Position numbers and translations under genes: made by a program
Part shown: in pieces, positions 1 through 64,000 of the stretch
How the letters are laid out: each line of letters begins with the position of its first letter
How positions within the stretch are numbered: the first letter of the stretch is position 1
The notes under the pieces: generated by a model
What the model saw: only the letters and a program-made list of their open reading frames with translations
What the model was told of the DNA's origin: nothing
Databases searched by the model: none
NCBI RefSeq assembly: GCF_010499455.1
Contig: NZ_JAAGOH010000017.1
Coordinates: 1-64,000 of the forward strand
Source: Ideonella livida
GTDB lineage: Bacteria; Pseudomonadota; Gammaproteobacteria; Burkholderiales; Burkholderiaceae_C
Direction of reading: 5' to 3'
DNA length: 64,000 nt

Positions 1-1
1 G

Positions 2-73
2 CGCGTGGCCGTGCTCAATCGCTTCAGTCAGATCGGCCGACCGCAGACCGTGCCGGTGGTCGCCGTGGCATGA
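2..73 (+). CDS. C-terminal fragment of a probable IS5-type transposase
   Basis: Only the last 23 codons are inside the window, ending with TGA. The tail reads AVLNRFSQIGRPQTVPV, which resembles the end of IS5/IS903-group DDE transposases (pattern 'vLNrm..lGmP'). The identification rests on this short tail and on the IS-like terminal repeat about 40 bases downstream. The catalytic residues are outside the window. An unrelated protein tail cannot be excluded. Confidence 0.45.
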   Translation, partial: RVAVLNRFSQIGRPQTVPVVAVA

Positions 74-110
74 GTCCGTCCGGGGCTGGGGTCATGCCGT
101 CTGCTCACGG

Positions 111-127
111 ATTTGTGCAACAGAGCC
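111..127. repeat. Probable right terminal inverted repeat of the IS element
   Basis: Read on the - strand this is GGCTCTGTTGCACAAAT, the type of end found on IS5-group and related elements (GGCTCTGTTGCA...). It lies 37 bases after the stop of the transposase fragment, the spacing expected for the right end of an IS. The partner repeat is outside the window. Confidence 0.5.
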
Positions 128-425
128 GGCCCAACCAGCGGAGTTCGGCGCTCGGAATGACAAGTCAGTCGCCGGATGGAACCCCAAGTTCTGGGTAGCT
201 TCGTAGGATTGACGCGGCCAGCATGTGGCCGTATCCACTGTCCATCGCCGCTGGAGCCGCATCTGTCGGGCCAGTGCAGCGTTGGGTCAAGGGAGCGTCA
301 GACAATGCTCTTTACAATCACTTTCTACTAGAAGAGAACGCAACATGCCAGTCACCTGACTGATGATGGAAAGTCTGGTGGTTCTCACTAGCATGCTTGG
401 CACCAAATATATAGAGAAATAATCA
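128..425. other. Intergenic region between the IS end and the first glycosyltransferase
   Basis: About 300 bases without a convincing gene. The last 120 bases are visibly more AT-rich than the rest of the window and probably carry the promoter and leader of the polysaccharide genes. I could not pick a clear -35/-10 pair or operator. The only open frame here is on the opposite strand, overlaps the glycosyltransferase and has no recognisable features. Confidence 0.5.
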
Positions 426-1547
426 GTGGAAGTTTTTGAATCCTCATCATGGTCAAGCGACCATTCGCCGTTGATTTCCTTCATCGTTCCGGCCTACAAC
501 ACCAAGGACTACATAGGTCGTACGCTTGCCGGATTTGAAGGTCATCCTGGTGTGAGCTTCGAATTGATCGTGGTCCATGATGGCGGCACTGACGGGACCC
601 TCCAAAAAGTATTAGGTTGGGCCCGGGAAAACGAGCACATCCCTGTCAAGGTATTGGATCAGCCCAATGCTGGACTTTCGGCCGCACGACACAGCGGACT
701 GCGGGTGGCGCGCGGACAGTACGTCGCCTTCTGTGACAGCGACGATCTCATTGATGTGTCGGTCTACGGGGAAATGGCGAGGATCGCCCGGCAGCGATCT
801 TGCGAGATCTTCCTCTGCCGTGCGGTTGCCTTTGACAACGTATCCGGTTGGAGCCACGATTTTTATGACGGCTCGGTCTTTGAGGAGATTGTCGGGAAAA
901 ATGACTACGTGGTCACCAGTTGGGCAAGGCATCCCTCCATTTTCACCCTGGAGCCCAATGCCAACGTTCGCATCATCGCCCGAGAATTCTTCGAGCAGGC
1001 AGGGATAAGGTTCGAACCCGGCGCTCATTATGAGGATCTGGGACCGCACGTCAGATCACTCTGCAAGGCCCGGCATGTCGGCTTGCTCAACAAAACGGGC
1101 TTCTATTACCGGGTAGGGCGCCATGGCGCCATCACCGGTGAGCAAGGGATGCGGCGCTTTGATGTGCTGCATGGCGCCAAAGAAGCGCTTGACGCATGCG
1201 ATGAAGAAGGATTGAGCGCCGAGGGGCGGGCTGCCGTCTTGGCACTCATCCTCAGGATGGTGTTTTGGTGTGGCAAAAACGTTCCCTATGCCGCGATCGG
1301 CCAGTTCGTGGAGCAATCCATGGCCGTGTTCCATGGGCGGATTTCCCGCGATGTGGTGGCCCAAGGCATGCGGCGCTTTTTCCGTACGCGGCGGCAGGCA
1401 TTTTTGGCGCTGGCGTACATGGATGGGATGAAAGAATTGATTCAGCTTCGGCTGGAGGAAGGGCGGCTGCTCAAGTGGTCGGTGATTTCGTTTGCTGCCA
1501 GAAATCGGAAATTGATCCGCATGGGTTTCAAGCGACTTGGCGCCTGA
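426..1547 (+). CDS. Family 2 glycosyltransferase
   Basis: A 373-residue GT-A fold glycosyltransferase. The N-terminal domain starts with SFIVPAYN (about residues 18-25) and carries the nucleotide-sugar/metal motif DSDD at residues 104-107, both typical of GT2 enzymes that add sugars to a growing glycan at the inner membrane. The C-terminal 150 residues are not diagnostic of acceptor or donor. The start is GTG with a weak ribosome-binding site; no better in-frame start exists before the catalytic domain. It is the first gene of a five-gene + strand polysaccharide block, 40 bases before a second GT2. Donor sugar and product are unknown. Confidence 0.85.
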   Translation: MEVFESSSWSSDHSPLISFIVPAYNTKDYIGRTLAGFEGHPGVSFELIVVHDGGTDGTLQKVLGWARENEHIPVKVLDQPNAGLSAARHSGLRVARGQYVAFCDSDDLIDVSVYGEMARIARQRSCEIFLCRAVAFDNVSGWSHDFYDGSVFEEIVGKNDYVVTSWARHPSIFTLEPNANVRIIAREFFEQAGIRFEPGAHYEDLGPHVRSLCKARHVGLLNKTGFYYRVGRHGAITGEQGMRRFDVLHGAKEALDACDEEGLSAEGRAAVLALILRMVFWCGKNVPYAAIGQFVEQSMAVFHGRISRDVVAQGMRRFFRTRRQAFLALAYMDGMKELIQLRLEEGRLLKWSVISFAARNRKLIRMGFKRLGA

Positions 1548-1587
1548 ATTGGTGACTCGCAGGGAAATGCAGAGGAGGTACGATTAA

Positions 1588-3159
1588 ATGTACAGATTCC
1601 CAATGATTGAAAAGGCCAAGTCCATCATGCGCGGGGTGGTTGACGAGGCGCAGTTGGATGCAGATGCCTATGCCGTTTTTTCATCTGACGTTGGACCCTA
1701 TCACCGTCCAGTGTCTGGCGAGACGCAGGCTGTCCTGCTGGGCCTTGGCTCTGGTCTGGATGTCGTGGCCTTTCTGGAAGGGTCTCCGGATTTGAAGGTG
1801 ACTGTCGTCGAACGCGCCAGTGACTATGTTTCCGGAGTTCTCGACCGGCTGCGTGAGATCTTCCCGGGCCGCGTTGATAATTTTGAGACCTTCGATGAGT
1901 TTCTCCAGCGTCATCCAGATGGGCAGGGAGGCCGTAACCTCTTCGTCAAAGTCCGTGGCGGATTTGCTGCTGAATTCTTATCGCGACTGCATCAGATTGA
2001 GTCTCGGATCGTCACACTTTGCGGCGAGCTGAGATCTGCGGCCATGGATCCCATGGACCTTTATCGGCGCCTTCGGGACCAGGGAGTCGCGTTCTATCTG
2101 AATTTTTCAGACCTTGGGCAGCGTATTTTCACCAGCGAGGCCCCTGCGGAAGTTGAGGTTTCAGTGGTGGTTCCGGTCTACAACGTGGGTCGGTTTGTGG
2201 ATAACTGCCTAGAGCGCCTTGCGCTGCAGACTTTGCGGCGCCTCGAAGTGTTGGTCATCGATGATGGCTCGCCTGATGACTCTGGCCAAAGGGCAGACGA
2301 TTGGGCTTCTCGCTTTCCCGGGCGCATCAAGGTCATCCACAAGAAAAACGCTGGGTGTGCTGCCGCCAGAATGACTGGCCTTGAGCATGCGACGGGCGAG
2401 TTCGTGGGCTTCGTCGACGGCGATGACTGGGTCGACGTGCACATGTACGAAGACCTCTATCGTTCCGCCGTCCTGCACCATGCCGACATCGCACAGTGCG
2501 GGTTCACCCTGGCTTTCGACCATTCGGGCCGGCGTGAGCCGGTGGCAGAGGGATTTCCCGCGCTGACGCGGGGTGGTCATCCGTTCCTCGGGGTGCGGCC
2601 CACCATTTGGCGGCGAATCTACCGTCGGAGTTTCCTGAAGAAGAACGGCATTAATTTTCCTGCGCACATACGGCGGTTTGATGATCTGCCGTTCCAATTC
2701 TGCGCCTTGGTCCATGCTGGTTTTGTCTCCAGCATTCCGGAGCACTACTATTTTTACCGGCAGGAGCGGCCTGGTCAGGATATTGCCGTTCGTGACGGCA
2801 GGTTGTATGTCCACTTTGAGATCTTTGACTGGCTGGATGGCCAGCTTCAGAACTCGCTCACCAGAAAAGTGGAGGAGCAGCTGGTGAAAGTGGAGCTCAG
2901 TACCCACATCTGGGCGCTCTCGATCATCGACGAAAAGTTCAGGGCGGAATACCTCAGTCGTGCGAGTGCCCAAATATTCCGTGGCCGGCGACATTTGAGT
3001 TGGTGGAAGGTGGCCCGCTTGTGCTTGAAGCGCCCACACGATCAGCGGTCCTGGGGCCGCCGACTGGTGCTGCGCGGACTGCTGGGCGGTCGCGTCGATG
3101 TCGCAGGTCAAACGGAAGTTTTAGGTTCTGTTTTGTCGGCTGATGCCAAGAACAGCTGA
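1588..3159 (+). CDS. Two-domain protein: Rossmann-like N-terminal domain plus GT2 glycosyltransferase
   Basis: 523 residues. A clear AGGAGG ribosome-binding site precedes the ATG. Residues about 190-420 form a GT2 domain, beginning VSVVVPVYNVGRFVDN and carrying DGDD at 277-280. The first ~185 residues are extra and contain a Rossmann-type segment (VLLGLGSGLDVVAFLEG, then VTVVERA), like the SAM- or nucleotide-binding strand of methyltransferases, but I see no full methyltransferase motif set. Such fusions occur in surface-glycan loci. It follows another GT2 and precedes an ABC exporter, so a role in assembling a surface polysaccharide is likely. The function of the N-terminal domain is unassigned. 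Confidence 0.8.
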   Translation: MYRFPMIEKAKSIMRGVVDEAQLDADAYAVFSSDVGPYHRPVSGETQAVLLGLGSGLDVVAFLEGSPDLKVTVVERASDYVSGVLDRLREIFPGRVDNFETFDEFLQRHPDGQGGRNLFVKVRGGFAAEFLSRLHQIESRIVTLCGELRSAAMDPMDLYRRLRDQGVAFYLNFSDLGQRIFTSEAPAEVEVSVVVPVYNVGRFVDNCLERLALQTLRRLEVLVIDDGSPDDSGQRADDWASRFPGRIKVIHKKNAGCAAARMTGLEHATGEFVGFVDGDDWVDVHMYEDLYRSAVLHHADIAQCGFTLAFDHSGRREPVAEGFPALTRGGHPFLGVRPTIWRRIYRRSFLKKNGINFPAHIRRFDDLPFQFCALVHAGFVSSIPEHYYFYRQERPGQDIAVRDGRLYVHFEIFDWLDGQLQNSLTRKVEEQLVKVELSTHIWALSIIDEKFRAEYLSRASAQIFRGRRHLSWWKVARLCLKRPHDQRSWGRRLVLRGLLGGRVDVAGQTEVLGSVLSADAKNS

Positions 3160-3206
3160 TTCTTTCGTAGGGAATATTTTGGGCGTGTAGATCAAAGGCT
3201 GCTCAT

Positions 3207-4940
3207 TTGTTGACTTTCAAGGAAACAGGCCTCAGGCTTCTGGGCTACTTCCGCGCGACGCGTGTGCGCATGCTGAGTGGCATCGGGTTTTTTTTCCTGG
3301 CTGCGATGATGGAGCCCCTGGTCCCAGCATTGCTCGGGAAGCTTCTGGATACCGGTTTCAAGGCCGATCTCGGATTTCCCGTCTGGTGGGTTCCTATCAT
3401 TCTGGTAGGAATGTTCTTGTGCCGGGGGTTGTTCCAGTTCTCAGGGGCCTACCTTTTTACCACCTCCAACGCGCGGGTAGTGATGGATCTGCGCGCGGAT
3501 ATGGTCCGGGCCATGATCAAGGCGGATGCGCCCTTGTATGCCCGGATGGGGCCAGGGGTCATGGCCGCTCGGATCATCAATGATCCGCAGGCCGCAGTGG
3601 GATCATTGCAGGGAGCGGTGGTCACGCTGCTGCGGGATGGCACCACGTTCATCGCCCTGGTGGGTTATCTGCTCTACCTGAATTGGTGGTTGACCATGGT
3701 TTCCATGGTGACCATGCCCCTGCTGGCGATCGTGGTGCGCATCGTTCAGAAGCGAATCCTCCATGCTGCAGGAAAGAGTTACGAGTCTCAGGTCAGGCTG
3801 ATCGGCATCACCGACGACATCGCCCGGGCGTGGCGGGTGGTGCGAACCTTCGATGCCGGTGATTTCGAAGTCTCCAGGTTTCTATCTGAGGCAGATAGGC
3901 TCCGGCGCGCTGTGGTGAAGAACGGAACAGCGGCCGCCTCGATGACACCCTTGACCCAGTTGGTGGCCAGCCTGGGTGTGTCGGCCATACTCACCATGGC
4001 TATCCTGAATGCCCAAGGGGGAGGGGCGACGGTGGGTGAGTTCGTCGGTTTCATCACCGCCTTGCTCATGATTATTTCCCCGCTGCGTCACCTCACAGAC
4101 GTGTCTCAGCCCATCATCAACGGATTCATCGTGGCGCGTGTCTGCTTTGAGTTCATGGATACGCCTAGTGAGCCTGATGCGGGTGAAGTGGTTCTGGACA
4201 GGTCGTCCGTGTCGGGCCACATCGAGTTCGATCGAGTGACCTTGAAGTATCCGGACAGTGAGACGAAGGCGCTTTCCGAGTTATCCCTCAACATCCCCGC
4301 CGGCTCCACGGCCGCGTTGGTCGGCGCCTCCGGTGCCGGCAAGACCACCATCGTCAGCACCCTGCTGGGCTTTGCCCAGGCGCAGGAGGGGGCCGTTCGG
4401 TTGGATGGCGTGTCCCTGCCCGAGATCCGCAAGCTCTCGCTGCGCCAGCAGTTTGCGGTGGTCTCCCAGGACATCGTCCTCTTCGAGGGCTCGATCGCGG
4501 ACAACGTGACCTACGCGCTGCCCTTTGACGCCGCCAAGGTGGAATCGTGCCTGCGTGCGGCCAACCTCTGGGACTTTGTGCAGAGCCAGCCCGAGGGGCT
4601 GCAGACGGCCGTGGGCACCAACGGCAACCGGCTCTCGGGTGGGCAGCGCCAGCGGCTGGCCATTGCCCGGGCGTTGTACAAGGACGCGCGCATCTGGATC
4701 TTTGACGAGGCGACCTCAGCGCTGGACACCGAGTCCGAGCGCATCGTGCAGCAGTCCATCGAGCAGTGGCAGGGCCGCAAGACGCTGATCCTGATCGCCC
4801 ACCGCCTGAGCACAGTGCGCAACGCCGACTGCATCCACGTGCTCTCGGAAGGGCGGGTGGTGGAGTCGGGCACGCATGAGGTGCTGATGGCCCGCCAGGG
4901 CCTGTACGCCGGCATGGTGAACGCCCAGTCCATGGCCTGA
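3207..4940 (+). CDS. msbA: MsbA-like ABC exporter (fused permease/ATPase)
   Basis: 577 residues, close to the ~580 of MsbA. The N-terminal ~310 residues are a six-helix type IV exporter domain. The ATPase has Walker A GASGAGKTT near residue 373, the signature LSGGQRQR near 476 and Walker B IWIFDEATSAL near 494-504. MsbA half-transporters dimerise in the inner membrane and flip lipid A-core or related glycolipids. Position among glycosyltransferases supports export of a lipid-linked glycan; whether this is the housekeeping MsbA or a locus-specific flippase cannot be told from sequence alone. The start is TTG (3207 or the adjacent TTG at 3210); there is no ATG before the first membrane segment. 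Confidence 0.85.
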   Translation: MLTFKETGLRLLGYFRATRVRMLSGIGFFFLAAMMEPLVPALLGKLLDTGFKADLGFPVWWVPIILVGMFLCRGLFQFSGAYLFTTSNARVVMDLRADMVRAMIKADAPLYARMGPGVMAARIINDPQAAVGSLQGAVVTLLRDGTTFIALVGYLLYLNWWLTMVSMVTMPLLAIVVRIVQKRILHAAGKSYESQVRLIGITDDIARAWRVVRTFDAGDFEVSRFLSEADRLRRAVVKNGTAAASMTPLTQLVASLGVSAILTMAILNAQGGGATVGEFVGFITALLMIISPLRHLTDVSQPIINGFIVARVCFEFMDTPSEPDAGEVVLDRSSVSGHIEFDRVTLKYPDSETKALSELSLNIPAGSTAALVGASGAGKTTIVSTLLGFAQAQEGAVRLDGVSLPEIRKLSLRQQFAVVSQDIVLFEGSIADNVTYALPFDAAKVESCLRAANLWDFVQSQPEGLQTAVGTNGNRLSGGQRQRLAIARALYKDARIWIFDEATSALDTESERIVQQSIEQWQGRKTLILIAHRLSTVRNADCIHVLSEGRVVESGTHEVLMARQGLYAGMVNAQSMA

Positions 4941-5076
4941 GTCCGCGTGGCAGTGGCCCTGGGGCCGGCCCTGCCTGCGCCTACACTTGCGCCCGCGGTG
5001 CCGCCCTCAGGGCTCGGGCCCGTTCAGCAAGGCGGCGCCGGACGGCGGATCGGCGCGGCCTGGACCCAGAGGCAAG

Positions 5077-5889
5077 ATGTCCCAGCGCAACCTCATCATC
5101 CTGCGGGCCGGCGATGGCTCACTGCACCCCCAATGGCAGGTCGGCGCCACCCCCGATTTCGACCTGTTCATCAGCTACTACGGCAAGCAGGCCGGTCGCC
5201 ATCAGGCCGACGCGACCTACTACGAGCACCGCCCGGGACCCAAGTGGTCCTGCATCGGCGAGTTGCTGGCGTCCCGGCCCGAACTGCTGGATCGGTACGA
5301 CGCCTTCTGGTTTCCCGACGACGATCTGGCCGCCGATGCCCACACCCTGAACCGCATGTTTGCGTTGTTTCATGGCTTTGGCCTGGCCCTGGCGCAGCCG
5401 GCCCTCACCCAGGACTCCTTCTACAGCTGGGATCTGCTCCTGCAGGACCCCCGCTACGTGTTGCGCCACACCGGGTTTGTGGAGGTCATGGCGCCGATCT
5501 TCAGCCGGGCCGCCCTCAAGGCCTGCCTGCCCACCTTCACCGAGAGCCGCAGCGGCTGGGGTCTGGACTTTGTCTGGCCGCAGCTCGCGGCCCGTGGCAG
5601 CCAACGGGCGATTGCGGTCATCGACGCCACGCCGGTGCGCCACACGCGGGCGCTGGGCGGCAACCTCTACGCCAACAACCCGGACCTCGATCCCCGCGCC
5701 GACCGGGCCGACGTGGTGACCCGCTACCAGGCGCAGCGCGCCATGGTGCTGGCACCCCATACCTGTCACGGGGGGGTGCGCCTTTCCGGCCTGGGTTGGT
5801 GGGACGCGTTGAAATGGGCCTGGCGGCGCAAGTACGCGCTGCACCGCATGCGCCAGCGCCGGCGCCAGGGCAAGGCTGAGGGCCTGTGA
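5077..5889 (+). CDS. DUF707-family protein
   Basis: 270 residues. The ATG at 5077 follows AGAGGCAAG and gives the normal N-terminus (MSQRNLIILRAGDGSLHPQW); the frame is open further upstream but that part is low-complexity and not family-like. Conserved family features include FDLFISYYG, the acidic DAFWFPDDDL stretch and the C-terminal GWGLDFVWPQL. DUF707 proteins look like glycosyltransferase-fold proteins (DDD motif) and are often found in glycan loci, but no activity is established that I can name. The gene overlaps the next glycosyltransferase by four bases (GTGA), indicating translational coupling. Confidence 0.75.
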   Translation: MSQRNLIILRAGDGSLHPQWQVGATPDFDLFISYYGKQAGRHQADATYYEHRPGPKWSCIGELLASRPELLDRYDAFWFPDDDLAADAHTLNRMFALFHGFGLALAQPALTQDSFYSWDLLLQDPRYVLRHTGFVEVMAPIFSRAALKACLPTFTESRSGWGLDFVWPQLAARGSQRAIAVIDATPVRHTRALGGNLYANNPDLDPRADRADVVTRYQAQRAMVLAPHTCHGGVRLSGLGWWDALKWAWRRKYALHRMRQRRRQGKAEGL

Positions 5890-7001
5890 ACCGCCCGGTG
5901 GTCTTCCATGTGGTGGCCGGCAGCTTCACCGGGTCCACCCAAGTGGCCGCGCAGCTGGTGCGCGGTGGGCTGGAGGCGGGCCTTTACCAGCCTGTGCTGG
6001 TGCTGTCGGTCAAGCCTGGGGATGACCCGAGTCGCTGGCAGGCGTTGCAGGCCCAGGGACTGACCGTGGAGACGGTGCCGGCCCGCAGCCGCTGGGCCAC
6101 GGTGCGGGCGGTCCGACGGTTGTGTCTGCGCCATCGGCCACAGGTCCTGGTGGCGCATGGTTTTCCCGAGCACCTGTATGCGCGCTGCGCGGGCTGGTGG
6201 GCGGGTGTGCCGGTGCTGATGCATGTGGAGCACAACAGCCGCGAGCGCTATAGCCGCTGGCGTCGTGCGCTGGCCCGTTGGCTCGCCGGAAGGACCGCCT
6301 GGTCCATCGGCGTGTCGGAGGGTGTCCGCCAGCAGTTGCTGGCCATGGGGCTGGCGCCGGGGCGGACGGTCACCATTGGCAATGGCATCGACCTGACCCG
6401 CTTTGGCGCAGCTGCCGGGAGGCCGCTGGCCGAGCGTCAGCCAGGCCTGGTGATGGCGGCACGGCTGGTGCCCCAGAAGGACCATGCCACCCTGCTGCAG
6501 GCCTTGCACCTGCTGCGGCGGGATCACGGTCTGGCGCCGCCGACCTGGTTGGTGGGGCAAGGGACGCCGGAGCGTTTGCAGGCCTTGCGTGCCGAGGTGC
6601 AGGCCCTGGGCCTGCAGGACCAGGTGCAGGTGCCCGGTCACCATGATGACGTGCCTGCCCTGATGGCCGGGCTGCGCGTAGGTGTGCTGTCCACCCACTA
6701 TGAGGGCATGCCGCTGACCTTGCTGGAGGCCATGGCTGCCGGCATGGCCGTGGTGGGCAGTGCGGTGCCAGGGGTGCAGGAGCTGTTGCGGGATGGCGTG
6801 GATGGCTTGTTGGTGCCTCCCCGTGACCCCGCCGCCCTGGCCGCTGCACTGCACCGGCTGCTGACCGAAGAGGCCTTGGCCCAGCGGCTCGCCACCGCCG
6901 CACGCCAACGCGCGTGTGCAGAGTTCTCCTGGACCCGGACGCAGGCCGAATACGACCGTCTCATCCTGCAGTCCCTGGCCCGGCCACCCGCGGGCGGCTG
7001 A
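5886..7001 (+). CDS. Family 4 (GT-B) glycosyltransferase
   Basis: 371 residues. The C-terminal domain shows the GT4 donor-binding region YEGMPLTLLEAMAAGMAVV followed by GVQELLRDGVDGLLVPP, which contains the conserved E-x7-E glutamates. The N-terminal domain begins VVFHVVAGSFTGSTQVAAQL, a Gly-rich acceptor loop. It starts with GTG overlapping the previous stop. It probably transfers a sugar to a surface glycan in the cytoplasm. It is the last gene of the block; the next gene converges on it from the other strand 64 bases away, with no obvious T-rich terminator between. Confidence 0.85.
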   Translation: MNRPVVFHVVAGSFTGSTQVAAQLVRGGLEAGLYQPVLVLSVKPGDDPSRWQALQAQGLTVETVPARSRWATVRAVRRLCLRHRPQVLVAHGFPEHLYARCAGWWAGVPVLMHVEHNSRERYSRWRRALARWLAGRTAWSIGVSEGVRQQLLAMGLAPGRTVTIGNGIDLTRFGAAAGRPLAERQPGLVMAARLVPQKDHATLLQALHLLRRDHGLAPPTWLVGQGTPERLQALRAEVQALGLQDQVQVPGHHDDVPALMAGLRVGVLSTHYEGMPLTLLEAMAAGMAVVGSAVPGVQELLRDGVDGLLVPPRDPAALAAALHRLLTEEALAQRLATAARQRACAEFSWTRTQAEYDRLILQSLARPPAGG

Positions 7002-7065
7002 GGCGCCTGCGGCCAGGGGGCCTCTCCGCCGGGCCGCGGCTCGCGCCGCCCCCGGGGCAACAGGC

Positions 7066-9453
7066 TCAGCGGAACAGCTCCAGAATGCTGCGCCGCTCGG
7101 CCTCGGTGGTGCGCGGCCCGGCCGGCTCGGCGGGCAGCGGGGCGGAGGCTGGCGATGCCGGCAGGCTCAGGCGGTTGACTCCACCCTCCTGCGCCGACTC
7201 CACGTACAGCCATTCGCCATTGACGGAGGTGATGCCTTCGGGCGGGGTGTACTCCATCACCGGCTGCTGGCGCAGTGCCACCCCCATGTAGTCGATCCAC
7301 ACCGGCAGCGCCAGGCCACCGCCGGTCTCCCGGTCCCCGAGCTTCTTCGGGGTGTCGAAGCCGATCCAGACCACGGCCACACGGGAGGGCTGGAAGCCCG
7401 CGAACCAGGCATCCATCGCATCATTGGTGGTGCCGGTCTTGCCGTACAGGTCGGTGCGCTTGAGCTGCACCGGCGCCTTGGCCGCGGTTCCGGCGCGGGT
7501 CACCTCCTGCAGCAGTGTGTTCATGACAAAGGCATTGCGGGCGGGCAGGGTGCGCTGTGCCTCGTCGGGGGCCTGGAAGCGGGCCTGGTAAAGCACCTTG
7601 CCGCGGTTGTCGGCGATGCGTGAGATCAGCCCCGGCCGGACCAGGTAGCCCCCGTTGGCAAACACGCCATAGGCGGAGGCGACCTGCAGCGGCGTGACCG
7701 ATCCCGAGCCCAGCGCCATGGTGAGGTAGGGGTCGTGCTTGTCCCGGTCAAAGCCAAACCGGGTGACCCAGTCGCGGGCGTTCTCCACCCCCACCGACAT
7801 CAGCAGCCGGATCGACACCATGTTCTTGGACTTGGCCAAGGCGCGTCGCAGGGTGATCGGACCGTCGAACGTGCCGTCGTAGTTCTTGGGCTCCCAGGGC
7901 TGGCTGCCGGTACTGCCCGCATCAAAGAACAGGGGGGAGTCGTCCACCACGCTGCTGGGGTTGAATCCCTTCTCGATGGCTGCCGAGTAGATGAAGGGCT
8001 TGAAGCTGGAACCCGGCTGCCGCCACGCCTGGGTGACGTGGTTGAACTTGTTGCGGCTGAAGTCAAATCCCCCCACCAGGGCCTTGAGCTCGCCGGTCTG
8101 TGGATCCAGTGACACGAGGGCCCCCTCGACTTCGGGCATCTGGATCATGCGCCATTCGCCCTTGGCGTTGCGCATCACCCGCACGATCGAGCCGCGCCTG
8201 AGCTGGACCTTGGGGTCGGCCTTGGGGTGCAGCCCCGCGGCGGCGAACTTCAGGGCGTCGCCGGCCAGGGTGACGGATTCACCGTTCTGCAGGGCCAGCG
8301 TCAGCCGGCGGGGTTCCACGGTCAGCACGACGGCGGGCCGGAGTTCGTCGCCCTCGGGCCGGTCACTGAGGGCTTCGGCGATCCGGGGGTCCAGGGCGTT
8401 GGCGTTCTCCGGCAGTTCCACGTGCGCCTCGGGCCCGCGGAAGGCCTGGCGGGCCTCATAGTCCAGCAGGCCTTTGCGCAGGGCCTTGTAGGCAGCCTGC
8501 TGCTCCGCTGCGTCAATGGTCAGCGTCACGTTCAAGCCCCGGGTGTAGGCCTCACCGCCGAAGCTGGCGTGAACCGTTTGCCGGGCCATTTCCGTCACAT
8601 AGTCCGCCTGTGCGTGGCGATCGGGTGTGGTTCGGTATTTCAGCGTCTGCGCCAAGGCGGTGTCGCGCTGCTCGGGTGTGATGAAACCCTGGTCGTGCAT
8701 GCGTTCGATGATGTAGCGCTGCCGCACCACCGCCCGCTTGGGGTTGACGATCGGGTTGTAGGCCGAAGGCGCCTTGGGCAGGCCGGCCAGCATCGCGCAC
8801 TCGGCCACCGACAACTCGCCCAGCCGTTTGCCGAAGTACACCTCGGCGGCAGCCGCAAAACCGTAGGCCCGCTGACCCAGGTAGATCTGGTTCATGTAGA
8901 TCTCCAGGATGCGCTCCTTGCTGAGCTCGTGCTCGATCTTCAGCGAGAGCATCACCTCAAAGAGCTTGCGGCTGAGGGTCTTCTCGGTGGAGAGGAAGAA
9001 GTTGCGGGCCACCTGCATGGTGATGGTGGAAGCACCTTGGCTGCCCGCGGACTCCAGCTGGGCCAGGGCGGCCCGCAAAAGGCCGATGTAGTCCACGCCG
9101 TGGTGTTCGTAGAAACGGGCGTCCTCGATGGCCAGCACGGCGTTGATCATGTCCTTGGGGATCGCGGACACCGGCACGAAGGTCCGCCGTTCCTCGCCGA
9201 ATTCGCCCAGCAGCGTGCCGTCGGCCGCGAAGACCCGCAACGGCAGCCGCGGTTGGTAGTCGGTCAGCGCATCGAGCTCGGGCAACTTGGGGAAGGTGAG
9301 CGCAAAGACGAAGGCCCCCACGATGGCCGCCGCCAGCACCCCGCCCAGTGCCAATCCCGACACGGCCAGCAGCGACCGGATGAACAAACGCGTCAAGCGT
9401 CTGGCCCAGGAAACGGAGGGGGCCCGGGCAGGGGGGTGGTGGGGTTCGGTCAT
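7066..9453 (-). CDS. mrcA: Penicillin-binding protein 1A (bifunctional transglycosylase/transpeptidase)
   Basis: 795 residues, the usual class A PBP length. A short cytoplasmic tail and one membrane segment (about residues 22-53) are followed by the GT51 glycosyltransferase domain with the catalytic Glu110 in IEDARFYEHHG. An inserted OB-like domain follows, then the transpeptidase domain with active-site Ser482 in SSFK and the KTGTTND box near residue 670. It polymerises and crosslinks peptidoglycan in the periplasm. It is divergent from pilM, a gene order conserved in beta- and gammaproteobacteria. Confidence 0.95.
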   Translation of the reverse strand: MTEPHHPPARAPSVSWARRLTRLFIRSLLAVSGLALGGVLAAAIVGAFVFALTFPKLPELDALTDYQPRLPLRVFAADGTLLGEFGEERRTFVPVSAIPKDMINAVLAIEDARFYEHHGVDYIGLLRAALAQLESAGSQGASTITMQVARNFFLSTEKTLSRKLFEVMLSLKIEHELSKERILEIYMNQIYLGQRAYGFAAAAEVYFGKRLGELSVAECAMLAGLPKAPSAYNPIVNPKRAVVRQRYIIERMHDQGFITPEQRDTALAQTLKYRTTPDRHAQADYVTEMARQTVHASFGGEAYTRGLNVTLTIDAAEQQAAYKALRKGLLDYEARQAFRGPEAHVELPENANALDPRIAEALSDRPEGDELRPAVVLTVEPRRLTLALQNGESVTLAGDALKFAAAGLHPKADPKVQLRRGSIVRVMRNAKGEWRMIQMPEVEGALVSLDPQTGELKALVGGFDFSRNKFNHVTQAWRQPGSSFKPFIYSAAIEKGFNPSSVVDDSPLFFDAGSTGSQPWEPKNYDGTFDGPITLRRALAKSKNMVSIRLLMSVGVENARDWVTRFGFDRDKHDPYLTMALGSGSVTPLQVASAYGVFANGGYLVRPGLISRIADNRGKVLYQARFQAPDEAQRTLPARNAFVMNTLLQEVTRAGTAAKAPVQLKRTDLYGKTGTTNDAMDAWFAGFQPSRVAVVWIGFDTPKKLGDRETGGGLALPVWIDYMGVALRQQPVMEYTPPEGITSVNGEWLYVESAQEGGVNRLSLPASPASAPLPAEPAGPRTTEAERRSILELFR

Positions 9454-9657
9454 GAGGACGCGGTGCGGGCAATGAGGAAATGAGTCGCGAAACCAAGGGC
9501 TGAAACCTGGTTTTCATCTGCTTACCAAGTCGGCGCAGCAACACGACAGGCGTAGCGAACGTGCCGGCATTTTCCTTGGTTAGTCAATGGTCTTGCTGCT
9601 AGCATTCAAGTGTTTTGTCAACTCGGCAACGGGGTTGCTGCCGTCGGAGCCAACGAA
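9454..9657. promoter_or_regulatory. Divergent promoter region between ponA/mrcA and the pil operon
   Basis: About 200 bases separating two divergent transcription units, so both promoters should lie here. The right half is AT-richer (around 9570-9630). I could not identify a reliable -35/-10 or sigma-54 site by eye. Confidence 0.45.
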
Positions 9658-10737
9658 GTGGGCCTGTTAGATCGCATTCTTGGCCAGCGCCATCCGCCAT
9701 TGCTGGGACTGGATATCAGCAGCACGGGTGCCAAGCTGGTGGAGCTGGGTCGTGCCCCGAATGGGGACTATGTGCTGGAACGCATGGCGCTAGAGCCTTT
9801 TGAGAAGGGCTGGATCGTCGAGGGGCAGATCGAGAAATTCGACGAGGTGGCCGATGCCGTCCGTCGGGCGGTTTCGCGCTCCGGCACCAAGACCCGCCGG
9901 GTGGCCATGGCCATGCCGGCGGCGGCCGTCATCACCAAACGCATCACGCTGCCCGCCGGGCTGCGCGAAGAGGAGATGGAAGTCCAGGTGGAGTCAGAGG
10001 CCCATCAGTACATTCCGTTTCCGCTGGATGAGGTGAGTCTTGACTTCTGCGTCATCGGGCCCAACGCGGCCTCGCCCGCCGATGTCGATGTGCTGATCGC
10101 GGCCTCCCGGCGCGATCGGGTGCAGGACCGCCAGGGGCTGGCCGAGGCCGCAGGGCTCACGCCGGTCATCCTGGATGTGGAGTCCCACGCCGCGCGTCTG
10201 GCCATGAAGCGGCTGAGCGAGGGCAGCCTGGGGTTTGAGCCAGATGCCCTGTTGGCGCTTTTTGAGATCGGCGCCGACAACGCCAGCCTCAAGGTGCTGC
10301 GCGGCGACGACATGGTCTATGACCGTGACCAATCTTTTGGTGGTGCCCAGCTCACCCAGCTGATCTCCCGGCAGTACGGGTTTTCCTTTGACGAAGCCGA
10401 GCAGAAGAAGATCTCAGGCGACCTCCCCGAGGATTACCAGACCACGCTGCTGATGCCTTTCGTGGAAAGCATGGCCCATGAAATTGGCCGGGCCCTTCAG
10501 TATTTCTTCACCAGCACGCCGCACCACCAAGTCAACTGCGTGATGTTGGCCGGCGGCGCGTCCTCGCTGGCGCAGCTGGATGAAAAGGTGGCCGAGGTGA
10601 CGGGATTCCCGGCCCGGGTGGTCAATCCCTTTGAAGGCATGGTCATCGGATCGGGCGTGCGCGAAGCGCGTTTGCGCCGCGATGCGCCGTCCTTCCTGAC
10701 GGCTTGCGGGCTGGCGCTGCGGAGGTTCGTCAAGTGA
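9658..10737 (+). CDS. pilM: Type IV pilus assembly ATPase-like protein PilM
   Basis: 359 residues from GTG 9658, which has GGAG seven bases upstream and gives the usual PilM start (VGLLDRILGQRHPPLLGLD). The frame is open to 9610 but the extra 16 residues are not family-like. The actin/FtsA-like fold is shown by LGLDISSTGAKLVEL at the N-terminus and VNCVMLAGGASSL near residue 300. PilM is the cytoplasmic part of the alignment complex and binds the PilN N-terminus. First gene of pilMNOPQ; overlaps pilN by four bases. Confidence 0.93.
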   Translation: MGLLDRILGQRHPPLLGLDISSTGAKLVELGRAPNGDYVLERMALEPFEKGWIVEGQIEKFDEVADAVRRAVSRSGTKTRRVAMAMPAAAVITKRITLPAGLREEEMEVQVESEAHQYIPFPLDEVSLDFCVIGPNAASPADVDVLIAASRRDRVQDRQGLAEAAGLTPVILDVESHAARLAMKRLSEGSLGFEPDALLALFEIGADNASLKVLRGDDMVYDRDQSFGGAQLTQLISRQYGFSFDEAEQKKISGDLPEDYQTTLLMPFVESMAHEIGRALQYFFTSTPHHQVNCVMLAGGASSLAQLDEKVAEVTGFPARVVNPFEGMVIGSGVREARLRRDAPSFLTACGLALRRFVK

Positions 10738-11384
10738 TTCTGATCAACCTGCTTCCCCACCGCGAAGCGCGGCGCAAGGAGCGCAAGCGGATGTTCCTGT
10801 CGGGCCTGGGCCTGGCGGGGCTGGTGGGCGTCGCCATGACCGTGTTTGCCTTCGGCATCGTCCAGCAGATGATCTCGTCCCAGGAGGGGCGCAACGCTCG
10901 CCTGCAGTCGGAGATCGGCAAGCTGGACCAAGACATCAGCAATATCGCGAGCCTGCGCAACGACATCGATGCCCTCAAGGCCCGCCAAAAGGCGGTGGAG
11001 GACCTCCAGACCAACCGCAATGCACCCGTCCTGCTGCTCAATGAGCTGGCCCGGCAGACGCCTGAGGGCATCTACCTGACAGGCTTGCGCCAAACGGGCA
11101 CGCTGGTGGCGCTCACGGGCGTCGCCCAGAGCAACGACCGTGTGTCCGAGTTCCTGCGCAATGTCGGCTACAACTCTGAGATGCTGGAGAAGCCGGAGCT
11201 GATCGATGTGAAGGCCGGCAACGTCGGTACAGGCAAGGAAGCCCGGCGCGCGCTGAATTTCTCGATCCGCGTCCGGATCAAGCCGGTGGAGCAGCAAGTC
11301 GCGGAAGGCGCCAAGCCAGGCAAGCCTGAGGCGGCCAAGGGCGTGAAGGCCGCTGCCTCGGCGCCCCGTGGAGTGTCCTCATGA
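10734..11384 (+). CDS. pilN: Type IV pilus inner-membrane alignment protein PilN
   Basis: 216 residues. It begins with the PilM-binding motif INLLPHRE, then one membrane helix (about residues 21-43), a coiled-coil (about 50-100) and a periplasmic ferredoxin-like domain. It partners PilO in the periplasm and links PilM to the PilP-PilQ part of the machine. GTG start overlapping the pilM stop, and it overlaps pilO by four bases, so the set is translationally coupled. Confidence 0.93.
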   Translation: MILINLLPHREARRKERKRMFLSGLGLAGLVGVAMTVFAFGIVQQMISSQEGRNARLQSEIGKLDQDISNIASLRNDIDALKARQKAVEDLQTNRNAPVLLLNELARQTPEGIYLTGLRQTGTLVALTGVAQSNDRVSEFLRNVGYNSEMLEKPELIDVKAGNVGTGKEARRALNFSIRVRIKPVEQQVAEGAKPGKPEAAKGVKAAASAPRGVSS

Positions 11385-12109
11385 AGTCACCCCAACTTCG
11401 TCTTCCTCGCGTCGACCTGGCGGCGGTTGCCAGCACGGTGCAGTCGCAGTTCCGTGACCTCAATCCCAAGGAGCCGGGCCAATGGCCCATCGTGCCGAAG
11501 GTCGCCGCTTGGGTTGGGGCGGGCCTGGCCACCTTGGCGCTGGGATGGTTCCTGGTGGTGGCCGAGCAGACCCAGGCCCTGGAGGCCGCGGAAGTGCGGG
11601 AGCAGAAGCTCAAGACCGAATACCGCGACAAACTGGCCCAGGCCATCAACCTGGAAGCGCTGACCAAGCAGAAGCAGCAGGTCCAGGAATATGTGACCCA
11701 ACTGGAGAAGCAGCTGCCCGGCAAGGCCGAGATCGACGCGCTCCTGTCCGACATCAACAATGCGGCACGGGACGGCGGCAGCCTGCAGGTCGAGCAGATC
11801 ACCCCCGGGCAGGTGGTGGTGAAGGATTACTACGCCGAGCTGCCCATTGCCATCAAGGTGGCCGGGCGGTACGACGATCTGGGTCGTTTCGCCTCGAACA
11901 TCGCGCACCTGTCGCGCATTGTGACCCTTCACGATCTGGTGGTGCAGCCGGCCGCCAAGGATCCGAATGGGGCGCTGGTGATGGAGTCCACGGCCCGAAC
12001 CTACCGTTACCTCGACCCTGAAGAGGTGGCGCAGGCGCGCAAGGCAGCGGCGGCCAAGGAAAAGGGCAAGGGCAAGGGCAAGCCGGCGCCCAAGGAAGGC
12101 AAGAAGTGA
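11381..12109 (+). CDS. pilO: Type IV pilus inner-membrane alignment protein PilO
   Basis: 242 residues: a cytoplasmic lead of ~40 residues, one membrane segment (about 42-62), a coiled-coil rich in Gln/Lys (about 65-110) and a periplasmic domain. The C-terminus is a low-complexity Lys/Gly tail (KGKGKGKPAPKEGKK) beyond the usual fold. Forms heterodimers with PilN. The order pilN-pilO-pilP and the overlapping reading frames support the assignment. Confidence 0.92.
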   Translation: MKSPQLRLPRVDLAAVASTVQSQFRDLNPKEPGQWPIVPKVAAWVGAGLATLALGWFLVVAEQTQALEAAEVREQKLKTEYRDKLAQAINLEALTKQKQQVQEYVTQLEKQLPGKAEIDALLSDINNAARDGGSLQVEQITPGQVVVKDYYAELPIAIKVAGRYDDLGRFASNIAHLSRIVTLHDLVVQPAAKDPNGALVMESTARTYRYLDPEEVAQARKAAAAKEKGKGKGKPAPKEGKK

Positions 12110-12639
12110 TGGGCGCCACGTTCCGTTCTCTGGTCCTGGTGGCCGTGCCTGTCCTGCTCGTGGGTTGCGGGTCGGCGGACCAGGACATCCAGACCTGGCT
12201 GACCGAACAGCGCAAGCTCGCTCGGCCGCGCATCGAGAAGATCAGCCCTCCACGCCAGTTCGAGCCCTCGGACTACGTGGCCGCGGCGGTGGAGCCGTTC
12301 AGCGTGGCCAAGCTGGCCACCGGCGCCCGTGACCGAAGCAGCTCATCCAACGAGCTGGTAGAAGCCGAAAAGCGCAGGCGCAAGGAGGTCCTGGAGTCCT
12401 TCCCCCTCGACGGGATGGCCATGGTGGGCCTTGTGCAGCTGCAGCGGGATCGCCAGGCCCTGCTGCGGGTGGAGGGGCGCCTCTACCGCGTGCGCGTCGG
12501 GGAGTACCTGGGTCAGAACTTTGGCAAGGTGACCGCCATCTCTGACACCGAGATCAAGGTCCGTGAAATCGTGCAGGACGCTGCCGGGGAATGGGTGGAG
12601 CGCGTGGCCACCCTGGAACTGCAGGAGAACCAGAAATGA
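12109..12639 (+). CDS. pilP: Type IV pilus lipoprotein PilP
   Basis: 176 residues from ATG 12109; a GTG one codon upstream (12106) is also possible. A lipoprotein signal ends in LLVGC, so the mature protein is lipidated at this Cys and held in the inner membrane. The C-terminal HR-like beta domain (LVQLQRDRQALLRVEGRLYRV...) is the part that contacts the PilQ secretin in characterised systems. Overlaps pilQ by four bases. Confidence 0.92.
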   Translation: MGATFRSLVLVAVPVLLVGCGSADQDIQTWLTEQRKLARPRIEKISPPRQFEPSDYVAAAVEPFSVAKLATGARDRSSSSNELVEAEKRRRKEVLESFPLDGMAMVGLVQLQRDRQALLRVEGRLYRVRVGEYLGQNFGKVTAISDTEIKVREIVQDAAGEWVERVATLELQENQK

Positions 12640-14786
12640 AATTCAGCATTCCCGTGCAGGGCTTCGGGCGCGCCGCCTGGGGCAAGAAGTGGCTGGCCTG
12701 CCTGGCCTTGATGGCCTCCCTTCCGGCTATGGCGCAGAACGCGGTGCTTGGCGTCACCGCCACCCAGCAGCCGCAGGGTGAGTTGATCCGGGTGGAACTG
12801 GATCAACCTTTGGCGCAGGTGCCCCAAGGCTTCACCATCCAGACGCCGCCCCGCATCGCCATCGACCTGCCTGGTGTGGTGAACGGCCTGGGACGCGGCA
12901 GCGTGGACCTGAACCAAGGCAATGTGCGTGGCGTGAGCTTGGCGCAGGCCGCGGACAGGTCTCGTTTGGTGGTCAACCTCAAGCGTCCGGCCACGTACAA
13001 GGTGGAAAGCCAGGGCAAGTACCTGCTGATCGCCTTGGCCACGGCCGAGGCCGCCGAGGCTGCGGGGCGTGCGGAGCACTTTGCCGTGGGGAGCAATGCC
13101 GCGCCGGCTTCCCTGCGTGACATTGATTTCCGCAAGGGCAACGACGGTGCCGGTCGCATCGTGGTCGGGCTCCCCAGTGCCCAGGTGGGTGTGGACCTGC
13201 GGCAGCAGGGCCAGAGCCTGGTGATCGAGTTTCTCAAGAGCAACTTGCCGGCCCACCTTCGGCGACGCCTGGATGTGACCGACTTCGGCACGCCCGTGCG
13301 TTCCATCGTGGCCACCCAGGTGGGTGAGCGGGTACGGCTCACCCTGGAGCAGAACGGCAACTGGGAGCACAGTGCCTACCAAGCCGACAACCAGTTTGTG
13401 GTGGAGGTGCGTGCGGTCAAGACCGATCCCAACCGCTTTGCCAATGGGGCCGGCTACCAGGGGGACAAGTTGTCGCTGAACTTCCAGAACATCGAAGTTC
13501 GCGCACTGCTCCAAGTCATTGCGGACTTCACCAACTTCAACATCGTGACCAGTGACACCGTCACGGGCAACCTGACCCTGCGCCTCAAAGACGTCCCCTG
13601 GGATCAGGCCCTGGACATCATCCTGCAGGCCAAGGGCCTGGGGATGCGCCGTTCCGGGAACGTGATGTGGGTGGCGCCGCGCGAGGAACTGGCCAACAAG
13701 GAACAGGTCGACCTGGAGGCGCGCAAGAAGATCTCCGAGCTCGAGCCGCTGCGCACGCAGGCCTTCCAGCTCAACTACACCAAGGCCGAGGAATTGGCCA
13801 AGGCGCTGGTGGGCGGTGGGTCGGGTGGCGGTGCCTCCCAGGCCTCCCGCATCCTGTCGTCCCGTGGCTCTGTGCTGTTTGATGCCCGTACCAACCAAAT
13901 CTTCGTGTCGGACGTGCCCAGCAAGCTGGAAGAAGCCACGATGCTGATCGCCAAGATTGACGTGCCGGTGCGCCAGGTGCTGATCGAGGCCCGCATCGTG
14001 GAAGCCGACGACAAGTTCGGGCGGGCCCTGGGCGCCAAGCTGGGCATGACCGACCTGCGTGGTCTGCGTGGAGGCACCCCGGGCGTCAGCGTGGGCAGCA
14101 GCAATGTGGCCATCGGTGGCAACTACAACGCCGTGGGCTATCAGACCCTGCAGACCAGCACAGACCCGGGCTACTCCAGCACCCAGTTTGTCAACCTGCC
14201 CGCGTCCTCCGGCAGCATTTCCACCTCGCAGGCGGGCACCTTTGCCCTGTCGCTTTTCAAGGCCAGCGCCAACCAGTTCCTGAATCTGGAGCTCTCCGCG
14301 CTCGAGGCCGAGGGCAAGGGCAAGATCGTGTCGTCACCGCGTGTGGTGACCGCGGACCAGACCAAGGCGCTGATTGAGCAGGGTGAGCAGATTCCGTACT
14401 GGATTTCTTCTTCCAGCGGTGCCACCGCAGTTCAGTTCAAGACCGCTGCCCTGCGTCTTGAGGTGACCCCGCAGATCACGCCCGAAGGCAATGTCACGCT
14501 GGACCTGGACGTGAGCAAGGACAGCCGCGGCGAAACCACCACGGCGGGCCCGACCATCAACACCAAGCATGTGCGCACGCAGGTGCTGGTGGAGAACGGC
14601 GGCACGGTGGTGATTGGCGGCATCTTCACCCAGGACGAGCGCGAAGACATCAGCAAGATTCCGCTGCTGGGCGACATTCCTTTCCTGGGTCACCTCTTCC
14701 GCAACACCGTCCGCTACAACAACCGGACGGAACTGCTGGTGTTCATCACCCCGAAGATCGTGACCGAGCGGTCGGCCGTGCGCTGA
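12636..14786 (+). CDS. pilQ: Type IV pilus secretin PilQ
   Basis: 716 residues. The ATG at 12636 overlaps the pilP stop and begins a clear Sec signal peptide ending AMA-QNA. Two AMIN-type domains occupy roughly residues 35-270 and bind peptidoglycan. N0/N1 secretin domains follow (LSLNFQNIEVRALLQVIADF, then VTGNLTLRLKDVPWDQALD), and the C-terminal secretin barrel contains the conserved VPLLGDIP-like segment as IPLLGDIPFLGHLFR. It forms the outer-membrane channel for the pilus. Length and domain order are normal. Confidence 0.96.
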   Translation: MKFSIPVQGFGRAAWGKKWLACLALMASLPAMAQNAVLGVTATQQPQGELIRVELDQPLAQVPQGFTIQTPPRIAIDLPGVVNGLGRGSVDLNQGNVRGVSLAQAADRSRLVVNLKRPATYKVESQGKYLLIALATAEAAEAAGRAEHFAVGSNAAPASLRDIDFRKGNDGAGRIVVGLPSAQVGVDLRQQGQSLVIEFLKSNLPAHLRRRLDVTDFGTPVRSIVATQVGERVRLTLEQNGNWEHSAYQADNQFVVEVRAVKTDPNRFANGAGYQGDKLSLNFQNIEVRALLQVIADFTNFNIVTSDTVTGNLTLRLKDVPWDQALDIILQAKGLGMRRSGNVMWVAPREELANKEQVDLEARKKISELEPLRTQAFQLNYTKAEELAKALVGGGSGGGASQASRILSSRGSVLFDARTNQIFVSDVPSKLEEATMLIAKIDVPVRQVLIEARIVEADDKFGRALGAKLGMTDLRGLRGGTPGVSVGSSNVAIGGNYNAVGYQTLQTSTDPGYSSTQFVNLPASSGSISTSQAGTFALSLFKASANQFLNLELSALEAEGKGKIVSSPRVVTADQTKALIEQGEQIPYWISSSSGATAVQFKTAALRLEVTPQITPEGNVTLDLDVSKDSRGETTTAGPTINTKHVRTQVLVENGGTVVIGGIFTQDEREDISKIPLLGDIPFLGHLFRNTVRYNNRTELLVFITPKIVTERSAVR

Positions 14787-14820
14787 GGCATTCAACAAGA
14801 TTCGTACGGGGCATATAGAG

Positions 14821-16950
14821 ATGCTGAATACCCTCAGAAAAGGTCTGATCGGGTTGGTGGTCGGACTGGCCGCTTTGATCCAGGGATGTGGCGGAGGAGA
14901 TTCGGGGACCAATCCCTTCGATCCGGGTGACGGCAGCGATTCAGTGTCGATGTCGGTGACCTTGAGCAGTACCACGGTCACCGCAGCGTCACCGGTGACG
15001 GTGACGGCCAAGGTGGTCGACAGCGATGGTGACGCGGTCGCGGGCGCCGTGGTCAACTTTTCCTTGAGCAATGAGCTGGCCACCCTGTCGGCCGTTTCCG
15101 GCTTGACCAATGGTGCGGGCGAAGCGGTGGTGACCCTGTCGCCCGCGGTCAGCCAGAGTTCCGGTGCTGGCGTCCTGACGGCGACCACCTCGGGCTCGGC
15201 CGGCTCCGCCACCTCTTCGGTGGGTTTTCAGCTGACCGCTTCGGGCGCTGAGTTTGTCAGCATCGCCGCCAAGTCTGGTGCTGGGGGCGGGAGCTCGGCC
15301 AGCCAGCCGGTGGCGGCCTATGGCCAGACCACCTTGACGGTCAACCTCACTGGCGTGAGCGAACTGGCCCCGGCCACGGTCACCCTGACCTCCACCTGCG
15401 TGGTGCTGGGCAAGGCGACCATGTCGCCGCCCAGCGTGACCACCACCACCAACTCCTTCTCTGTGCTCTACACCGACAACGGCTGCGGCGCATCGCTGAA
15501 GGATTCGCCCAAGCAGGATCTGGTGACGGCCACCCTGGGCGGCAGTGGCGACCAAGAACAGTTGGCGCTGTTCCTGGAGACGCCCACCTCCAACGCCATC
15601 GAGTTCGTCTCGGCCAGCCCGGCCACCATTTACCTCAAGGGTTCTGGCTTGGCCGAGGCCTCGACGGTGGTCTTCAAGGTCAACGACACGGCAGGCACCC
15701 CGCTGCCCAACCAGAAGGTGACCTTCACCCTGTCCTCGACCGCCGGGGGCATCACCCTGGAGGACCAGACCTCAGGCACGGTGACCAAGACCACCAATGC
15801 CTCGGGCCTGGTCGATGTCCGCGTCAATTCCGGCACCGTGCCCACGCCCGTGGGCATCAAGGCCCAGCTCACCGACAAGCCCAGTGTGTCGATCACCGCC
15901 AATGCCCTGGCCATCGGCGTGGGGCTGCCCACGCAGATTGGCTTTGCCATGGCGCCCGGCACGCTCAACATCGAGTGCTACAGCATCAACGGGGTGCAGA
16001 ACGAGTTTGTGGTTTACGCCGCGGACCGCAGCGGCAACCCGGTGCCCAACGACACCAAGATCTCCTTCTGGGCGGAATCCGGTCAGATCCAGACCAGCGT
16101 AGGCATTGCCAAGGACTCCCGTGGCATCGCCGGCGCCACCTCCAACTACGCCTGCCAGACCTCCAACATGCCGCTGGATGGCCGCATCACGGTGGTGGCC
16201 TATGCGGTGGGTGAAGAGTCGTTCTTCGACGCCAATGGCAACAACCAGTGGGACACGGGCGAGCCGTTCATGGACATGGGCGATGTCTCCAAGGACATGC
16301 TCCACGACAACAGCTATTCGTCCACCCAGGATGAATATGTGTCGCTGGGTCTTTCTGGCTGGAACAAGACCTGCGACACCAGTGCGGCGGCGAGCTATCC
16401 CCGCTTTGCCATGTCGGCCGATGTGCCCAACCGCCCGGGCACTTGCGACGGGACGTGGAGCGGCCAGGTGTATGTGCGTCAGGCGGCAGAGATCGTGGCG
16501 TCCACCTCCAGCGCGGGCCTGCTCTGGTACCCCAGCAGCTCGGTGTACCAGCACCTTGAAAGTGCGACCTGCGTCCGCCGTCAACTGCAGACCGGACCGG
16601 CGACGTCGAGCCTGTCGGACTTCTTTGCCGTGTCGGGCCAGACGTGGTTCGGCGGCGCGGCGGGCACGATCCCCTTCCTGCTGGCTGATGCCAACCCCAT
16701 CCGGCTCAACCCGATGGCCGCAGGCACGGTGGCCACGGTGTCCGACGCCACGACGGGTCTGACCGTGAAGATCTCGGGTTCCCCGGTGCCCAACACCACC
16801 AGCGCCACTTCGCTTGCCGTCTCTTATGAGTTCGGCAAGGACGTTGTGAGCGGGGCCTTCAACCTGTCGGTGACCTCATCGCGCGGTTTGACGACCACCT
16901 ACCGGATCGGAGTGGCTGTGGGGGCGCCGACCACGCCCGGCTGCTCGTGA
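14821..16950 (+). CDS. Large lipoprotein with invasin/Big_1-like Ig domains in the pil-aro operon
   Basis: 709 residues. The N-terminal signal has the sequence AALIQGC with Cys23 followed by GGG, so it is probably a lipoprotein although Gln at -2 is unusual. Residues about 43-105 and 278-350 read as Big_1/invasin-type Ig domains (TVTAKVVDSDGDAVAGAVV; VVFKVNDTAGTPLPNQKVTF). Near residue 470 there is a DANGNNQWDTGE segment, a calcium-loop-like pattern. It sits 34 bases after pilQ and overlaps aroK by four bases, so it is cotranscribed with pilus genes. The function is unknown; a surface or periplasmic accessory of the pilus, or an adhesin-like protein, is an inference from position and domains. 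Confidence 0.75.
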   Translation: MLNTLRKGLIGLVVGLAALIQGCGGGDSGTNPFDPGDGSDSVSMSVTLSSTTVTAASPVTVTAKVVDSDGDAVAGAVVNFSLSNELATLSAVSGLTNGAGEAVVTLSPAVSQSSGAGVLTATTSGSAGSATSSVGFQLTASGAEFVSIAAKSGAGGGSSASQPVAAYGQTTLTVNLTGVSELAPATVTLTSTCVVLGKATMSPPSVTTTTNSFSVLYTDNGCGASLKDSPKQDLVTATLGGSGDQEQLALFLETPTSNAIEFVSASPATIYLKGSGLAEASTVVFKVNDTAGTPLPNQKVTFTLSSTAGGITLEDQTSGTVTKTTNASGLVDVRVNSGTVPTPVGIKAQLTDKPSVSITANALAIGVGLPTQIGFAMAPGTLNIECYSINGVQNEFVVYAADRSGNPVPNDTKISFWAESGQIQTSVGIAKDSRGIAGATSNYACQTSNMPLDGRITVVAYAVGEESFFDANGNNQWDTGEPFMDMGDVSKDMLHDNSYSSTQDEYVSLGLSGWNKTCDTSAAASYPRFAMSADVPNRPGTCDGTWSGQVYVRQAAEIVASTSSAGLLWYPSSSVYQHLESATCVRRQLQTGPATSSLSDFFAVSGQTWFGGAAGTIPFLLADANPIRLNPMAAGTVATVSDATTGLTVKISGSPVPNTTSATSLAVSYEFGKDVVSGAFNLSVTSSRGLTTTYRIGVAVGAPTTPGCS

Positions 16951-17546
16951 GCGTGGTCCTGATCGGGATGCCGGGCTGCGGGAAGTCCACCGTGGGCCGG
17001 CATCTGGCCAAGCATCTGGGCTGGTCTTTCGTCGATGCAGACGTGGAGATCGAGCGCGACCTGGGGCACACCATCCGTGAGCACTTCGACCGATTTGGCG
17101 AGGTGTCCTTCCGGGATGTGGAGCAACGTGTCCTGGCCCAGTTGCTGGATCGCGGCGACCCGCTCGTGTTGGCCACCGGCGGGGGGGCCGTACTGCGGGA
17201 GGCCAACCGCGAGGCCATGCGCGGCAGCGGCCATGTGGTCATCTACCTGTGCGCGGCGCTTGAGGAATTGGTCCGCCGCTTGCGGCAGGACGTCTCGCGG
17301 CCACTGCTCCAAGGGGTGGACCCTGCGTTGAGGTTGCGCGAGCTGTTCCGCGTGCGCGATCCCTTGTATCGCGAGACGGCCGGGATGGTGTTGGAGACGG
17401 GGCGCAGCACGGTGTCGCAACTGGTGGCGCAGCTCAGTGGCCGGTTGGCGCCCGCGGGCGGCGTGGGTGGGTCTTACACTCCCGCGCATGACTCCCAACA
17501 CGCACAAGCACCAGGAACCGGCGAAGGTACACATCGCCCTGGGTGA
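16947..17546 (+). CDS. aroK: Shikimate kinase
   Basis: 199 residues. It phosphorylates shikimate at O3 with ATP in aromatic amino-acid synthesis. Walker A is GMPGCGKST at residues 7-15; the shikimate-binding DADVEIE and the GGGAVLR loop are present, and the lid region contains RLRQDVSRPLL. The enzyme is normally ~170-180 residues; here the last ~25 residues are a Gly/Pro/His-rich tail that runs 59 bases into aroB. The GTG start overlaps the lipoprotein stop. Confidence 0.95.
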   Translation: MSVVLIGMPGCGKSTVGRHLAKHLGWSFVDADVEIERDLGHTIREHFDRFGEVSFRDVEQRVLAQLLDRGDPLVLATGGGAVLREANREAMRGSGHVVIYLCAALEELVRRLRQDVSRPLLQGVDPALRLRELFRVRDPLYRETAGMVLETGRSTVSQLVAQLSGRLAPAGGVGGSYTPAHDSQHAQAPGTGEGTHRPG

Positions 17547-18609
17547 GCGCAGCTACGACGTCTGCATCGGCCAAGATCTGTTGAGTGACCCCCGGGCCTG
17601 GGAAGGCCTGCCAGGTGGCACGCTTGGTGTGATCATCACCAACGACACGGTGCGGCCGTTGTACGCCAGCCGTCTGCAGGCACTGCTGGCGACCAGACAT
17701 CGCAAGGTGCTCGTCATCAGTCTGCCCGATGGCGAGGCCTTCAAAACCCTGGCGAGCTTTGAGCTGGTCATGGACCGGCTTCTGGCCGAGGGTGCCGATC
17801 GCAAGACCGTGCTCTATGCCCTGGGCGGCGGCGTGATTGGTGATCTGACGGGTTTTGCGGCCGCCTGCTACATGCGTGGCGTGCCCTTTGTGCAGATTCC
17901 GACCACCCTGCTGTCGCAGGTGGACTCGTCGGTGGGCGGCAAGACCGCCGTCAACCATCCGCGCGGCAAGAACATGGTGGGTGCCTTCTACCAGCCGGCG
18001 CGCGTGTTCTGCGACCTGGACAGCTTGCGCACGCTGCCGGCCCGGGAGGTCTCTGCCGGCTTGGCCGAAGTCATCAAGTACGGACTGATCACCGACGCCC
18101 ATTTTTTCCACTGGCTGGAGGAGAACGCGGTGGCGCTGGTGGCCGGCGAAGTGTCTGCGCTTCAGCATGCGGTTCGCCGCTCCTGCGAGATCAAGGCGTG
18201 GGTGGTGGGCCAGGACGAGCGGGAATCGGGGCTGCGGGCGATCCTGAACTTCGGACATACCTTCGGCCACGCCATTGAGGCCGGCTTGGGCTTTGGCACC
18301 TGGCTCCACGGTGAGGCCGTGGCGGCGGGCATGGTGATGGCCACCGACCTTTCCGCCCGCCTGGGCATGGCCCCGCAGGACCTGCTGCCTCGCCTGCGGA
18401 CCTTGCTGCGCCGGGTCGGCCTGCCGGATGCAGCCCCCGCGCTGCCTGGTGGCGAGGATGAATATCTGCACCACATGGCGGTGGACAAGAAGGCCGAGGC
18501 CGGTGCCATCCGGTACGTGCTGCTGCAGGGGCTGGGCCAGGCCGTGGTCAAGGCCGTGCCCGACGAGCAGGTGCGTCCGACCCTGCGCGCCTGCTTGGCG
18601 GCAGCCTGA
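17488..18609 (+). CDS. aroB: 3-dehydroquinate synthase
   Basis: 373 residues, second step of the shikimate pathway. NAD-binding GGGVIGDLTGF lies around residue 113. The Zn/active-site region includes VDSSVGGKTAVNHPRGKNMVGAF and LNFGHTFGHAIE (near 253). The ATG at 17488 is the first plausible start; the next in-frame Val codon (GTA) cannot start, so the overlap with the aroK tail appears real. aroK-aroB downstream of pil genes is the usual order in this group. Confidence 0.95.
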   Translation: MTPNTHKHQEPAKVHIALGERSYDVCIGQDLLSDPRAWEGLPGGTLGVIITNDTVRPLYASRLQALLATRHRKVLVISLPDGEAFKTLASFELVMDRLLAEGADRKTVLYALGGGVIGDLTGFAAACYMRGVPFVQIPTTLLSQVDSSVGGKTAVNHPRGKNMVGAFYQPARVFCDLDSLRTLPAREVSAGLAEVIKYGLITDAHFFHWLEENAVALVAGEVSALQHAVRRSCEIKAWVVGQDERESGLRAILNFGHTFGHAIEAGLGFGTWLHGEAVAAGMVMATDLSARLGMAPQDLLPRLRTLLRRVGLPDAAPALPGGEDEYLHHMAVDKKAEAGAIRYVLLQGLGQAVVKAVPDEQVRPTLRACLAAA

Positions 18610-18630
18610 CGTTGGCGGAGTCCGTCTGCG

Positions 18631-19329
18631 ATGGCTCGACAGGCCCGTCTGGCGGTGCCCGGCTTGGCCCATTGCGTGCGCCTGACCGCGTTGGCGGGCC
18701 AGCCAGCCTTTCTCGATGATGAGGATTTGACCCGTTTTCGGGCCCACCTGACCGAGGCAGTCCGCAGCCACGGCGTGCAGGTGCACGCCTTCTGCCTGCT
18801 GCCGAGCCGGGTGGACCTCTTGCTGCGGCCGGAGAAGGACCAGGGCCTTTCCCTGGCCATCCAGGCCCTGGGCCGGCGCTACGTCGCCTCGTTCAACCTG
18901 CGCCACGGCCGCCAGGGCACGCTTTGGGCGGGACGTTTCCGTGCCTGTCCGCTGCAGCCGGGGTCTGCCGAACTGGCGGCTATGGCCTGGGTGGAGAGTG
19001 GCGCCGAGCTTCGGGAGCACTTGGCACCGACCTTGCTGCAGAGCCCGGCCTCCAGCGCCATGCACCACCTCGGCGCGCGGCGGGAGCAACTGGTCACCGA
19101 TCCGCCCGGCTACTGGGCGCTGGGTAACACACCCTTCGAGCGGGAGCTGGCCTATCGGGCGCTCCTGGGGGCCGACTCGGCCGAGGTGGCGCATTGGGCA
19201 CCGCGGCTTCAAGCCGGGCTGCGGGGCGGGCGTGGTGTAGGCGAGGCGGAATTTGCCTCCACCCTGGAGGTGCAACTGGGCCTGGGGCCCCGTCGCCCCC
19301 GAGGACGCCCTCCCAAGGTGCGCCTTTGA
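18631..19329 (+). CDS. RAYT-like (REP-associated tyrosine transposase) homologue lacking the HUH motif
   Basis: 232 residues, beginning MARQARLAVPGLAHCVRLTA as in IS200-related RAYT proteins. Family landmarks remain: the strand leading to the HUH box (AFCLLPSRVDLLLRP, residues 53-67) and the Tyr region GRRYVASFN (Tyr84) followed by GRQGTLWAGRF. In active members the box reads MPNHVHLL; here the two metal-binding His are Arg60 and Asp62, so transposase chemistry should be lost. The frame is intact and full length. It lies 21 bases after aroB, so it may be cotranscribed. It may be a domesticated nucleic-acid-binding protein rather than a mobile element. Confidence 0.8.
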   Translation: MARQARLAVPGLAHCVRLTALAGQPAFLDDEDLTRFRAHLTEAVRSHGVQVHAFCLLPSRVDLLLRPEKDQGLSLAIQALGRRYVASFNLRHGRQGTLWAGRFRACPLQPGSAELAAMAWVESGAELREHLAPTLLQSPASSAMHHLGARREQLVTDPPGYWALGNTPFERELAYRALLGADSAEVAHWAPRLQAGLRGGRGVGEAEFASTLEVQLGLGPRRPRGRPPKVRL

Positions 19330-19465
19330 TGTGTCCCTATTTAATTATGCGTTTCGGGGTTGTGGTTTTTAAATGTTGATCTGACCCCATTTGATTTCTC
19401 TTGTGGGGGGGGGAGGGCTTTGGCCTAATACGGGTCTATCCCTAGTCACGTTCCAGGAGTGCGCC
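19330..19465. promoter_or_regulatory. Leader/promoter region of gltBD
   Basis: 136 bases between the RAYT homologue and gltB, AT-rich in the first half (19340-19400). It holds ATGTTGATCTGACCCCATTT, a sequence of the type often seen beside RAYT genes. I see no second arm that would make a clear REP hairpin. The gltB ribosome-binding site AGGAG is at its right end. Confidence 0.4.
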
Positions 19466-24220
<4,755 letters not shown>

Positions 24221-24318
24221 GTGACCGGCCGGGTCGCAGAGGCGGTCCGGCTGCCTGAACACGCTGCGGGGTATGGGCTTCCATCCCCCCGTTCAACGCA
24301 CTGAAGAGATTTGCGATC

Positions 24319-25800
24319 ATGGGAAAAGTCACTGGCTTTCTGGAATTCGAGCGGCTTGAAGAAGGTTACGAGCCGGTCGAGAAGCGCCTGAAGTCCTACA
24401 AGGAATTCGTCATTGGCCTGACGCCTGAGCAGGCCAAGGTCCAGGGCGCGCGCTGCATGGACTGCGGCACGCCGTTCTGCAACAACGGTTGCCCGGTCAA
24501 CAACATCATTCCGGACTTCAACGACCTGGTCTACAAGCAGGATTGGCGCAACGCCATCACCGTCCTGCACAGCACCAACAACTTCCCCGAGTTCACCGGC
24601 CGCATCTGCCCGGCGCCCTGCGAGGCGGCGTGCGTGATCAACGTCAACGGCGATGCCGTGGGCATCAAGTCCATCGAGCACGCCATCATTGACCGCGCCT
24701 GGGACGAAGGTTGGGTGGTGCCGCAGCCGGCCGAGGTCAAGACCGGCAAGAAGGTCGCCATCGTCGGCGGTGGCCCCGCCGGCTTGGCGGCGGCACAGCA
24801 ACTGGCCCGCGCCGGCCACGCCGTGACGGTGTTCGAGAAGAACGACAAGGTCGGCGGTCTGCTGCGCTACGGCATTCCTGACTTCAAGATGGACAAGGGT
24901 CACATCGACCGCCGCATGAAGCAGTTGGAGGCGGAGGGCGTAGTGTTCCGTACCAACGTCGTGGTGGGCGAGTGGCCCAAGGACTCCAAGGTCACCAACT
25001 GGGCCAAGGAGAGTGTGAGCGCCGAACAGCTCAAGGCGGAGTTCGATGCCGTCTTGCTGACCGGCGGTGCAGAACAGTCACGTGACCTGCCCATTCCAGG
25101 TCGCGACCTGGCCGGCATCCACTTTGCGATGGAACTGCTGCCCCAGCAGAACCGTGTGAACCATGGCGGCAAGGTCAAGGACGCCATCCGCGCTGATGGC
25201 AAGCATGTCATCGTGATCGGCGGTGGCGACACCGGCAGCGACTGCGTGGGCACCAGCACCCGCCACGGAGCCGCCAGCGTCACCCAGTTCGAAGTGATGC
25301 CCCAGCCGCCGGAGCAGGAAGACAAGCCCTTGACCTGGCCGTACTGGCCGCTGAAGCTGCGCACCAGCTCCAGCCATGACGAGAGTGCCGAGCGCGGTCT
25401 GCTCAAGCGTGAGTTCGCCATCTCGACCAAGGAGTTTTTGGGCGAGAAGGGCAAGATCACCGGCCTGAAGACCGTGCGTGTCGAGTTCAAGGACGGCAAG
25501 CTGGTGGAGGTTCCGGGCTCGGAGCAGGTGCACAAGGCCGACCTGGTGCTGCTGGCCATGGGCTTCACCAACCCCGTCACTTCCGTGCTGGAGTCCTTTG
25601 GCGTGGCCAAGGATGTCCGCGGCAACGCCAAGGCCTCGACCGACGCGGACGGCGGCTACAAGACCAGCGTGGCCAAGGTGTTTGCGGCGGGCGACATGCG
25701 CCGCGGTCAATCCCTGGTCGTGTGGGCAATCCGCGAAGGTCGCCAGGCCGCGCGTGCCGTCGACGAGTTCCTGATGGGCACCACCACCCTGCCGCGCTGA
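24319..25800 (+). CDS. gltD: Glutamate synthase (NADPH) small subunit
   Basis: 493 residues. It supplies electrons from NADPH through FAD and Fe-S clusters to GltB. Cysteine clusters [15 protein letters not shown] (about residues 52-66) and [11 protein letters not shown] (near 98) bind 4Fe-4S centres. The FAD dinucleotide fold is [17 protein letters not shown] (near 153) and the NADPH fold is [11 protein letters not shown] (near 300). Normal length. The gltBD unit ends at a strong intrinsic terminator 96 bases downstream. Confidence 0.97.
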
Positions 25801-25895
25801 TCGCCAGCCTCCGGGCCGAGGGCCTCAGGGTCTGCCGACCCGGCCTCGGCCCCATCGCCGGTTGTTTGACCGGAAGGCTGCGAGTTCGACAAAAA

Positions 25896-25932
25896 GCCGG
25901 TGACGAGTCTCTCGTCACCGGCTTCTTTGTTT
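25896..25932 (+). terminator. Intrinsic terminator after gltBD
   Basis: A perfect 12-base-pair stem (GCCGGTGACGAG / CTCGTCACCGGC) with a TCT loop, followed by TTCTTTGTTT and preceded by five A residues. It lies between gltD and mlaF and separates the two operons. Confidence 0.9.
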
Positions 25933-26039
25933 CCGGGGGGCGGTGTGCGGTTGCTTCAAATGCGTTTACATGGCATTTGGGGGGCGGCCATCCTGGGGGA
26001 AAACGACATGCCACAATCAGCCGCAAACCTCTAGGCACA

Positions 26040-26846
26040 ATGTCAGACACCTTCATCGAGATCGACCGCGTCACCTTCGGGTACGACAGTTCACGGATCA
26101 TCCTGAATGACGTGAGCATGCGCTTTCCGCGTGGCAAGGTCACCGCCATCCTTGGCGGATCCGGTTGTGGCAAGACCACGCTGCTGCGGCTGATCGGCGG
26201 CGTCTATCCGGCCAACCAAGGGCGGGTGGTCTTTGATGGTGAACTGGTGGATTCGCGCGACAAGGCGCAGCTTTACCGCATCCGCCGTCGCCTGGGCATG
26301 CTGTTCCAGTTTGGCGCCCTGTTCACCGATCTCAGCGTGTTCGACAACGTGGCCTTTCCACTGCGCGAGCACACCAGCCTGCCGGAGGCGCTCATCCGCG
26401 ACATCGTCCTCATGAAGCTCAATGCCGTGGGGCTGCGGGGTGCTGCACCACTGCGCATCAGCCAGGTGTCTGGGGGTATGGCCCGACGCATCGCGTTGGC
26501 CCGTGCCATGGCGCTGGATCCTGAACTGATCATGTACGACGAGCCCTTTGCCGGTCTGGATCCCATTTCGATGGGGGTCACCGCTAACCTCATCCGTCGT
26601 CTGAATGACGCCACGGGTGCCACCTCGCTCATGGTGTCCCATGACGTCCAGGAGTGCTTTGCCATCTCCGATTACGCCTACCTGATGGCCCCCGGCGGCC
26701 GGGTGGTGGCCCATGGCACCCCCGAGGAGCTCAACCGCTCCGAGGATCCTGAGGTGCGGCAGTTCATCCGTGGCGAGCCCGACGGGCCCATCCGTTTCCA
26801 CTATCCGGCGCCCTCCATGGCCCAAGACCTGGGGCTGTCCGCATGA
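26040..26846 (+). CDS. mlaF: Phospholipid-transport ABC ATPase MlaF
   Basis: 268 residues from the ATG at 26040; the frame is open upstream but that stretch contains the gltBD terminator and is not coding. Walker A is GGSGCGKTT (residues 39-47), the signature is VSGGMARRIALARAM (the MlaF-type 'SGGM' rather than SGGQ), and Walker B is LIMYDEPFAGLD. It powers the MlaFEDB complex that moves phospholipids between the inner membrane and the periplasmic carrier MlaC. Overlaps mlaE by four bases. Confidence 0.95.
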   Translation: MSDTFIEIDRVTFGYDSSRIILNDVSMRFPRGKVTAILGGSGCGKTTLLRLIGGVYPANQGRVVFDGELVDSRDKAQLYRIRRRLGMLFQFGALFTDLSVFDNVAFPLREHTSLPEALIRDIVLMKLNAVGLRGAAPLRISQVSGGMARRIALARAMALDPELIMYDEPFAGLDPISMGVTANLIRRLNDATGATSLMVSHDVQECFAISDYAYLMAPGGRVVAHGTPEELNRSEDPEVRQFIRGEPDGPIRFHYPAPSMAQDLGLSA

Positions 26847-27625
26847 CCAAGACCCTGCAATCGGTGGGTGAGCGCACCCTGGAGATGCTGCGCGCGCTGG
26901 GCCACGCCTTCTTCTTCTTCGTCGACCTGCTGCGCTTCAGTCCGGGCGCCTTGCGGCGTTTTGGCCTGGTGGTTGGGCAGATCCATGCCATCGGCAACCT
27001 TTCCCTGGTGATCATCGTCGCCTCGGGCTTGGCCGTGGGCTTCGTGCTTGCCCTTCAGATGTACTACGCGCTGGTGGCCTATGGCGCCGCCGAGTCCCTG
27101 GGCCTGATCGTCAACCTGGCCTTGGTGCGTGAACTCGGGCCAGTGGTGACAGCCCTGCTGTTTGCCGGCCGGGCGGGCACCTCGTTGACAGCGGAAATTG
27201 GGCTGATGAAGGCTGGCGAGCAACTGTCTGCCATGGAGCTGATGGCCATCGACCCCCGGGCCCGCGTCCTGGCGCCGCGGTTCCTGGGCGGCATCATCGC
27301 CATGCCCATCCTGGCGGTCTTGTTCTCCACGGTGGGCATCCTGGGGGCCTATGTGGTGGCGGTGTTGCTGATCGGCGTGGATGCGGGCAATTTCTGGTCG
27401 ATCATGCAATCCAAGGTCGACGTGTGGCGGGATGTGGGCAATGGCATGGTCAAGTCGGCCGTCTTCGGGGTGATCTGCACCACCGTGGCCCTCTACCAGG
27501 GGCATGAGACCCAGGCCACGCCAGAAGGGGTGGCCTACGCGACCACCCGGACCGTCGTGATCGCCTCCCTCTCCGTGCTGGCTGTGGACTTCATCCTCAC
27601 GGCCCTGATGTTCTCCACCCCCTGA
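26843..27625 (+). CDS. mlaE: Phospholipid-transport permease MlaE
   Basis: 260 residues. An integral membrane protein of the MlaE family with five or so hydrophobic segments and the family signature region LVRELGPVVTALLFAGRAGTS (split around residues 94-114) plus MSAMELMAIDPRARVLAPR-like sequence after it. It forms the membrane dimer of the MlaFEDB transporter. Overlaps mlaF; mlaD follows 28 bases later. Confidence 0.95.
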   Translation: MTKTLQSVGERTLEMLRALGHAFFFFVDLLRFSPGALRRFGLVVGQIHAIGNLSLVIIVASGLAVGFVLALQMYYALVAYGAAESLGLIVNLALVRELGPVVTALLFAGRAGTSLTAEIGLMKAGEQLSAMELMAIDPRARVLAPRFLGGIIAMPILAVLFSTVGILGAYVVAVLLIGVDAGNFWSIMQSKVDVWRDVGNGMVKSAVFGVICTTVALYQGHETQATPEGVAYATTRTVVIASLSVLAVDFILTALMFSTP

Positions 27626-27653
27626 GACCCTTGAATCCTTTTGAAAGCTGCAA

Positions 27654-28133
27654 ATGAACAAGAAGAGCATTGAGACCCTGGTCGGTCTGTTCGTGCTGCT
27701 GGGTGGCCTGGGTGTGGTCTTCCTGGCTCTCAAGGCCGCCAATCTGGCCAGTTTCTCCTCCGGAGACAGCTACACCCTGGTGGCCAAGTTTGACAACATT
27801 GGCGGCCTGAAGCCCCGTGCACCGGTGCGCTCCGCGGGCGTCAATGTCGGGCGTGTCACCAGCATCGCGCTGGACGCCAAGACCTACCAAGGGGTGGTGA
27901 CGCTGGAGATTTCCAAGGGCGTTGAATTTCCCAAGGACTCCTCGGCCAAGATCCTGACCGCCGGTTTGCTGGGCGACCAATACATCGGCATCGAGCCTGG
28001 CGCGGCAGAAGCCAATTTCGCCGCGGGCGACGTGATCCGGCAGACCCAGTCCGCCGTGGTGCTGGAGAACCTCATCGGTCAGTTCCTCTTCAACAAGGCT
28101 GCCGACGCGGGAACGGAGGGCGCCGCCAAATGA
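27654..28133 (+). CDS. mlaD: Phospholipid-transport MCE-domain protein MlaD
   Basis: 159 residues: one N-terminal membrane helix (about residues 8-28) then a single MCE domain (YTLVAKFDNIGGLKPRAPVRSAGVNVG, residues ~42-68, and LTAGLLGDQYIGIEPG). It forms the periplasmic hexameric ring on MlaE. Length is near the short end for the family. Overlaps mlaA by four bases. Confidence 0.93.
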   Translation: MNKKSIETLVGLFVLLGGLGVVFLALKAANLASFSSGDSYTLVAKFDNIGGLKPRAPVRSAGVNVGRVTSIALDAKTYQGVVTLEISKGVEFPKDSSAKILTAGLLGDQYIGIEPGAAEANFAAGDVIRQTQSAVVLENLIGQFLFNKAADAGTEGAAK

Positions 28134-28852
28134 GGCGTCGTGTCTTTCACACCGAAGGCCGGGCGTTGAGGGCTTTCGGCTTGTGCCTGGGGCTGTTGGT
28201 GGGCTCTGCCGTGCAGGCCGCCTCTGAGCCTGACCCATGGGAAGGGTTCAACCGGTCCGTCTTCAACTTCAATGACGCGGTGGACCAGGCGGCGCTCAAA
28301 CCCCTGGCCGAGGGTTACAAGCGCTGGGTGCCTGAACTCGTGCGCACGGGTGTGGATAACTTCCTGGGCAACATCGGCGACGCTTGGTCGACGGTCAACC
28401 ACGTACTGCAAGGCAAGGGCGTCGAGGCGACGACCATGGGCTTCCGGGTGGTCACCAACACCTTCTTCGGTTTGGGTGGCCTGCTCGATCCTGCCAGCGA
28501 AATGGGCATGGAGCGCCAGAGCGAGGACTTCGGCCAGACGCTGGGCCGTTGGGGCATGCCTTCGGGGCCCTACCTGGTCTTGCCGCTGCTGGGCCCGTCG
28601 ACCGCCCGAGACGGGGCTGCGCGAGTGGTGGACAGCTTGGCTGGCCCCACGGCCCTGGTGCATGGCACCCCTGACACGGTCGGGGTGCTGACCCTGCAGA
28701 TCGTGAGCACCCGCGCCGGGCTCCTGGGCGCGTCTCAGATGCTCGACGAGATCGCGCTGGACAAGTACCAGTTCCTGCGGGATGCGTACCTGGCCCGTCG
28801 CCGCAACCAGGTCTACGACGGCAATCCGCCCGAAGAGCCCGAGGCCGAGTGA
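28130..28852 (+). CDS. mlaA: Outer-membrane phospholipid-removal protein MlaA (VacJ)
   Basis: 240 residues. The VacJ signature DPWEGFNRSVFNFNDAVD starts near residue 27 and the family segment WGMPSGPYLVLPLLGPST lies near 143. It extracts misplaced phospholipid from the outer leaflet of the outer membrane and passes it to MlaC. The signal peptide ends GLLVGSAVQAAS; the position where the Enterobacteria protein has its lipid-bearing Cys is Ser here, so lipidation is not supported. It is encoded inside the mla operon between mlaD and mlaC. Confidence 0.93.
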   Translation: MRRRVFHTEGRALRAFGLCLGLLVGSAVQAASEPDPWEGFNRSVFNFNDAVDQAALKPLAEGYKRWVPELVRTGVDNFLGNIGDAWSTVNHVLQGKGVEATTMGFRVVTNTFFGLGGLLDPASEMGMERQSEDFGQTLGRWGMPSGPYLVLPLLGPSTARDGAARVVDSLAGPTALVHGTPDTVGVLTLQIVSTRAGLLGASQMLDEIALDKYQFLRDAYLARRRNQVYDGNPPEEPEAE

Positions 28853-28935
28853 GCCACCGGCCGGCCCTGCTGTCCACCTGCGGAGGCGCGCGCGCGTTGT
28901 AGGCGTGCTGGCCTTCGCGTCAGTGAAAGGAAATC

Positions 28936-29568
28936 ATGTTCATCGATCGATTCAAGCGTGCTGGCCTGTTGGGCGCCGCGCTCCTGTCCCTGCCCCTGTG
29001 GTCCGTGTCCGTGCATGCGGCCGATGTGGCCACGCCTGATGCGCTGATCCGTCAGGTGTCGGTGGAGGTCATCGACACCGTCAAGGCTGACAAGTCCATC
29101 CAGGGTGGCGACATCAGCAAGATCATCGCGCTGGTGGACAGCAAGGTGATGCCGCATGTGAATTTCCAGCGCATGACCGCCTCCGCGGTGGGGCGCAGCT
29201 GGCGTTCGGCCACCCCCGAGCAGCAGAAGCGCCTGCAGGAAGAGTTCAAGGCGCTGCTGGTTCGTACCTACGCCGGTGCCCTGAGCCAGGTGCGTGAGCA
29301 CACCATTGCCCTCAAGCCCATGCGCGCCGGTGCGGACGATACCGAGGTGGTGGTGCGTACCGAGGTCAAGGGCAAGGGCGACCCCATCCAGCTCGACTAC
29401 CGCCTCGAGAAGACCGCCGACGGCTGGAAGATCTACGACGTGAACGTGCTGGGCGTGTGGCTGGTGGAGCAGTACAAGAGCAGCTTCGCCCAGGAGATCA
29501 ACGCTTCGGGCATCGATGGCCTGATCGCCAAGCTGACCGAGCGCAACAAGGCCGCGGCCAAGCGCTGA
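28936..29568 (+). CDS. mlaC: Periplasmic phospholipid carrier MlaC
   Basis: 210 residues with a clear signal peptide ending VHA-ADV. The mature part matches the MlaC/Ttg2D family (ALVDSKVMPHVNFQRMTASA; QFKALL-like helix EEFKALLVRTYAGALSQ). It shuttles phospholipid between MlaA and MlaD. AAAGGA lies ahead of the ATG. The 83-base spacer after mlaA contains no terminator. Confidence 0.94.
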   Translation: MFIDRFKRAGLLGAALLSLPLWSVSVHAADVATPDALIRQVSVEVIDTVKADKSIQGGDISKIIALVDSKVMPHVNFQRMTASAVGRSWRSATPEQQKRLQEEFKALLVRTYAGALSQVREHTIALKPMRAGADDTEVVVRTEVKGKGDPIQLDYRLEKTADGWKIYDVNVLGVWLVEQYKSSFAQEINASGIDGLIAKLTERNKAAAKR

Positions 29569-29592
29569 GCGCCCTGCACGGAGTGGAACGCC

Positions 29593-29865
29593 ATGTTGAC
29601 CCTGCCCACACAGCTCACCCTGCGCGAAGCGCCTGATCTGGTCAAGGCGCTTCAGGCGCAGATCGCCCAGGGCGGGGGCGCGGTGGATATCGACGCGTCG
29701 GCCCTGCAGCAGATCGATTCCTCTGCTTTGGCGGTGCTGCTGGCCTGCCGCCGTGCGGCGGGCGGGCGGCCTTTTGCAGTGCATTCCGCCTCTGCACGTC
29801 TGCGGGATCTGGCCAGCCTGTACGGTGTGCAGGACCTGGTGGGGCTTGCGCCGGTGCAGGCCTGA
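29593..29865 (+). CDS. mlaB: STAS-domain protein MlaB
   Basis: 90 residues, a single STAS domain (VDIDASALQQIDSSALAVLLACRRA, about residues 35-59), the size and type of MlaB, which binds MlaF in the cytoplasm and supports complex activity. Preceded by GGAG. Last gene of the operon; followed by an intrinsic terminator. Confidence 0.9.
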   Translation: MLTLPTQLTLREAPDLVKALQAQIAQGGGAVDIDASALQQIDSSALAVLLACRRAAGGRPFAVHSASARLRDLASLYGVQDLVGLAPVQA

Positions 29866-29879
29866 ACCTGTGGTGTACG

Positions 29880-29916
29880 GGCAAGGGCGGTGCTGCGGCG
29901 CCGCCCTTGCCGTTTT
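29880..29916 (+). terminator. Intrinsic terminator after the mla operon
   Basis: An 11-base-pair inverted repeat (GGCAAGGGCGG / CCGCCCTTGCC) with a 10-base loop, followed by GTTTTC. It lies between mlaB (+) and the converging hexR (-). Confidence 0.75.
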
Positions 29917-29917
29917 C

Positions 29918-30814
29918 TCAGCCCGGCAAGCCGTTGCGGCCGGCCGAAGGTGCCGGGCTCACATAGCGGCGCTGGCGCAGGTTGCGCTTGATTTCCTGCA
30001 AGTGCGTGCGCAGCTCCGGCCCCAGCCGCAGCGCCACTCCGGTGACCAGGATGTCGACGATCATCAGGTGGATGAGCCGCGAGACCATCGGGCTGTAGCG
30101 CTCATGGTCCTCGGGGTGGTCGGCCGCGATGAGGATCTGGTTTTGGCTCTGGGTGAGCAGGGCCAGCGGTGAGCCGCTGGCGGTGATCACCACCAGGGTC
30201 GCCCCCCGTTTGAGCACGATCTCCGCCACGTCGATCAGGTCCCGGCTGCGTCCGGAGTTGCTGATCACCACCGCCACATCCTGCGGACCCAGCATGGTGG
30301 CGCTCATGATCTGCACATGGCCGTCACTCATGGCCACGGCTTGCACCCCCAGCCGGAACAGCTTGTGCTGCGCATCCTGGGCGACGATGCCGGAGTTGCC
30401 CACTCCATAGAACTCGACGCGACCGTGCTGGCGGGCGCAGGTGGTCACCGCCTCCATGGCCCGCTCCACCGCCTGGGTGGCGATGTCGTTGCGGTACTTG
30501 AGCAGCGCGGCCACCGCGTTGTCGATCACCTTGACCACCACGTCCGAGGGCTTGTCGTCCTCGTCGACGGCGCGATGCACAAAGGGCACGCCCTCGTTGA
30601 CCACGCCCGCGAGTTTGAGTTTGAAGTCGGCCAGGCCGTCATAACCCACGCTGCGGCAGAAGCGCACCACCGTGGGTTTGCTCACATGGGCCCGCTCGGC
30701 CAGCTCACCCACAGGCATGGAGGCGAAACTGCGGGGGTCCAGCAACACCAGCTTGGCCACGCGCTGCTCGGCAGGGGGCAGGGCGGGGATGGAGGCTCGG
30801 ATCCGTTCAAGCAT
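29918..30814 (-). CDS. hexR: HexR-type RpiR-family transcriptional regulator
   Basis: 298 residues: an N-terminal RpiR helix-turn-helix (LAERAHVSKPTVVRFCRSVGY, about residues 38-58) and a C-terminal SIS sugar-phosphate-binding domain (FYGVGNSGIVAQDAQHKLFR). HexR senses 2-keto-3-deoxy-6-phosphogluconate in characterised proteobacteria and represses zwf and related genes. It lies 51 bases downstream of zwf on the same strand, so zwf-hexR is probably one unit, and a HexR-like site lies in front of zwf. Confidence 0.88.
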   Translation of the reverse strand: MLERIRASIPALPPAEQRVAKLVLLDPRSFASMPVGELAERAHVSKPTVVRFCRSVGYDGLADFKLKLAGVVNEGVPFVHRAVDEDDKPSDVVVKVIDNAVAALLKYRNDIATQAVERAMEAVTTCARQHGRVEFYGVGNSGIVAQDAQHKLFRLGVQAVAMSDGHVQIMSATMLGPQDVAVVISNSGRSRDLIDVAEIVLKRGATLVVITASGSPLALLTQSQNQILIAADHPEDHERYSPMVSRLIHLMIVDILVTGVALRLGPELRTHLQEIKRNLRQRRYVSPAPSAGRNGLPG

Positions 30815-30865
30815 GGTGAGGGAGTGCGGGCCCGGTCTCGCGGCCCGTCGGTCTGTAATGGGATG

Positions 30866-32311
30866 TCATTGTTCCTCAGACCAGGCGAAGCCGTCGCGGG
30901 CCACCAACGCGCTGGCCGCCGCCGGGCCCCAGGAGCCGGCGGCATAGGTGCGCAGTGAGCCGCCGTCGGCTGCCCAGGCGTTGAGGATGGGTTCCACCCA
31001 GCGCCAGGCCTGTTCCTGTTCGTCGCTGCGCACGAACAGGTTGAGCCGGCCGGCGATGGCGTCCAGCAGCAGGCGTTCGTAGGCGCCCACGCGTTCGGCG
31101 GGGAACGCGCGGTCGAAGTCCAGGTCCAGTTTGACGCTGGAGAGCGCATCGTTGGCGGCACTGCCCTTGGCCGCCAGCAGGTGCAGCTCCAGCCCGTCTT
31201 CGGGTTGCAGCTTGATCACCAGCTTGTTGGCCTGCGCTGCGCCCGGGAAGATGGGGTGCGGCACCGGGCGGAAATTCACCACGATCTGCGCGTCGCGCGC
31301 GGCCAGGCGCTTGCCGGTGCGCAGGTAGAAGGGCACGCCGGCCCAACGCCAGTTCTGCACCTCGGTCTTGAGCGCCACGAAGGTCTCGCAGCTGCTGCCG
31401 GCGGGCACTTTCACCTCCTCCAGGTAGCCCGGCACGGACTTGCCTTCGGCATTGCCGGCGCGGTATTGGCCGCGCACCACGTCACGGGCCACGCTCTCGG
31501 GGGTGAAGGGCTTGAGCGACTTGAGCACCTTGAGCTTCTCGTCGCGGATGGCGTCGGCGTCGTTGGACGACGGCGGTTCCATGGCGATCATGGTGAGCAG
31601 CTGCAGGGCGTGGTTCTGGACCATGTCGCGCAGCGCGCCGGTGCGGTCGTAAAAGTCGCCACGGGTGCCCACACCCAGGGCCTCGGCCAGGGTGATCTGG
31701 ATGTTGGCGATGCACTCGCGGCGCCACAGCGGCTCGAACAGGGCATTGGCAAAGCGCAGCGCCATCAGGTTCTGCACACTGGGCTTGCCCAGGTAGTGGT
31801 CGATGCGGAAAGCCTGCTCCTCGCGGAACACGCTGCGCACGGCCTGGTTGATGGCCTGGGCACTGGCCAGGTCGTGGCCCAGCGGCTTTTCCAGCACCAC
31901 CCGCACCTTGGGGCCGTTCAACTCGGCGGCTCCCAGCTGCTCGCACACGGTGGTGAACAGGTGCGGGCTGGTGGCCAGGTAGAGCACCACGGTGTCCGCA
32001 TTGCGCTCTTCGATCCAGCGCTTGAGCGTGGCGTAGTCGTCTGGCTTGGAGACGTCCATGCGCTGGTAGTGCAGCAGCGCGGCAAATGCCGCGAACTCTG
32101 CTTCGCTGGGCCGCTTGGAGGCGTCCACTTCAGCAAAACGCTCGCGGATGAACTCCCGGTATCCCTCATCCGTGCGCTCGTCACGGGCCACGGCCAGGAT
32201 GCGGCCGCCTGCCGGCAACTTGCCGTGGCGGAAGGCCTGGAACAGGGCCGGCATGAGCTTGCGCCAGGTCAGGTCGCCGGTGCCGCCAAAGAAGACAAGA
32301 TCGAAGGACAT
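30866..32311 (-). CDS. zwf: Glucose-6-phosphate 1-dehydrogenase
   Basis: 481 residues, normal length. N-terminal NADP fold FFGGTGDLTWRKLMPAL (near residue 8) and the substrate/catalytic motif IDHYLGKPSVQN (residues 170-181) are present. It oxidises glucose 6-phosphate to 6-phosphogluconolactone, feeding the Entner-Doudoroff or pentose phosphate routes. First gene of zwf-hexR and divergent from tal. Confidence 0.96.
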   Translation of the reverse strand: MSFDLVFFGGTGDLTWRKLMPALFQAFRHGKLPAGGRILAVARDERTDEGYREFIRERFAEVDASKRPSEAEFAAFAALLHYQRMDVSKPDDYATLKRWIEERNADTVVLYLATSPHLFTTVCEQLGAAELNGPKVRVVLEKPLGHDLASAQAINQAVRSVFREEQAFRIDHYLGKPSVQNLMALRFANALFEPLWRRECIANIQITLAEALGVGTRGDFYDRTGALRDMVQNHALQLLTMIAMEPPSSNDADAIRDEKLKVLKSLKPFTPESVARDVVRGQYRAGNAEGKSVPGYLEEVKVPAGSSCETFVALKTEVQNWRWAGVPFYLRTGKRLAARDAQIVVNFRPVPHPIFPGAAQANKLVIKLQPEDGLELHLLAAKGSAANDALSSVKLDLDFDRAFPAERVGAYERLLLDAIAGRLNLFVRSDEQEQAWRWVEPILNAWAADGGSLRTYAAGSWGPAAASALVARDGFAWSEEQ

Positions 32312-32319
32312 GGTGCTTG

Positions 32320-32334
32320 TGTAATTTGATTACC
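32320..32334. promoter_or_regulatory. Probable HexR operator upstream of zwf
   Basis: The sequence TGTAATTTGATTACC lies 9-23 bases before the zwf start. It matches 13 of 15 positions of the known HexR pseudopalindrome TGTARTWWWAYTACA. A regulator of this type is encoded directly downstream of zwf, suggesting feedback control; the divergent tal gene could share it. Confidence 0.7.
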
Positions 32335-32540
32335 TGATTCATCATGCACCAGTTTCAACGACAGGTCAATGCAGGTTGTCGCGGTCCTGAGCCGCGGCTC
32401 TGGTGCCGTAACCGCCTTGTTCACAAACGGTGCGTCCGACCGGGTTCTAATTCCAGCTTGCACACCGCCGGGCCAGGGCGGAACGGGGCTTGCTCCCGTG
32501 CGCCAGGCCGGCCCCACCTCGATTTCCTCCTCCGCCTGCC

Positions 32541-33497
32541 ATGAACCAGCTGGACCAACTCAAGGCCTTCACCACCGTCGTCGCCGACACCGGCAACTTC
32601 AAGCAGATGGCGCAGTTCGCGCCGCGTGATGCCACCACCAACCCCTCGCTCATCCTCAAGGCTGTGCAGCAGCCCGACTACGCGCCGCTGCTGGCCGATA
32701 CGGTGCGCGCCCACCGGGGCCAGGCCCTGGACCAGATCGTGGATGAGGTGCTGGTGCGTTTTGGCCTGGAGATCCTCAAGGTGGTGCCGGGCCGTGTGTC
32801 CACTGAGGTGGATGCCCGCCTGTCGTTTGACACCGCCGCCACGGTGGCCCGCGCCCAGCGTCTGATGGCCTTGTACGAGGCTGCCGGCATCGGCCGCGAC
32901 CGCGTGCTGATCAAGATTGCGGCCACCTGGGAAGGCATCCAGGCCGCCCGCATCCTGGAGCAGCAGGGTATCCATTGCAACCTGACGCTGCTGTTCTCCT
33001 TCTGCCAGGCCGTGGCCTGCGGCGAGGCCGGCGTTCAGCTCATCAGCCCGTTTGTGGGCCGCATCTACGACTGGTACAAGAAGCAGGCCGGTGCCGCTTG
33101 GGACGAGGCCGCCAGCGCTGGCGTGAACGATCCGGGCGTGAAGTCGGTCACCCAGATCTTCAACTACTACAAGAAGTTCGGCATTCCCACCGAGGTGATG
33201 GGTGCCAGCTTCCGCAATGTCGGCCAGATCGTCGCCTTGGCCGGCTCCGACCTGCTCACCATCAGCCCCGAGTTGCTGGCCCAATTGCAGAGTAGTGAGG
33301 CCCCTGTGGCGCGTGCCCTGGACGCCGCTGCCGCCCAGGACCTGCCGCTGCACGCCGTCAGCCTGAACGAGGCCGGCTTCCGCTACGCCCTCAACGAGGA
33401 CGCCATGGCCACCGAGAAGCTGGCCGAGGGCATCCGCGCCTTTGCGGTCGATGCCGGCAAGCTCGACGTCCTGATCCAGCAGCAGCTGGCTGCCTGA
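32541..33497 (+). CDS. tal: Transaldolase
   Basis: 318 residues, matching the ~317 of TalA/TalB-type enzymes. ATG 32541 is chosen because it gives the standard start [20 protein letters not shown]; the open frame upstream is not conserved. The Schiff-base Lys is Lys125 in [10 protein letters not shown], and DATTNPSLI near residue 34 is the substrate loop. It transfers a dihydroxyacetone unit in the pentose phosphate pathway. Followed by pgi after 78 bases. Confidence 0.96.
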
Positions 33498-33575
33498 TCC
33501 GCCGGCGGCCCGTGTTGCCAGAGCGCTCGGCCGCCGTTTCTTCCTGACCTCCCTGTTCCTGAGGACCCCACCGAC

Positions 33576-35207
33576 ATGAGCACCGCCCCGCGCTGCGACG
33601 AAACCATCGCCTGGACCGCCCTGCAAGGCCACTTTGAAGGCCACGGGCGCGGCCTGGACCTGCGTGAATCCTTTGCGCGCGATGCTCAGCGCTTCGGTAC
33701 CTTCAGCCTGCAGGCGCCGGAGGTGTTTGCGGACCTGTCCAAGAACCTCTGGGACCCGACCACCCGGCGCCTGCTGGTGGAGCTGGCACGGGCCTGTGGC
33801 CTGGAGGCGCAGCGTGACGCCATGTTCGCCGGCCAGCCCATCAACTCCACCGAAGGCCGCGCCGTGCTGCACACCGCCCTGCGCGCCCCGCGCGGTGCCG
33901 GCCCGTTCAGTGAGGACGTGCACGGCGTGCTCGATGCGCTGCTGGCTTATGCCGACGAGGTGCGTGATGTGGCGGGCAGCGGCATCACCGATGTGGTGAA
34001 CATCGGCATCGGCGGCTCCGACCTGGGGCCGGCCATGGCGGTACCGGCACTGCAGGCCTACACCCAGCCCGGCCAGCGCCTGCATTTCGTCTCCAATGTG
34101 GATGGCCATGACCTGGTGCCGGTGCTGGCCCGACTCAAGCCCGAGACCACGCTGTTCATCGTGGCCTCCAAGACCTTCACCACCCAGGAGACCATGGCCA
34201 ATGCGCACGCCGCGCGGGCCTGGTTCCTGGCCCAGGGCGGCACAGACACCGCACGGCACTTCGTGGGCGTGACCACCAACCTGGAGGCTGCGGCCGCCTT
34301 CGGCATCCACCGCACCTTCGGTTTTTGGGATTGGGTGGGGGGGCGCTACTCCCTGTGGAGCGCCATCGGCCTGCCGCTGGCCATCGCCATCGGCGGCGCC
34401 CAGTTCCGGGACTTCCTGGCCGGTGCCCGTGCCATGGACGAGCACTTCGCCCAGGCGCCGCTGGAGGCCAACCTGCCGGCCCAGCTGGGTCTGCTGGACG
34501 TCTGGTACCGCAACTTCCACGGTTTCACCAGCCGCTCGGTGGCGCCCTACCACCAGGGCCTGCGCCGGTTCCCTGCGTACCTGCAGCAGCTGGAGATGGA
34601 GTCCAACGGCAAGTGCGTGGACGCCGACGGACGGGCGCTGCCCTTTGGCACCAGCCCGGTGGTCTGGGGCGAGGCCGGTACCAACGGCCAGCACGCCTAC
34701 TTCCAGATGCTGCACCAGGGCACCGACGTGATCCCGGTGGAGTTCATCGCTGTGGCGCGCACCAGCCATGACCTGGCCGACCTGCCGCCCAGTGTGCGCG
34801 AGCGCTTGGCCGACCAGCACACCAAGCTGCTGGCCAACTGCCTGGCGCAGAGCCAGGCCCTGATGTGGGGCAAGACGACCGAGGAGGCCGCCACCGAGAG
34901 GGCGCCCACCGCCTCCAAGACGCTGGATCCGGCGGTGCTGGCCCGCCACCGCAGCTTCCCCGGCAACCGGCCCAGCACCACCCTGGTGCTGGAGGCCCTG
35001 ACCCCGCGTGCCCTGGGCGCATTGATCGCCCTGTACGAACACCGCGTGTTCACCAGCGGCGCGATCTGGGGCATCAACTCCTTCGACCAGTGGGGCGTGG
35101 AGCTGGGCAAGGCGCTGTGCAGCCAGCTGCTGCCGCGTTTTGCCAGTGGCGACGCCACCGGCCTGGACGCCTCCACCGCTGGCCTGTTGGCCCGCCTGCG
35201 GGGCTGA
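33576..35207 (+). CDS. pgi: Glucose-6-phosphate isomerase
   Basis: 543 residues. Family signatures include VNIGIGGSDLGPAM near residue 147, DWVGGRYSLWSAIGLPLAIA (about 252-271) and GINSFDQWGVELGK near the C-terminus. It interconverts glucose 6-phosphate and fructose 6-phosphate. Same strand as tal and followed four bases later by a HAD phosphatase. Confidence 0.97.
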   Translation: MSTAPRCDETIAWTALQGHFEGHGRGLDLRESFARDAQRFGTFSLQAPEVFADLSKNLWDPTTRRLLVELARACGLEAQRDAMFAGQPINSTEGRAVLHTALRAPRGAGPFSEDVHGVLDALLAYADEVRDVAGSGITDVVNIGIGGSDLGPAMAVPALQAYTQPGQRLHFVSNVDGHDLVPVLARLKPETTLFIVASKTFTTQETMANAHAARAWFLAQGGTDTARHFVGVTTNLEAAAAFGIHRTFGFWDWVGGRYSLWSAIGLPLAIAIGGAQFRDFLAGARAMDEHFAQAPLEANLPAQLGLLDVWYRNFHGFTSRSVAPYHQGLRRFPAYLQQLEMESNGKCVDADGRALPFGTSPVVWGEAGTNGQHAYFQMLHQGTDVIPVEFIAVARTSHDLADLPPSVRERLADQHTKLLANCLAQSQALMWGKTTEEAATERAPTASKTLDPAVLARHRSFPGNRPSTTLVLEALTPRALGALIALYEHRVFTSGAIWGINSFDQWGVELGKALCSQLLPRFASGDATGLDASTAGLLARLRG

Positions 35208-35211
35208 GCCC

Positions 35212-35856
35212 ATGTCGACGAAGCCGCATGTGATCTTCGACTTCGGGGTGGTGCTGTTTCGCTGGCGACCCGAGGTTGTGCTGCGCCAGACCCTGCCTGG
35301 TCGGGTGAGGGACGCCGCCAGCGCCGCGCACTGGAAGGCCCAGATCTTTCAGGACTATGGCGGCGACTGGGGTGATTTCGACGCCGGTCTGCTGGAGGTG
35401 CCCGAGCTGGTGGCGCGCATCGCCACCCGCACCGGCCTGACTCCGGCGGAGGTGCTGACCGTGGTGCAGGCGGTGCCGCCCGAGCTGGAGATCAAGGCGG
35501 GCACCGTCGCCATCGTGCAGGCGCTGCGCGCGGCGGGGCACCGCCTGTTCTACCTCTCCAACATGCCCGAGCCCTATGCCCGGCATTTGGAGACGCACCA
35601 CCCGTTGCGCGAGTGGTTTGAGGATGGCGTGTTCTCCGCACGGGTGCGTCAGCGCAAGCCCGACCCGGCCATCTTCCATACCGCGCTGCGTCAATTCGGC
35701 ATCCCGGCGGCGGATGCGCTGTTCATCGACGACCACCCGGCCAACATCGCCACCGCCCGGGGCCTGGGCCTGCCTGGCCTCCTGTTTGAGTCGCCCGAGC
35801 AGTTGGCGCGGGACTTGAGGGGGCGTGGCTTGGCGGTGCCCGCCGTGATCGCCTGA
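35212..35856 (+). CDS. HAD-family phosphatase (YihX-like)
   Basis: 214 residues from ATG 35212, four bases after pgi. HAD motif I is FDFGVVLF: the nucleophile Asp is followed by Gly, as in YihX-type sugar phosphatases. Motif II is FYLSNMP, motif III Lys is in RQRKPDPAIF and motif IV is ALFIDDHPANIATA. Linkage to pgi and tal suggests a sugar-phosphate substrate, for example glucose 1-phosphate as in YihX, but this is inference. Confidence 0.85.
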   Translation: MSTKPHVIFDFGVVLFRWRPEVVLRQTLPGRVRDAASAAHWKAQIFQDYGGDWGDFDAGLLEVPELVARIATRTGLTPAEVLTVVQAVPPELEIKAGTVAIVQALRAAGHRLFYLSNMPEPYARHLETHHPLREWFEDGVFSARVRQRKPDPAIFHTALRQFGIPAADALFIDDHPANIATARGLGLPGLLFESPEQLARDLRGRGLAVPAVIA

Positions 35857-35879
35857 CGGCCTGACCGTGAGGCTCTAGG

Positions 35880-36920
35880 TCAGGTCGGCAGATCCAACGC
35901 CCGGCGCCAGGCGCGGGCACTGCCAAAGCCCTGGGTGGCCAGCGCCTGCTTCAAGGGCTGGCCGCCGCGCACCGCTTCGCTGACCAAGGCTGCCCGCACC
36001 CGGGCCACATAGTCGCGGGGGGACAGGCCCGCATGCTGCTGGAACAGTCGGCCCAGGTGGCGCGGGGTGACATGGGCCACCGCGGCCAAGCGCTCGGCCG
36101 TCCAGTCGGCTGCCGGTTCGGCATTCACCGCGTTCTGCACCTTGTGCACCGCCGGGTGCAGGTGGCTGCGGCTGGCCAGCAGCGGCGACTGTTGAGGCGC
36201 CTCGCCGGCCCGACGCTGAAACACGACCAGCACCTGCGCCACGGCGGCGGCCAAGGCCTCGCCGCCCACCTCGGCAATGCTGTGCAGGGCCAGGTCGATG
36301 CCGGCGGTGACGCCGGCGCTGGTCCACAGCGGGCCGTCTTGCACAAACACCCGATTGCCCAGCACCCGCGCGGCCGGCGCCAGGGCCTGCAGCTCGTCCA
36401 GCAGTTCATGGTGGGTGGTGAGGCAGCGGCCGGCGGCCAGGCCGGCGTCGGCCAGCAACAGGGCCCCGGAGCACACCGTCATCAGGCGGTGCGGGCTGCC
36501 CGGCGCCAGAAGAGCCGGGGCCAGCACCTGGCCGATCCACCGCCGCGTGGCCAGCCACGGCGGCTCGGCCCGCACCACGGCGTGGCCATCGCCCGGCCGG
36601 CCCAGCAGCAGCACCCAGCTGGGGGCCGGCAGGGTGGTGGGCAGCGGCGCCAGCCCCGCCAAGGCCACGCCCACCGAGCTGTCGGTCTGGGCTTGCGGGC
36701 CGACGTAATGCAAGACGAACAGCGGCGGGCGGCCTTGGCGCGCGCGCTGCTGGTTGGCCAGGCGGTAGGCCTCGGCCGGCCCGGCCAGGTCCAGCAGCAG
36801 GGTCTCGGGCAGCACCACGAACCACACATGCACCGGCCCGGGGAGGCCGTCAGGTGGGGTTCGCGTCTCGCCTCTTGGGACAGAAGGCCGATCGGCAGGC
36901 AAGGCAGCGCAGGGGTTCAC
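35880..36920 (-). CDS. GlxA-family AraC-type regulator (DJ-1/PfpI domain plus HTH)
   Basis: 346 residues. The N-terminal ~190 residues are a DJ-1/PfpI-like domain with the nucleophile-elbow sequence LMTVCSGALLLADAGL. The C-terminal ~100 residues carry two AraC helix-turn-helix motifs (ERLAAVAHVTPRHLGRLFQQ and ALATQGFGSARAWRRAL). GTG start overlapping the stop of the upstream DJ-1 gene (GTGA). Probably a cytoplasmic transcription factor; ligand and targets are unknown, although its operon partners suggest them. Confidence 0.88.
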   Translation of the reverse strand: MNPCAALPADRPSVPRGETRTPPDGLPGPVHVWFVVLPETLLLDLAGPAEAYRLANQQRARQGRPPLFVLHYVGPQAQTDSSVGVALAGLAPLPTTLPAPSWVLLLGRPGDGHAVVRAEPPWLATRRWIGQVLAPALLAPGSPHRLMTVCSGALLLADAGLAAGRCLTTHHELLDELQALAPAARVLGNRVFVQDGPLWTSAGVTAGIDLALHSIAEVGGEALAAAVAQVLVVFQRRAGEAPQQSPLLASRSHLHPAVHKVQNAVNAEPAADWTAERLAAVAHVTPRHLGRLFQQHAGLSPRDYVARVRAALVSEAVRGGQPLKQALATQGFGSARAWRRALDLPT

Positions 36921-37618
36921 GGCGCTGATGGTAGGTCGGCCGCCTCGGCGTCGCGCCAGGCGTAGTCCATCTGCCGGGCAGTGGCCAGGGCCAGGGCGCG
37001 GCTGTGCAGGCGCGCCACCAGGTGCAGGCCCATGTCCAGGCCGGCGGAGATGCCGGCCGAGCTGAGCACACGGCCCGCATCCACCCAGCGGGCCTCGGGC
37101 CGCAGGTCCAGGCCGGGGTGGCGGCGGCGCAGGTCGGCCACGTCTTCCCAGTGGGTGGTGCAGGGCTGGCCGTGCAGCAGTCCCAGGTCGGCCAGCACAA
37201 AGGCGCCGGTGCAGACCGAGGCGACGAGCCCGTCGGCCGTGGCGGCCAGGGTGTGCTCGGCGTGGTGGCGCAGGGCGGCCATCATCTCCGGGTTGGCCAG
37301 CACGCCGTTCACCACGCCGCCGGGCACCAGCAGCAGGGCGGTGGGCGCGGTGACATCCGTGAGGGCAGACGGCTCAGCCGGCCCGGGGATCAGCGCCTCG
37401 TCGGCCTGCAGCTGCAGCCCGGCCCGGGCGCGCACCGCCTGGCCGTGCAGGGAAGCGCTGCGTACCTGCCAGGGCGCTGGCGCCCCTGGGTGCAGGCGGC
37501 GGTGCACCCGCAGCGCGGTGGTGAACACCTCGTAGGGGCCGGCAAAGTCCAGCAGCTCCACCTCATCGAACAGCACCAGGCGAATCACCGGAGCCGGTAG
37601 GGTGAGGGCGTGGCTCAT
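36917..37618 (-). CDS. DJ-1/PfpI family protein
   Basis: 233 residues from ATG 37618; an open frame continues upstream but runs into the preceding gene and is not conserved. The DJ-1 fold is shown by IRLVLFDEVELLDFAGPYEVF at the N-terminus and the nucleophile elbow LVASVCTGAFVLADLGLL. Homologues include isocyanide hydratase-like enzymes and stand-alone sensors. It overlaps genes on both sides by four bases, so the three-gene operon is tightly coupled. Its homology to the N-terminal half of the adjacent GlxA-type regulator is notable. Confidence 0.85.
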   Translation of the reverse strand: MSHALTLPAPVIRLVLFDEVELLDFAGPYEVFTTALRVHRRLHPGAPAPWQVRSASLHGQAVRARAGLQLQADEALIPGPAEPSALTDVTAPTALLLVPGGVVNGVLANPEMMAALRHHAEHTLAATADGLVASVCTGAFVLADLGLLHGQPCTTHWEDVADLRRRHPGLDLRPEARWVDAGRVLSSAGISAGLDMGLHLVARLHSRALALATARQMDYAWRDAEAADLPSAP

Positions 37619-38238
37619 GCGCCCGCTCCGGTGGTGGCCGGGCGCTCTGCGCCGGCCCGCACCAGGGCCTCCTGCGGCGTGCACAGGGTGGCAAAGCGGC
37701 CGGCCAGCACGGTGCAGGTGCGCTCGATGATCTCGGCCGTGCTCAGGCGCCGGCCTTCGGGGGTGAGCATGTCGAAGGTGAGGGTGGCGCTGGGCACGTA
37801 GTCCACGGTCCAGCCTTCGTCGCTGGCGTGGCGGGTGGTGGTTTCGCAGCACTGCTCAGTGCGGATGCCGCACACCACCAGGCGGCTGATGCCGCGCTGG
37901 TGCAGCCAATGGCCCAGCCCGGTGCCCACCAGGGCGCTGTGGCGGTGCTTGAGGACTTCCAGCGCCGGCTCAAACGGCTGCAGGCCCGCCAGGGGGGCGA
38001 CCAGGCCGCTGGCCAGTGCAAAGGGGTTGTCGGCTTGTTCGGCGCCATCGTGGTGCAGCACGCGCACGATGGGCAGACCGGCCTGGGCAAAGCCCTGCAC
38101 CAGCGTGTTCACGGCCGCCAAAAAGGCCGGCACGTCGGCATCGGTCCAGTAGGGCCGGGCGGTGAAGGAGGTTTGCACGTCGATCACCAGCAGCGCGGTG
38201 CGGGCGGTCGAAGGGGAAGCTGCGTCAGAAAGCGACAT
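37615..38238 (-). CDS. Isochorismatase-family cysteine hydrolase
   Basis: 207 residues. Catalytic triad residues can be placed: Asp in ALLVIDVQTSF, Lys in EVLKHRHSALVGTGL and Cys in VVCGIRTEQCCETT. The family hydrolyses amides or vinyl ethers such as nicotinamide, ureidoacrylate or isochorismate; the exact substrate is not evident. First gene of the operon with the DJ-1 protein and the GlxA-type regulator. Confidence 0.85.
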   Translation of the reverse strand: MSLSDAASPSTARTALLVIDVQTSFTARPYWTDADVPAFLAAVNTLVQGFAQAGLPIVRVLHHDGAEQADNPFALASGLVAPLAGLQPFEPALEVLKHRHSALVGTGLGHWLHQRGISRLVVCGIRTEQCCETTTRHASDEGWTVDYVPSATLTFDMLTPEGRRLSTAEIIERTCTVLAGRFATLCTPQEALVRAGAERPATTGAGA

Positions 38239-38372
38239 GGCGGCAAGGCCCCGTGGCAGGGGCTGGGCAGGTGGATGATGGGCTCATCTTCCTGCCCGGG
38301 CGGCCGCACGCCCAGTCCGTCTCCAGACCTTCACAGGTCAGAAACGGACATGACTGGCTCGATCGGGCTGGG

Positions 38373-38930
38373 TCAGGCCAGACGGGCGGTGACCGCGGCC
38401 AGGCGCTCACCGAAGACCTTGGCGGTGGCCAGGTCACCCGCCACCATTTCGTCCACGCCGGCGTCCGACGGGGTGGTGGTCATCAGGCCGGACGACGAGG
38501 CCACGTAGTTGATGTCGTTACGGGTGGCAGCTTTGCTGTTGCTGGGCATCAGGCCGGTGCCCACCCACAGGCCACTGTGCTGTTGCGACAGGGTGAACAG
38601 GTAGTGCAGGGTGGACAGCTTGTCGCCATTCATCGAGGCGGAGTTGGTGAAACCGGCGAACAGCTTGTCCTTCCAGGCTTGGGTGAACCAGGCCTTGGAG
38701 GACGCGTCTGCAAATTTCTTGAACTGCCAGCTCACGCTGCCCATGTAGGTGGGCGAGCCGAAGACGATGGTCTTGGCCGCACCCAGCAGCTCCCACCCGC
38801 CTTCGGGCAGGTTGCCTTCGGCGTCGATGGGCAACAGCTTGGCGGCGGCGCCGGCGCCTTCGGCGACCGCCTGGGCCACCTTGGCGGTATGGCCGTAGCC
38901 GCTGTGGAAGACGATGACGATGTCGGACAT
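38373..38930 (-). CDS. Flavodoxin-like NAD(P)H:quinone reductase / FMN-dependent reductase
   Basis: 185 residues from ATG 38930 (MSDIVIVFHSGYGHTAKVAQAV), which shows the FMN phosphate-binding loop. The middle segment TIVFGSPTYMGSVSWQFKKF (about residues 72-91) and TNSASMNGDKLSTL are typical of WrbA-like and flavodoxin-domain reductases. Probably reduces quinones or related acceptors in the cytoplasm. Single gene; 134 bases separate it from the upstream end of the isochorismatase gene. Confidence 0.82.
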   Translation of the reverse strand: MSDIVIVFHSGYGHTAKVAQAVAEGAGAAAKLLPIDAEGNLPEGGWELLGAAKTIVFGSPTYMGSVSWQFKKFADASSKAWFTQAWKDKLFAGFTNSASMNGDKLSTLHYLFTLSQQHSGLWVGTGLMPSNSKAATRNDINYVASSSGLMTTTPSDAGVDEMVAGDLATAKVFGERLAAVTARLA

Positions 38931-39146
38931 GGGGAGGCTCCTGTGAGGTGGGGACCGGCTGGGCGGGGTGCCCTGCAGGCACCGGTCCATGGACGCATTG
39001 TGGAAACCTCAGGCCTTGCGGTCTTTCAGCGGGCTCGTCGCCATCCTTCAATTCCATCGAAGGCGCACCCGGCCCGGGGCCTTGGGTGCAGGTGCCAGCA
39101 CCGCCGGCGCGGCTGTGCTGGCCGGTGCCACAGGGCAGGGGGGAAC

Positions 39147-40367
39147 TCAGCGCGGCGCCAGAAAACGCTCGGCCAGCCGCACCCACAGCGAGGCGCCCAG
39201 GGGCAGGAGCGCGTCGTTGAAGTCGTAGTTCGGGTTGTGCAGGGTGCAAGGGCCCAGGGGGTAGCCGCCGTGGCCGCTGCCGTCGTGGCCAGCATAGGCG
39301 CTGCGGTGGGCCCCGTCACCGTTGCCGATCATGAAGTAGGCGCCCGGCTTGTCTTGCAGGAAGAAGCTGAAATCCTCGGCGCCCATGGTGGGCTCCATCT
39401 CCAGCGTGGCCTCCGGCCCCACCACCTCCCGCATCACCTCGCGCAGCACGGCCACCTCGGCACTGTGGTTGACGGTGGGCGGGTAGTTGCGGTGGAAGTC
39501 AAAGTCCACCCGTGCGCCAAAGGCGGCGGCGGTGTGGGTGGCGATGTCGCGCATGCGCTGCTCGATCAGGTCGAGCACGCCCACGCTGAAGGTGCGCACC
39601 GTGCCCTGGACCACGCAGGTATCCGGCACCACGTTGGTGGCTTCGCCGGTGTGGATCATCGTCACCGAGATGACGGCGGCGTCCAGCGGCTTCTTGTTGC
39701 GGGTGATGATGGTCTGGAAGGCCTGCACCATCTGGCAAGCCACCGGCACCGGGTCAATGCCGTTGTGCGGCAGCGCGGCATGCGAGCCCTTGCCGGTGAG
39801 GGTGATGTGGAACTCGTTGCTGCTGGCCATGATGGGCCCGTCGCACACGGCAAACTGCCCTTGCGGGATGCCCGGCCAGTTGTGCATGCCGTAGATGGCC
39901 TCCATCGGGCAGCGTTCGAACAGGCCGTCCTTCATCATCTCGCGGGCGCCGCCACCGCCTTCCTCGGCGGGCTGGAACACCAGGTAGACGGTGCCGTCAA
40001 AGTTCCGGTTCGTGGCCAGGTGCTTGGCGGCGGCCAGCAGCATGGCGGTGTGGCCGTCATGGCCGCAGGCGTGCATGCGGCCTGGGTACCGGCTGGCGTG
40101 CGCAAAGGTGTTGTGCTCCGTCATGGGCAGCGCGTCCATGTCGGCCCGCAGGCCCAGTCCACGGGGGCTGCTGCCCGCCTTCACCACCCCCACCACGCCC
40201 GTCTTGCCCAGACCCCGGATCACCGGGATGCCCCACGCCGTCAGCTGGGCGGCGACCAGGTCCGAGGTGCGCTGCTCCTGGAAGCACAGTTCCGGATGGG
40301 CGTGCAGGTCCCGGCGCAGCGCGGTGAACAGGTCGGCATCGGCCTGGAGGGCGTCGATCAGGGGCAT
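39147..40367 (-). CDS. M20-family amidohydrolase (hippurate hydrolase-like)
   Basis: 406 residues. Metal-binding motifs of the M20D amidohydrolases are present: DMDALPMTE (near residue 98), the HACGHDGHTAM box (near 112-122) and EEGGGGAREMM (near 148), with the dimerisation domain in the middle and GAEDFSFFL towards the C-terminus. The family cleaves N-acyl or N-carbamoyl amino acids. Lies downstream of an orphan branched-chain-type binding protein on the same strand, 104 bases apart. Confidence 0.92.
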   Translation of the reverse strand: MPLIDALQADADLFTALRRDLHAHPELCFQEQRTSDLVAAQLTAWGIPVIRGLGKTGVVGVVKAGSSPRGLGLRADMDALPMTEHNTFAHASRYPGRMHACGHDGHTAMLLAAAKHLATNRNFDGTVYLVFQPAEEGGGGAREMMKDGLFERCPMEAIYGMHNWPGIPQGQFAVCDGPIMASSNEFHITLTGKGSHAALPHNGIDPVPVACQMVQAFQTIITRNKKPLDAAVISVTMIHTGEATNVVPDTCVVQGTVRTFSVGVLDLIEQRMRDIATHTAAAFGARVDFDFHRNYPPTVNHSAEVAVLREVMREVVGPEATLEMEPTMGAEDFSFFLQDKPGAYFMIGNGDGAHRSAYAGHDGSGHGGYPLGPCTLHNPNYDFNDALLPLGASLWVRLAERFLAPR

Positions 40368-40471
40368 GGCAGATCTCCCGGCCGGGAGCGGTGGCTATGT
40401 GGCCACCGATGTTACCGAGCCCGACTTCAGCACGCCGCCGTCGTCTGGTCGCGGCCCTGCCGCGCCCGGGG

Positions 40472-41614
40472 TCAGCGCCGCACCGAGCCCGTCTCGGTCA
40501 ACATCGACAGTTCCACAAAGTGGCTGCCCACATGGTCGCGGGGGCCGAAGGTGACCCGGAAGCCCCCGTAGTCCTGGTTCTGGATGGATTCCAGCCCGGT
40601 GATCAGGCCCTCCCGGCTGGCCTTGCCGCCGGCGCGGCGCAGGCCGTCCACCAGCACCTTGGCGGCCAAGAAGCCTTCCAGGCTGGAGTAGTTGGGCTTG
40701 TCGCCGTTGCCGGAGGCCTTCAGGGCCTCCAGGTACTCCCGCACCACCGGCGTGGAGTTGCTGTAGGGGAAGGGCATGACCTGGCTGATGACCACGCCGC
40801 GCCCGTCCTTGCCCAGTTCATCGGCCAAGGCCTGGGTGCCCACGAAGGAGACGTTGTAGAACGTGCCCCCGAAGCCCGCGGCCCGCGCTTCGCGGATGAA
40901 GGCGGCGCAGCTGCGGTAGGCGCTGACCTGCACCACCGCGTCGGGCCGCGCGGCCATCAGGGCCTTGACCGCCGCGCCCACCTCCGCCGAGTTGCGCTCC
41001 ACGGTGGCTACCGCCACCGGCTCCAGACCCTTGGCGGCCAGGGCCTTGCGCACCCCGTCCAGACCCGCCTGCCCGTAGCTGTCGTTCTGCCGGAACACCG
41101 CCACCCGCCGCAGGTCCAGCGAGGTGAGCTGCTTGACGATCAGCGCCGTCTCGTCGTCGTAGGAGGCGCGCAGGTGGAACACCTGCCGGCTGAACGGCTC
41201 GCGCAGCGCGCCCGCTCCGGTGAACGGGGCGAACAGCGGCACCTTGGCCTCCTGCAGCACCGGCATGGCGGCCAGGGTGGTGGGCGTGCCCACGTAGCCG
41301 AATAGGGCAAACACCCCCTCGTCAATGAAACGTTCGGTGTTGGCCTTGCAGCGTGCCGGCTCGTAGCCGTCGTCCAGGGTGCGCAGCTCCAGGGTCTGGC
41401 CGTTCACGCCCCCTTGGGCGTTGACCGCATCCAGCACCAGACGTGCGCCCCGGTTCATCTGCGTGCCCAGCTGGGCCGCCGGCCCCGAGAACGCCGCCGA
41501 TTGACCCAGCACCAGCCGGCCGCTCTCCCGTTGTGCGCGGGCGGGCAGTGCCCATGCGCCCGCCCAAGCCGCCATGCCGCCCAGCGCTGCGCGCCGGTCC
41601 ATCTTCTTCCACAT
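40472..41614 (-). CDS. Periplasmic ABC-transporter substrate-binding protein (LivK-like)
   Basis: 380 residues from ATG 41614, which has AGGAG nine bases upstream. The signal peptide has DRRAALGG and ends ARAQ; the twin Arg might indicate Tat export but the full Tat motif is not present. The mature part is a type I periplasmic binding protein (LVLGQSAAFSGPAAQLGTQMNRGARL), usually for branched-chain or other amino acids. No permease or ATPase genes lie beside it, so it is an orphan in this window. Confidence 0.87.
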   Translation of the reverse strand: MWKKMDRRAALGGMAAWAGAWALPARAQRESGRLVLGQSAAFSGPAAQLGTQMNRGARLVLDAVNAQGGVNGQTLELRTLDDGYEPARCKANTERFIDEGVFALFGYVGTPTTLAAMPVLQEAKVPLFAPFTGAGALREPFSRQVFHLRASYDDETALIVKQLTSLDLRRVAVFRQNDSYGQAGLDGVRKALAAKGLEPVAVATVERNSAEVGAAVKALMAARPDAVVQVSAYRSCAAFIREARAAGFGGTFYNVSFVGTQALADELGKDGRGVVISQVMPFPYSNSTPVVREYLEALKASGNGDKPNYSSLEGFLAAKVLVDGLRRAGGKASREGLITGLESIQNQDYGGFRVTFGPRDHVGSHFVELSMLTETGSVRR

Positions 41615-41853
41615 GAATCCCAACTCCTGTGCTGACCTGGCGCCCTGATGGCGCGCCATTGGTGCGGCCACGGGTCAGGCCCGTGTGCCGCCCTCCCTTT
41701 GTCCGAAGGGGGATACAAACACTAACACTTGCATCGCGACAACTTGTCGCACTCCTCGCCGCCAGAACGTCGTGGTGTGGGCTGGCTTGTAGGTAGTTTC
41801 CCTTGGTATCCGGGCGACCGTGAGGAGGCGAGACGCTGTGCCATCATCTCTGG
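41615..41853. promoter_or_regulatory. Divergent intergenic region with a 15-base palindrome
   Basis: 239 bases between the binding-protein gene (-) and the molybdopterin oxidoreductase (+). At 41736-41750 there is GCGACAACTTGTCGC, a 7-base inverted repeat around one base, in an AT-richer stretch. Palindromes of this size are typical of dimeric regulator operators. No regulator gene is adjacent. Confidence 0.45.
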
Positions 41854-43929
41854 ATGACCGTCCAGCCAGCTCATGTCGCGGCACCGTCGGGTGCTGCGCG
41901 CACCGTCCACGCCGCCTGTCCGCACGATTGCCCCGACACCTGCGCCATCCGCGTCACGGTGCAGGGCGGGCAGGTCATCCGCCTGCAGGGCGACCCCGAC
42001 CACCTCACCACCCATGGCGCGCTGTGCACCAAGGTCTCGCGCTACGCCGAGCGCAACAGCCACCCCGAGCGCGTGCTCACCCCGCTCAAGCGCGTGGGCC
42101 CCAAGGGCGCCGGCCAGTTTGTGCCGGTGGGCTGGGACGAGGCACTGGACGACATCGCCGCCCGCGTGAGGGCCATTGCTGCCGACGACCCGCAGGCCAT
42201 CCTGCCCTACAGCTACGCCGGCACCATGGGCTTTGTGCAGGGCGAAGGCATGGCCGCGCGCTTCTTCCATCGGCTCGGGGCCTCGCAGCTGCAGCGCACC
42301 ATCTGCGCCGAGGCGGGGGCCACGGGCCTGGCGCAGACCTACGGCGCCACCGTGGGCATGCACGTGCAGCACTTCGCCGAGAGCCGGCTGATCCTGATCT
42401 GGGGCAGCAACTCGATTGCCTCCAACCTGCATTTCTGGACCTACGCCAACGCCGCCAAGCGCGCCGGAGCCAAGCTCATCGCCATTGATCCGCGCCGCAC
42501 CGAAACCGCCGAGAAGTGCCACCAGCACCTGGCCCTGCGCCCCGGCACCGATGGCGCCCTGGCCCTGGGCCTGATGCACGAGCTGATCGCCCACGACTGG
42601 CTGGACCACGATTACCTCAGCCGCCATGTGGAAGGCTGGCCCGAACTGCGCGAGCGCGCCCTGCAGTGGTCGCCCGAGCGCACCGCCGCCGAGTGCGGCC
42701 TGAGCGCCGACGAGGTGCGCGGCCTGGCGCGGGACTACGGCACCACCGCGCCGGCCGCCATCCGCCTGAACTACGGCATGCAGCGGGTGCACGGCGGCGG
42801 CAATGCGGTGCGGCTGATCGCGTTGCTGCCCTGCCTGATCGGCGCCTGGCGCCACCGCGCCGGCGGCCTGCTGTTGTCGGCCTCGGGCTGGAACAAGCCC
42901 TTGCGCAACCCGGCACTGGGCCGGGCCGACCTGCTGGCCGGCCGCCAACCCCGCAGCATCAACATGAGCACCATCGGTGCCGACCTGCTGCGCGAGGCCT
43001 CGCCCGACTTCGGCCCGCGCATCCAGGCCCTGGTGGTCTACAACAGCAACCCGGTGGCGGTGGCGCCGCAGTCGGCCCAGGTGGTGCAGGGCTTTGCCCG
43101 GGAGGACCTGTTCACCGTGGTGCTGGAGCACTTTCTCACCGACACCGCCGACCATGCCGACTATGTGCTGCCCGCCACCACCCAGCTGGAGCACTGGGAC
43201 GTGCACGCCAGCTACGGCCACACCTGGGTGCTGATCAACCAGCCGGCGCTGCCGCCGCGCGGCCAGGCCCTGTCCAATGCCGAGATCTTCCGCCGACTGG
43301 CCGCCCGCCTGGGCTTTGACGAGCCCTGCTTCCTGGACAGTGATGAAACCCTGGCCCGCCAGGCCTTCCAGCCGGAACACGTGGATTTCGACGAGTTGTG
43401 CCGCGTGGGCTGGGTGCGCCTGCCGGTGCCGGACGCGCCGTTCGCCGAAGGCGGCTTTCCCACGCCCAGCGGCAAAGCCCGCGCCTGCGCGCCGGATCTG
43501 CCGCTGCCCGACCATGTGCGCAACCACGAGTGCGCCGAGACCGACCCGGCGCTGGCTGAGCGCTACCCGCTGGCCATGATCTCGCCGCCGGCGCGCAACT
43601 TCCTCAATTCCACCTTCGTCAACGTCAAGAGCCTGCGCGACATCGAGGGTGAGCCCCTGGTGGAGATGCATGCTGAGGATGCCGCCGCCCGCGGCCTGGC
43701 CGAGGGGCAGATGGTGCGCGTGTTCAACGACCGGGGCGAGCACCACTGCCGCCTGCGCGTCAACGGCCGCGCCCGGCCCGGGGTGGTCAACGGCTTGGGC
43801 GTGTGGTGGCGCAAGCTGGGCGTCAACGGCACCAACGTCAACGAGCTGACCCACCAGCGCCTGACCGACCTGGGCGCCGCCCCAGCCTTCTACGACTGTC
43901 TGGTGGAGGTGGCGGCCCTGGCCGCCTGA
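41854..43929 (+). CDS. Molybdopterin-dependent oxidoreductase with 4Fe-4S cluster
   Basis: 691 residues. The N-terminal Fe-S ligands are CPHDCPDTC with a fourth Cys in ALCTKV about 30 residues later. Molybdopterin-binding segments follow (LIWGSNSIASNLHFW; INMSTIGADLL; MISPPARNFLNSTFVNVKSL in the C-terminal domain). This is the DMSO-reductase superfamily, formate-dehydrogenase-like or assimilatory type without partner subunits; there is no Tat signal, so it is probably cytoplasmic. The electron partner and substrate cannot be assigned. The next gene starts five bases downstream. Confidence 0.9.
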   Translation: MTVQPAHVAAPSGAARTVHAACPHDCPDTCAIRVTVQGGQVIRLQGDPDHLTTHGALCTKVSRYAERNSHPERVLTPLKRVGPKGAGQFVPVGWDEALDDIAARVRAIAADDPQAILPYSYAGTMGFVQGEGMAARFFHRLGASQLQRTICAEAGATGLAQTYGATVGMHVQHFAESRLILIWGSNSIASNLHFWTYANAAKRAGAKLIAIDPRRTETAEKCHQHLALRPGTDGALALGLMHELIAHDWLDHDYLSRHVEGWPELRERALQWSPERTAAECGLSADEVRGLARDYGTTAPAAIRLNYGMQRVHGGGNAVRLIALLPCLIGAWRHRAGGLLLSASGWNKPLRNPALGRADLLAGRQPRSINMSTIGADLLREASPDFGPRIQALVVYNSNPVAVAPQSAQVVQGFAREDLFTVVLEHFLTDTADHADYVLPATTQLEHWDVHASYGHTWVLINQPALPPRGQALSNAEIFRRLAARLGFDEPCFLDSDETLARQAFQPEHVDFDELCRVGWVRLPVPDAPFAEGGFPTPSGKARACAPDLPLPDHVRNHECAETDPALAERYPLAMISPPARNFLNSTFVNVKSLRDIEGEPLVEMHAEDAAARGLAEGQMVRVFNDRGEHHCRLRVNGRARPGVVNGLGVWWRKLGVNGTNVNELTHQRLTDLGAAPAFYDCLVEVAALAA

Positions 43930-43934
43930 CCGCC

Positions 43935-45086
43935 ATGGCACCTCGGGAGCTGCCGCCGGCGTGGCGTGCCTGGCGTGGAGGGCCCGGGCGCCGCTGGGGG
44001 CTGGCCGTTGGGGGGGCGGTGCTGGCGGTCGGCCTGGCCGTGCTGGCCAGCGGCTGCAGCACGGTGGCTTACCTGGGCCAGTCGGTCGGCGGCCACTTGA
44101 GCCTGATGGCGGCTGCCCGCCCGGTCCCCGAGGTGCTGGCCGATGCCCGCAGCGACGACACCCTCAAGGCCCAGCTGGCCCTGAGCCAGCGCCTGCGCGA
44201 CTTTGCCGTCAGCGCCCTGCAACTGCCCGACAACGGTAGCTACCGCCGCTATGCCGCGCTGGACCGGCCCGCAGCCGTGTGGAACGTGGCCGCCACGTCG
44301 GAGCTTTCGCTCAAGCTGCACACCTGGTGCTTCCCCGTCACCGGCTGCATCGGCTACCGCGGCTATTACGCCTTGGCCGATGCCGAGGCCGAGGCCGCCG
44401 GCCTGCGCGCCCAGGGGCTGGAGGTCACGGTCTACCCGGTGCCGGCCTATTCCACCCTGGGCAAACTGGAATGGCTGGGGGGAGATCCGCTGCTGTCCAC
44501 GTTCATCCGCTGGCCCGAGCACGAGCTGGCGCGGCTGATCTTCCATGAGCTGGCCCATCAGGTGGCCTATGCGCAGGACGACACCGCGTTCAATGAATCC
44601 TTCGCCACGGCGGTGGAACAGCTGGGCATCTCCGCCTGGATCGACCACCGGCAGGAGGCGGGCCTGGCCGCCCGTTTTGCCCAGTCTCAGGCCCGGCGGG
44701 CCGCCTTCACCGCGCTCACCCGCGGCGCGCGGGCCCGGCTGCAGGTCCTCTACGCCAGCGGACTGCCCGCCGAGCGACTGCGTGAAGCCAAGGCCGCCGA
44801 GTTCGCCCGGCTGCAGGCCGACTACCGCGTCTTGCGCGACGGCCCCTGGGCGGGCTTTGCCGGCTACGACGCTTACTTTGCCCGTGTCAACAACGCCACC
44901 TTGGCCCTGCAGGGGGCCTACCTGGACCAGGTGGACCGCTTCATCGCCTGCCACCGGGAGCTGGGAGGGGACTGGTCCGCCTTCTATGATCGCGTCCGAC
45001 AGCTGGCGCGCCTGCCGGCGTCGGCCCGTCAAGCCGGGCTGGCGGCCTGCGGCCACGGCCCTGCCGATCCCCATGCCGGCGCTTGA
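43935..45086 (+). CDS. Putative lipoprotein aminopeptidase (Aminopep/PF10023 type)
   Basis: 383 residues from ATG 43935. The lipoprotein signal has LASGC with Cys41. The metallopeptidase motif is HELAH (residues 204-208) in LIFHELAHQVAYAQDD, followed by FNESFATAVEQ, which supplies the downstream Glu. These proteins are annotated as putative aminopeptidases in betaproteobacteria, but substrate evidence is lacking. Probably anchored in the envelope and acting in the periplasm. Five bases after the oxidoreductase. Confidence 0.85.
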   Translation: MAPRELPPAWRAWRGGPGRRWGLAVGGAVLAVGLAVLASGCSTVAYLGQSVGGHLSLMAAARPVPEVLADARSDDTLKAQLALSQRLRDFAVSALQLPDNGSYRRYAALDRPAAVWNVAATSELSLKLHTWCFPVTGCIGYRGYYALADAEAEAAGLRAQGLEVTVYPVPAYSTLGKLEWLGGDPLLSTFIRWPEHELARLIFHELAHQVAYAQDDTAFNESFATAVEQLGISAWIDHRQEAGLAARFAQSQARRAAFTALTRGARARLQVLYASGLPAERLREAKAAEFARLQADYRVLRDGPWAGFAGYDAYFARVNNATLALQGAYLDQVDRFIACHRELGGDWSAFYDRVRQLARLPASARQAGLAACGHGPADPHAGA

Positions 45087-45115
45087 CGCCCTCCACCACT
45101 CCTTTCGTATCGCCC

Positions 45116-45415
45116 ATGTCCGACATTTCCGTTCGCCGATCCCACAACCGCGGCCAGGCCTGGTGCCTGGAACAGGGCCAGGCCTGGGCCCGCATGGCCG
45201 AGCAGAAGTTCGACGTCACCTGCACCACCACCCAGGTCAACGGCTGCCCCGCCATCGAGTTCAAGCGCAGTGGCGTGCAGGGCGTGGTGCTCATGGGCGA
45301 GGACTTCATCGACATCTCCGCCAAGCTCGGCCTGCTGTTCAAGCCCTTTGCCAAGCGTGCCCAGGACGAGGTGGGGCAGGGCCTGGACAAGCTGATCGCC
45401 AAGGGCCGGCTCTGA
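45116..45415 (+). CDS. Polyhydroxyalkanoic acid system family protein
   Basis: 99 residues from ATG 45116. The segment VTCTTTQVNGCPAIEFKRSGVQGVVLMGEDFI is typical of this small family (PHA granule-associated region proteins), which is found beside polyhydroxyalkanoate genes in beta- and gammaproteobacteria. The molecular role is not established. Thirty bases after the lipoprotein gene on the same strand. Confidence 0.75.
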   Translation: MSDISVRRSHNRGQAWCLEQGQAWARMAEQKFDVTCTTTQVNGCPAIEFKRSGVQGVVLMGEDFIDISAKLGLLFKPFAKRAQDEVGQGLDKLIAKGRL

Positions 45416-45540
45416 GGGCCGGGGGGACAGCAAAAATCCACAGTCCGCCCCTAGGGCGACACTTGGGTGACAGCAAGGGGGCGGGTCGGTCGATACGATC
45501 GGCCACCCCGTTTCCTTGCGAGGCCATCCGCCTCCCCATC

Positions 45541-45795
45541 ATGAGCGACCTGAACTCCCGATTCCTGCAGGCCGTGGCCGACAGCAAGCAGCTGCCCGAG
45601 CGTCCTGACAACATGACGCTGCTGCGCATCTACGCCCTCTACAAGCAGGGCAGCGAGGGCGACGTCCAGGGCGAGCGCCCCGGTTTTGCCGATTTCGTCG
45701 GCCGCGCCAAGTTCGATGCCTGGTCGGCCCTGCAAGGCACCGCACCGGCCGAAGCCCAGCAGCTCTACATCGACCTGATCGAGTCGCTCAAGTGA
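45541..45795 (+). CDS. Acyl-CoA-binding protein
   Basis: 84 residues, the normal size of ACBP. The ligand-binding signature is visible: YALYKQGSEGDVQGERPG (about residues 31-48) and KFDAWSAL. It binds long-chain acyl-CoA esters in the cytoplasm. No PHA synthase gene lies in the window, but the neighbouring PHA-system gene suggests a shared lipid or polymer theme. Preceded by a 125-base intergenic region. Confidence 0.92.
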   Translation: MSDLNSRFLQAVADSKQLPERPDNMTLLRIYALYKQGSEGDVQGERPGFADFVGRAKFDAWSALQGTAPAEAQQLYIDLIESLK

Positions 45796-45825
45796 GCCGT
45801 GTGCCGCCGGGCCGTAGGCCCGGGC

Positions 45826-46323
45826 TCACATCTGGTCGGCCGAGCGTACGGCCACCAGCACCACCTCGCCGCGTTCTTCCCGCGGGCGGTAGCGCAACCA
45901 CCACACGCTGCCCTTCTTGATGGACCACGGCCGCAGCAGGTCTTGCGAGGGGCCGGCCATCCCGGCCAGCTGCGGCCCGATCATCAGGTAGGCGGCGGCC
46001 AGACCCAAGGTGGGCTGGTGGCCCACCACCAGCACCGGCTCCTTGGCCTCCGGCCAGCGCACGGCGGCCAGCAGGCTCTCCACCGTGGCCTCGGGCCCCA
46101 GCGCCTCCAGTGTCTTGACCCGTCGCGCCAGCGGCGCCACGGTCTGCTGCGCCCGCAGCGCCGGGCTGGCCAGCACCCGCGTGCCTTCGGGCAGGAAGCG
46201 GTTGAGCCATTCGGCCACGCGCCGGGCCTGCTTCTCGCCCTTGGGCGTCAGGCCACGGTCCAAGTCTCGGCCACCTTCGGGCAGGTCTTCGGCATCGGCA
46301 TGGCGCCACAGGATCAGGTCCAT
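45826..46323 (-). CDS. sixA: Phosphohistidine phosphatase SixA-like
   Basis: 165 residues. The histidine-phosphatase motif is LILWRHADAED at residues 3-13 (RHA instead of RHG, as in SixA), with the second His in VLVVGHQPTLGL. SixA removes phosphate from histidine on phosphotransfer proteins. Convergent with the acyl-CoA-binding protein gene. Confidence 0.85.
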   Translation of the reverse strand: MDLILWRHADAEDLPEGGRDLDRGLTPKGEKQARRVAEWLNRFLPEGTRVLASPALRAQQTVAPLARRVKTLEALGPEATVESLLAAVRWPEAKEPVLVVGHQPTLGLAAAYLMIGPQLAGMAGPSQDLLRPWSIKKGSVWWLRYRPREERGEVVLVAVRSADQM

Positions 46324-46420
46324 CGTCGTGTGTCAGGGGCAGCAAGGGCCGCCCCAGTCTAGGCCGCGAGGATGAACCGGACATGACGGCCGGCCCGGTG
46401 GGGCCGGGCGGTGGCCGCTT

Positions 46421-46978
46421 TCAGCCCAGCAGCCAGTCGTCGGCCGCCTGCAGCGCCGTCGTGTCGGCCAGCACCGCCCCCGGCGCGCCGCCCTGGCCCC
46501 ACAGCGGCGGCATCCAGCGCATGCCCATGAACTCGGCGCACATCGCCAGGCTGTCAAACATCGGCTGCGCCTTGGCGCGGCTGCCGTTGGTGGACACGGC
46601 CCACAGGCGTTTGCCGCTCATGCGGGCCTTGAAGTCCAGGCCTGGCACGCGCAGGAAGCCGCTCCAGTGGTCCAGCACCCCCTTGAGCGGGGCGGGCAGG
46701 CTGAACCAGTACACCGGGGCCACGGCCACCACATCGGTGGCCGCCAGCAGGGCGTCCAGCACGCGCTTCAGGTCGCCCTCGGGCGCGGCGTAGTGGCCCT
46801 GGGTGTGGCGCACATCCACAAAGGGCGGAATGTCCAGCTGCGACAGGTGCAGCCAGGTCTGCACGGAGCCTTCGGGCAGCGCCGCCGCAGCGCGCCGCGC
46901 CAGCGTTTCGGTGTTGCCCAGCTGGCCGGGCTCGCGGCTGTTGCTGACAAGGAACAGGACGTGACGGGTGGAACTCAT
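46421..46978 (-). CDS. NAD(P)H-dependent FMN reductase family protein
   Basis: 185 residues from ATG 46978; open frame continues upstream without family features. Begins HVLFLVSNSREPGQLGNTETLARRA (flavin phosphate loop), with VVAVAPVYWFSLPAPLKGVLDHW in the middle, the segment that contacts FMN in these flavodoxin-fold reductases. Probably reduces quinones, azo or nitro compounds. A single gene; upstream, 237 bases separate it from the MFS gene. Confidence 0.82.
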   Translation of the reverse strand: MSSTRHVLFLVSNSREPGQLGNTETLARRAAAALPEGSVQTWLHLSQLDIPPFVDVRHTQGHYAAPEGDLKRVLDALLAATDVVAVAPVYWFSLPAPLKGVLDHWSGFLRVPGLDFKARMSGKRLWAVSTNGSRAKAQPMFDSLAMCAEFMGMRWMPPLWGQGGAPGAVLADTTALQAADDWLLG

Positions 46979-47215
46979 GAGGTGATGACTTTGCCGAGAG
47001 GTGATCAGCGTTGTGCACGCAGCGTGCGACGCCGGTTCATTCTGACGGCGTTCGCCACAAGGGCGCTTGTCCCACTCGCCAGGGCTGTACGTCGTCCTGA
47101 GGCCGACAGGGCGGCCGTGCCCCGTCAAACATCCCTGACTTCAGTTTCGCAATGGTCTTGGTGAGGTCTGCAAAGCCATCCCGAGTCCGTCGCAACGCTG
47201 TCGCGGTCTGGGGCA
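46979..47215. other. Intergenic region at the left edge of the accessory block
   Basis: 237 bases with no gene I can support. Short open frames exist on the - strand but show no recognisable domain. It marks the change from the high-GC core-like genes to the accessory cluster starting with the MFS gene. Confidence 0.4.
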
Positions 47216-48457
47216 TCACCTGGCTTGCGGAGCGCTCGACGGCTCGGCCGAGTCCGTCAGCACCAGCCAGGCCGCGCTGGCGGCGAGCACCCCCAGCAAG
47301 GCCAGCGCGGTGAACGCGAACGTGACCGTGATGCTGAAGCGCTCGACCAGCTCGCCAAAACAGATCAGCAGGAAGGCGCTGAGATAGCCGAACAGGCGTT
47401 CCATGCGTGCGAACACCGTGATGCGTTGCGGCATGGTGAGGTGCTGGAGGTCCATCCGCGTTGTCACCACCGATCGGATGGCACCTGCGGCGATGCCGAG
47501 CAGCGAGATGCCGATGAGCGAGGTCGAGAAGATGTCGACGATGCCCCAGTCCTGAAGCCTGTCCGAGGCCGCGAACAGCGCGAGCGAACCGGCGATGCCG
47601 CTGAACGTGATCCATACCCCTGCCTGCGGTCCCAGCCAGGCGATGACCGGCGAGCCCCACAGCGCGACCACGAACCCGCCTAGGGTGAAGAGCCCCAGCA
47701 CGATGCCAAAGAGGTAGGGATCCACGTTCTGAAGCGCGAAGTGCAGAGGCAGTAGGCCGATGAAGGGGGCGAGCGCGAACCCGCGCGTGATCGCGTAGAA
47801 GCCCACCCAGGTGGTCTGATTGCGCGAAAGCGTGAAGGGTGGCGGTGGGGTGGACGGCTGCGTGACGCCAGACGGACGCGATGCCGGGGCGGCTGGCGTC
47901 GGCGGCGCTGAGATGAACAGCACCGCGATCATCGATACGACGGATGCCGCGATGCCGGCGTAGAACGCCCAGTGCATCTCGTGATCGAACAACACGCCAC
48001 CGATGAAGCCCGCCACCAGCGTGGCGATGAACATCATGCTTTGCGTGCGGCCCTGGATGTGTCCCAGCGTCTTGGCGTCCGCACCCGGGGCGGCGATGCG
48101 CAGCAGGCCGCCATCCGCCGCAAGCGCGAGGGCGAACCCCGTGCCGCCGATCACCTGCCCCAGAAACAGCGTGGGCAGCGACACCTCTCCCGGCAGCGTG
48201 CCGATGATCAGTACGACCAGACCGAGCGACTTCATGCATTCGCCAAGCAGCACCAGGCGCATCGCCGTCATGACGCGGCTCAGCCGCGGCGCAAGGTCTG
48301 CAGCCAGTGTGGATGCGCCGCTGTAAGTCGCCAGCAGCAGCGTCACGGTGCTGTACTCCGTTCGCAGGGACCAGAACAGCAGGAACAGCACGGGAAGATG
48401 GAAGTACAGCCGCGAGATCACCCGGTAGGCCATAAAGAGACGGACATTTCGGTTCAT
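47216..48457 (-). CDS. MFS transporter
   Basis: 413 residues with about 12 hydrophobic segments, beginning MNRNVRLFMAYRVISRLYFHLPVL. A long cytoplasmic loop around residues 185-215 is rich in Pro/Ala/Ser. The start at 48457 is chosen because the frame upstream translates the next gene out of phase. Substrate unknown. It is the last gene of a - strand series (hydroxylase, YrdC-like protein, transporter; 31 and 34 base gaps), so export of the cluster product or uptake of its precursor is plausible. Confidence 0.85.
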   Translation of the reverse strand: MNRNVRLFMAYRVISRLYFHLPVLFLLFWSLRTEYSTVTLLLATYSGASTLAADLAPRLSRVMTAMRLVLLGECMKSLGLVVLIIGTLPGEVSLPTLFLGQVIGGTGFALALAADGGLLRIAAPGADAKTLGHIQGRTQSMMFIATLVAGFIGGVLFDHEMHWAFYAGIAASVVSMIAVLFISAPPTPAAPASRPSGVTQPSTPPPPFTLSRNQTTWVGFYAITRGFALAPFIGLLPLHFALQNVDPYLFGIVLGLFTLGGFVVALWGSPVIAWLGPQAGVWITFSGIAGSLALFAASDRLQDWGIVDIFSTSLIGISLLGIAAGAIRSVVTTRMDLQHLTMPQRITVFARMERLFGYLSAFLLICFGELVERFSITVTFAFTALALLGVLAASAAWLVLTDSAEPSSAPQAR

Positions 48458-48491
48458 GGCTTCGCGGGCGGCTGGCGCGGCTGACGTTGCT

Positions 48492-49115
48492 TCACTGCAC
48501 CACGACGTCACCTTGGCGGACCACCTCGAGGCGGCCGCCCACCAGCGACACGATGGTGCTGGACTGTGTGGTTCCCGCATCGGAGTCCACCGGCGGCACG
48601 AACACCTCGATCCTGTCACCGAACAGTTCGGCCGCCAGCGCGGCGGACACCAGCCCATCGACGGTCGTGCCCGAGATGTTCGCCGACGTCATGGCAAGCG
48701 GCCCGTCCACCGCATCCAGCAATGCCCGCAGCGCGCTGTTGCGGTTGCAGACCAGCGAGATCGTCCGGGCGTCGAAGTACTTGTGCTTGGGCGCCTTGGG
48801 GCCGGCGCTCACGATCAAGTTCAGGGGCCCAGGCCAGAAACGCGCGGCCAGATCCTTGAAGAGCACTTCCTCCTCGGGCGACAGGTCGGCATAGGCCATG
48901 CCCTCCGCGGCGTCGCGCACGAACAGTGTCAGTGGCTTTTCGGCCGGGCGCTGCTTGATGTCGTAGAGCCGTGCGCATACCGCCTCGTCCTGAGGCAGGC
49001 AGCCGAGGGCGTAGTTGGTGTCGGTCGGCAGCAAGGCGACACCGCCCTGCTTCAAGCGCCGTGCGGCTGTTGTCGGATCGCAGGCTGTGGCTGCCCGAGT
49101 CATCGATGGGGTCAT
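48492..49115 (-). CDS. YrdC/TsaC-like threonylcarbamoyl-AMP synthase family protein
   Basis: 207 residues from ATG 49115; ATG 49103 and an upstream start at 49196 (inside the preceding gene) are alternatives. The YrdC domain shows LLPTDTNYALGC, IKQRPAEKPLTLFVRD and MTSANISG. The Lys/Arg pair of active TsaC is kept (IKQRP..KP), while YALGC is typical of YciO-type paralogues. TsaC makes threonylcarbamoyl-AMP from Thr, bicarbonate and ATP for tRNA t6A. Its placement between a hydroxylase and an MFS transporter suggests a specialised role, perhaps carbamoylation of another hydroxy amino acid, but the housekeeping role cannot be excluded. Confidence 0.8.
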   Translation of the reverse strand: MTPSMTRAATACDPTTAARRLKQGGVALLPTDTNYALGCLPQDEAVCARLYDIKQRPAEKPLTLFVRDAAEGMAYADLSPEEEVLFKDLAARFWPGPLNLIVSAGPKAPKHKYFDARTISLVCNRNSALRALLDAVDGPLAMTSANISGTTVDGLVSAALAAELFGDRIEVFVPPVDSDAGTTQSSTIVSLVGGRLEVVRQGDVVVQ

Positions 49116-49146
49116 GTGGTGTGGCCGAAGTTGGGGTGACTCGGGG

Positions 49147-50178
49147 TCAGGCCGCAAAGGCCGATTCGACGTGGTCATAGACGAAGCCGTCCACACCCGT
49201 TGTGAACGCTTCCCGGAAGCGGCGCATGTATTCGGGGCTGCGGAAGCTGTAGGTCTTCAGAAGCCAGCGGCGCCGGGCTTGCACCGGATAGCTCAGTTCC
49301 AAGATTTCGCGGTTGTGTAGTCCCGCCTGATTGGGGAAGGAAAACAGATCGCCCACGCCCAGGCGCACGCGTTGCCGGGTGGTGCGCACCAGCGCATCCT
49401 TCAGCGCGAGCATCGCGTCCCAGGCTTCGACCGGTGCCGCGGGCAGCGGCCGCGTCCGCGTGTCGTAATAGCGGAAGCAGTGCGACTCCTCCAGCACCGT
49501 ATGTGGCTTGGAGTCCACCTGCAAGGTGTTGGAGTCGCGTGAGTACTCGTCGTAGGGCGTGTGGAACAGCGGTTGACGGAGCGCTTCTTGGCAATGGGCG
49601 GGGAGCAGTCTCAGGATATCGCGGCCGTCGATGTATCCCGTGTAGATCAGGTTGCGCGGATCAGAGCGCATGCCAAGCAGGGCCAGGTAGTCGGCGCGGA
49701 CGGGATGCGCCGTGCGGTCGTTGTGGAAGTAGAGCTCGCCGTCGGTCTTCTGCGTTTGCGTGTTGCGGTAGCGGTTGTGCGCATAGACGTCGTGGAAGAA
49801 GTCGCCGTTGTTTCGGGTCGAGTACGCCAGCAGCGGCGAGCCGGTCAATTCGGCGAACAAAGCCAGGAAGCCCTCGGCGACGAAGGTCCGCTTCTGGCGG
49901 TACTTGTCTGTCACGGGATCGTCCTGGTCGAACACAGGCACCTCGGGGTCGAGCGGGCAATTGCGCAGCAGGTAAGCTGCTTCACCACCTGTTTCGCGGG
50001 CGACCAGGATGCGCTCACATGCGCTGGTCAGGGCATCGGGTAGCGCGCTCGATGTGGCCAGGTGAGAAATCTCCTCCTTGAATGCCAAATATTCGCTGTA
50101 GGGATTGGTGGACAGTTTCAGGAAGGTCGATGTCAGGGCTTCTTTGTCGTGTTCGCTCAGATGCAGGAACGGTTGCAT
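49147..50178 (-). CDS. Clavaminate-synthase-like Fe(II)/2-oxoglutarate-dependent amino-acid hydroxylase
   Basis: 343 residues from ATG 50178, which has AAGGAG ten bases upstream. Proposed iron ligands are His152 and Asp154 (FHNDRTAHPVRADY) and His288 (NQAGLHNREIL), with Arg302-304 for 2-oxoglutarate. The layout HxD/E...H...R(+14) and the downstream sequence ADYLALLGMRSDP match the clavaminate synthase-like group that includes VioC (Arg), AsnO (Asn) and lysine hydroxylases, which hydroxylate free amino acids. The substrate here is unknown. Probably first gene of a - strand unit with the YrdC-like and MFS genes. Confidence 0.82.
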   Translation of the reverse strand: MQPFLHLSEHDKEALTSTFLKLSTNPYSEYLAFKEEISHLATSSALPDALTSACERILVARETGGEAAYLLRNCPLDPEVPVFDQDDPVTDKYRQKRTFVAEGFLALFAELTGSPLLAYSTRNNGDFFHDVYAHNRYRNTQTQKTDGELYFHNDRTAHPVRADYLALLGMRSDPRNLIYTGYIDGRDILRLLPAHCQEALRQPLFHTPYDEYSRDSNTLQVDSKPHTVLEESHCFRYYDTRTRPLPAAPVEAWDAMLALKDALVRTTRQRVRLGVGDLFSFPNQAGLHNREILELSYPVQARRRWLLKTYSFRSPEYMRRFREAFTTGVDGFVYDHVESAFAA

Positions 50179-50391
50179 GATCTTTCTACTCCTTAAGTTT
50201 AGATTGACATTGAGTGGTGGCAATTTTTGAAATGCATGGCGACCCTGTCGATGTCGATGAAAATCGAATCACCATGCGCCGGGGGCGCGCCAGAAAACCT
50301 TTTGCCCCGATTTGAAAAGTCGCGCGTCGGCCGCGACGGCCGTCGAAAGACTTCTTGGCGAGGAGACCGGCAAGGGGGCCCGGTCCAAACT
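50179..50391. other. Spacer between HlyD-like gene and hydroxylase gene
   Basis: 213 bases, noticeably AT-richer near the hydroxylase start. No gene is supported. It contains the candidate promoter at 50196-50223 and no clear terminator for the HlyD-like gene. Confidence 0.45.
50196..50223 (-). promoter_or_regulatory. Candidate sigma-70 promoter of the hydroxylase gene
   Basis: On the - strand TTGCCA and TAAACT are separated by 16 bases, a moderate match to -35 and -10 boxes, within an AT-rich stretch about 20 bases upstream of the hydroxylase start. It would allow hydroxylase-YrdC-MFS to be transcribed apart from the genes upstream. Assigned by eye only. Confidence 0.35.
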
Positions 50392-51672
50392 TCAGGGTGT
50401 GGTGGGCCGCGGATCCAGCGAAGCAGAGGTCCTGGTGCCGTCGCTGGGCAGCACTTCCACGCTGCGCCCCACATTGCACAGGGGCGCGCTCCGTTCCTCT
50501 GGCCCCCATTCCACCTGGATGCGCGCGGTGGCGACGCGGACCGGTAATTGACGGCGCATGACCTCCGGTGGCGGGTCCACCACGTACTGCCCGACGGTCA
50601 CGCGTCCCGTCCCGTATCGGACGCTGATCACTTCGCCGTCCCATTCGTGACCGGCGTCGTAATACGAGCGCACCTTGACCCGTGTGCCCGCTGCCATGCG
50701 AGCGGCGTCCTTCTCGCTGAAGAAGGCTTCCACCCAACGGTCTTCGCAGTTCACCAGTTGCAGCACGGCACCTTGACGGGTCACCGCGTTGCCACTGTTC
50801 GCGTCAATGCTCCAGATCGCGCCCTGCACCGGCGACGTCAGCCTCGCGCTTGTCTGCTTGTCCAGCTCCCGTTGCAGCACGGCGGCTTCCGCGACGATGG
50901 CCTGGATCTGCATGTCCAGCTGGCCTTTCCTCGCGGTGAGATCGGCAATCGATTGAGCGATCTCCTGGCTGCGCGTCACGGCGTAAGGCAGGCCTCTCGA
51001 ACCATCGAGCTGCACGCCTTGGCGCGCCCCCGTCAGGACCGTCTCCGCACGCTGCACGGCCTCCTTCGAGGCGCGCTGCGCAGCACGCGCCATGTCTTCC
51101 TCGGCCTTGGCGGTGTCATAGGCGGCGACGCTGATGAAGCCCGAGGTACGCAGGGAGTCGTAACGCTCGACCTTGCTCCTGGACTCGCCGAGCGCGGTAT
51201 TGGCACGTTCGAACTCGGCGACCGCCAGCGCCAGACTCGCGCGCGCACCCTGTACATCCACCGTCTGCTGGACACTCGCCCGCTGCTGCTGCTCCGCCAT
51301 CTCCTTGCGGCGATGCGCCAGCTGGACGTCGATGGCCTCGATTTCTGCTTGGCGCGCCGCGCGTTGCGAGACCAGCTCGGCGATGTTGCCGGTGAGTTCC
51401 GATATCCGCGGATTCTCGGTGTCGCCCACCACGGCGCCTAGTTGTTCTCCCTTGGCGATGCGCCGGCCCACCCGCAAGCCGTCTTCAAGTTGGGTGCGAC
51501 CTGGAATGGGCGCACGCAAGGTGATCACCGGTGCATTGATGAATGCTTGCGTGGTGATCTGCCGCGTCTCGCGGTAGACCAGCGTCCCGGCCACGATGCA
51601 AGTGACCGCCCCGCATGCAAGCATGACGCCGCCTTTTCGGCTTTGCAGGCGCTCACGCCAAGTGTTCAACAT
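50392..51672 (-). CDS. HlyD-family membrane fusion (periplasmic adaptor) protein
   Basis: 426 residues from ATG 51672 (a GTG two codons upstream is possible). One membrane helix (about residues 15-35) is followed by a split biotinyl-lipoyl domain (VITLRAPIPGRTQLEDGLRVG ... RLTSPVQGAIWSIDANSG) around a long alpha-helical hairpin rich in Gln/Ala/Arg (about 80-270), then a beta-barrel. Such adaptors join an inner-membrane transporter to an outer-membrane channel. No ABC, RND or 14-helix MFS partner is adjacent; the only transporter nearby is the 413-residue MFS protein four genes downstream. Starts right after the PEBP gene stop. Confidence 0.85.
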   Translation of the reverse strand: MLNTWRERLQSRKGGVMLACGAVTCIVAGTLVYRETRQITTQAFINAPVITLRAPIPGRTQLEDGLRVGRRIAKGEQLGAVVGDTENPRISELTGNIAELVSQRAARQAEIEAIDVQLAHRRKEMAEQQQRASVQQTVDVQGARASLALAVAEFERANTALGESRSKVERYDSLRTSGFISVAAYDTAKAEEDMARAAQRASKEAVQRAETVLTGARQGVQLDGSRGLPYAVTRSQEIAQSIADLTARKGQLDMQIQAIVAEAAVLQRELDKQTSARLTSPVQGAIWSIDANSGNAVTRQGAVLQLVNCEDRWVEAFFSEKDAARMAAGTRVKVRSYYDAGHEWDGEVISVRYGTGRVTVGQYVVDPPPEVMRRQLPVRVATARIQVEWGPEERSAPLCNVGRSVEVLPSDGTRTSASLDPRPTTP

Positions 51673-51678
51673 GCCCAC

Positions 51679-52182
51679 TCACGGCCGTCCGTATTGACCG
51701 GTCAGCGTCGCGGTCGCCAGAGTGTTCTGGTGGATCATGAAGCGAACGATGGCATTGGTGACGCCACGACCCGGGCTCAGCCCCAGCGAGGGCACGCCCA
51801 GGGCGTGCAAGGTGAAGAGGTAGCGGTGCGCCGCGGCGCCCTTCGGAGGGCAGGGTCCGCCGTAGCCCGTGGCACCGAAGTCGTTTTCTGCCTGGAGGCC
51901 GATACCGGTCAGCGCCGACACGTCAACAGAGCCGACGCCTTGCGCGAGCTGCCTCGCTTCGGCGGGAATGTCGTACAGCACCCAATGCCAGAAGCCGCTG
52001 CCTGTCTGGGCATCCGGGTCGTACATGGTGAGCGCGAAGCTGCGCGTGTTGGCCGGCGCCCCTTGCCACTGCAGCGCGGGCGAGCGGTTGTGGCCCTCAC
52101 CGTCGAAGCCGTTGAACTCGTGCGTCTTGCTCAGTTCTGCCTGCTCCTTGAAGTCAGGCGATGTGATCGTGAAGTTGGTCAT
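51679..52182 (-). CDS. YbhB/YbcL (PEBP) family protein
   Basis: 167 residues. Family anion-binding motifs are visible: TMYDPDAQTGSGFWHWVLYD (about residues 51-70) and GYGGPCPPKG with HRYLFTLHAL. Bacterial PEBP proteins are small cytoplasmic or periplasmic proteins with an anion-binding pocket and no firmly known activity. No signal peptide. It abuts the HlyD-like gene and lies 103 bases after the aconitase-family gene, so cotranscription is likely. Confidence 0.9.
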   Translation of the reverse strand: MTNFTITSPDFKEQAELSKTHEFNGFDGEGHNRSPALQWQGAPANTRSFALTMYDPDAQTGSGFWHWVLYDIPAEARQLAQGVGSVDVSALTGIGLQAENDFGATGYGGPCPPKGAAAHRYLFTLHALGVPSLGLSPGRGVTNAIVRFMIHQNTLATATLTGQYGRP

Positions 52183-52285
52183 CTGCAGCCCTGTGTTGCC
52201 GCCAATGGGTGTGCCATGTGGCTGGCGCGTATGTCCCTCCGCTCGCTGATGGGCGCGAGGCGGTACATCGTTTGAATACGGTGAA

Positions 52286-54274
52286 TCAATCTGCCGTGGC
52301 CGGCGCTCCCTTCTCGACCCGGCTCTGCAACGCCGAGAACGTGATGAGCTCGCCTGCCAACGCGCTGGCCGCGACGCTGGCCGGACTCGCGAGCCACACC
52401 TGGCCTGGTCCCGAACGTCCGGGGAAGTTGCGGTTGATCGCGCTCACCGTCACCTGGTCGGCCGATGTGGAGGATCCCGGTCCGCAGTTGGCGCAGGCGC
52501 CGCAACCGGGCATCAGCATCTCGGCTCCGGCCTGTTCGAACACGGCCAGCATGTCGCGTTCTTCGCAATAGCGCTTCACGTCCTGGGTGCCGAACTGCAG
52601 ATAGAGGGAGACGTTCGGCTGCACCTTGAGCCCATGTTTCAATCCCCACGCGAAAACCGCCAGGTACTCGTCGAAATCGGCGCGCTTGCCAGCGGTGCAG
52701 GAGCCGCCGTAGGCTATGTCGATGGGCACCGCTCGGCCGATCCTGCTGAATGGCATGCCGTTGCCCGGATCACCGGGCGCCGCGAACATCGGCTCGATGG
52801 CGGAGCAGTCGATCGAGATCGTGTGCTGGTACACCGCGCCCGCGTCGCTCTTCATCCACGGCTCCAACTCGAAGTCCACGCCGCGGCGTTCCTTGAGGAA
52901 CATGACCGTCTGCTCATCGGGCGCCACGATGCCGGTGAAACCACCGAGTTCCGCCACCATGTTGGTGAGCGTGGCGCGGTCGTCCACCGACATGCGCTCG
53001 ACCGCGGGTCCGGTGTACTCGAACACCATGCCGATGCCGCCGCCCTCCGCAATGAAGGGTGAGCGCAGGAGTTCCAGCACCACGTCCTTGGCGTGCACGC
53101 CCGGCTGGAGTTCTCCTTTGAGCTCGACGCGGCAGACCGCTGGGTGCTTGCACCGCACGAGCCCCGTCACCCAGGCATTGGCCATGTCCGTGGCGCCCGC
53201 ACCGAAGCACAGCGCGCCCAGCGCGCCAGAATGCGGGGTGTGCGAGTCGGTGCCGACCGCCACCTGCCCGGGAAGGACATAGCGCTCGGCCATCATGGCG
53301 TGGCAAATGCCTTCCGACCCCAAGGTGCCCGGCATCGCGCCGTGGCCGATGACGCCGTAGTCCCTGACGAAATGGTCGTGTCCGTCTGCCAAGCCGCGCA
53401 CGCCCTCCACCAGGCCCATCTTCTGGTGCACCGGGCTGCGCGTGACGTAGGTGAGGTGATCCTGGAACGCGATGATGGTGGCCGGGTCGTGCAGCGGGGC
53501 TGGCTTGCCGAAGGCGTCGTGCATCAGGTGCGCGGCCATCCCGGTGAAGTATTCGTGCGAGAAGCGCCAGTCCGTCTTCAGGAAGATGCCGTCGCCCACC
53601 TTGGGCGGCTGTGCATCCTCGGCCAGCCAGGGCGCGCTGACCAGATGGCGGTTGATGATCTTGTGCACGAGGCTGAGAGGGCGGTCGCTCCCCGCGGGGG
53701 CCGGCCGTGCGGCCTGGCCTCGGAAGTTCTCCTTGGAGAGCGCAAGCAGACCACCTGCGCGAATGATCCGTTGTGTGAGTTCGTCGTGGCCTTCCGTGAA
53801 CTCGCTCAGCGCGATGGCCTCTCCCCGCTGGATGCGCGCCACCAGCCCCAGATCGGTCGAGGTGAGGAGCCCCACGTTGTGCGCGTTCTGCCGATAGATG
53901 CGCTCGAAGCTTTCGGCGATGACCAACTGGATGCCCGCGCTCAACTCCGCCATCGGGCTGTTCTCCCGCGAGGACCCCTTGCCGTAGCGCTTGCCTCCAA
54001 CGACGACCGCAAAGCCGCCCTGGCGCACGGCGCCTTTGCCGATCGGCATGACGCCGCCGGCCTGATAACCGACGTAAGGAAACTCGCCCAGGCGGTCGTC
54101 ATAGACCGTCATGACGGTCGTCGGCGTGATCTCGTCGGTGGACACGTTGTCCCGCAAGGTGCCGGCCTGCTCCAGTGTGAAGTCGCCGCCCTCCAACTGC
54201 CGGGTGATGCGGGCGGGGTCGTCGCAGAGGAAAAGGATGCGTCCTTCGAAGGTGACAGAGGGGGTGTTCGGCAT
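52286..54274 (-). CDS. Aconitase-superfamily hydro-lyase with N-terminal swivel domain
   Basis: 662 residues. The swivel domain comes first: residues about 35-200 contain the LeuD/AcnB-type loop YGKGSSRENSPMAEL and VIAESFERIYRQNAHNVG. The catalytic domain follows (about 205-650), with TDSHTPHSGALG, a cluster Cys in GGSCTAGK and two more in PGCGACANCG, so all three 4Fe-4S ligands are likely present. This is the AcnB order without the HEAT domain, not the AcnA order. Substrate cannot be assigned: aconitate, methylcitrate, homoaconitate and citramalate-type acids are possible. Divergent from the GntR regulator. Confidence 0.85.
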   Translation of the reverse strand: MPNTPSVTFEGRILFLCDDPARITRQLEGGDFTLEQAGTLRDNVSTDEITPTTVMTVYDDRLGEFPYVGYQAGGVMPIGKGAVRQGGFAVVVGGKRYGKGSSRENSPMAELSAGIQLVIAESFERIYRQNAHNVGLLTSTDLGLVARIQRGEAIALSEFTEGHDELTQRIIRAGGLLALSKENFRGQAARPAPAGSDRPLSLVHKIINRHLVSAPWLAEDAQPPKVGDGIFLKTDWRFSHEYFTGMAAHLMHDAFGKPAPLHDPATIIAFQDHLTYVTRSPVHQKMGLVEGVRGLADGHDHFVRDYGVIGHGAMPGTLGSEGICHAMMAERYVLPGQVAVGTDSHTPHSGALGALCFGAGATDMANAWVTGLVRCKHPAVCRVELKGELQPGVHAKDVVLELLRSPFIAEGGGIGMVFEYTGPAVERMSVDDRATLTNMVAELGGFTGIVAPDEQTVMFLKERRGVDFELEPWMKSDAGAVYQHTISIDCSAIEPMFAAPGDPGNGMPFSRIGRAVPIDIAYGGSCTAGKRADFDEYLAVFAWGLKHGLKVQPNVSLYLQFGTQDVKRYCEERDMLAVFEQAGAEMLMPGCGACANCGPGSSTSADQVTVSAINRNFPGRSGPGQVWLASPASVAASALAGELITFSALQSRVEKGAPATAD

Positions 54275-54311
54275 GGGCGACTCAGTATGTATCGGCTTTC
54301 GTATCGCTATA

Positions 54312-54344
54312 TGTATACGTAAAGGTATGGGGGTGATGATACGT
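54312..54344. promoter_or_regulatory. Putative GntR/FCD operator in the aconitase-gntR divergent region
   Basis: TGTATACGTA at 54312-54321 contains the GTATAC core expected for FCD-type GntR regulators (GT-N-AC symmetry). A second ATACGT lies at 54339-54344, and CGTAT on the other side near 54299. The same 10-mer TGTATACGTA occurs upstream of leuC. It is positioned to control both divergent genes. Confidence 0.6.
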
Positions 54345-54355
54345 TAGAATCAGCC

Positions 54356-55036
54356 ATGGGCAAGCTCAAGAAACCCCCTCAGGCAACAGCCAGCGATGTT
54401 GTTTACAACGCGTTGCAGCACAAGATCATCAACAACCTGCTTCCCGGCGGCAGCCAGCTGTTGGAGGAAGAGGTCGCGGCGGAAATGCATGTCAGCCGCA
54501 CGCCTGTGCGCGCGGCGCTGGCGAGGTTGGAGGTCGAGGGGCTGGTGTATGCGGTGCGTCGGCACGGGTACCGGGTGACGCCGATCACCGTGCAGGACGT
54601 GCGCGAGATCTATCAGGTCCTGTCCCCGCTCGAGACGGTCGCGGCGGAGTTGCTGGCCGAGAAGGACCCCAACGGGCTGGAAGTGGATGCGCTGCAGGAG
54701 TGCATCGACCGCATGGATGCGGCGCTGAAGAACGACGACCTCCAGGCCTGGGCGGACGCCGATGAGCTGTTCCATGCCCGCTTGGTGGATCTGTGCGGCA
54801 ACAAGCGTCTGGCGCGGGCCGCCAAGTTGATGTTCGCGCAGTCGCATCGGGTGCGGTTGTTCGCGCTGCGACTGCGGGACAAGCCCGTCAATTCAGTGAA
54901 GGACCACGGTGCCTTGGTGGACGCGATACGGCAGAAGAGGCCGGCCCTGGCACGTGAGATCCACAGTGCCCATCGGGACTCCTGGACGGAGACGCTGGGG
55001 CAGATACTCGCTGATCTGAATATCCACCAGCTTTGA
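54356..55036 (+). CDS. GntR-family (FCD) transcriptional regulator
   Basis: 226 residues. The winged helix-turn-helix is at about residues 15-75 (LLEEEVAAEMHVSRTPVRAAL, then EGLVYAVRRHGYRV). The C-terminal FCD ligand-binding domain has DADELFHARLVDLCGN and a His in VKDHGALVDAI, typical metal/carboxylate-binding positions. FCD regulators usually sense small organic acids. It lies between two - strand units, an aconitase-family gene and leuCD, and motif copies near both suggest it controls them. Confidence 0.9.
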   Translation: MGKLKKPPQATASDVVYNALQHKIINNLLPGGSQLLEEEVAAEMHVSRTPVRAALARLEVEGLVYAVRRHGYRVTPITVQDVREIYQVLSPLETVAAELLAEKDPNGLEVDALQECIDRMDAALKNDDLQAWADADELFHARLVDLCGNKRLARAAKLMFAQSHRVRLFALRLRDKPVNSVKDHGALVDAIRQKRPALAREIHSAHRDSWTETLGQILADLNIHQL

Positions 55037-55161
55037 TGGGCACCAAGCCGCCGGGATCCGTGTGCGGCGGTGGTCAAGGTTTGTGCGGGGTGCCCATGCG
55101 GGTGTCAGGCGGACACCGCGCGGCGCCCCCTTGGGGGGGCGATGTCGGCGAGGGCGTCGTC

Positions 55162-55782
55162 TCAGACCAGTGAAGCCCGGTCGTACAGCCAAGGCTGGCG
55201 CGTCTGCTGTGTGCGCTCGAACTCGCTGATCTTGGTCGCCTGCTCCAGGGTGATGCCGATGTCGTCCAGGCCGTTCAGCAAGCAGTATTTGCGGAACTCG
55301 GTGACCTCGAACGCGAATTGGCGGCCGTCCTCCAGCGACACCCTCTGCGAAGGCAGGTCGACGGTGACCTGACGTCCCGCCTTGGCTTCCTGCATCACCT
55401 GGCCCACTTCGTCATCGGTCAGGATCACCGGCAGCAGCCCATTCTTGAAGCAGTTGTTGTAGAAGATGTCCGCGAATGAGGGCGCGATGATGCTGCGGAT
55501 CCCGAAGTCGTAGAGTGCCCAGGGCGCATGTTCGCGGGAGGAGCCGCAGCCGAAGTTCTCCAGCGCGACAATGAGTTTTGCCTCCCGCCAGGGAGCCTGA
55601 TTCAACACGAAGTCCGGGTTTTCCGAGCCGTCGTCGAGGATTCGGTATTCGCGGAACAGGCCCCAGCTGAGGCCGGTCTTGGTCACCCACTTCAGCATGT
55701 ACTTGGGGGTGATCATGTCGGTGTTGATGTTGGGAATCGGCATGGGTGCCGCGTACCCTTGGATGGTGGTGAACTTTTCCAC
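55162..55782 (-). CDS. leuD: 3-isopropylmalate dehydratase small subunit (LeuD type)
   Basis: 206 residues, usual for LeuD. The swivel-domain signature FGCGSSREHAPWALYDFGIRS is split around residues 72-90, and SFADIFYNNCFKNGLLPV follows. GTG start three bases after the leuC stop. With LeuC it isomerises 2- to 3-isopropylmalate or a related 2-hydroxy acid. No leuB or leuA is present here, and a GntR gene is divergent, so this may be a paralogue for another substrate. Confidence 0.9.
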   Translation of the reverse strand: MEKFTTIQGYAAPMPIPNINTDMITPKYMLKWVTKTGLSWGLFREYRILDDGSENPDFVLNQAPWREAKLIVALENFGCGSSREHAPWALYDFGIRSIIAPSFADIFYNNCFKNGLLPVILTDDEVGQVMQEAKAGRQVTVDLPSQRVSLEDGRQFAFEVTEFRKYCLLNGLDDIGITLEQATKISEFERTQQTRQPWLYDRASLV

Positions 55783-55785
55783 GGT

Positions 55786-57204
55786 TTACTTCCAGTTTCT
55801 GATGTCGACGAAACGGCCGGCGATGGCTGCCGCGCCGGCCATGGCCGGGCTGACGAGATGGGTGCGGCCACGGGGGCCCTGGCGTCCGACGAAATTGCGG
55901 TTGGACGTGGAGGCGCAGCGCTCCTCGGGCTGGAGGCGGTCGGGGTTCATGGCAATGCACATCGAGCAGCCCGGTTCGCGCCACTCGAAGCCGGCATCGA
56001 TCAGGATCTGCGCCACGCCTTCTTCTTCGGCCTGCCGCTTGACCAGTCCGGATCCCGGCACGACCAGCGCTTGGACGTGGGGCGCGACGCGCCGCCCTTC
56101 GACGAGCCTTGCCACCTCTCGCAGGTCCTCGATCCGGCTGTTGGTGCACGAGCCGATGAACACCTTGTCGATCTTGATATCCGACATCTTCTGGCCGGCC
56201 TGCAGCCCCATGTACTCCAGCGCAGCCATGGCGGCCTGACGCGAGACATCGTCCTTGGCGGCTGCGGGATCCGGCACCACGTCCGTCACCTGCACGACGT
56301 CCTGGGGGCTGGTGCCCCACGTCACCATGGGGGCGACTTCAGAAGCATCGATCTCCACCTCTGTGTCGTACACGGCGCCCGGATCCGACGGCAGCGTCTT
56401 CCAATACGCGAGCGCCTGCTCCCAGTGGTGCGCCTTGGGTGCGCCAGGCCGTCCCTTGATGTAGTCAAAAGTGGTGTCGTCCGGCGCGATGAGACCCGCC
56501 CTGGCGCCTGCTTCGATCGCCATGTTGGACATGGTCATGCGGCCTTCCATCGACAAGGCGCGCACCGCGGAGCCGGCGAACTCGATGACGTGTCCGGTCG
56601 CGCCCGCGGTTCCGATGCGGCCGATGATGGCCAGGACGAGGTCTTTGGCTGTCACCCCGGGGCGAAGGAGGCCGTGGCAGGTGATCCGCATGTTTCTGGA
56701 GCGCTTCTGGATCAAGGTCTGCGTCGCCAGCACATGCTCCACCTCCGACGTGCCGATGCCCACCGCATAAGCGCCGAAGGCACCGTGGGTGGATGTGTGG
56801 CTGTCGCCGCACACGATGGTCATGCCGGGCTGGGTTAAGCCCTGCTCCGGGCCGACGACGTGCACGATGCCCTGGCGTGGATCTTCATAGCCGAAGTAGG
56901 TCACGCCGAACTCACGGGTGTTCTTTCGCATCAGCGAGAGCTGCAGCTTCGCCTCCGGGTCTTCGACATCGTCGGTGCGGCCTGGTGTCGTGGGGATGTC
57001 GTGGTCCGCGACCCCCAGCGTGGCGTCCAGCCGGCGCACCTTCCGCCCTGCGCCGCGCAATCCGTCAAAGGGTTGCGGCGTGGTCACTTCGTGGACCAGG
57101 TGTTGATCGATATACAGCAGGGCAGTGCCGTCGGAGAAGTTGTGCAAGACATGGGAGTCCCAGATCTTGTCGTACAAGGTCCGTGGCGTAGCTTCTTTCA
57201 TCAT
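55786..57204 (-). CDS. leuC: 3-isopropylmalate dehydratase large subunit (LeuC type)
   Basis: 472 residues, normal for Leu[21 protein letters not shown] near residue 132 and the cluster cysteines in IGSCTNSR and [10 protein letters not shown] are all present, so a functional 4Fe-4S hydro-lyase is expected. Start at ATG 57204 (or 57201) after GAGG. Forms a heterodimer with LeuD. A TATACGTATA palindrome lies 26 bases upstream, linking it to the GntR regulator. Confidence 0.92.
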
Positions 57205-57227
57205 CGCGTCCTCAAGAAATATTTATG

Positions 57228-57239
57228 TGTATACGTATA
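57228..57239. promoter_or_regulatory. Putative GntR/FCD operator upstream of leuC
   Basis: TGTATACGTA (57228-57237) is identical to the site in the gntR-aconitase intergenic region, and TATACGTATA (57230-57239) is a perfect 10-base palindrome. It lies 24-35 bases before leuC, where a repressor would interfere with transcription. Confidence 0.6.
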
Positions 57240-57366
57240 AGGATTGTAGATGATGTGGGGCGCACCCGTCTGCGCTTCTGTTCTTGAGGGGCGGGGTCTC
57301 TCGCCCGGCGCGCAAGGACCAGCGGCGGGGCCACTCCGGCCAGCCGGTGCCGGACCAGCCCGCGGG

Positions 57367-57656
57367 CGTCATGTCTTCGTGGCCATCAACCGGGCCACAC
57401 GCTGGGTGTTCATGGCCTCAAGGGCCACTAGGCGGTGGCGGCTGTGCGGGCTTCTTGAACGCGCTGGCCAAGGCCGCGCCGTTTCGCATCCGCACGCTGC
57501 TGACGGACAACGGCAAGGCGTTCACCGACCGCCTGTTTGCTTCAACGGCCGCCCGGACCCTGAGACCCCGGTGCAGGCGCTCATGCGATGGCGCCGCTCC
57601 TCTCCCGAAGGATTCCAAAAGTCAATTTGGAATCATCCGGGGCCTGACAGTGCAGT
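57367..57656 (+). pseudogene. IS481-family transposase remnant
   Basis: Three pieces of a typical IS481 DDE transposase are recognisable. HVFVAINRATRWVFMA (from about 57367) is in one frame. FLNALAKAAPFRIRTLLTDN (from about 57449, with the second catalytic Asp) is in another. ETPVQALMRWRRSSPEGFQK (from about 57562), resembling the extreme C-terminus, is back in the first frame. The section between the second Asp and the C-terminus is missing, so the catalytic Glu region is deleted. No terminal repeats were identified. Not functional. Confidence 0.8.
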
Positions 57657-57679
57657 CGCCGTGCGGATCACCCCTCAGA

Positions 57680-58576
57680 TCACAGGCTCACCGTGCCGCT
57701 GATGCAGGCGGCCACGTCGCCACCCACCCACAGGGTGTCGCCGTCTTGTTCCAAATGCACGCGGCCGTCGCGGCCCAGGGCATGGCCTTGGGCGGCGGTG
57801 TAGCGGGTGGGGGCCAGGCCGGCGCCGATGAGCCATTGGCCCAGGCTGGCGTTGAGGCTGCCGGTGACCGGGTCTTCAAAGCCCTGACCTTCGCCGTCCA
57901 GCGGGCCACCCACCAGGGCGCGCACTTCAAACTGGGCGTCGGCCGGGGCACCGGCCTCACCGTCGTGCCACGGCGCCACCACGCCCAGCTTCAGGCCGCG
58001 CAGGGCGTCCCAATCGGGTTGCAGGGCGCGCACCTGGGCGCCGCTGGCCAGACGCACTGCCGCCCAGCCGGGGCCGTTGTCCGCCCATTGGTGGCCCAGC
58101 AGGTCGGCTGGCGCCAGGCGCAGGGCCGTGGCGATCTGCGCCAGCAGCGCGTCGTCCAGTGGGCCGGTGCGGGTGCAGGGCGGGGCGGCAAAGGCCAGGC
58201 GGTCGCCTGCGCCGGGCTTGGCGCCCGGAGCCGGTGTACGGCGGATGCGGATCAGGCCGGCGCCGCATTCCTGCACCACCACGCCGGGCTTGCCCGGCAG
58301 GCCGCCGGCCGCCAGCCAGGCGCGGCAGCTGCCCAGCGTGGGGTGGCCAGCAAAGGGAAATTCCTCATGCGGCGTGAAGATGCGCACCCGGTAGTCTGCG
58401 CCGGGCTGGGTGGGCGAGAGCAGAAAGGTGGTTTCGCTCAGGTGGGTCCAGCGGGCGAAGGCGGCCATCTCGGCCGTGCTCAGGCCATCGGCATCGTGGA
58501 CCACGGCGAGCGGGTTGCCGCGCAGGGGCGTGGCGGTGAAGACATCCAGCTGGGAGAAGCGGCGCAGGGTGGGCAT
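57680..58576 (-). CDS. PhzF-family isomerase/epimerase
   Basis: 298 residues. Family hallmarks: LDVFTATPLRGNPLAVV at the N-terminus, the catalytic Glu in HLSETTFLLSP (about residue 48) and FTPHEEFPFAGHPTLGS near 67-83; the C-terminal half repeats the fold and ends with VTGSLNASLGQWLI. These diaminopimelate-epimerase-fold enzymes isomerise unknown substrates, in one case a phenazine precursor. First of the block of amino-acid-related - strand genes but separated from the dehydratase gene by a repeat-containing spacer. Confidence 0.9.
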   Translation of the reverse strand: MPTLRRFSQLDVFTATPLRGNPLAVVHDADGLSTAEMAAFARWTHLSETTFLLSPTQPGADYRVRIFTPHEEFPFAGHPTLGSCRAWLAAGGLPGKPGVVVQECGAGLIRIRRTPAPGAKPGAGDRLAFAAPPCTRTGPLDDALLAQIATALRLAPADLLGHQWADNGPGWAAVRLASGAQVRALQPDWDALRGLKLGVVAPWHDGEAGAPADAQFEVRALVGGPLDGEGQGFEDPVTGSLNASLGQWLIGAGLAPTRYTAAQGHALGRDGRVHLEQDGDTLWVGGDVAACISGTVSL

Positions 58577-58612
58577 GGGGGGTGGGGTGGGCTGTGGCGA
58601 AGGGATGAAAGG

Positions 58613-58655
58613 GCGGGAGGAGCGGGAAGAGCGGGAAAGAGCGGGAAAGAGCGGG
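58613..58655. repeat. Short tandem repeat, unit GCGGGAAAGA
   Basis: Four and a half units of 9-10 bases (GCGGGAGGA, GCGGGAAGA, GCGGGAAAGA twice, then GCGGG) lie between the PhzF-like gene and the dehydratase gene. On the - strand the unit is pyrimidine-rich (TCTTTCCCGC). Copy number may vary between strains. Confidence 0.8.
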
Positions 58656-58682
58656 CTCGTTCAGCCGCTGCAAAGGTGGCCG

Positions 58683-59750
58683 TCAGCGCGGCAGGGCCGG
58701 TGCCGGAGACGGCGCATCAGCAGGCGCACCAGCAGGCGCATCGGCCAACACCTGGGCCAGCAACGGCCGGTCGATGTTGCCACCGCTGAGGATGGCGGCC
58801 ACCCGCAGTCCCTGCAGTTGGGCGGCCTCCTGGCGCACGGCGGCCAGCGCGGCGGCGCCAGCGCCTTCGGCCACGTTGTGGGTGCTCTCGAACACCCAGC
58901 GGATGGCCTGCGCCACTTCCTCGTCGCTCACGCTCACCACCCGGGCCAAGCCGGCGCGCAGGCGGGCCAGGGCTTCGGGGTGCGGGGTGCGGCAGGCCAT
59001 GCCGTCGGCCAGCACGGTGCTCACCTCGGCGGGCAGGGGCAGGCCGGTCTCAAAGGCCCGCGCAAAGGCCGGGGCGCCGGTGCTGACCACGCCAATGATC
59101 TCGGTGGACAGCCCCAGCGCGTCACGCGCAGCCACCAAGCCGGCGGCCCCGGATCCCATGCCGATCGGCACGTAGACCCGCTGCAAGTCAGGCTGGGCGG
59201 TGAACAGCTCCAGCGCATAGCTGGCCACACCGGCCACCAGATCGCCGTGGAAGCTGGGCACCATGTGGGCGCCGGTGTGGGCAGCAAAGGCCACGGCGGC
59301 CTCTACGGCGGCCTGAAAGTCTTGGCCGGCTTCCACCAGCTCGGCCCCCAGCGCGCGCATGGCGGCGTTCTTCTCGCGGCTGTTGCCTTGGGGCACAAAG
59401 ATGGTGACGGGCAGGCCGTGGCGGCCGGCCGCAAACGCCAGCGATTGGCCGTGGTTGCCCCGCGTGGCGCTCACCAGTCCGCGGGGCGCTTCACCCGCGG
59501 CCGCCCAGCGTGCCATTTGGCGTTGTACGTACACCAGGCCCCCACGCACCTTGAACGCACCCAGCGGGGTGTGGTTTTCATGCTTGACCCACAGCGCGGC
59601 GCCGGCGGGCAGTGCCTGTTCCAACAAAGGCCAGCGGTACTGCGGCGTGGGTGGCAGCACGGCGTGCACGGTGTCGGCAGCGGCGCGCAAATTGGCGAGG
59701 CTGGGGGCCGCCGTTGGGGCGGAGGCGAAAAAGGAGGTGTCAGTGGTCAT
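58683..59750 (-). CDS. PLP-dependent threonine/serine dehydratase-like protein
   Basis: 355 residues of the fold-type II PLP family. The PLP Lys is in TPLGAFKVRGGLVYVQ (about residue 68), and the phosphate-binding Gly loop is in PIGMGSGAAGL (about 196-206). It lacks the C-terminal ACT regulatory domain of biosynthetic IlvA, so a catabolic or diverged dehydratase is more likely. Substrate (Thr, Ser or a hydroxy amino acid) is inferred from family. Same strand as the aminotransferase upstream (148-base spacer). Confidence 0.88.
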   Translation of the reverse strand: MTTDTSFFASAPTAAPSLANLRAAADTVHAVLPPTPQYRWPLLEQALPAGAALWVKHENHTPLGAFKVRGGLVYVQRQMARWAAAGEAPRGLVSATRGNHGQSLAFAAGRHGLPVTIFVPQGNSREKNAAMRALGAELVEAGQDFQAAVEAAVAFAAHTGAHMVPSFHGDLVAGVASYALELFTAQPDLQRVYVPIGMGSGAAGLVAARDALGLSTEIIGVVSTGAPAFARAFETGLPLPAEVSTVLADGMACRTPHPEALARLRAGLARVVSVSDEEVAQAIRWVFESTHNVAEGAGAAALAAVRQEAAQLQGLRVAAILSGGNIDRPLLAQVLADAPAGAPADAPSPAPALPR

Positions 59751-59897
59751 GGCGGTGCGGATTAAAAAAGGGCGGCGCAGGGCGAGGCTGGCCCCACCGC
59801 CGGGCGGGCCGGCAGTGCAGGGGCAGTGAGAGGGGCGGCGGGGGCGGGGCGGCTCAGCGCCCCGCGTGGGGTGGGCCGATCAGGCTGACTAGGCCGA

Positions 59898-61121
59898 TCA
59901 GGGCGCCGGCGGCTGCAGGTCTTCCTGCAGGTGGTGGCGCAGCACCGCGCCCAGAGTGGCCACGGCTTGTTCGATCTCGGCCACGCTCAGCGTAACGAAG
60001 CTCAGGCGGATGGTGCGCGGGTCACCCCCGTGGGCGTAGAAGGCCTCGCCCGGCACATAGGCCACGCCGGCTTCTACGGCGGCCGGCAGCAGGGCGCGTG
60101 CATTGCAGCCGGCGGGCAGGCGGGCCCAGAAGAACATGCCGCCGCTGGGGGCCTGCCATTCGCTGCCGGCGGGCAGGTGGCGGGCCAGGGCCTGGGCCAT
60201 GGCGTCGCGCTGGGCGCGGTAGCGGGCCTGCACGGTGGGCACATGCTGGTCCAGAAAGCCGTTCTTGATGACCTCGTGCACCACGCGCTGGTTGAAGCCA
60301 GGGGTGTGCAGGTCAGCGGCCTGCTTGGCCTGCAGCAGCTTGGGGTAGAGCGCCGGCGGGGCCACCAGGTAGCCCAGGCGCAGGCCGGGCGCCAGCACCT
60401 TGGAGAAGCTGCCCAGGTAGATCGTGCCCTCGGGCCAACGGGCGGCCAGCGGCGCGGGCGGCGGGGCGTCAAACCACAGGTCGCCGTAGGGGTTGTCTTC
60501 CACCAGCGGCAGGCGGGCGGCCTGGGCGGCGGCCACCACGGCCTGGCGGCGTTCCTCGGGCATCAGCCGGCCGGTGGGGTTTTGGAAGTTGGGCAGCACG
60601 TAGAGGAAGCGGCAGCCCGGGGCGTCGTGCGGCACGGCGCGGATGGCGTCGGGCAGGGGCCCGTGGTCATCGCTGGCCACGCTGTGGAACAGCGGCTCAA
60701 AGGGGCTGAAGGCCTGTAGCGCACCGAGGTAGGTGGGCGTTTCCACCGCCACGGGGGCGCCGGCGTCCACCAGGATCTTGGCCACCAGGTCCAGGCCCTG
60801 CTGTGAGCCGGTGGTGATGAGCACCTGGCCGGGCGAGACCGTCATGCCCTGGCGCCCCAGGTGGGCGGCCACCCACTCGCGCAGCGGGGCAAAGCCTTCG
60901 CTGGCGGCGTACTGCAGGGCCTCACGCGGGGTGTCGGCCAGCACGCGGGCCGTGGCTTCGCGCATGGCGTCGATGGGGAAGCTCTCCGGCGCGGGCAAGC
61001 CGCCCGCCAGCGAGAGGATGCCCGGCCGCTCGGTGACCTTGAGGATCTCTCGGATGACCGACGGGTTCATCCGCGCGGCGCGGCCGGCCAGGGTGAAGGG
61101 CGAGGGGGCGGTGGGGCTCAT
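59898..61121 (-). CDS. PLP-dependent aminotransferase (2-aminoadipate/LysN type)
   Basis: 407 residues from ATG 61121. Begins with ILSLAGGLPAPESFPIDAMREA, typical of the fold-type I 2-aminoadipate aminotransferase/MocR-related group. The PLP Lys lies in YLGSFSKVLAPGLRLGYLV (about residue 238) and the substrate-carboxylate Arg in DPRTIRLSFV near the C-terminus. It lacks a DNA-binding domain. Two bases after the DMT transporter stop, so cotranscribed with the exporters. Confidence 0.9.
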   Translation of the reverse strand: MSPTAPSPFTLAGRAARMNPSVIREILKVTERPGILSLAGGLPAPESFPIDAMREATARVLADTPREALQYAASEGFAPLREWVAAHLGRQGMTVSPGQVLITTGSQQGLDLVAKILVDAGAPVAVETPTYLGALQAFSPFEPLFHSVASDDHGPLPDAIRAVPHDAPGCRFLYVLPNFQNPTGRLMPEERRQAVVAAAQAARLPLVEDNPYGDLWFDAPPPAPLAARWPEGTIYLGSFSKVLAPGLRLGYLVAPPALYPKLLQAKQAADLHTPGFNQRVVHEVIKNGFLDQHVPTVQARYRAQRDAMAQALARHLPAGSEWQAPSGGMFFWARLPAGCNARALLPAAVEAGVAYVPGEAFYAHGGDPRTIRLSFVTLSVAEIEQAVATLGAVLRHHLQEDLQPPAP

Positions 61122-61123
61122 GG

Positions 61124-62107
61124 TCAGCGCTCCGAAGGCGTGGGGGTCACAGGAGAAGTCGGGCTCGGGTGGGCCGTGCTGGTGGGCATGCGCTTGCCCA
61201 CCAGCACCACGGCCATCACGGCCACCGAGAAGAACAGGGTCTCGCCCCGCAGCGGCTCGCCCAGCACGGGCACGGCGAGCAGCAGGGCCAAGAAGGGTTG
61301 GATCAGCTGCACCTGGCTCACGCGCAGGGTGCCGCCCAGGGCCAGGCCGCGGTACCAGGCAAAAAAGCCCAGCCACATGGAAAACACGGTGACGTAGGCC
61401 ATGCCGCCCCAGGCGGCGGCGCTGGCTGACCGCGTGGGCCACACGGCCCATGTGACGGGGACGGTGAGCGGCAGGCTCAGCACCAGCACCCAGCAAATCA
61501 CTTGTTGTGCCGGCATCTGGGCCGAGAGCCGCGCCCCGGCCACATAGCCCACGGCCGCGCCGGCCACGGCCAGCAGCAGCCAGCCATCGGCCGCCACCCA
61601 GTGGCCGCCGCCGGCCCGCCAAGCAAAGACCAGCACCAGCAGGCAGCCCGCCACCGCACAGGCCCAGAAACCCAGCGAAGCGCGCTGGCGCAGCACCCAG
61701 GCGGCCAGCGCCGCCGTGGCCAGCGGCAAGATCCCCGTGACCACCGCGGCGTGCATGGCCGGCACCTCCCGCAGCGCCAAGGCCAGCCCCAGCGGGAAGC
61801 CCACCACCGTGCCCAGCGCACTCACGGCCAGCGTGGTCCACTGGTGCCGCTGCGGCCACGGCGCGCGCAGCCACAGCAGCCAGCCCAGGCTCAGCACGCC
61901 CGCCCCGGCGGCGCGGCCGGCCGTGACAAAGGCGGGCGGCAGTTGCGGGTCGGTCATGGGGCCCACGGCCAAGCGGGTCATGGGGAAGGTCATCGCAAAG
62001 ATCAGCACGCCCAAGGCGCCCAGCCACAGCCCCAGGCGGGCCTGGGCGGGCGTGGGGCCGGCCGGTGGGGTCGGGCTTGGGGCGTAGTCTGGCGAGTGCG
62101 TGCGCAT
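61124..62107 (-). CDS. EamA/DMT-family transporter
   Basis: 327 residues with about ten hydrophobic segments and the two EamA repeats (first FVTAGRAAGAGVLSLGWLL, second GGMAYVTVFSMWLGFFAWYR). An N-terminal Pro-rich lead of ~25 residues precedes the first helix. DMT proteins of this type export amino acids or other metabolites. The start ATG overlaps the upstream LysE stop by one base, so the two exporters and the aminotransferase appear coupled. Confidence 0.88.
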   Translation of the reverse strand: MRTHSPDYAPSPTPPAGPTPAQARLGLWLGALGVLIFAMTFPMTRLAVGPMTDPQLPPAFVTAGRAAGAGVLSLGWLLWLRAPWPQRHQWTTLAVSALGTVVGFPLGLALALREVPAMHAAVVTGILPLATAALAAWVLRQRASLGFWACAVAGCLLVLVFAWRAGGGHWVAADGWLLLAVAGAAVGYVAGARLSAQMPAQQVICWVLVLSLPLTVPVTWAVWPTRSASAAAWGGMAYVTVFSMWLGFFAWYRGLALGGTLRVSQVQLIQPFLALLLAVPVLGEPLRGETLFFSVAVMAVVLVGKRMPTSTAHPSPTSPVTPTPSER

Positions 62108-62706
62108 CAGGTGCTCCAGCCCATCCAGACGGTGGTGGCCAGCAGCACGCCCGCCATGCCGCGGTTGAACGCCAGCAGCCGCCCGCCTTGGGCCAACCAC
62201 GGCCGCAGCGTGGCGCCCACCACCGCATACGTGGCGTTGCTGCAGAAGGCAAACACCGTCATGGTGGGCAGCACCACCAGCAGGCGCTCGCCCAGTGGGC
62301 CCGGCGCCACCCAGCCGGCGGCCACCAGCAGCGCCGCCATCCACGCCTTGATGTTCACCCACTGCAAGGCGGCCCCTTGCCAGAACCCGATGCGCAGCCG
62401 AGTCGGATCCGCATCTTTCAGGGACTGCGCCTGCGCCAACTGCCAGGCCAGCCACAGCAGGTAAGCCAGGCCGCCCCATTTGACGGCCAGGCGCAGCGCC
62501 GGCACCGCCTGCACCAGCGTGCCCACCCCCAGCGCGCAGGCCAGCATCAGCGCACACCAGCCCACCGGCACCGCCAAGGCAAACCCCAGCGCCACCTTCA
62601 GGCCACGGTTGGCGGCCAGCGCGGTGGAGAGCATGGTGTTGGGGCCGGGCGTGAAGGACATGGCCGTCAGCAGCGCCAGCAGGGCAAGGTAGTCGGACCA
62701 GGGCAT
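62107..62706 (-). CDS. LysE-family amino-acid exporter
   Basis: 199 residues from ATG 62706. The family signature SFTPGPNTMLSTALAANRG is at residues 16-34, and FWQGAALQWVNIKAWMAAL lies mid-protein; about six hydrophobic segments. RhtB/LysE exporters release basic, hydroxylated or other amino acids. It is the first gene of a - strand unit and divergent from the MocR-type regulator, its probable controller. Confidence 0.9.
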   Translation of the reverse strand: MPWSDYLALLALLTAMSFTPGPNTMLSTALAANRGLKVALGFALAVPVGWCALMLACALGVGTLVQAVPALRLAVKWGGLAYLLWLAWQLAQAQSLKDADPTRLRIGFWQGAALQWVNIKAWMAALLVAAGWVAPGPLGERLLVVLPTMTVFAFCSNATYAVVGATLRPWLAQGGRLLAFNRGMAGVLLATTVWMGWST

Positions 62707-62730
62707 ACGAGCCAGTGTAGGATTTGCGGG

Positions 62731-62779
62731 CAATACACCACCAATACAGTTGTGCGGTGCAGCATCTGAATCTGTATTG
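62731..62779. promoter_or_regulatory. CAATACA repeats: putative MocR operator
   Basis: Between lysE and the divergent MocR-type gene, CAATACA occurs at 62731-62737 and 62742-62748 as direct repeats 11 bases apart, and inverted as TGTATTG at 62773-62779. MocR regulators such as PdxR and GabR characteristically bind repeated short boxes in the divergent promoter they control. Confidence 0.65.
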
Positions 62780-62818
62780 CCTGCGGCAACAGCACAGAAC
62801 CCCAGGAGAACCCTGAAC

Positions 62819-64000
62819 ATGCCCGCGCTGGACGCCCCTTTGGCCCTCTCACCGACCTCGTCGGCCGGCCCGGCCCTGGCCCAGGCGCCGCTGGCCCTGA
62901 GCCGGGGTGCCGGCACCACCTTGGCCGAGCAGTTGGCCCAGCAGCTGGCCGAACGCATCCGCCAGCGCCTGCTGGCCCCCGGCGCCCGCCTGCCCAGCGT
63001 GCGCGAGGCCGCCCGCCGCCAAGGCGTGAGCCCGGCCACCGTGGTGGCCGCCTACGACCAACTGCTGGCCCAGGGCCTGGTGGAGGCGCGGCGCCAGCGC
63101 GGCTTTTTTGTGCGGGGCGCGCAGGGGGGGGCCGGGCCGGGCGCTGCGGTGCCCGTGGCCGGTAGCGTGGCCGCGGGCGGCCCCGGTGCCGGCGGCAGTG
63201 CGCCGCTGGACGCCGCCGGCCTGATCCGCAGCATGTTCCATGGCCGCAATGACCTGCCGGCCCCCGGCCTGGGCACCCTGCCGGCCGATTGGCTGGACCT
63301 GCCCCTGCTGCAAGCCGCCGTGCGCAAGGTGCTCGCCCAGGGCGATGCGGCGCTCAGCTACGGTCACCCCTCCGGCGACCCGCGCCTGCGCGAAGCCCTG
63401 GCCGTGAAGATGGCCGAGTGCGGCGTGCGCGCCAACCCGGCGCAGATCGTCACCGCCAACGGCGCCACCCATGCGCTGGACATCATCGCCCGCGCCCTGC
63501 TGCAGCCCGGTGACGCGGTGCTGGTGGACGACCCTGGCTGGACGGTGGAGTTTGCCCGCCTCACCCAGCTGGGCATGCGCCTGCTGCCCGTGCCCCGTGG
63601 CCTGGACGGGCCCGACCTGGCCGTGATGGCCACCTTGGCGCGTGAGCACCGGCCCAAGCTCTACGTCACCGTCTCGGTGCTGCACAACCCCACCGGCAAC
63701 TCGCTGAGCCTGGGCGCCGCGCACCAGGTGCTCAAGCTGGCTGAAGCGCACGACTTTCGGGTGGTGGAAGACGACACCTACGCCCACCTGGCCCCCGCCC
63801 ACCTGCCGCGCCTGACCGCGCTGGACGGCCTGCAGCGCACCCTGTACGTGTCAGGCTTCGCCAAGATCCTCACCCCCAACTGGCGCGTGGGTTACCTGGC
63901 CGCGCCCCCCGCCCTGGTGGACCGCCTGGTGGACGTGAAGATGCTGGGCGGCCTGACCACGCCTTCGCTGCTGGAGCAAGCCGTGGCCCACTGCCTGGAG
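62819..64000 (+). CDS. MocR-type (GntR-aminotransferase) transcriptional regulator, 3' end outside window
   Basis: 394 residues seen; the frame is open at the right edge. ATG 62819 follows CCAGGAG. Residues about 35-97 are a GntR winged helix (RLPSVREAARRQGVSPATVV), then a Gly/Ala-rich linker (about 98-130) and a fold-type I aminotransferase-like domain, with the PLP Lys in YVSGFAKILTPNWRVGYL. MocR proteins use PLP or an amino-acid adduct as effector. Divergence from the LysE-DMT-aminotransferase genes suggests it regulates them. Confidence 0.9.
   Translation, partial: MPALDAPLALSPTSSAGPALAQAPLALSRGAGTTLAEQLAQQLAERIRQRLLAPGARLPSVREAARRQGVSPATVVAAYDQLLAQGLVEARRQRGFFVRGAQGGAGPGAAVPVAGSVAAGGPGAGGSAPLDAAGLIRSMFHGRNDLPAPGLGTLPADWLDLPLLQAAVRKVLAQGDAALSYGHPSGDPRLREALAVKMAECGVRANPAQIVTANGATHALDIIARALLQPGDAVLVDDPGWTVEFARLTQLGMRLLPVPRGLDGPDLAVMATLAREHRPKLYVTVSVLHNPTGNSLSLGAAHQVLKLAEAHDFRVVEDDTYAHLAPAHLPRLTALDGLQRTLYVSGFAKILTPNWRVGYLAAPPALVDRLVDVKMLGGLTTPSLLEQAVAHCLE

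Follow-up and report, generated by a model that had tools for sequence, protein, structure and literature searches.

The window analysed here, the whole 64,000-nucleotide stretch of Ideonella livida DNA, contains a block of nine genes, and it raises the question of whether they act together and, if so, what they make. Our best explanation, to which we give about an even chance, is a GntR-controlled, horizontally acquired biosynthetic cluster producing a small molecule from a malate-type acid.

Gene content and organization

The first-pass annotation had described a coherent block that combines its own regulator with two hydro-lyase systems and genes of exporter type, and this description is borne out. 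Each of the nine genes is open and intact, and the families named earlier are confirmed by Pfam and NCBIfam profiles. The features are as follows.

47216-48457, minus strand: MFS transporter of a rare subfamily, MFSa (Pfam MFS_1)
48492-49115, minus strand: YrdC-A, stand-alone TsaC-type (threonylcarbamoyl-AMP synthase-like) protein (Pfam, residues, tree)
49147-50178, minus strand: OX, clavaminate-synthase-like Fe(II)/2OG oxygenase (profiles and residues)
50392-51678, minus strand: HlyD/EmrA-like periplasmic adaptor (profiles)
51679-52182, minus strand: PEBP (YbhB/YbcL-like) protein (profiles)
52286-54274, minus strand: ACN, fused swivel-first aconitase-superfamily hydro-lyase (profiles; SCT...CxxC cysteines and GSSRE loop)
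54312-54321: putative GntR operator 1, exact copy of TGTATACGTA, between ACN and gntR
54356-55036, plus strand: GntR/FCD regulator (Pfam)
55162-55782, minus strand: LeuD, small subunit, type I (exceeds the NCBIfam leuD cut-off)
55786-57204, minus strand: LeuC, large subunit, type I (exceeds the NCBIfam leuC cut-off)
57228-57237: putative GntR operator 2, exact copy of TGTATACGTA, upstream of leuC
57348-57532: IS481-family transposase gene fragment, marking the border

The minus-strand genes form two units with intergenic gaps of at most 103 bp, the one exception being the 213 bp between the HlyD and oxygenase genes. The MFSa start was placed by choice at the ATG at 48457; the ORF stays open to 48658. 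TGTATACGTA occurs exactly twice in the 64 kb, both times at a cluster promoter (ACN/gntR and leuC), and these are the promoters expected of a GntR regulon. Shuffled sequence gives on average 0.10 matches with one mismatch allowed. In the Ramlibacter locus (L016, 12.1 kb), the motif core, GTATACG, is confined to the same two promoters. The GntR regulator is predicted to bind these sites.

Base composition and acquisition

The block had also been thought to be lower in GC than its flanks. The dip is real (0.648 against 0.705 on the left, positions 35001-47215, and 0.722 on the right, 57205-64000), but it is modest and weak evidence when taken alone, because 12 of 217 sliding 10-kb windows have GC at or below the cluster value and the stretch from 8 to 33 kb is similarly low (0.654). 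GC3 ranges from 0.79 to 0.86 in the nine cluster genes and from 0.84 to 0.92 in five flanking genes. The IS481 remnant reported at the block end is genuine, though short: it is about 70% identical to the transposase genes of the IS481-like ISRme14 and ISKpn27, and a Pfam rve match at the remnant falls under the cut-off. In a genome of the same genus (G1251), about 4 kb of other genes lie between the same flanking genes, marking a variable site. Horizontal acquisition of the cluster is supported.

Conservation of the gene set

Comparison loci were collected by OX similarity alone, and the query-protein panel came from the clusters themselves. OX, a hydro-lyase, YrdC-A and MFSa occur together in 11 loci, the window counted, from Pseudomonadota, Bacillota and Actinomycetota, and in Ramlibacter the gene order is the same as in the window. 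The first-pass annotation had reasoned that the block would be mere chance adjacency if its parts were never found together elsewhere. The mobile-element fragment at one border might hint at such an assembly of unrelated genes, but the shared synteny rules it out, leaving it a practically negligible probability. Versions of the set in distant bacteria point rather to an overlooked family of natural-product pathways, and the best reading is that the cluster has spread horizontally among distantly related bacteria.

An aconitase-superfamily hydro-lyase is found in 23 of 26 loci with a close OX relative; since OX loci share descent, a binomial figure for this proximity was set aside. These hydro-lyases are of three kinds, one exchangeable for another. 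LeuCD and fused ACN occur together in the window, Ramlibacter and B. seminalis, and two genomes of another family (G524 and G1223) have fused ACN with LeuCD absent beside OX. As the kinds replace each other among relatives, a pair of hydro-lyases is not necessarily the sign of two pathways. The PEBP protein, whose role is presumptive, is encoded in 12 of 13 type-A clusters. Searched against the E. coli genomes collection, a 4-kb Enterobacter piece gave no match. Two Xenorhabdus clusters (L020 and L022) are without YrdC-A and MFSa within the stretches examined, which counts against a biosynthetic model.

The oxygenase and its substrate

OX has the features expected of clavaminate-synthase-like enzymes, namely an H-x-D/E...H iron site (H152-x-D154...H288) and a 2OG-binding Arg (R304), and K308 is also kept. 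Its closest NCBIfam profiles are GntD, Cs1 and VioC, and the closest structures among the matches listed are KDO1, NapI, AsnO and OrfP. This family membership, together with the 2OG and carboxylate sites preserved by R304 and K308, speaks for an ordinary hydroxylase of leucine or a related amino acid, with LeuCD lifting supply through leucine synthesis and a hydroxylated amino acid as the product, as the first-pass annotation had suggested. However, the amine-binding position P2 holds Arg122 in all 24 OX proteins examined, never Gln or Glu. According to the available excerpts of PMC6224419, P2 is Gln/Glu for the substrate amino group in the large majority of the family's groups, although CAS1 has Leu there, so that P2 is not an absolute marker. 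Q141 was considered as the counterpart of the amine-binding Gln of VioC and excluded, as the spacing to the iron His points to Arg122. The AlphaFold model is poor near the active site (block means of 31-39 over residues 121-150), and the placement of Arg122 therefore rests on sequence alignment.

Because Arg122 takes the place of the Gln/Glu amine grip, the OX substrate is more likely to be a carboxylic acid from the hydro-lyase than an amino acid. The amino-acid hydroxylase, initially the first-choice reading, was demoted after the P2 column check; it also gives no role to ACN and YrdC, and we now consider it unlikely. Of the two products suggested earlier, a branched hydroxy-acid thus stays plausible as an intermediate, whereas a hydroxylated amino acid has become less likely. 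OX appears to be a 2OG oxygenase with an acid grip in place of the amino-acid grip, and the cluster allows a direct test of this.

The hydro-lyases

The window LeuC and LeuD score well above the curated isopropylmalate isomerase cut-offs (763.7 against 560.25 for TIGR00170 and 233.7 against 116.25 for TIGR00171), and activity on isopropylmalate is predicted. With such ordinary scores LeuCD may simply boost leucine, a possibility that speaks against the biosynthetic model. With the window LeuC, the genome has three LeuC-type copies. There is no leuB beside the window leuCD, which thus departs from the housekeeping leuCDB layout; the copy on C15 adjoins a LeuB-like ORF, judged by reading of the translation.

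ACN matches the B. seminalis cluster copy at 60.6% and the G524 and G1223 copies at 57.7 and 58.0%. ACN relatives are no rarity: among 72,556 plasmid records, 44 contain one spanning 80% or more of its length. The four inspected are all in other gene settings, and both points likewise count against the biosynthetic model. On two other replicons, ACN relatives adjoin HMG-CoA lyase or tricarboxylate-transporter genes, and GntR regulators of the FCD type are often catabolic. Both points would suit an uptake island in which ACN, GntR and LeuCD break down an imported tricarboxylate and the other genes are passengers. Yet the only recognised candidate for uptake among the nine is the MFS, paired with an export-type HlyD adaptor, and OX, YrdC and MFSa are conserved alongside hydro-lyases across phyla, so we regard catabolism as very improbable.

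YrdC-A and the transport genes

YrdC-A shares with TsaC/Sua5 L-threonylcarbamoyladenylate synthases the KxR/SxN tetrad together with a Ser and an Arg of the substrate site (K, R, S, N, S and R in 11/11) and a third threonine-site residue that is Thr in 9/11 and Ser in 2/11, the residue roles being those given for the TsaC-type active site in the available excerpts of PMC10321239. The first-pass model made no use of these residues. YrdC-A differs from TsaC/Sua5 in scoring below the curated cut-offs (103 against 123.2 for TIGR00057 and 62.9 against 175 for PRK10634), in lacking an Arg/His stretch present in the housekeeping rows and in its place in the tree, where a split (100/98) divides the cluster YrdC-A and YrdC-C rows from the 17 housekeeping ones. 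A Halobellus plasmid YrdC that is not in such a cluster groups with the cluster rows. No TsaD-like gene was detected by Pfam among the nine cluster genes. It is tempting to suggest, if only tentatively, that a stand-alone TsaC-type enzyme was recruited as an amino-acid carbamoyl-activating step and paired with an aconitase-superfamily/2OG-oxygenase module, the products being carbamoyl- or ureido-linked (or cyclised) hydroxy-acids and the shared genes including no NRPS/PKS.

YrdC-A lies directly beside MFSa in the window and in 10 further OX loci, that is, in all 11 OX loci having YrdC-A; L027 has an MFSa fragment without YrdC. Among 299 genomes of the phylum, MFSa is found in just one, the own genome. 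As in EmrAB-TolC-type exporters, an MFS is accompanied by a HlyD adaptor; a TolC-like gene was observed only in B. seminalis. The cluster differs from these exporters in that its MFS forms a rare subfamily of its own and the nine genes lack TolC. Judging from the gene families, the product would be exported rather than imported. A Skermanella plasmid has the order YrdC-HlyD-MFSa, with OX and LeuCD absent in the stretch examined, and there a protective or export-linked role is as good a fit as biosynthesis.

The constant pairing of YrdC-A with MFSa, kept in Skermanella with just HlyD between them where OX is missing, also bears on another reading of the same kind of cluster. YrdC, and perhaps LeuCD, might be insensitive spare copies that protect the producer against an exported threonine- or malate-like antimetabolite hitting TC-AMP synthase or isopropylmalate isomerase. 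YrdC-A retains the ATP and threonine residue set, the own genome holds two other YrdC-type genes, and cluster LeuC is polyphyletic, having been recruited independently and repeatedly from different LeuC lineages, which has the look of spare targets. Against self-protection stand the three kinds of hydro-lyase, including a fused aconitase, and the 5 of 8 type-B clusters with LeuA, an aminotransferase and LeuCD together, which point to synthesis. Enterobacterial clusters, moreover, carry two further diverged YrdC-like genes, one without the KxR Arg and SxN, and the missing Arg/His stretch sets YrdC-A itself apart. On balance, self-protection seems possible but rather doubtful. Either way, the clusters offer a direct test of a second career of the universal tRNA-modification enzyme YrdC/TsaC, in natural-product chemistry or in self-protection.

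A possible pathway

If the cluster is biosynthetic, LeuCD and/or the fused ACN would isomerise or dehydrate a 2-substituted malate. Since no LeuA is found among the nine genes, this malate would probably come from leucine or citrate-type metabolism. OX might then oxidise the resulting di- or tricarboxylate. YrdC would convert threonine or a similar amino acid, bicarbonate and ATP into a carbamoyl-adenylate, to be joined to the acid or cyclised, and the product may leave through the MFS with HlyD, plus a TolC-like protein where present. If true, this would define a class of specialised-metabolite clusters that is small, widely scattered and, in its common genes, free of the usual marker enzymes. 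Ordinary genome mining would tend to overlook clusters of this sort. A full-text search, with most subscription journals outside its coverage, found no published description of the cluster.

Comparison with known systems

At the level of single enzymes, OX resembles VioC, OrfP, KDO1, AsnO and NapI in fold and in its iron and 2OG sites, but it has Arg at the amine-binding position, an HxD iron motif and at most 23% identity to the chains among the 50 matches listed. At the level of whole clusters, the pantaphos (hvr/HiVir) clusters of Pantoea ananatis include an MFS export gene. In the available excerpts of PMC7858074, an oxygenase is proposed to act after the LeuCD-like HvrDE, and one cluster type has a putative aconitase in place of the LeuCD-like hydro-lyase. 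A hydro-lyase with a proposed oxygenase step is thus common to both systems and gives the pathway suggested here a precedent. However, the pantaphos oxygenase is flavin-dependent, whereas OX is 2OG-dependent; YrdC and PEBP are present in the cluster here, and Pfam and NCBIfam profiles detect neither a PEP mutase nor a LeuA-like PMM synthase in the nine-gene set. The IOC beta-lactone cluster leuABCD-iocS of Xenorhabdus/Photorhabdus and the cystargolide/belactosin clusters are a further parallel. By the same profiles, the nine genes include neither an ANL ligase with alkylmalate synthase nor a methyltransferase, and they have a 2OG oxygenase and YrdC instead. Nonetheless, as far as the available excerpts of PMC9177418 and PMC11427300 go, those systems divert a leucine-pathway-type alkylmalate to a bioactive small molecule, and in this the cluster described here would resemble them.

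Gene layout and putative regulation

The nine genes named in the first-pass annotation are all intact and were placed correctly. Six of them run consecutively on the minus strand in the order ACN (a fused swivel-first aconitase-superfamily hydro-lyase), PEBP, HlyD, OX (a clavaminate-synthase-like Fe(II)/2OG oxygenase), YrdC and MFS; gntR is divergent to ACN, and leuCD forms a second minus-strand unit, leuC first. The lower GC content suspected by eye is confirmed beside the adjacent flanks (0.648, with 0.705 and 0.722 on the two sides); in comparison with the window as a whole there is no such dip. Positions 1-4000 have a GC content of 0.56-0.59, clearly lower than the remaining window. The IS481 fragment (57348-57532) is backed by DNA similarity. 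LeuC-type copies number three in this genome (contigs C15, C17 and C28), the window copy among them; in our reading of the translations, the C15 copy would be of the leuCDB type and the C28 copy would adjoin a type I restriction-like gene.

Exactly two copies of TGTATACGTA occur in the 64-kb window, at 54312 in the ACN-gntR gap and at 57228 before leuC, and allowing one mismatch adds a single match that overlaps the first site (shuffle mean 0.10). Within 12.1 kb of the Ramlibacter locus L016, GTATACG is found only at the equivalent two promoters. We infer that GntR would bind this putative operator. No motif of this type was found before OX. A gap of 213 bp separates OX from HlyD, and OX might be transcribed from a promoter of its own; a promoter consensus scan upstream of it gave weak matches only.

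Co-occurrence across loci

Using a query-protein panel drawn from the clusters themselves, we tabulated 33 loci, in which a family search named some but not all of the genes. Seven were excluded: L107 (which continues L025), L110 (without OX), and L015, L030, L037, L038 and L123 (OX remote or broken). An aconitase-superfamily hydro-lyase is present in the same stretch as OX in 23 of the remaining 26 loci, which are mutually non-independent, and this contradicts the alternative initially considered, namely that the genes are neighbours by chance. OX similarity was the sole basis for gathering the loci, so they were not chosen for having a hydro-lyase. The three loci without one are L023 (OX <2 kb from the contig end), L026 (OX at the contig end) and L027, where OX and MFS are apparently decayed.

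Loci grouped by gene content
Type A, 13 loci (WIN, the window locus; L016-L022, L025, L028, L029, L031, L128): a YrdC belonging to family a or family b
Type B, 8 loci (L012, L013, L036, L043, L121, L122, L129, L130): another gene set in place of that YrdC
Neither type, 5 loci: L014 and L024 with hydro-lyase; L023, L026 and L027 without

Type A loci contain PEBP (12/13), YrdC-A, the stand-alone TsaC-type protein, together with MFSa, a rare MFS subfamily (11/13), and HlyD (8/13). The type B set comprises an aminotransferase, an FAD/NAD-binding protein, an isochorismatase-like hydrolase and a cupin; five of the eight also hold LeuA. Three kinds of hydro-lyase occur, namely type I LeuCD, type II LeuCD and fused ACN; both LeuCD and ACN are present in the window, in the Ramlibacter locus L016 and in B. 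seminalis (L025+L107).

Individual loci differ in detail. The type B cluster on a Staphylococcus epidermidis plasmid (L013, 7730-20241) has LeuA, LeuCD, OX, a cupin, an FAD/NAD protein and a transaminase, and its ends carry hisC and a gap gene. On a Vibrio halioticoli plasmid (L014, 6992-17866), NRPS-like and ATP-grasp proteins accompany OX and LeuCD. In Dyella monticola (L027, 9631-10894), OX apparently lacks a start and adjoins an MFSa fragment in a stretch without hydro-lyase, probably a decayed copy. Two overlapping reading frames share a split OX in Tenebrionibacter intestinalis (L031, 9540-10548). Directly 3' of OX in Streptomyces katrae (L029, 5370-6722) lies a 451-aa ORF with a relative in L028 and no match in Pfam. 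L037, L038 and L123 hold a remote OX branch with the HxD motif, Val at P2 (the position binding the substrate alpha-amino group in amino-acid hydroxylases of the family) and no other panel gene nearby; this branch possibly acts on a different substrate class.

Rarity and descent

OX is rare, as would fit acquired DNA. A single-sequence search (E≤1e-3) found it in 3/300 genomes of the order: our own and two more, both at 27-28% identity. All remaining OX surveys were profile searches (E≤1e-30). They recovered it in 2/398 phylum genomes (our own and G524, from another family), in 3/399 family genomes (our own and two remote, ~32% identity), with none in the five other same-genus genomes of that survey, and in 2/198 genomes of G524's family, G524 included. 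Among relatives of Enterobacter mori and of one Streptomyces, each itself included, the counts were 4/118 and 4/100, one of the latter four being remote. MFSa occurs in 1/299 phylum genomes, namely our own. In the same-genus genome G1251, the PhzF-like and flavodoxin-like flanking genes lie ~4.1 kb apart with unrelated genes in between; the case for a variable site draws on this single relative, because only G1251 among 15 other same-genus genomes matched the left flanking gene (E≤1e-30).

In the LeuC tree, which has some long branches and several open forks, cluster proteins are polyphyletic: the window/Ramlibacter pair falls among proteobacterial LeuC, the Vibrio protein beside LeuC of G524 and G1223 (genomes of another family), and those of Streptomyces and Staphylococcus elsewhere. 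In the YrdC tree (midpoint root, some branches flagged as long; built without family b and without one short row from our own genome), 15 rows split at 100/98 from 17 taken as housekeeping: ten cluster YrdC-A, three YrdC-C, the Skermanella copy and a Halobellus plasmid copy that lies outside any such cluster. Therefore, YrdC-A looks to travel with the cluster by descent, while LeuC looks to have been swapped.

Oxygenase substrate and YrdC protein

A fold search pointed to the same family for OX, matching KDO1, NapI, AsnO and OrfP, although the pocket is poorly modelled in the structure used. OX retains the residues for iron and 2OG (H152, D154, H288, R304), and Lys308 stands where the family has its Arg for the substrate carboxylate. 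In VioC, the amino group is reported to be bound by Gln137, which is P2 (excerpt of PMC6224419, also the source of the numbering). Matched by profile alignment to OrfP and by our own argument from residue spacing to the iron His, P2 corresponds to Arg122 in 24/24 sequences examined (17 of A1 and seven others; the set excludes L026 and L031, and L030 is a fragment without the region). The remote relative L011 has Gln there. We read Arg122 as a residue that would grip a second carboxylate of the substrate, which fits OX acting on a LeuCD/ACN product.

YrdC-A retains the TsaC-type residues K/R/S/N/S/R in 11/11 sequences, with Thr (nine) or Ser (two) as the third threonine-site residue; positions were numbered via alignments to 6f89 and 9d3h, and residue roles follow PMC10321239. 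It lacks the Arg/His stretch present in housekeeping rows, and it scores below NCBIfam cut-offs. TC-AMP is described as giving isocyanate within minutes (excerpt of PMC9654439), and because of this decay a YrdC partner or cyclisation is proposed. Our genome has two further YrdC-type genes. The enterobacterial-type loci L019, L021, L031 and L128 have three YrdC-like genes each. In one of the three, YrdC-C, both the SxN and the Arg of KxR are gone, as seen in L019, L021 and L031; it might serve as a partner without catalytic activity. A Skermanella mucosa plasmid (L110, 7956-11064) carries a YrdC-HlyD-MFSa triple homologous to that of the window. Neighbouring genes ahead of the triple encode ACP, ketosynthase, reductase and adenylation functions, and neither OX nor LeuCD is present in the 16.5 kb examined.

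Comparison with known pathways

The cluster is very probably real, conserved, mobile and biosynthetic; the particular sequence of steps proposed for it serves as a working model with about an even chance of being right. Aconitase X is reported to dehydrate a hydroxyproline (excerpt of PMC5144071), so an aconitase-superfamily enzyme may also work on an amino-acid substrate. Pantaphos clusters, as outlined in part of PMC7858074, are proposed to employ the LeuCD-like HvrDE, for which a putative aconitase stands in in one type, ahead of an oxygenase. Alkylmalates are described as being diverted in the Xenorhabdus IOC and cystargolide/belactosin pathways (excerpts of PMC9177418 and PMC11427300).
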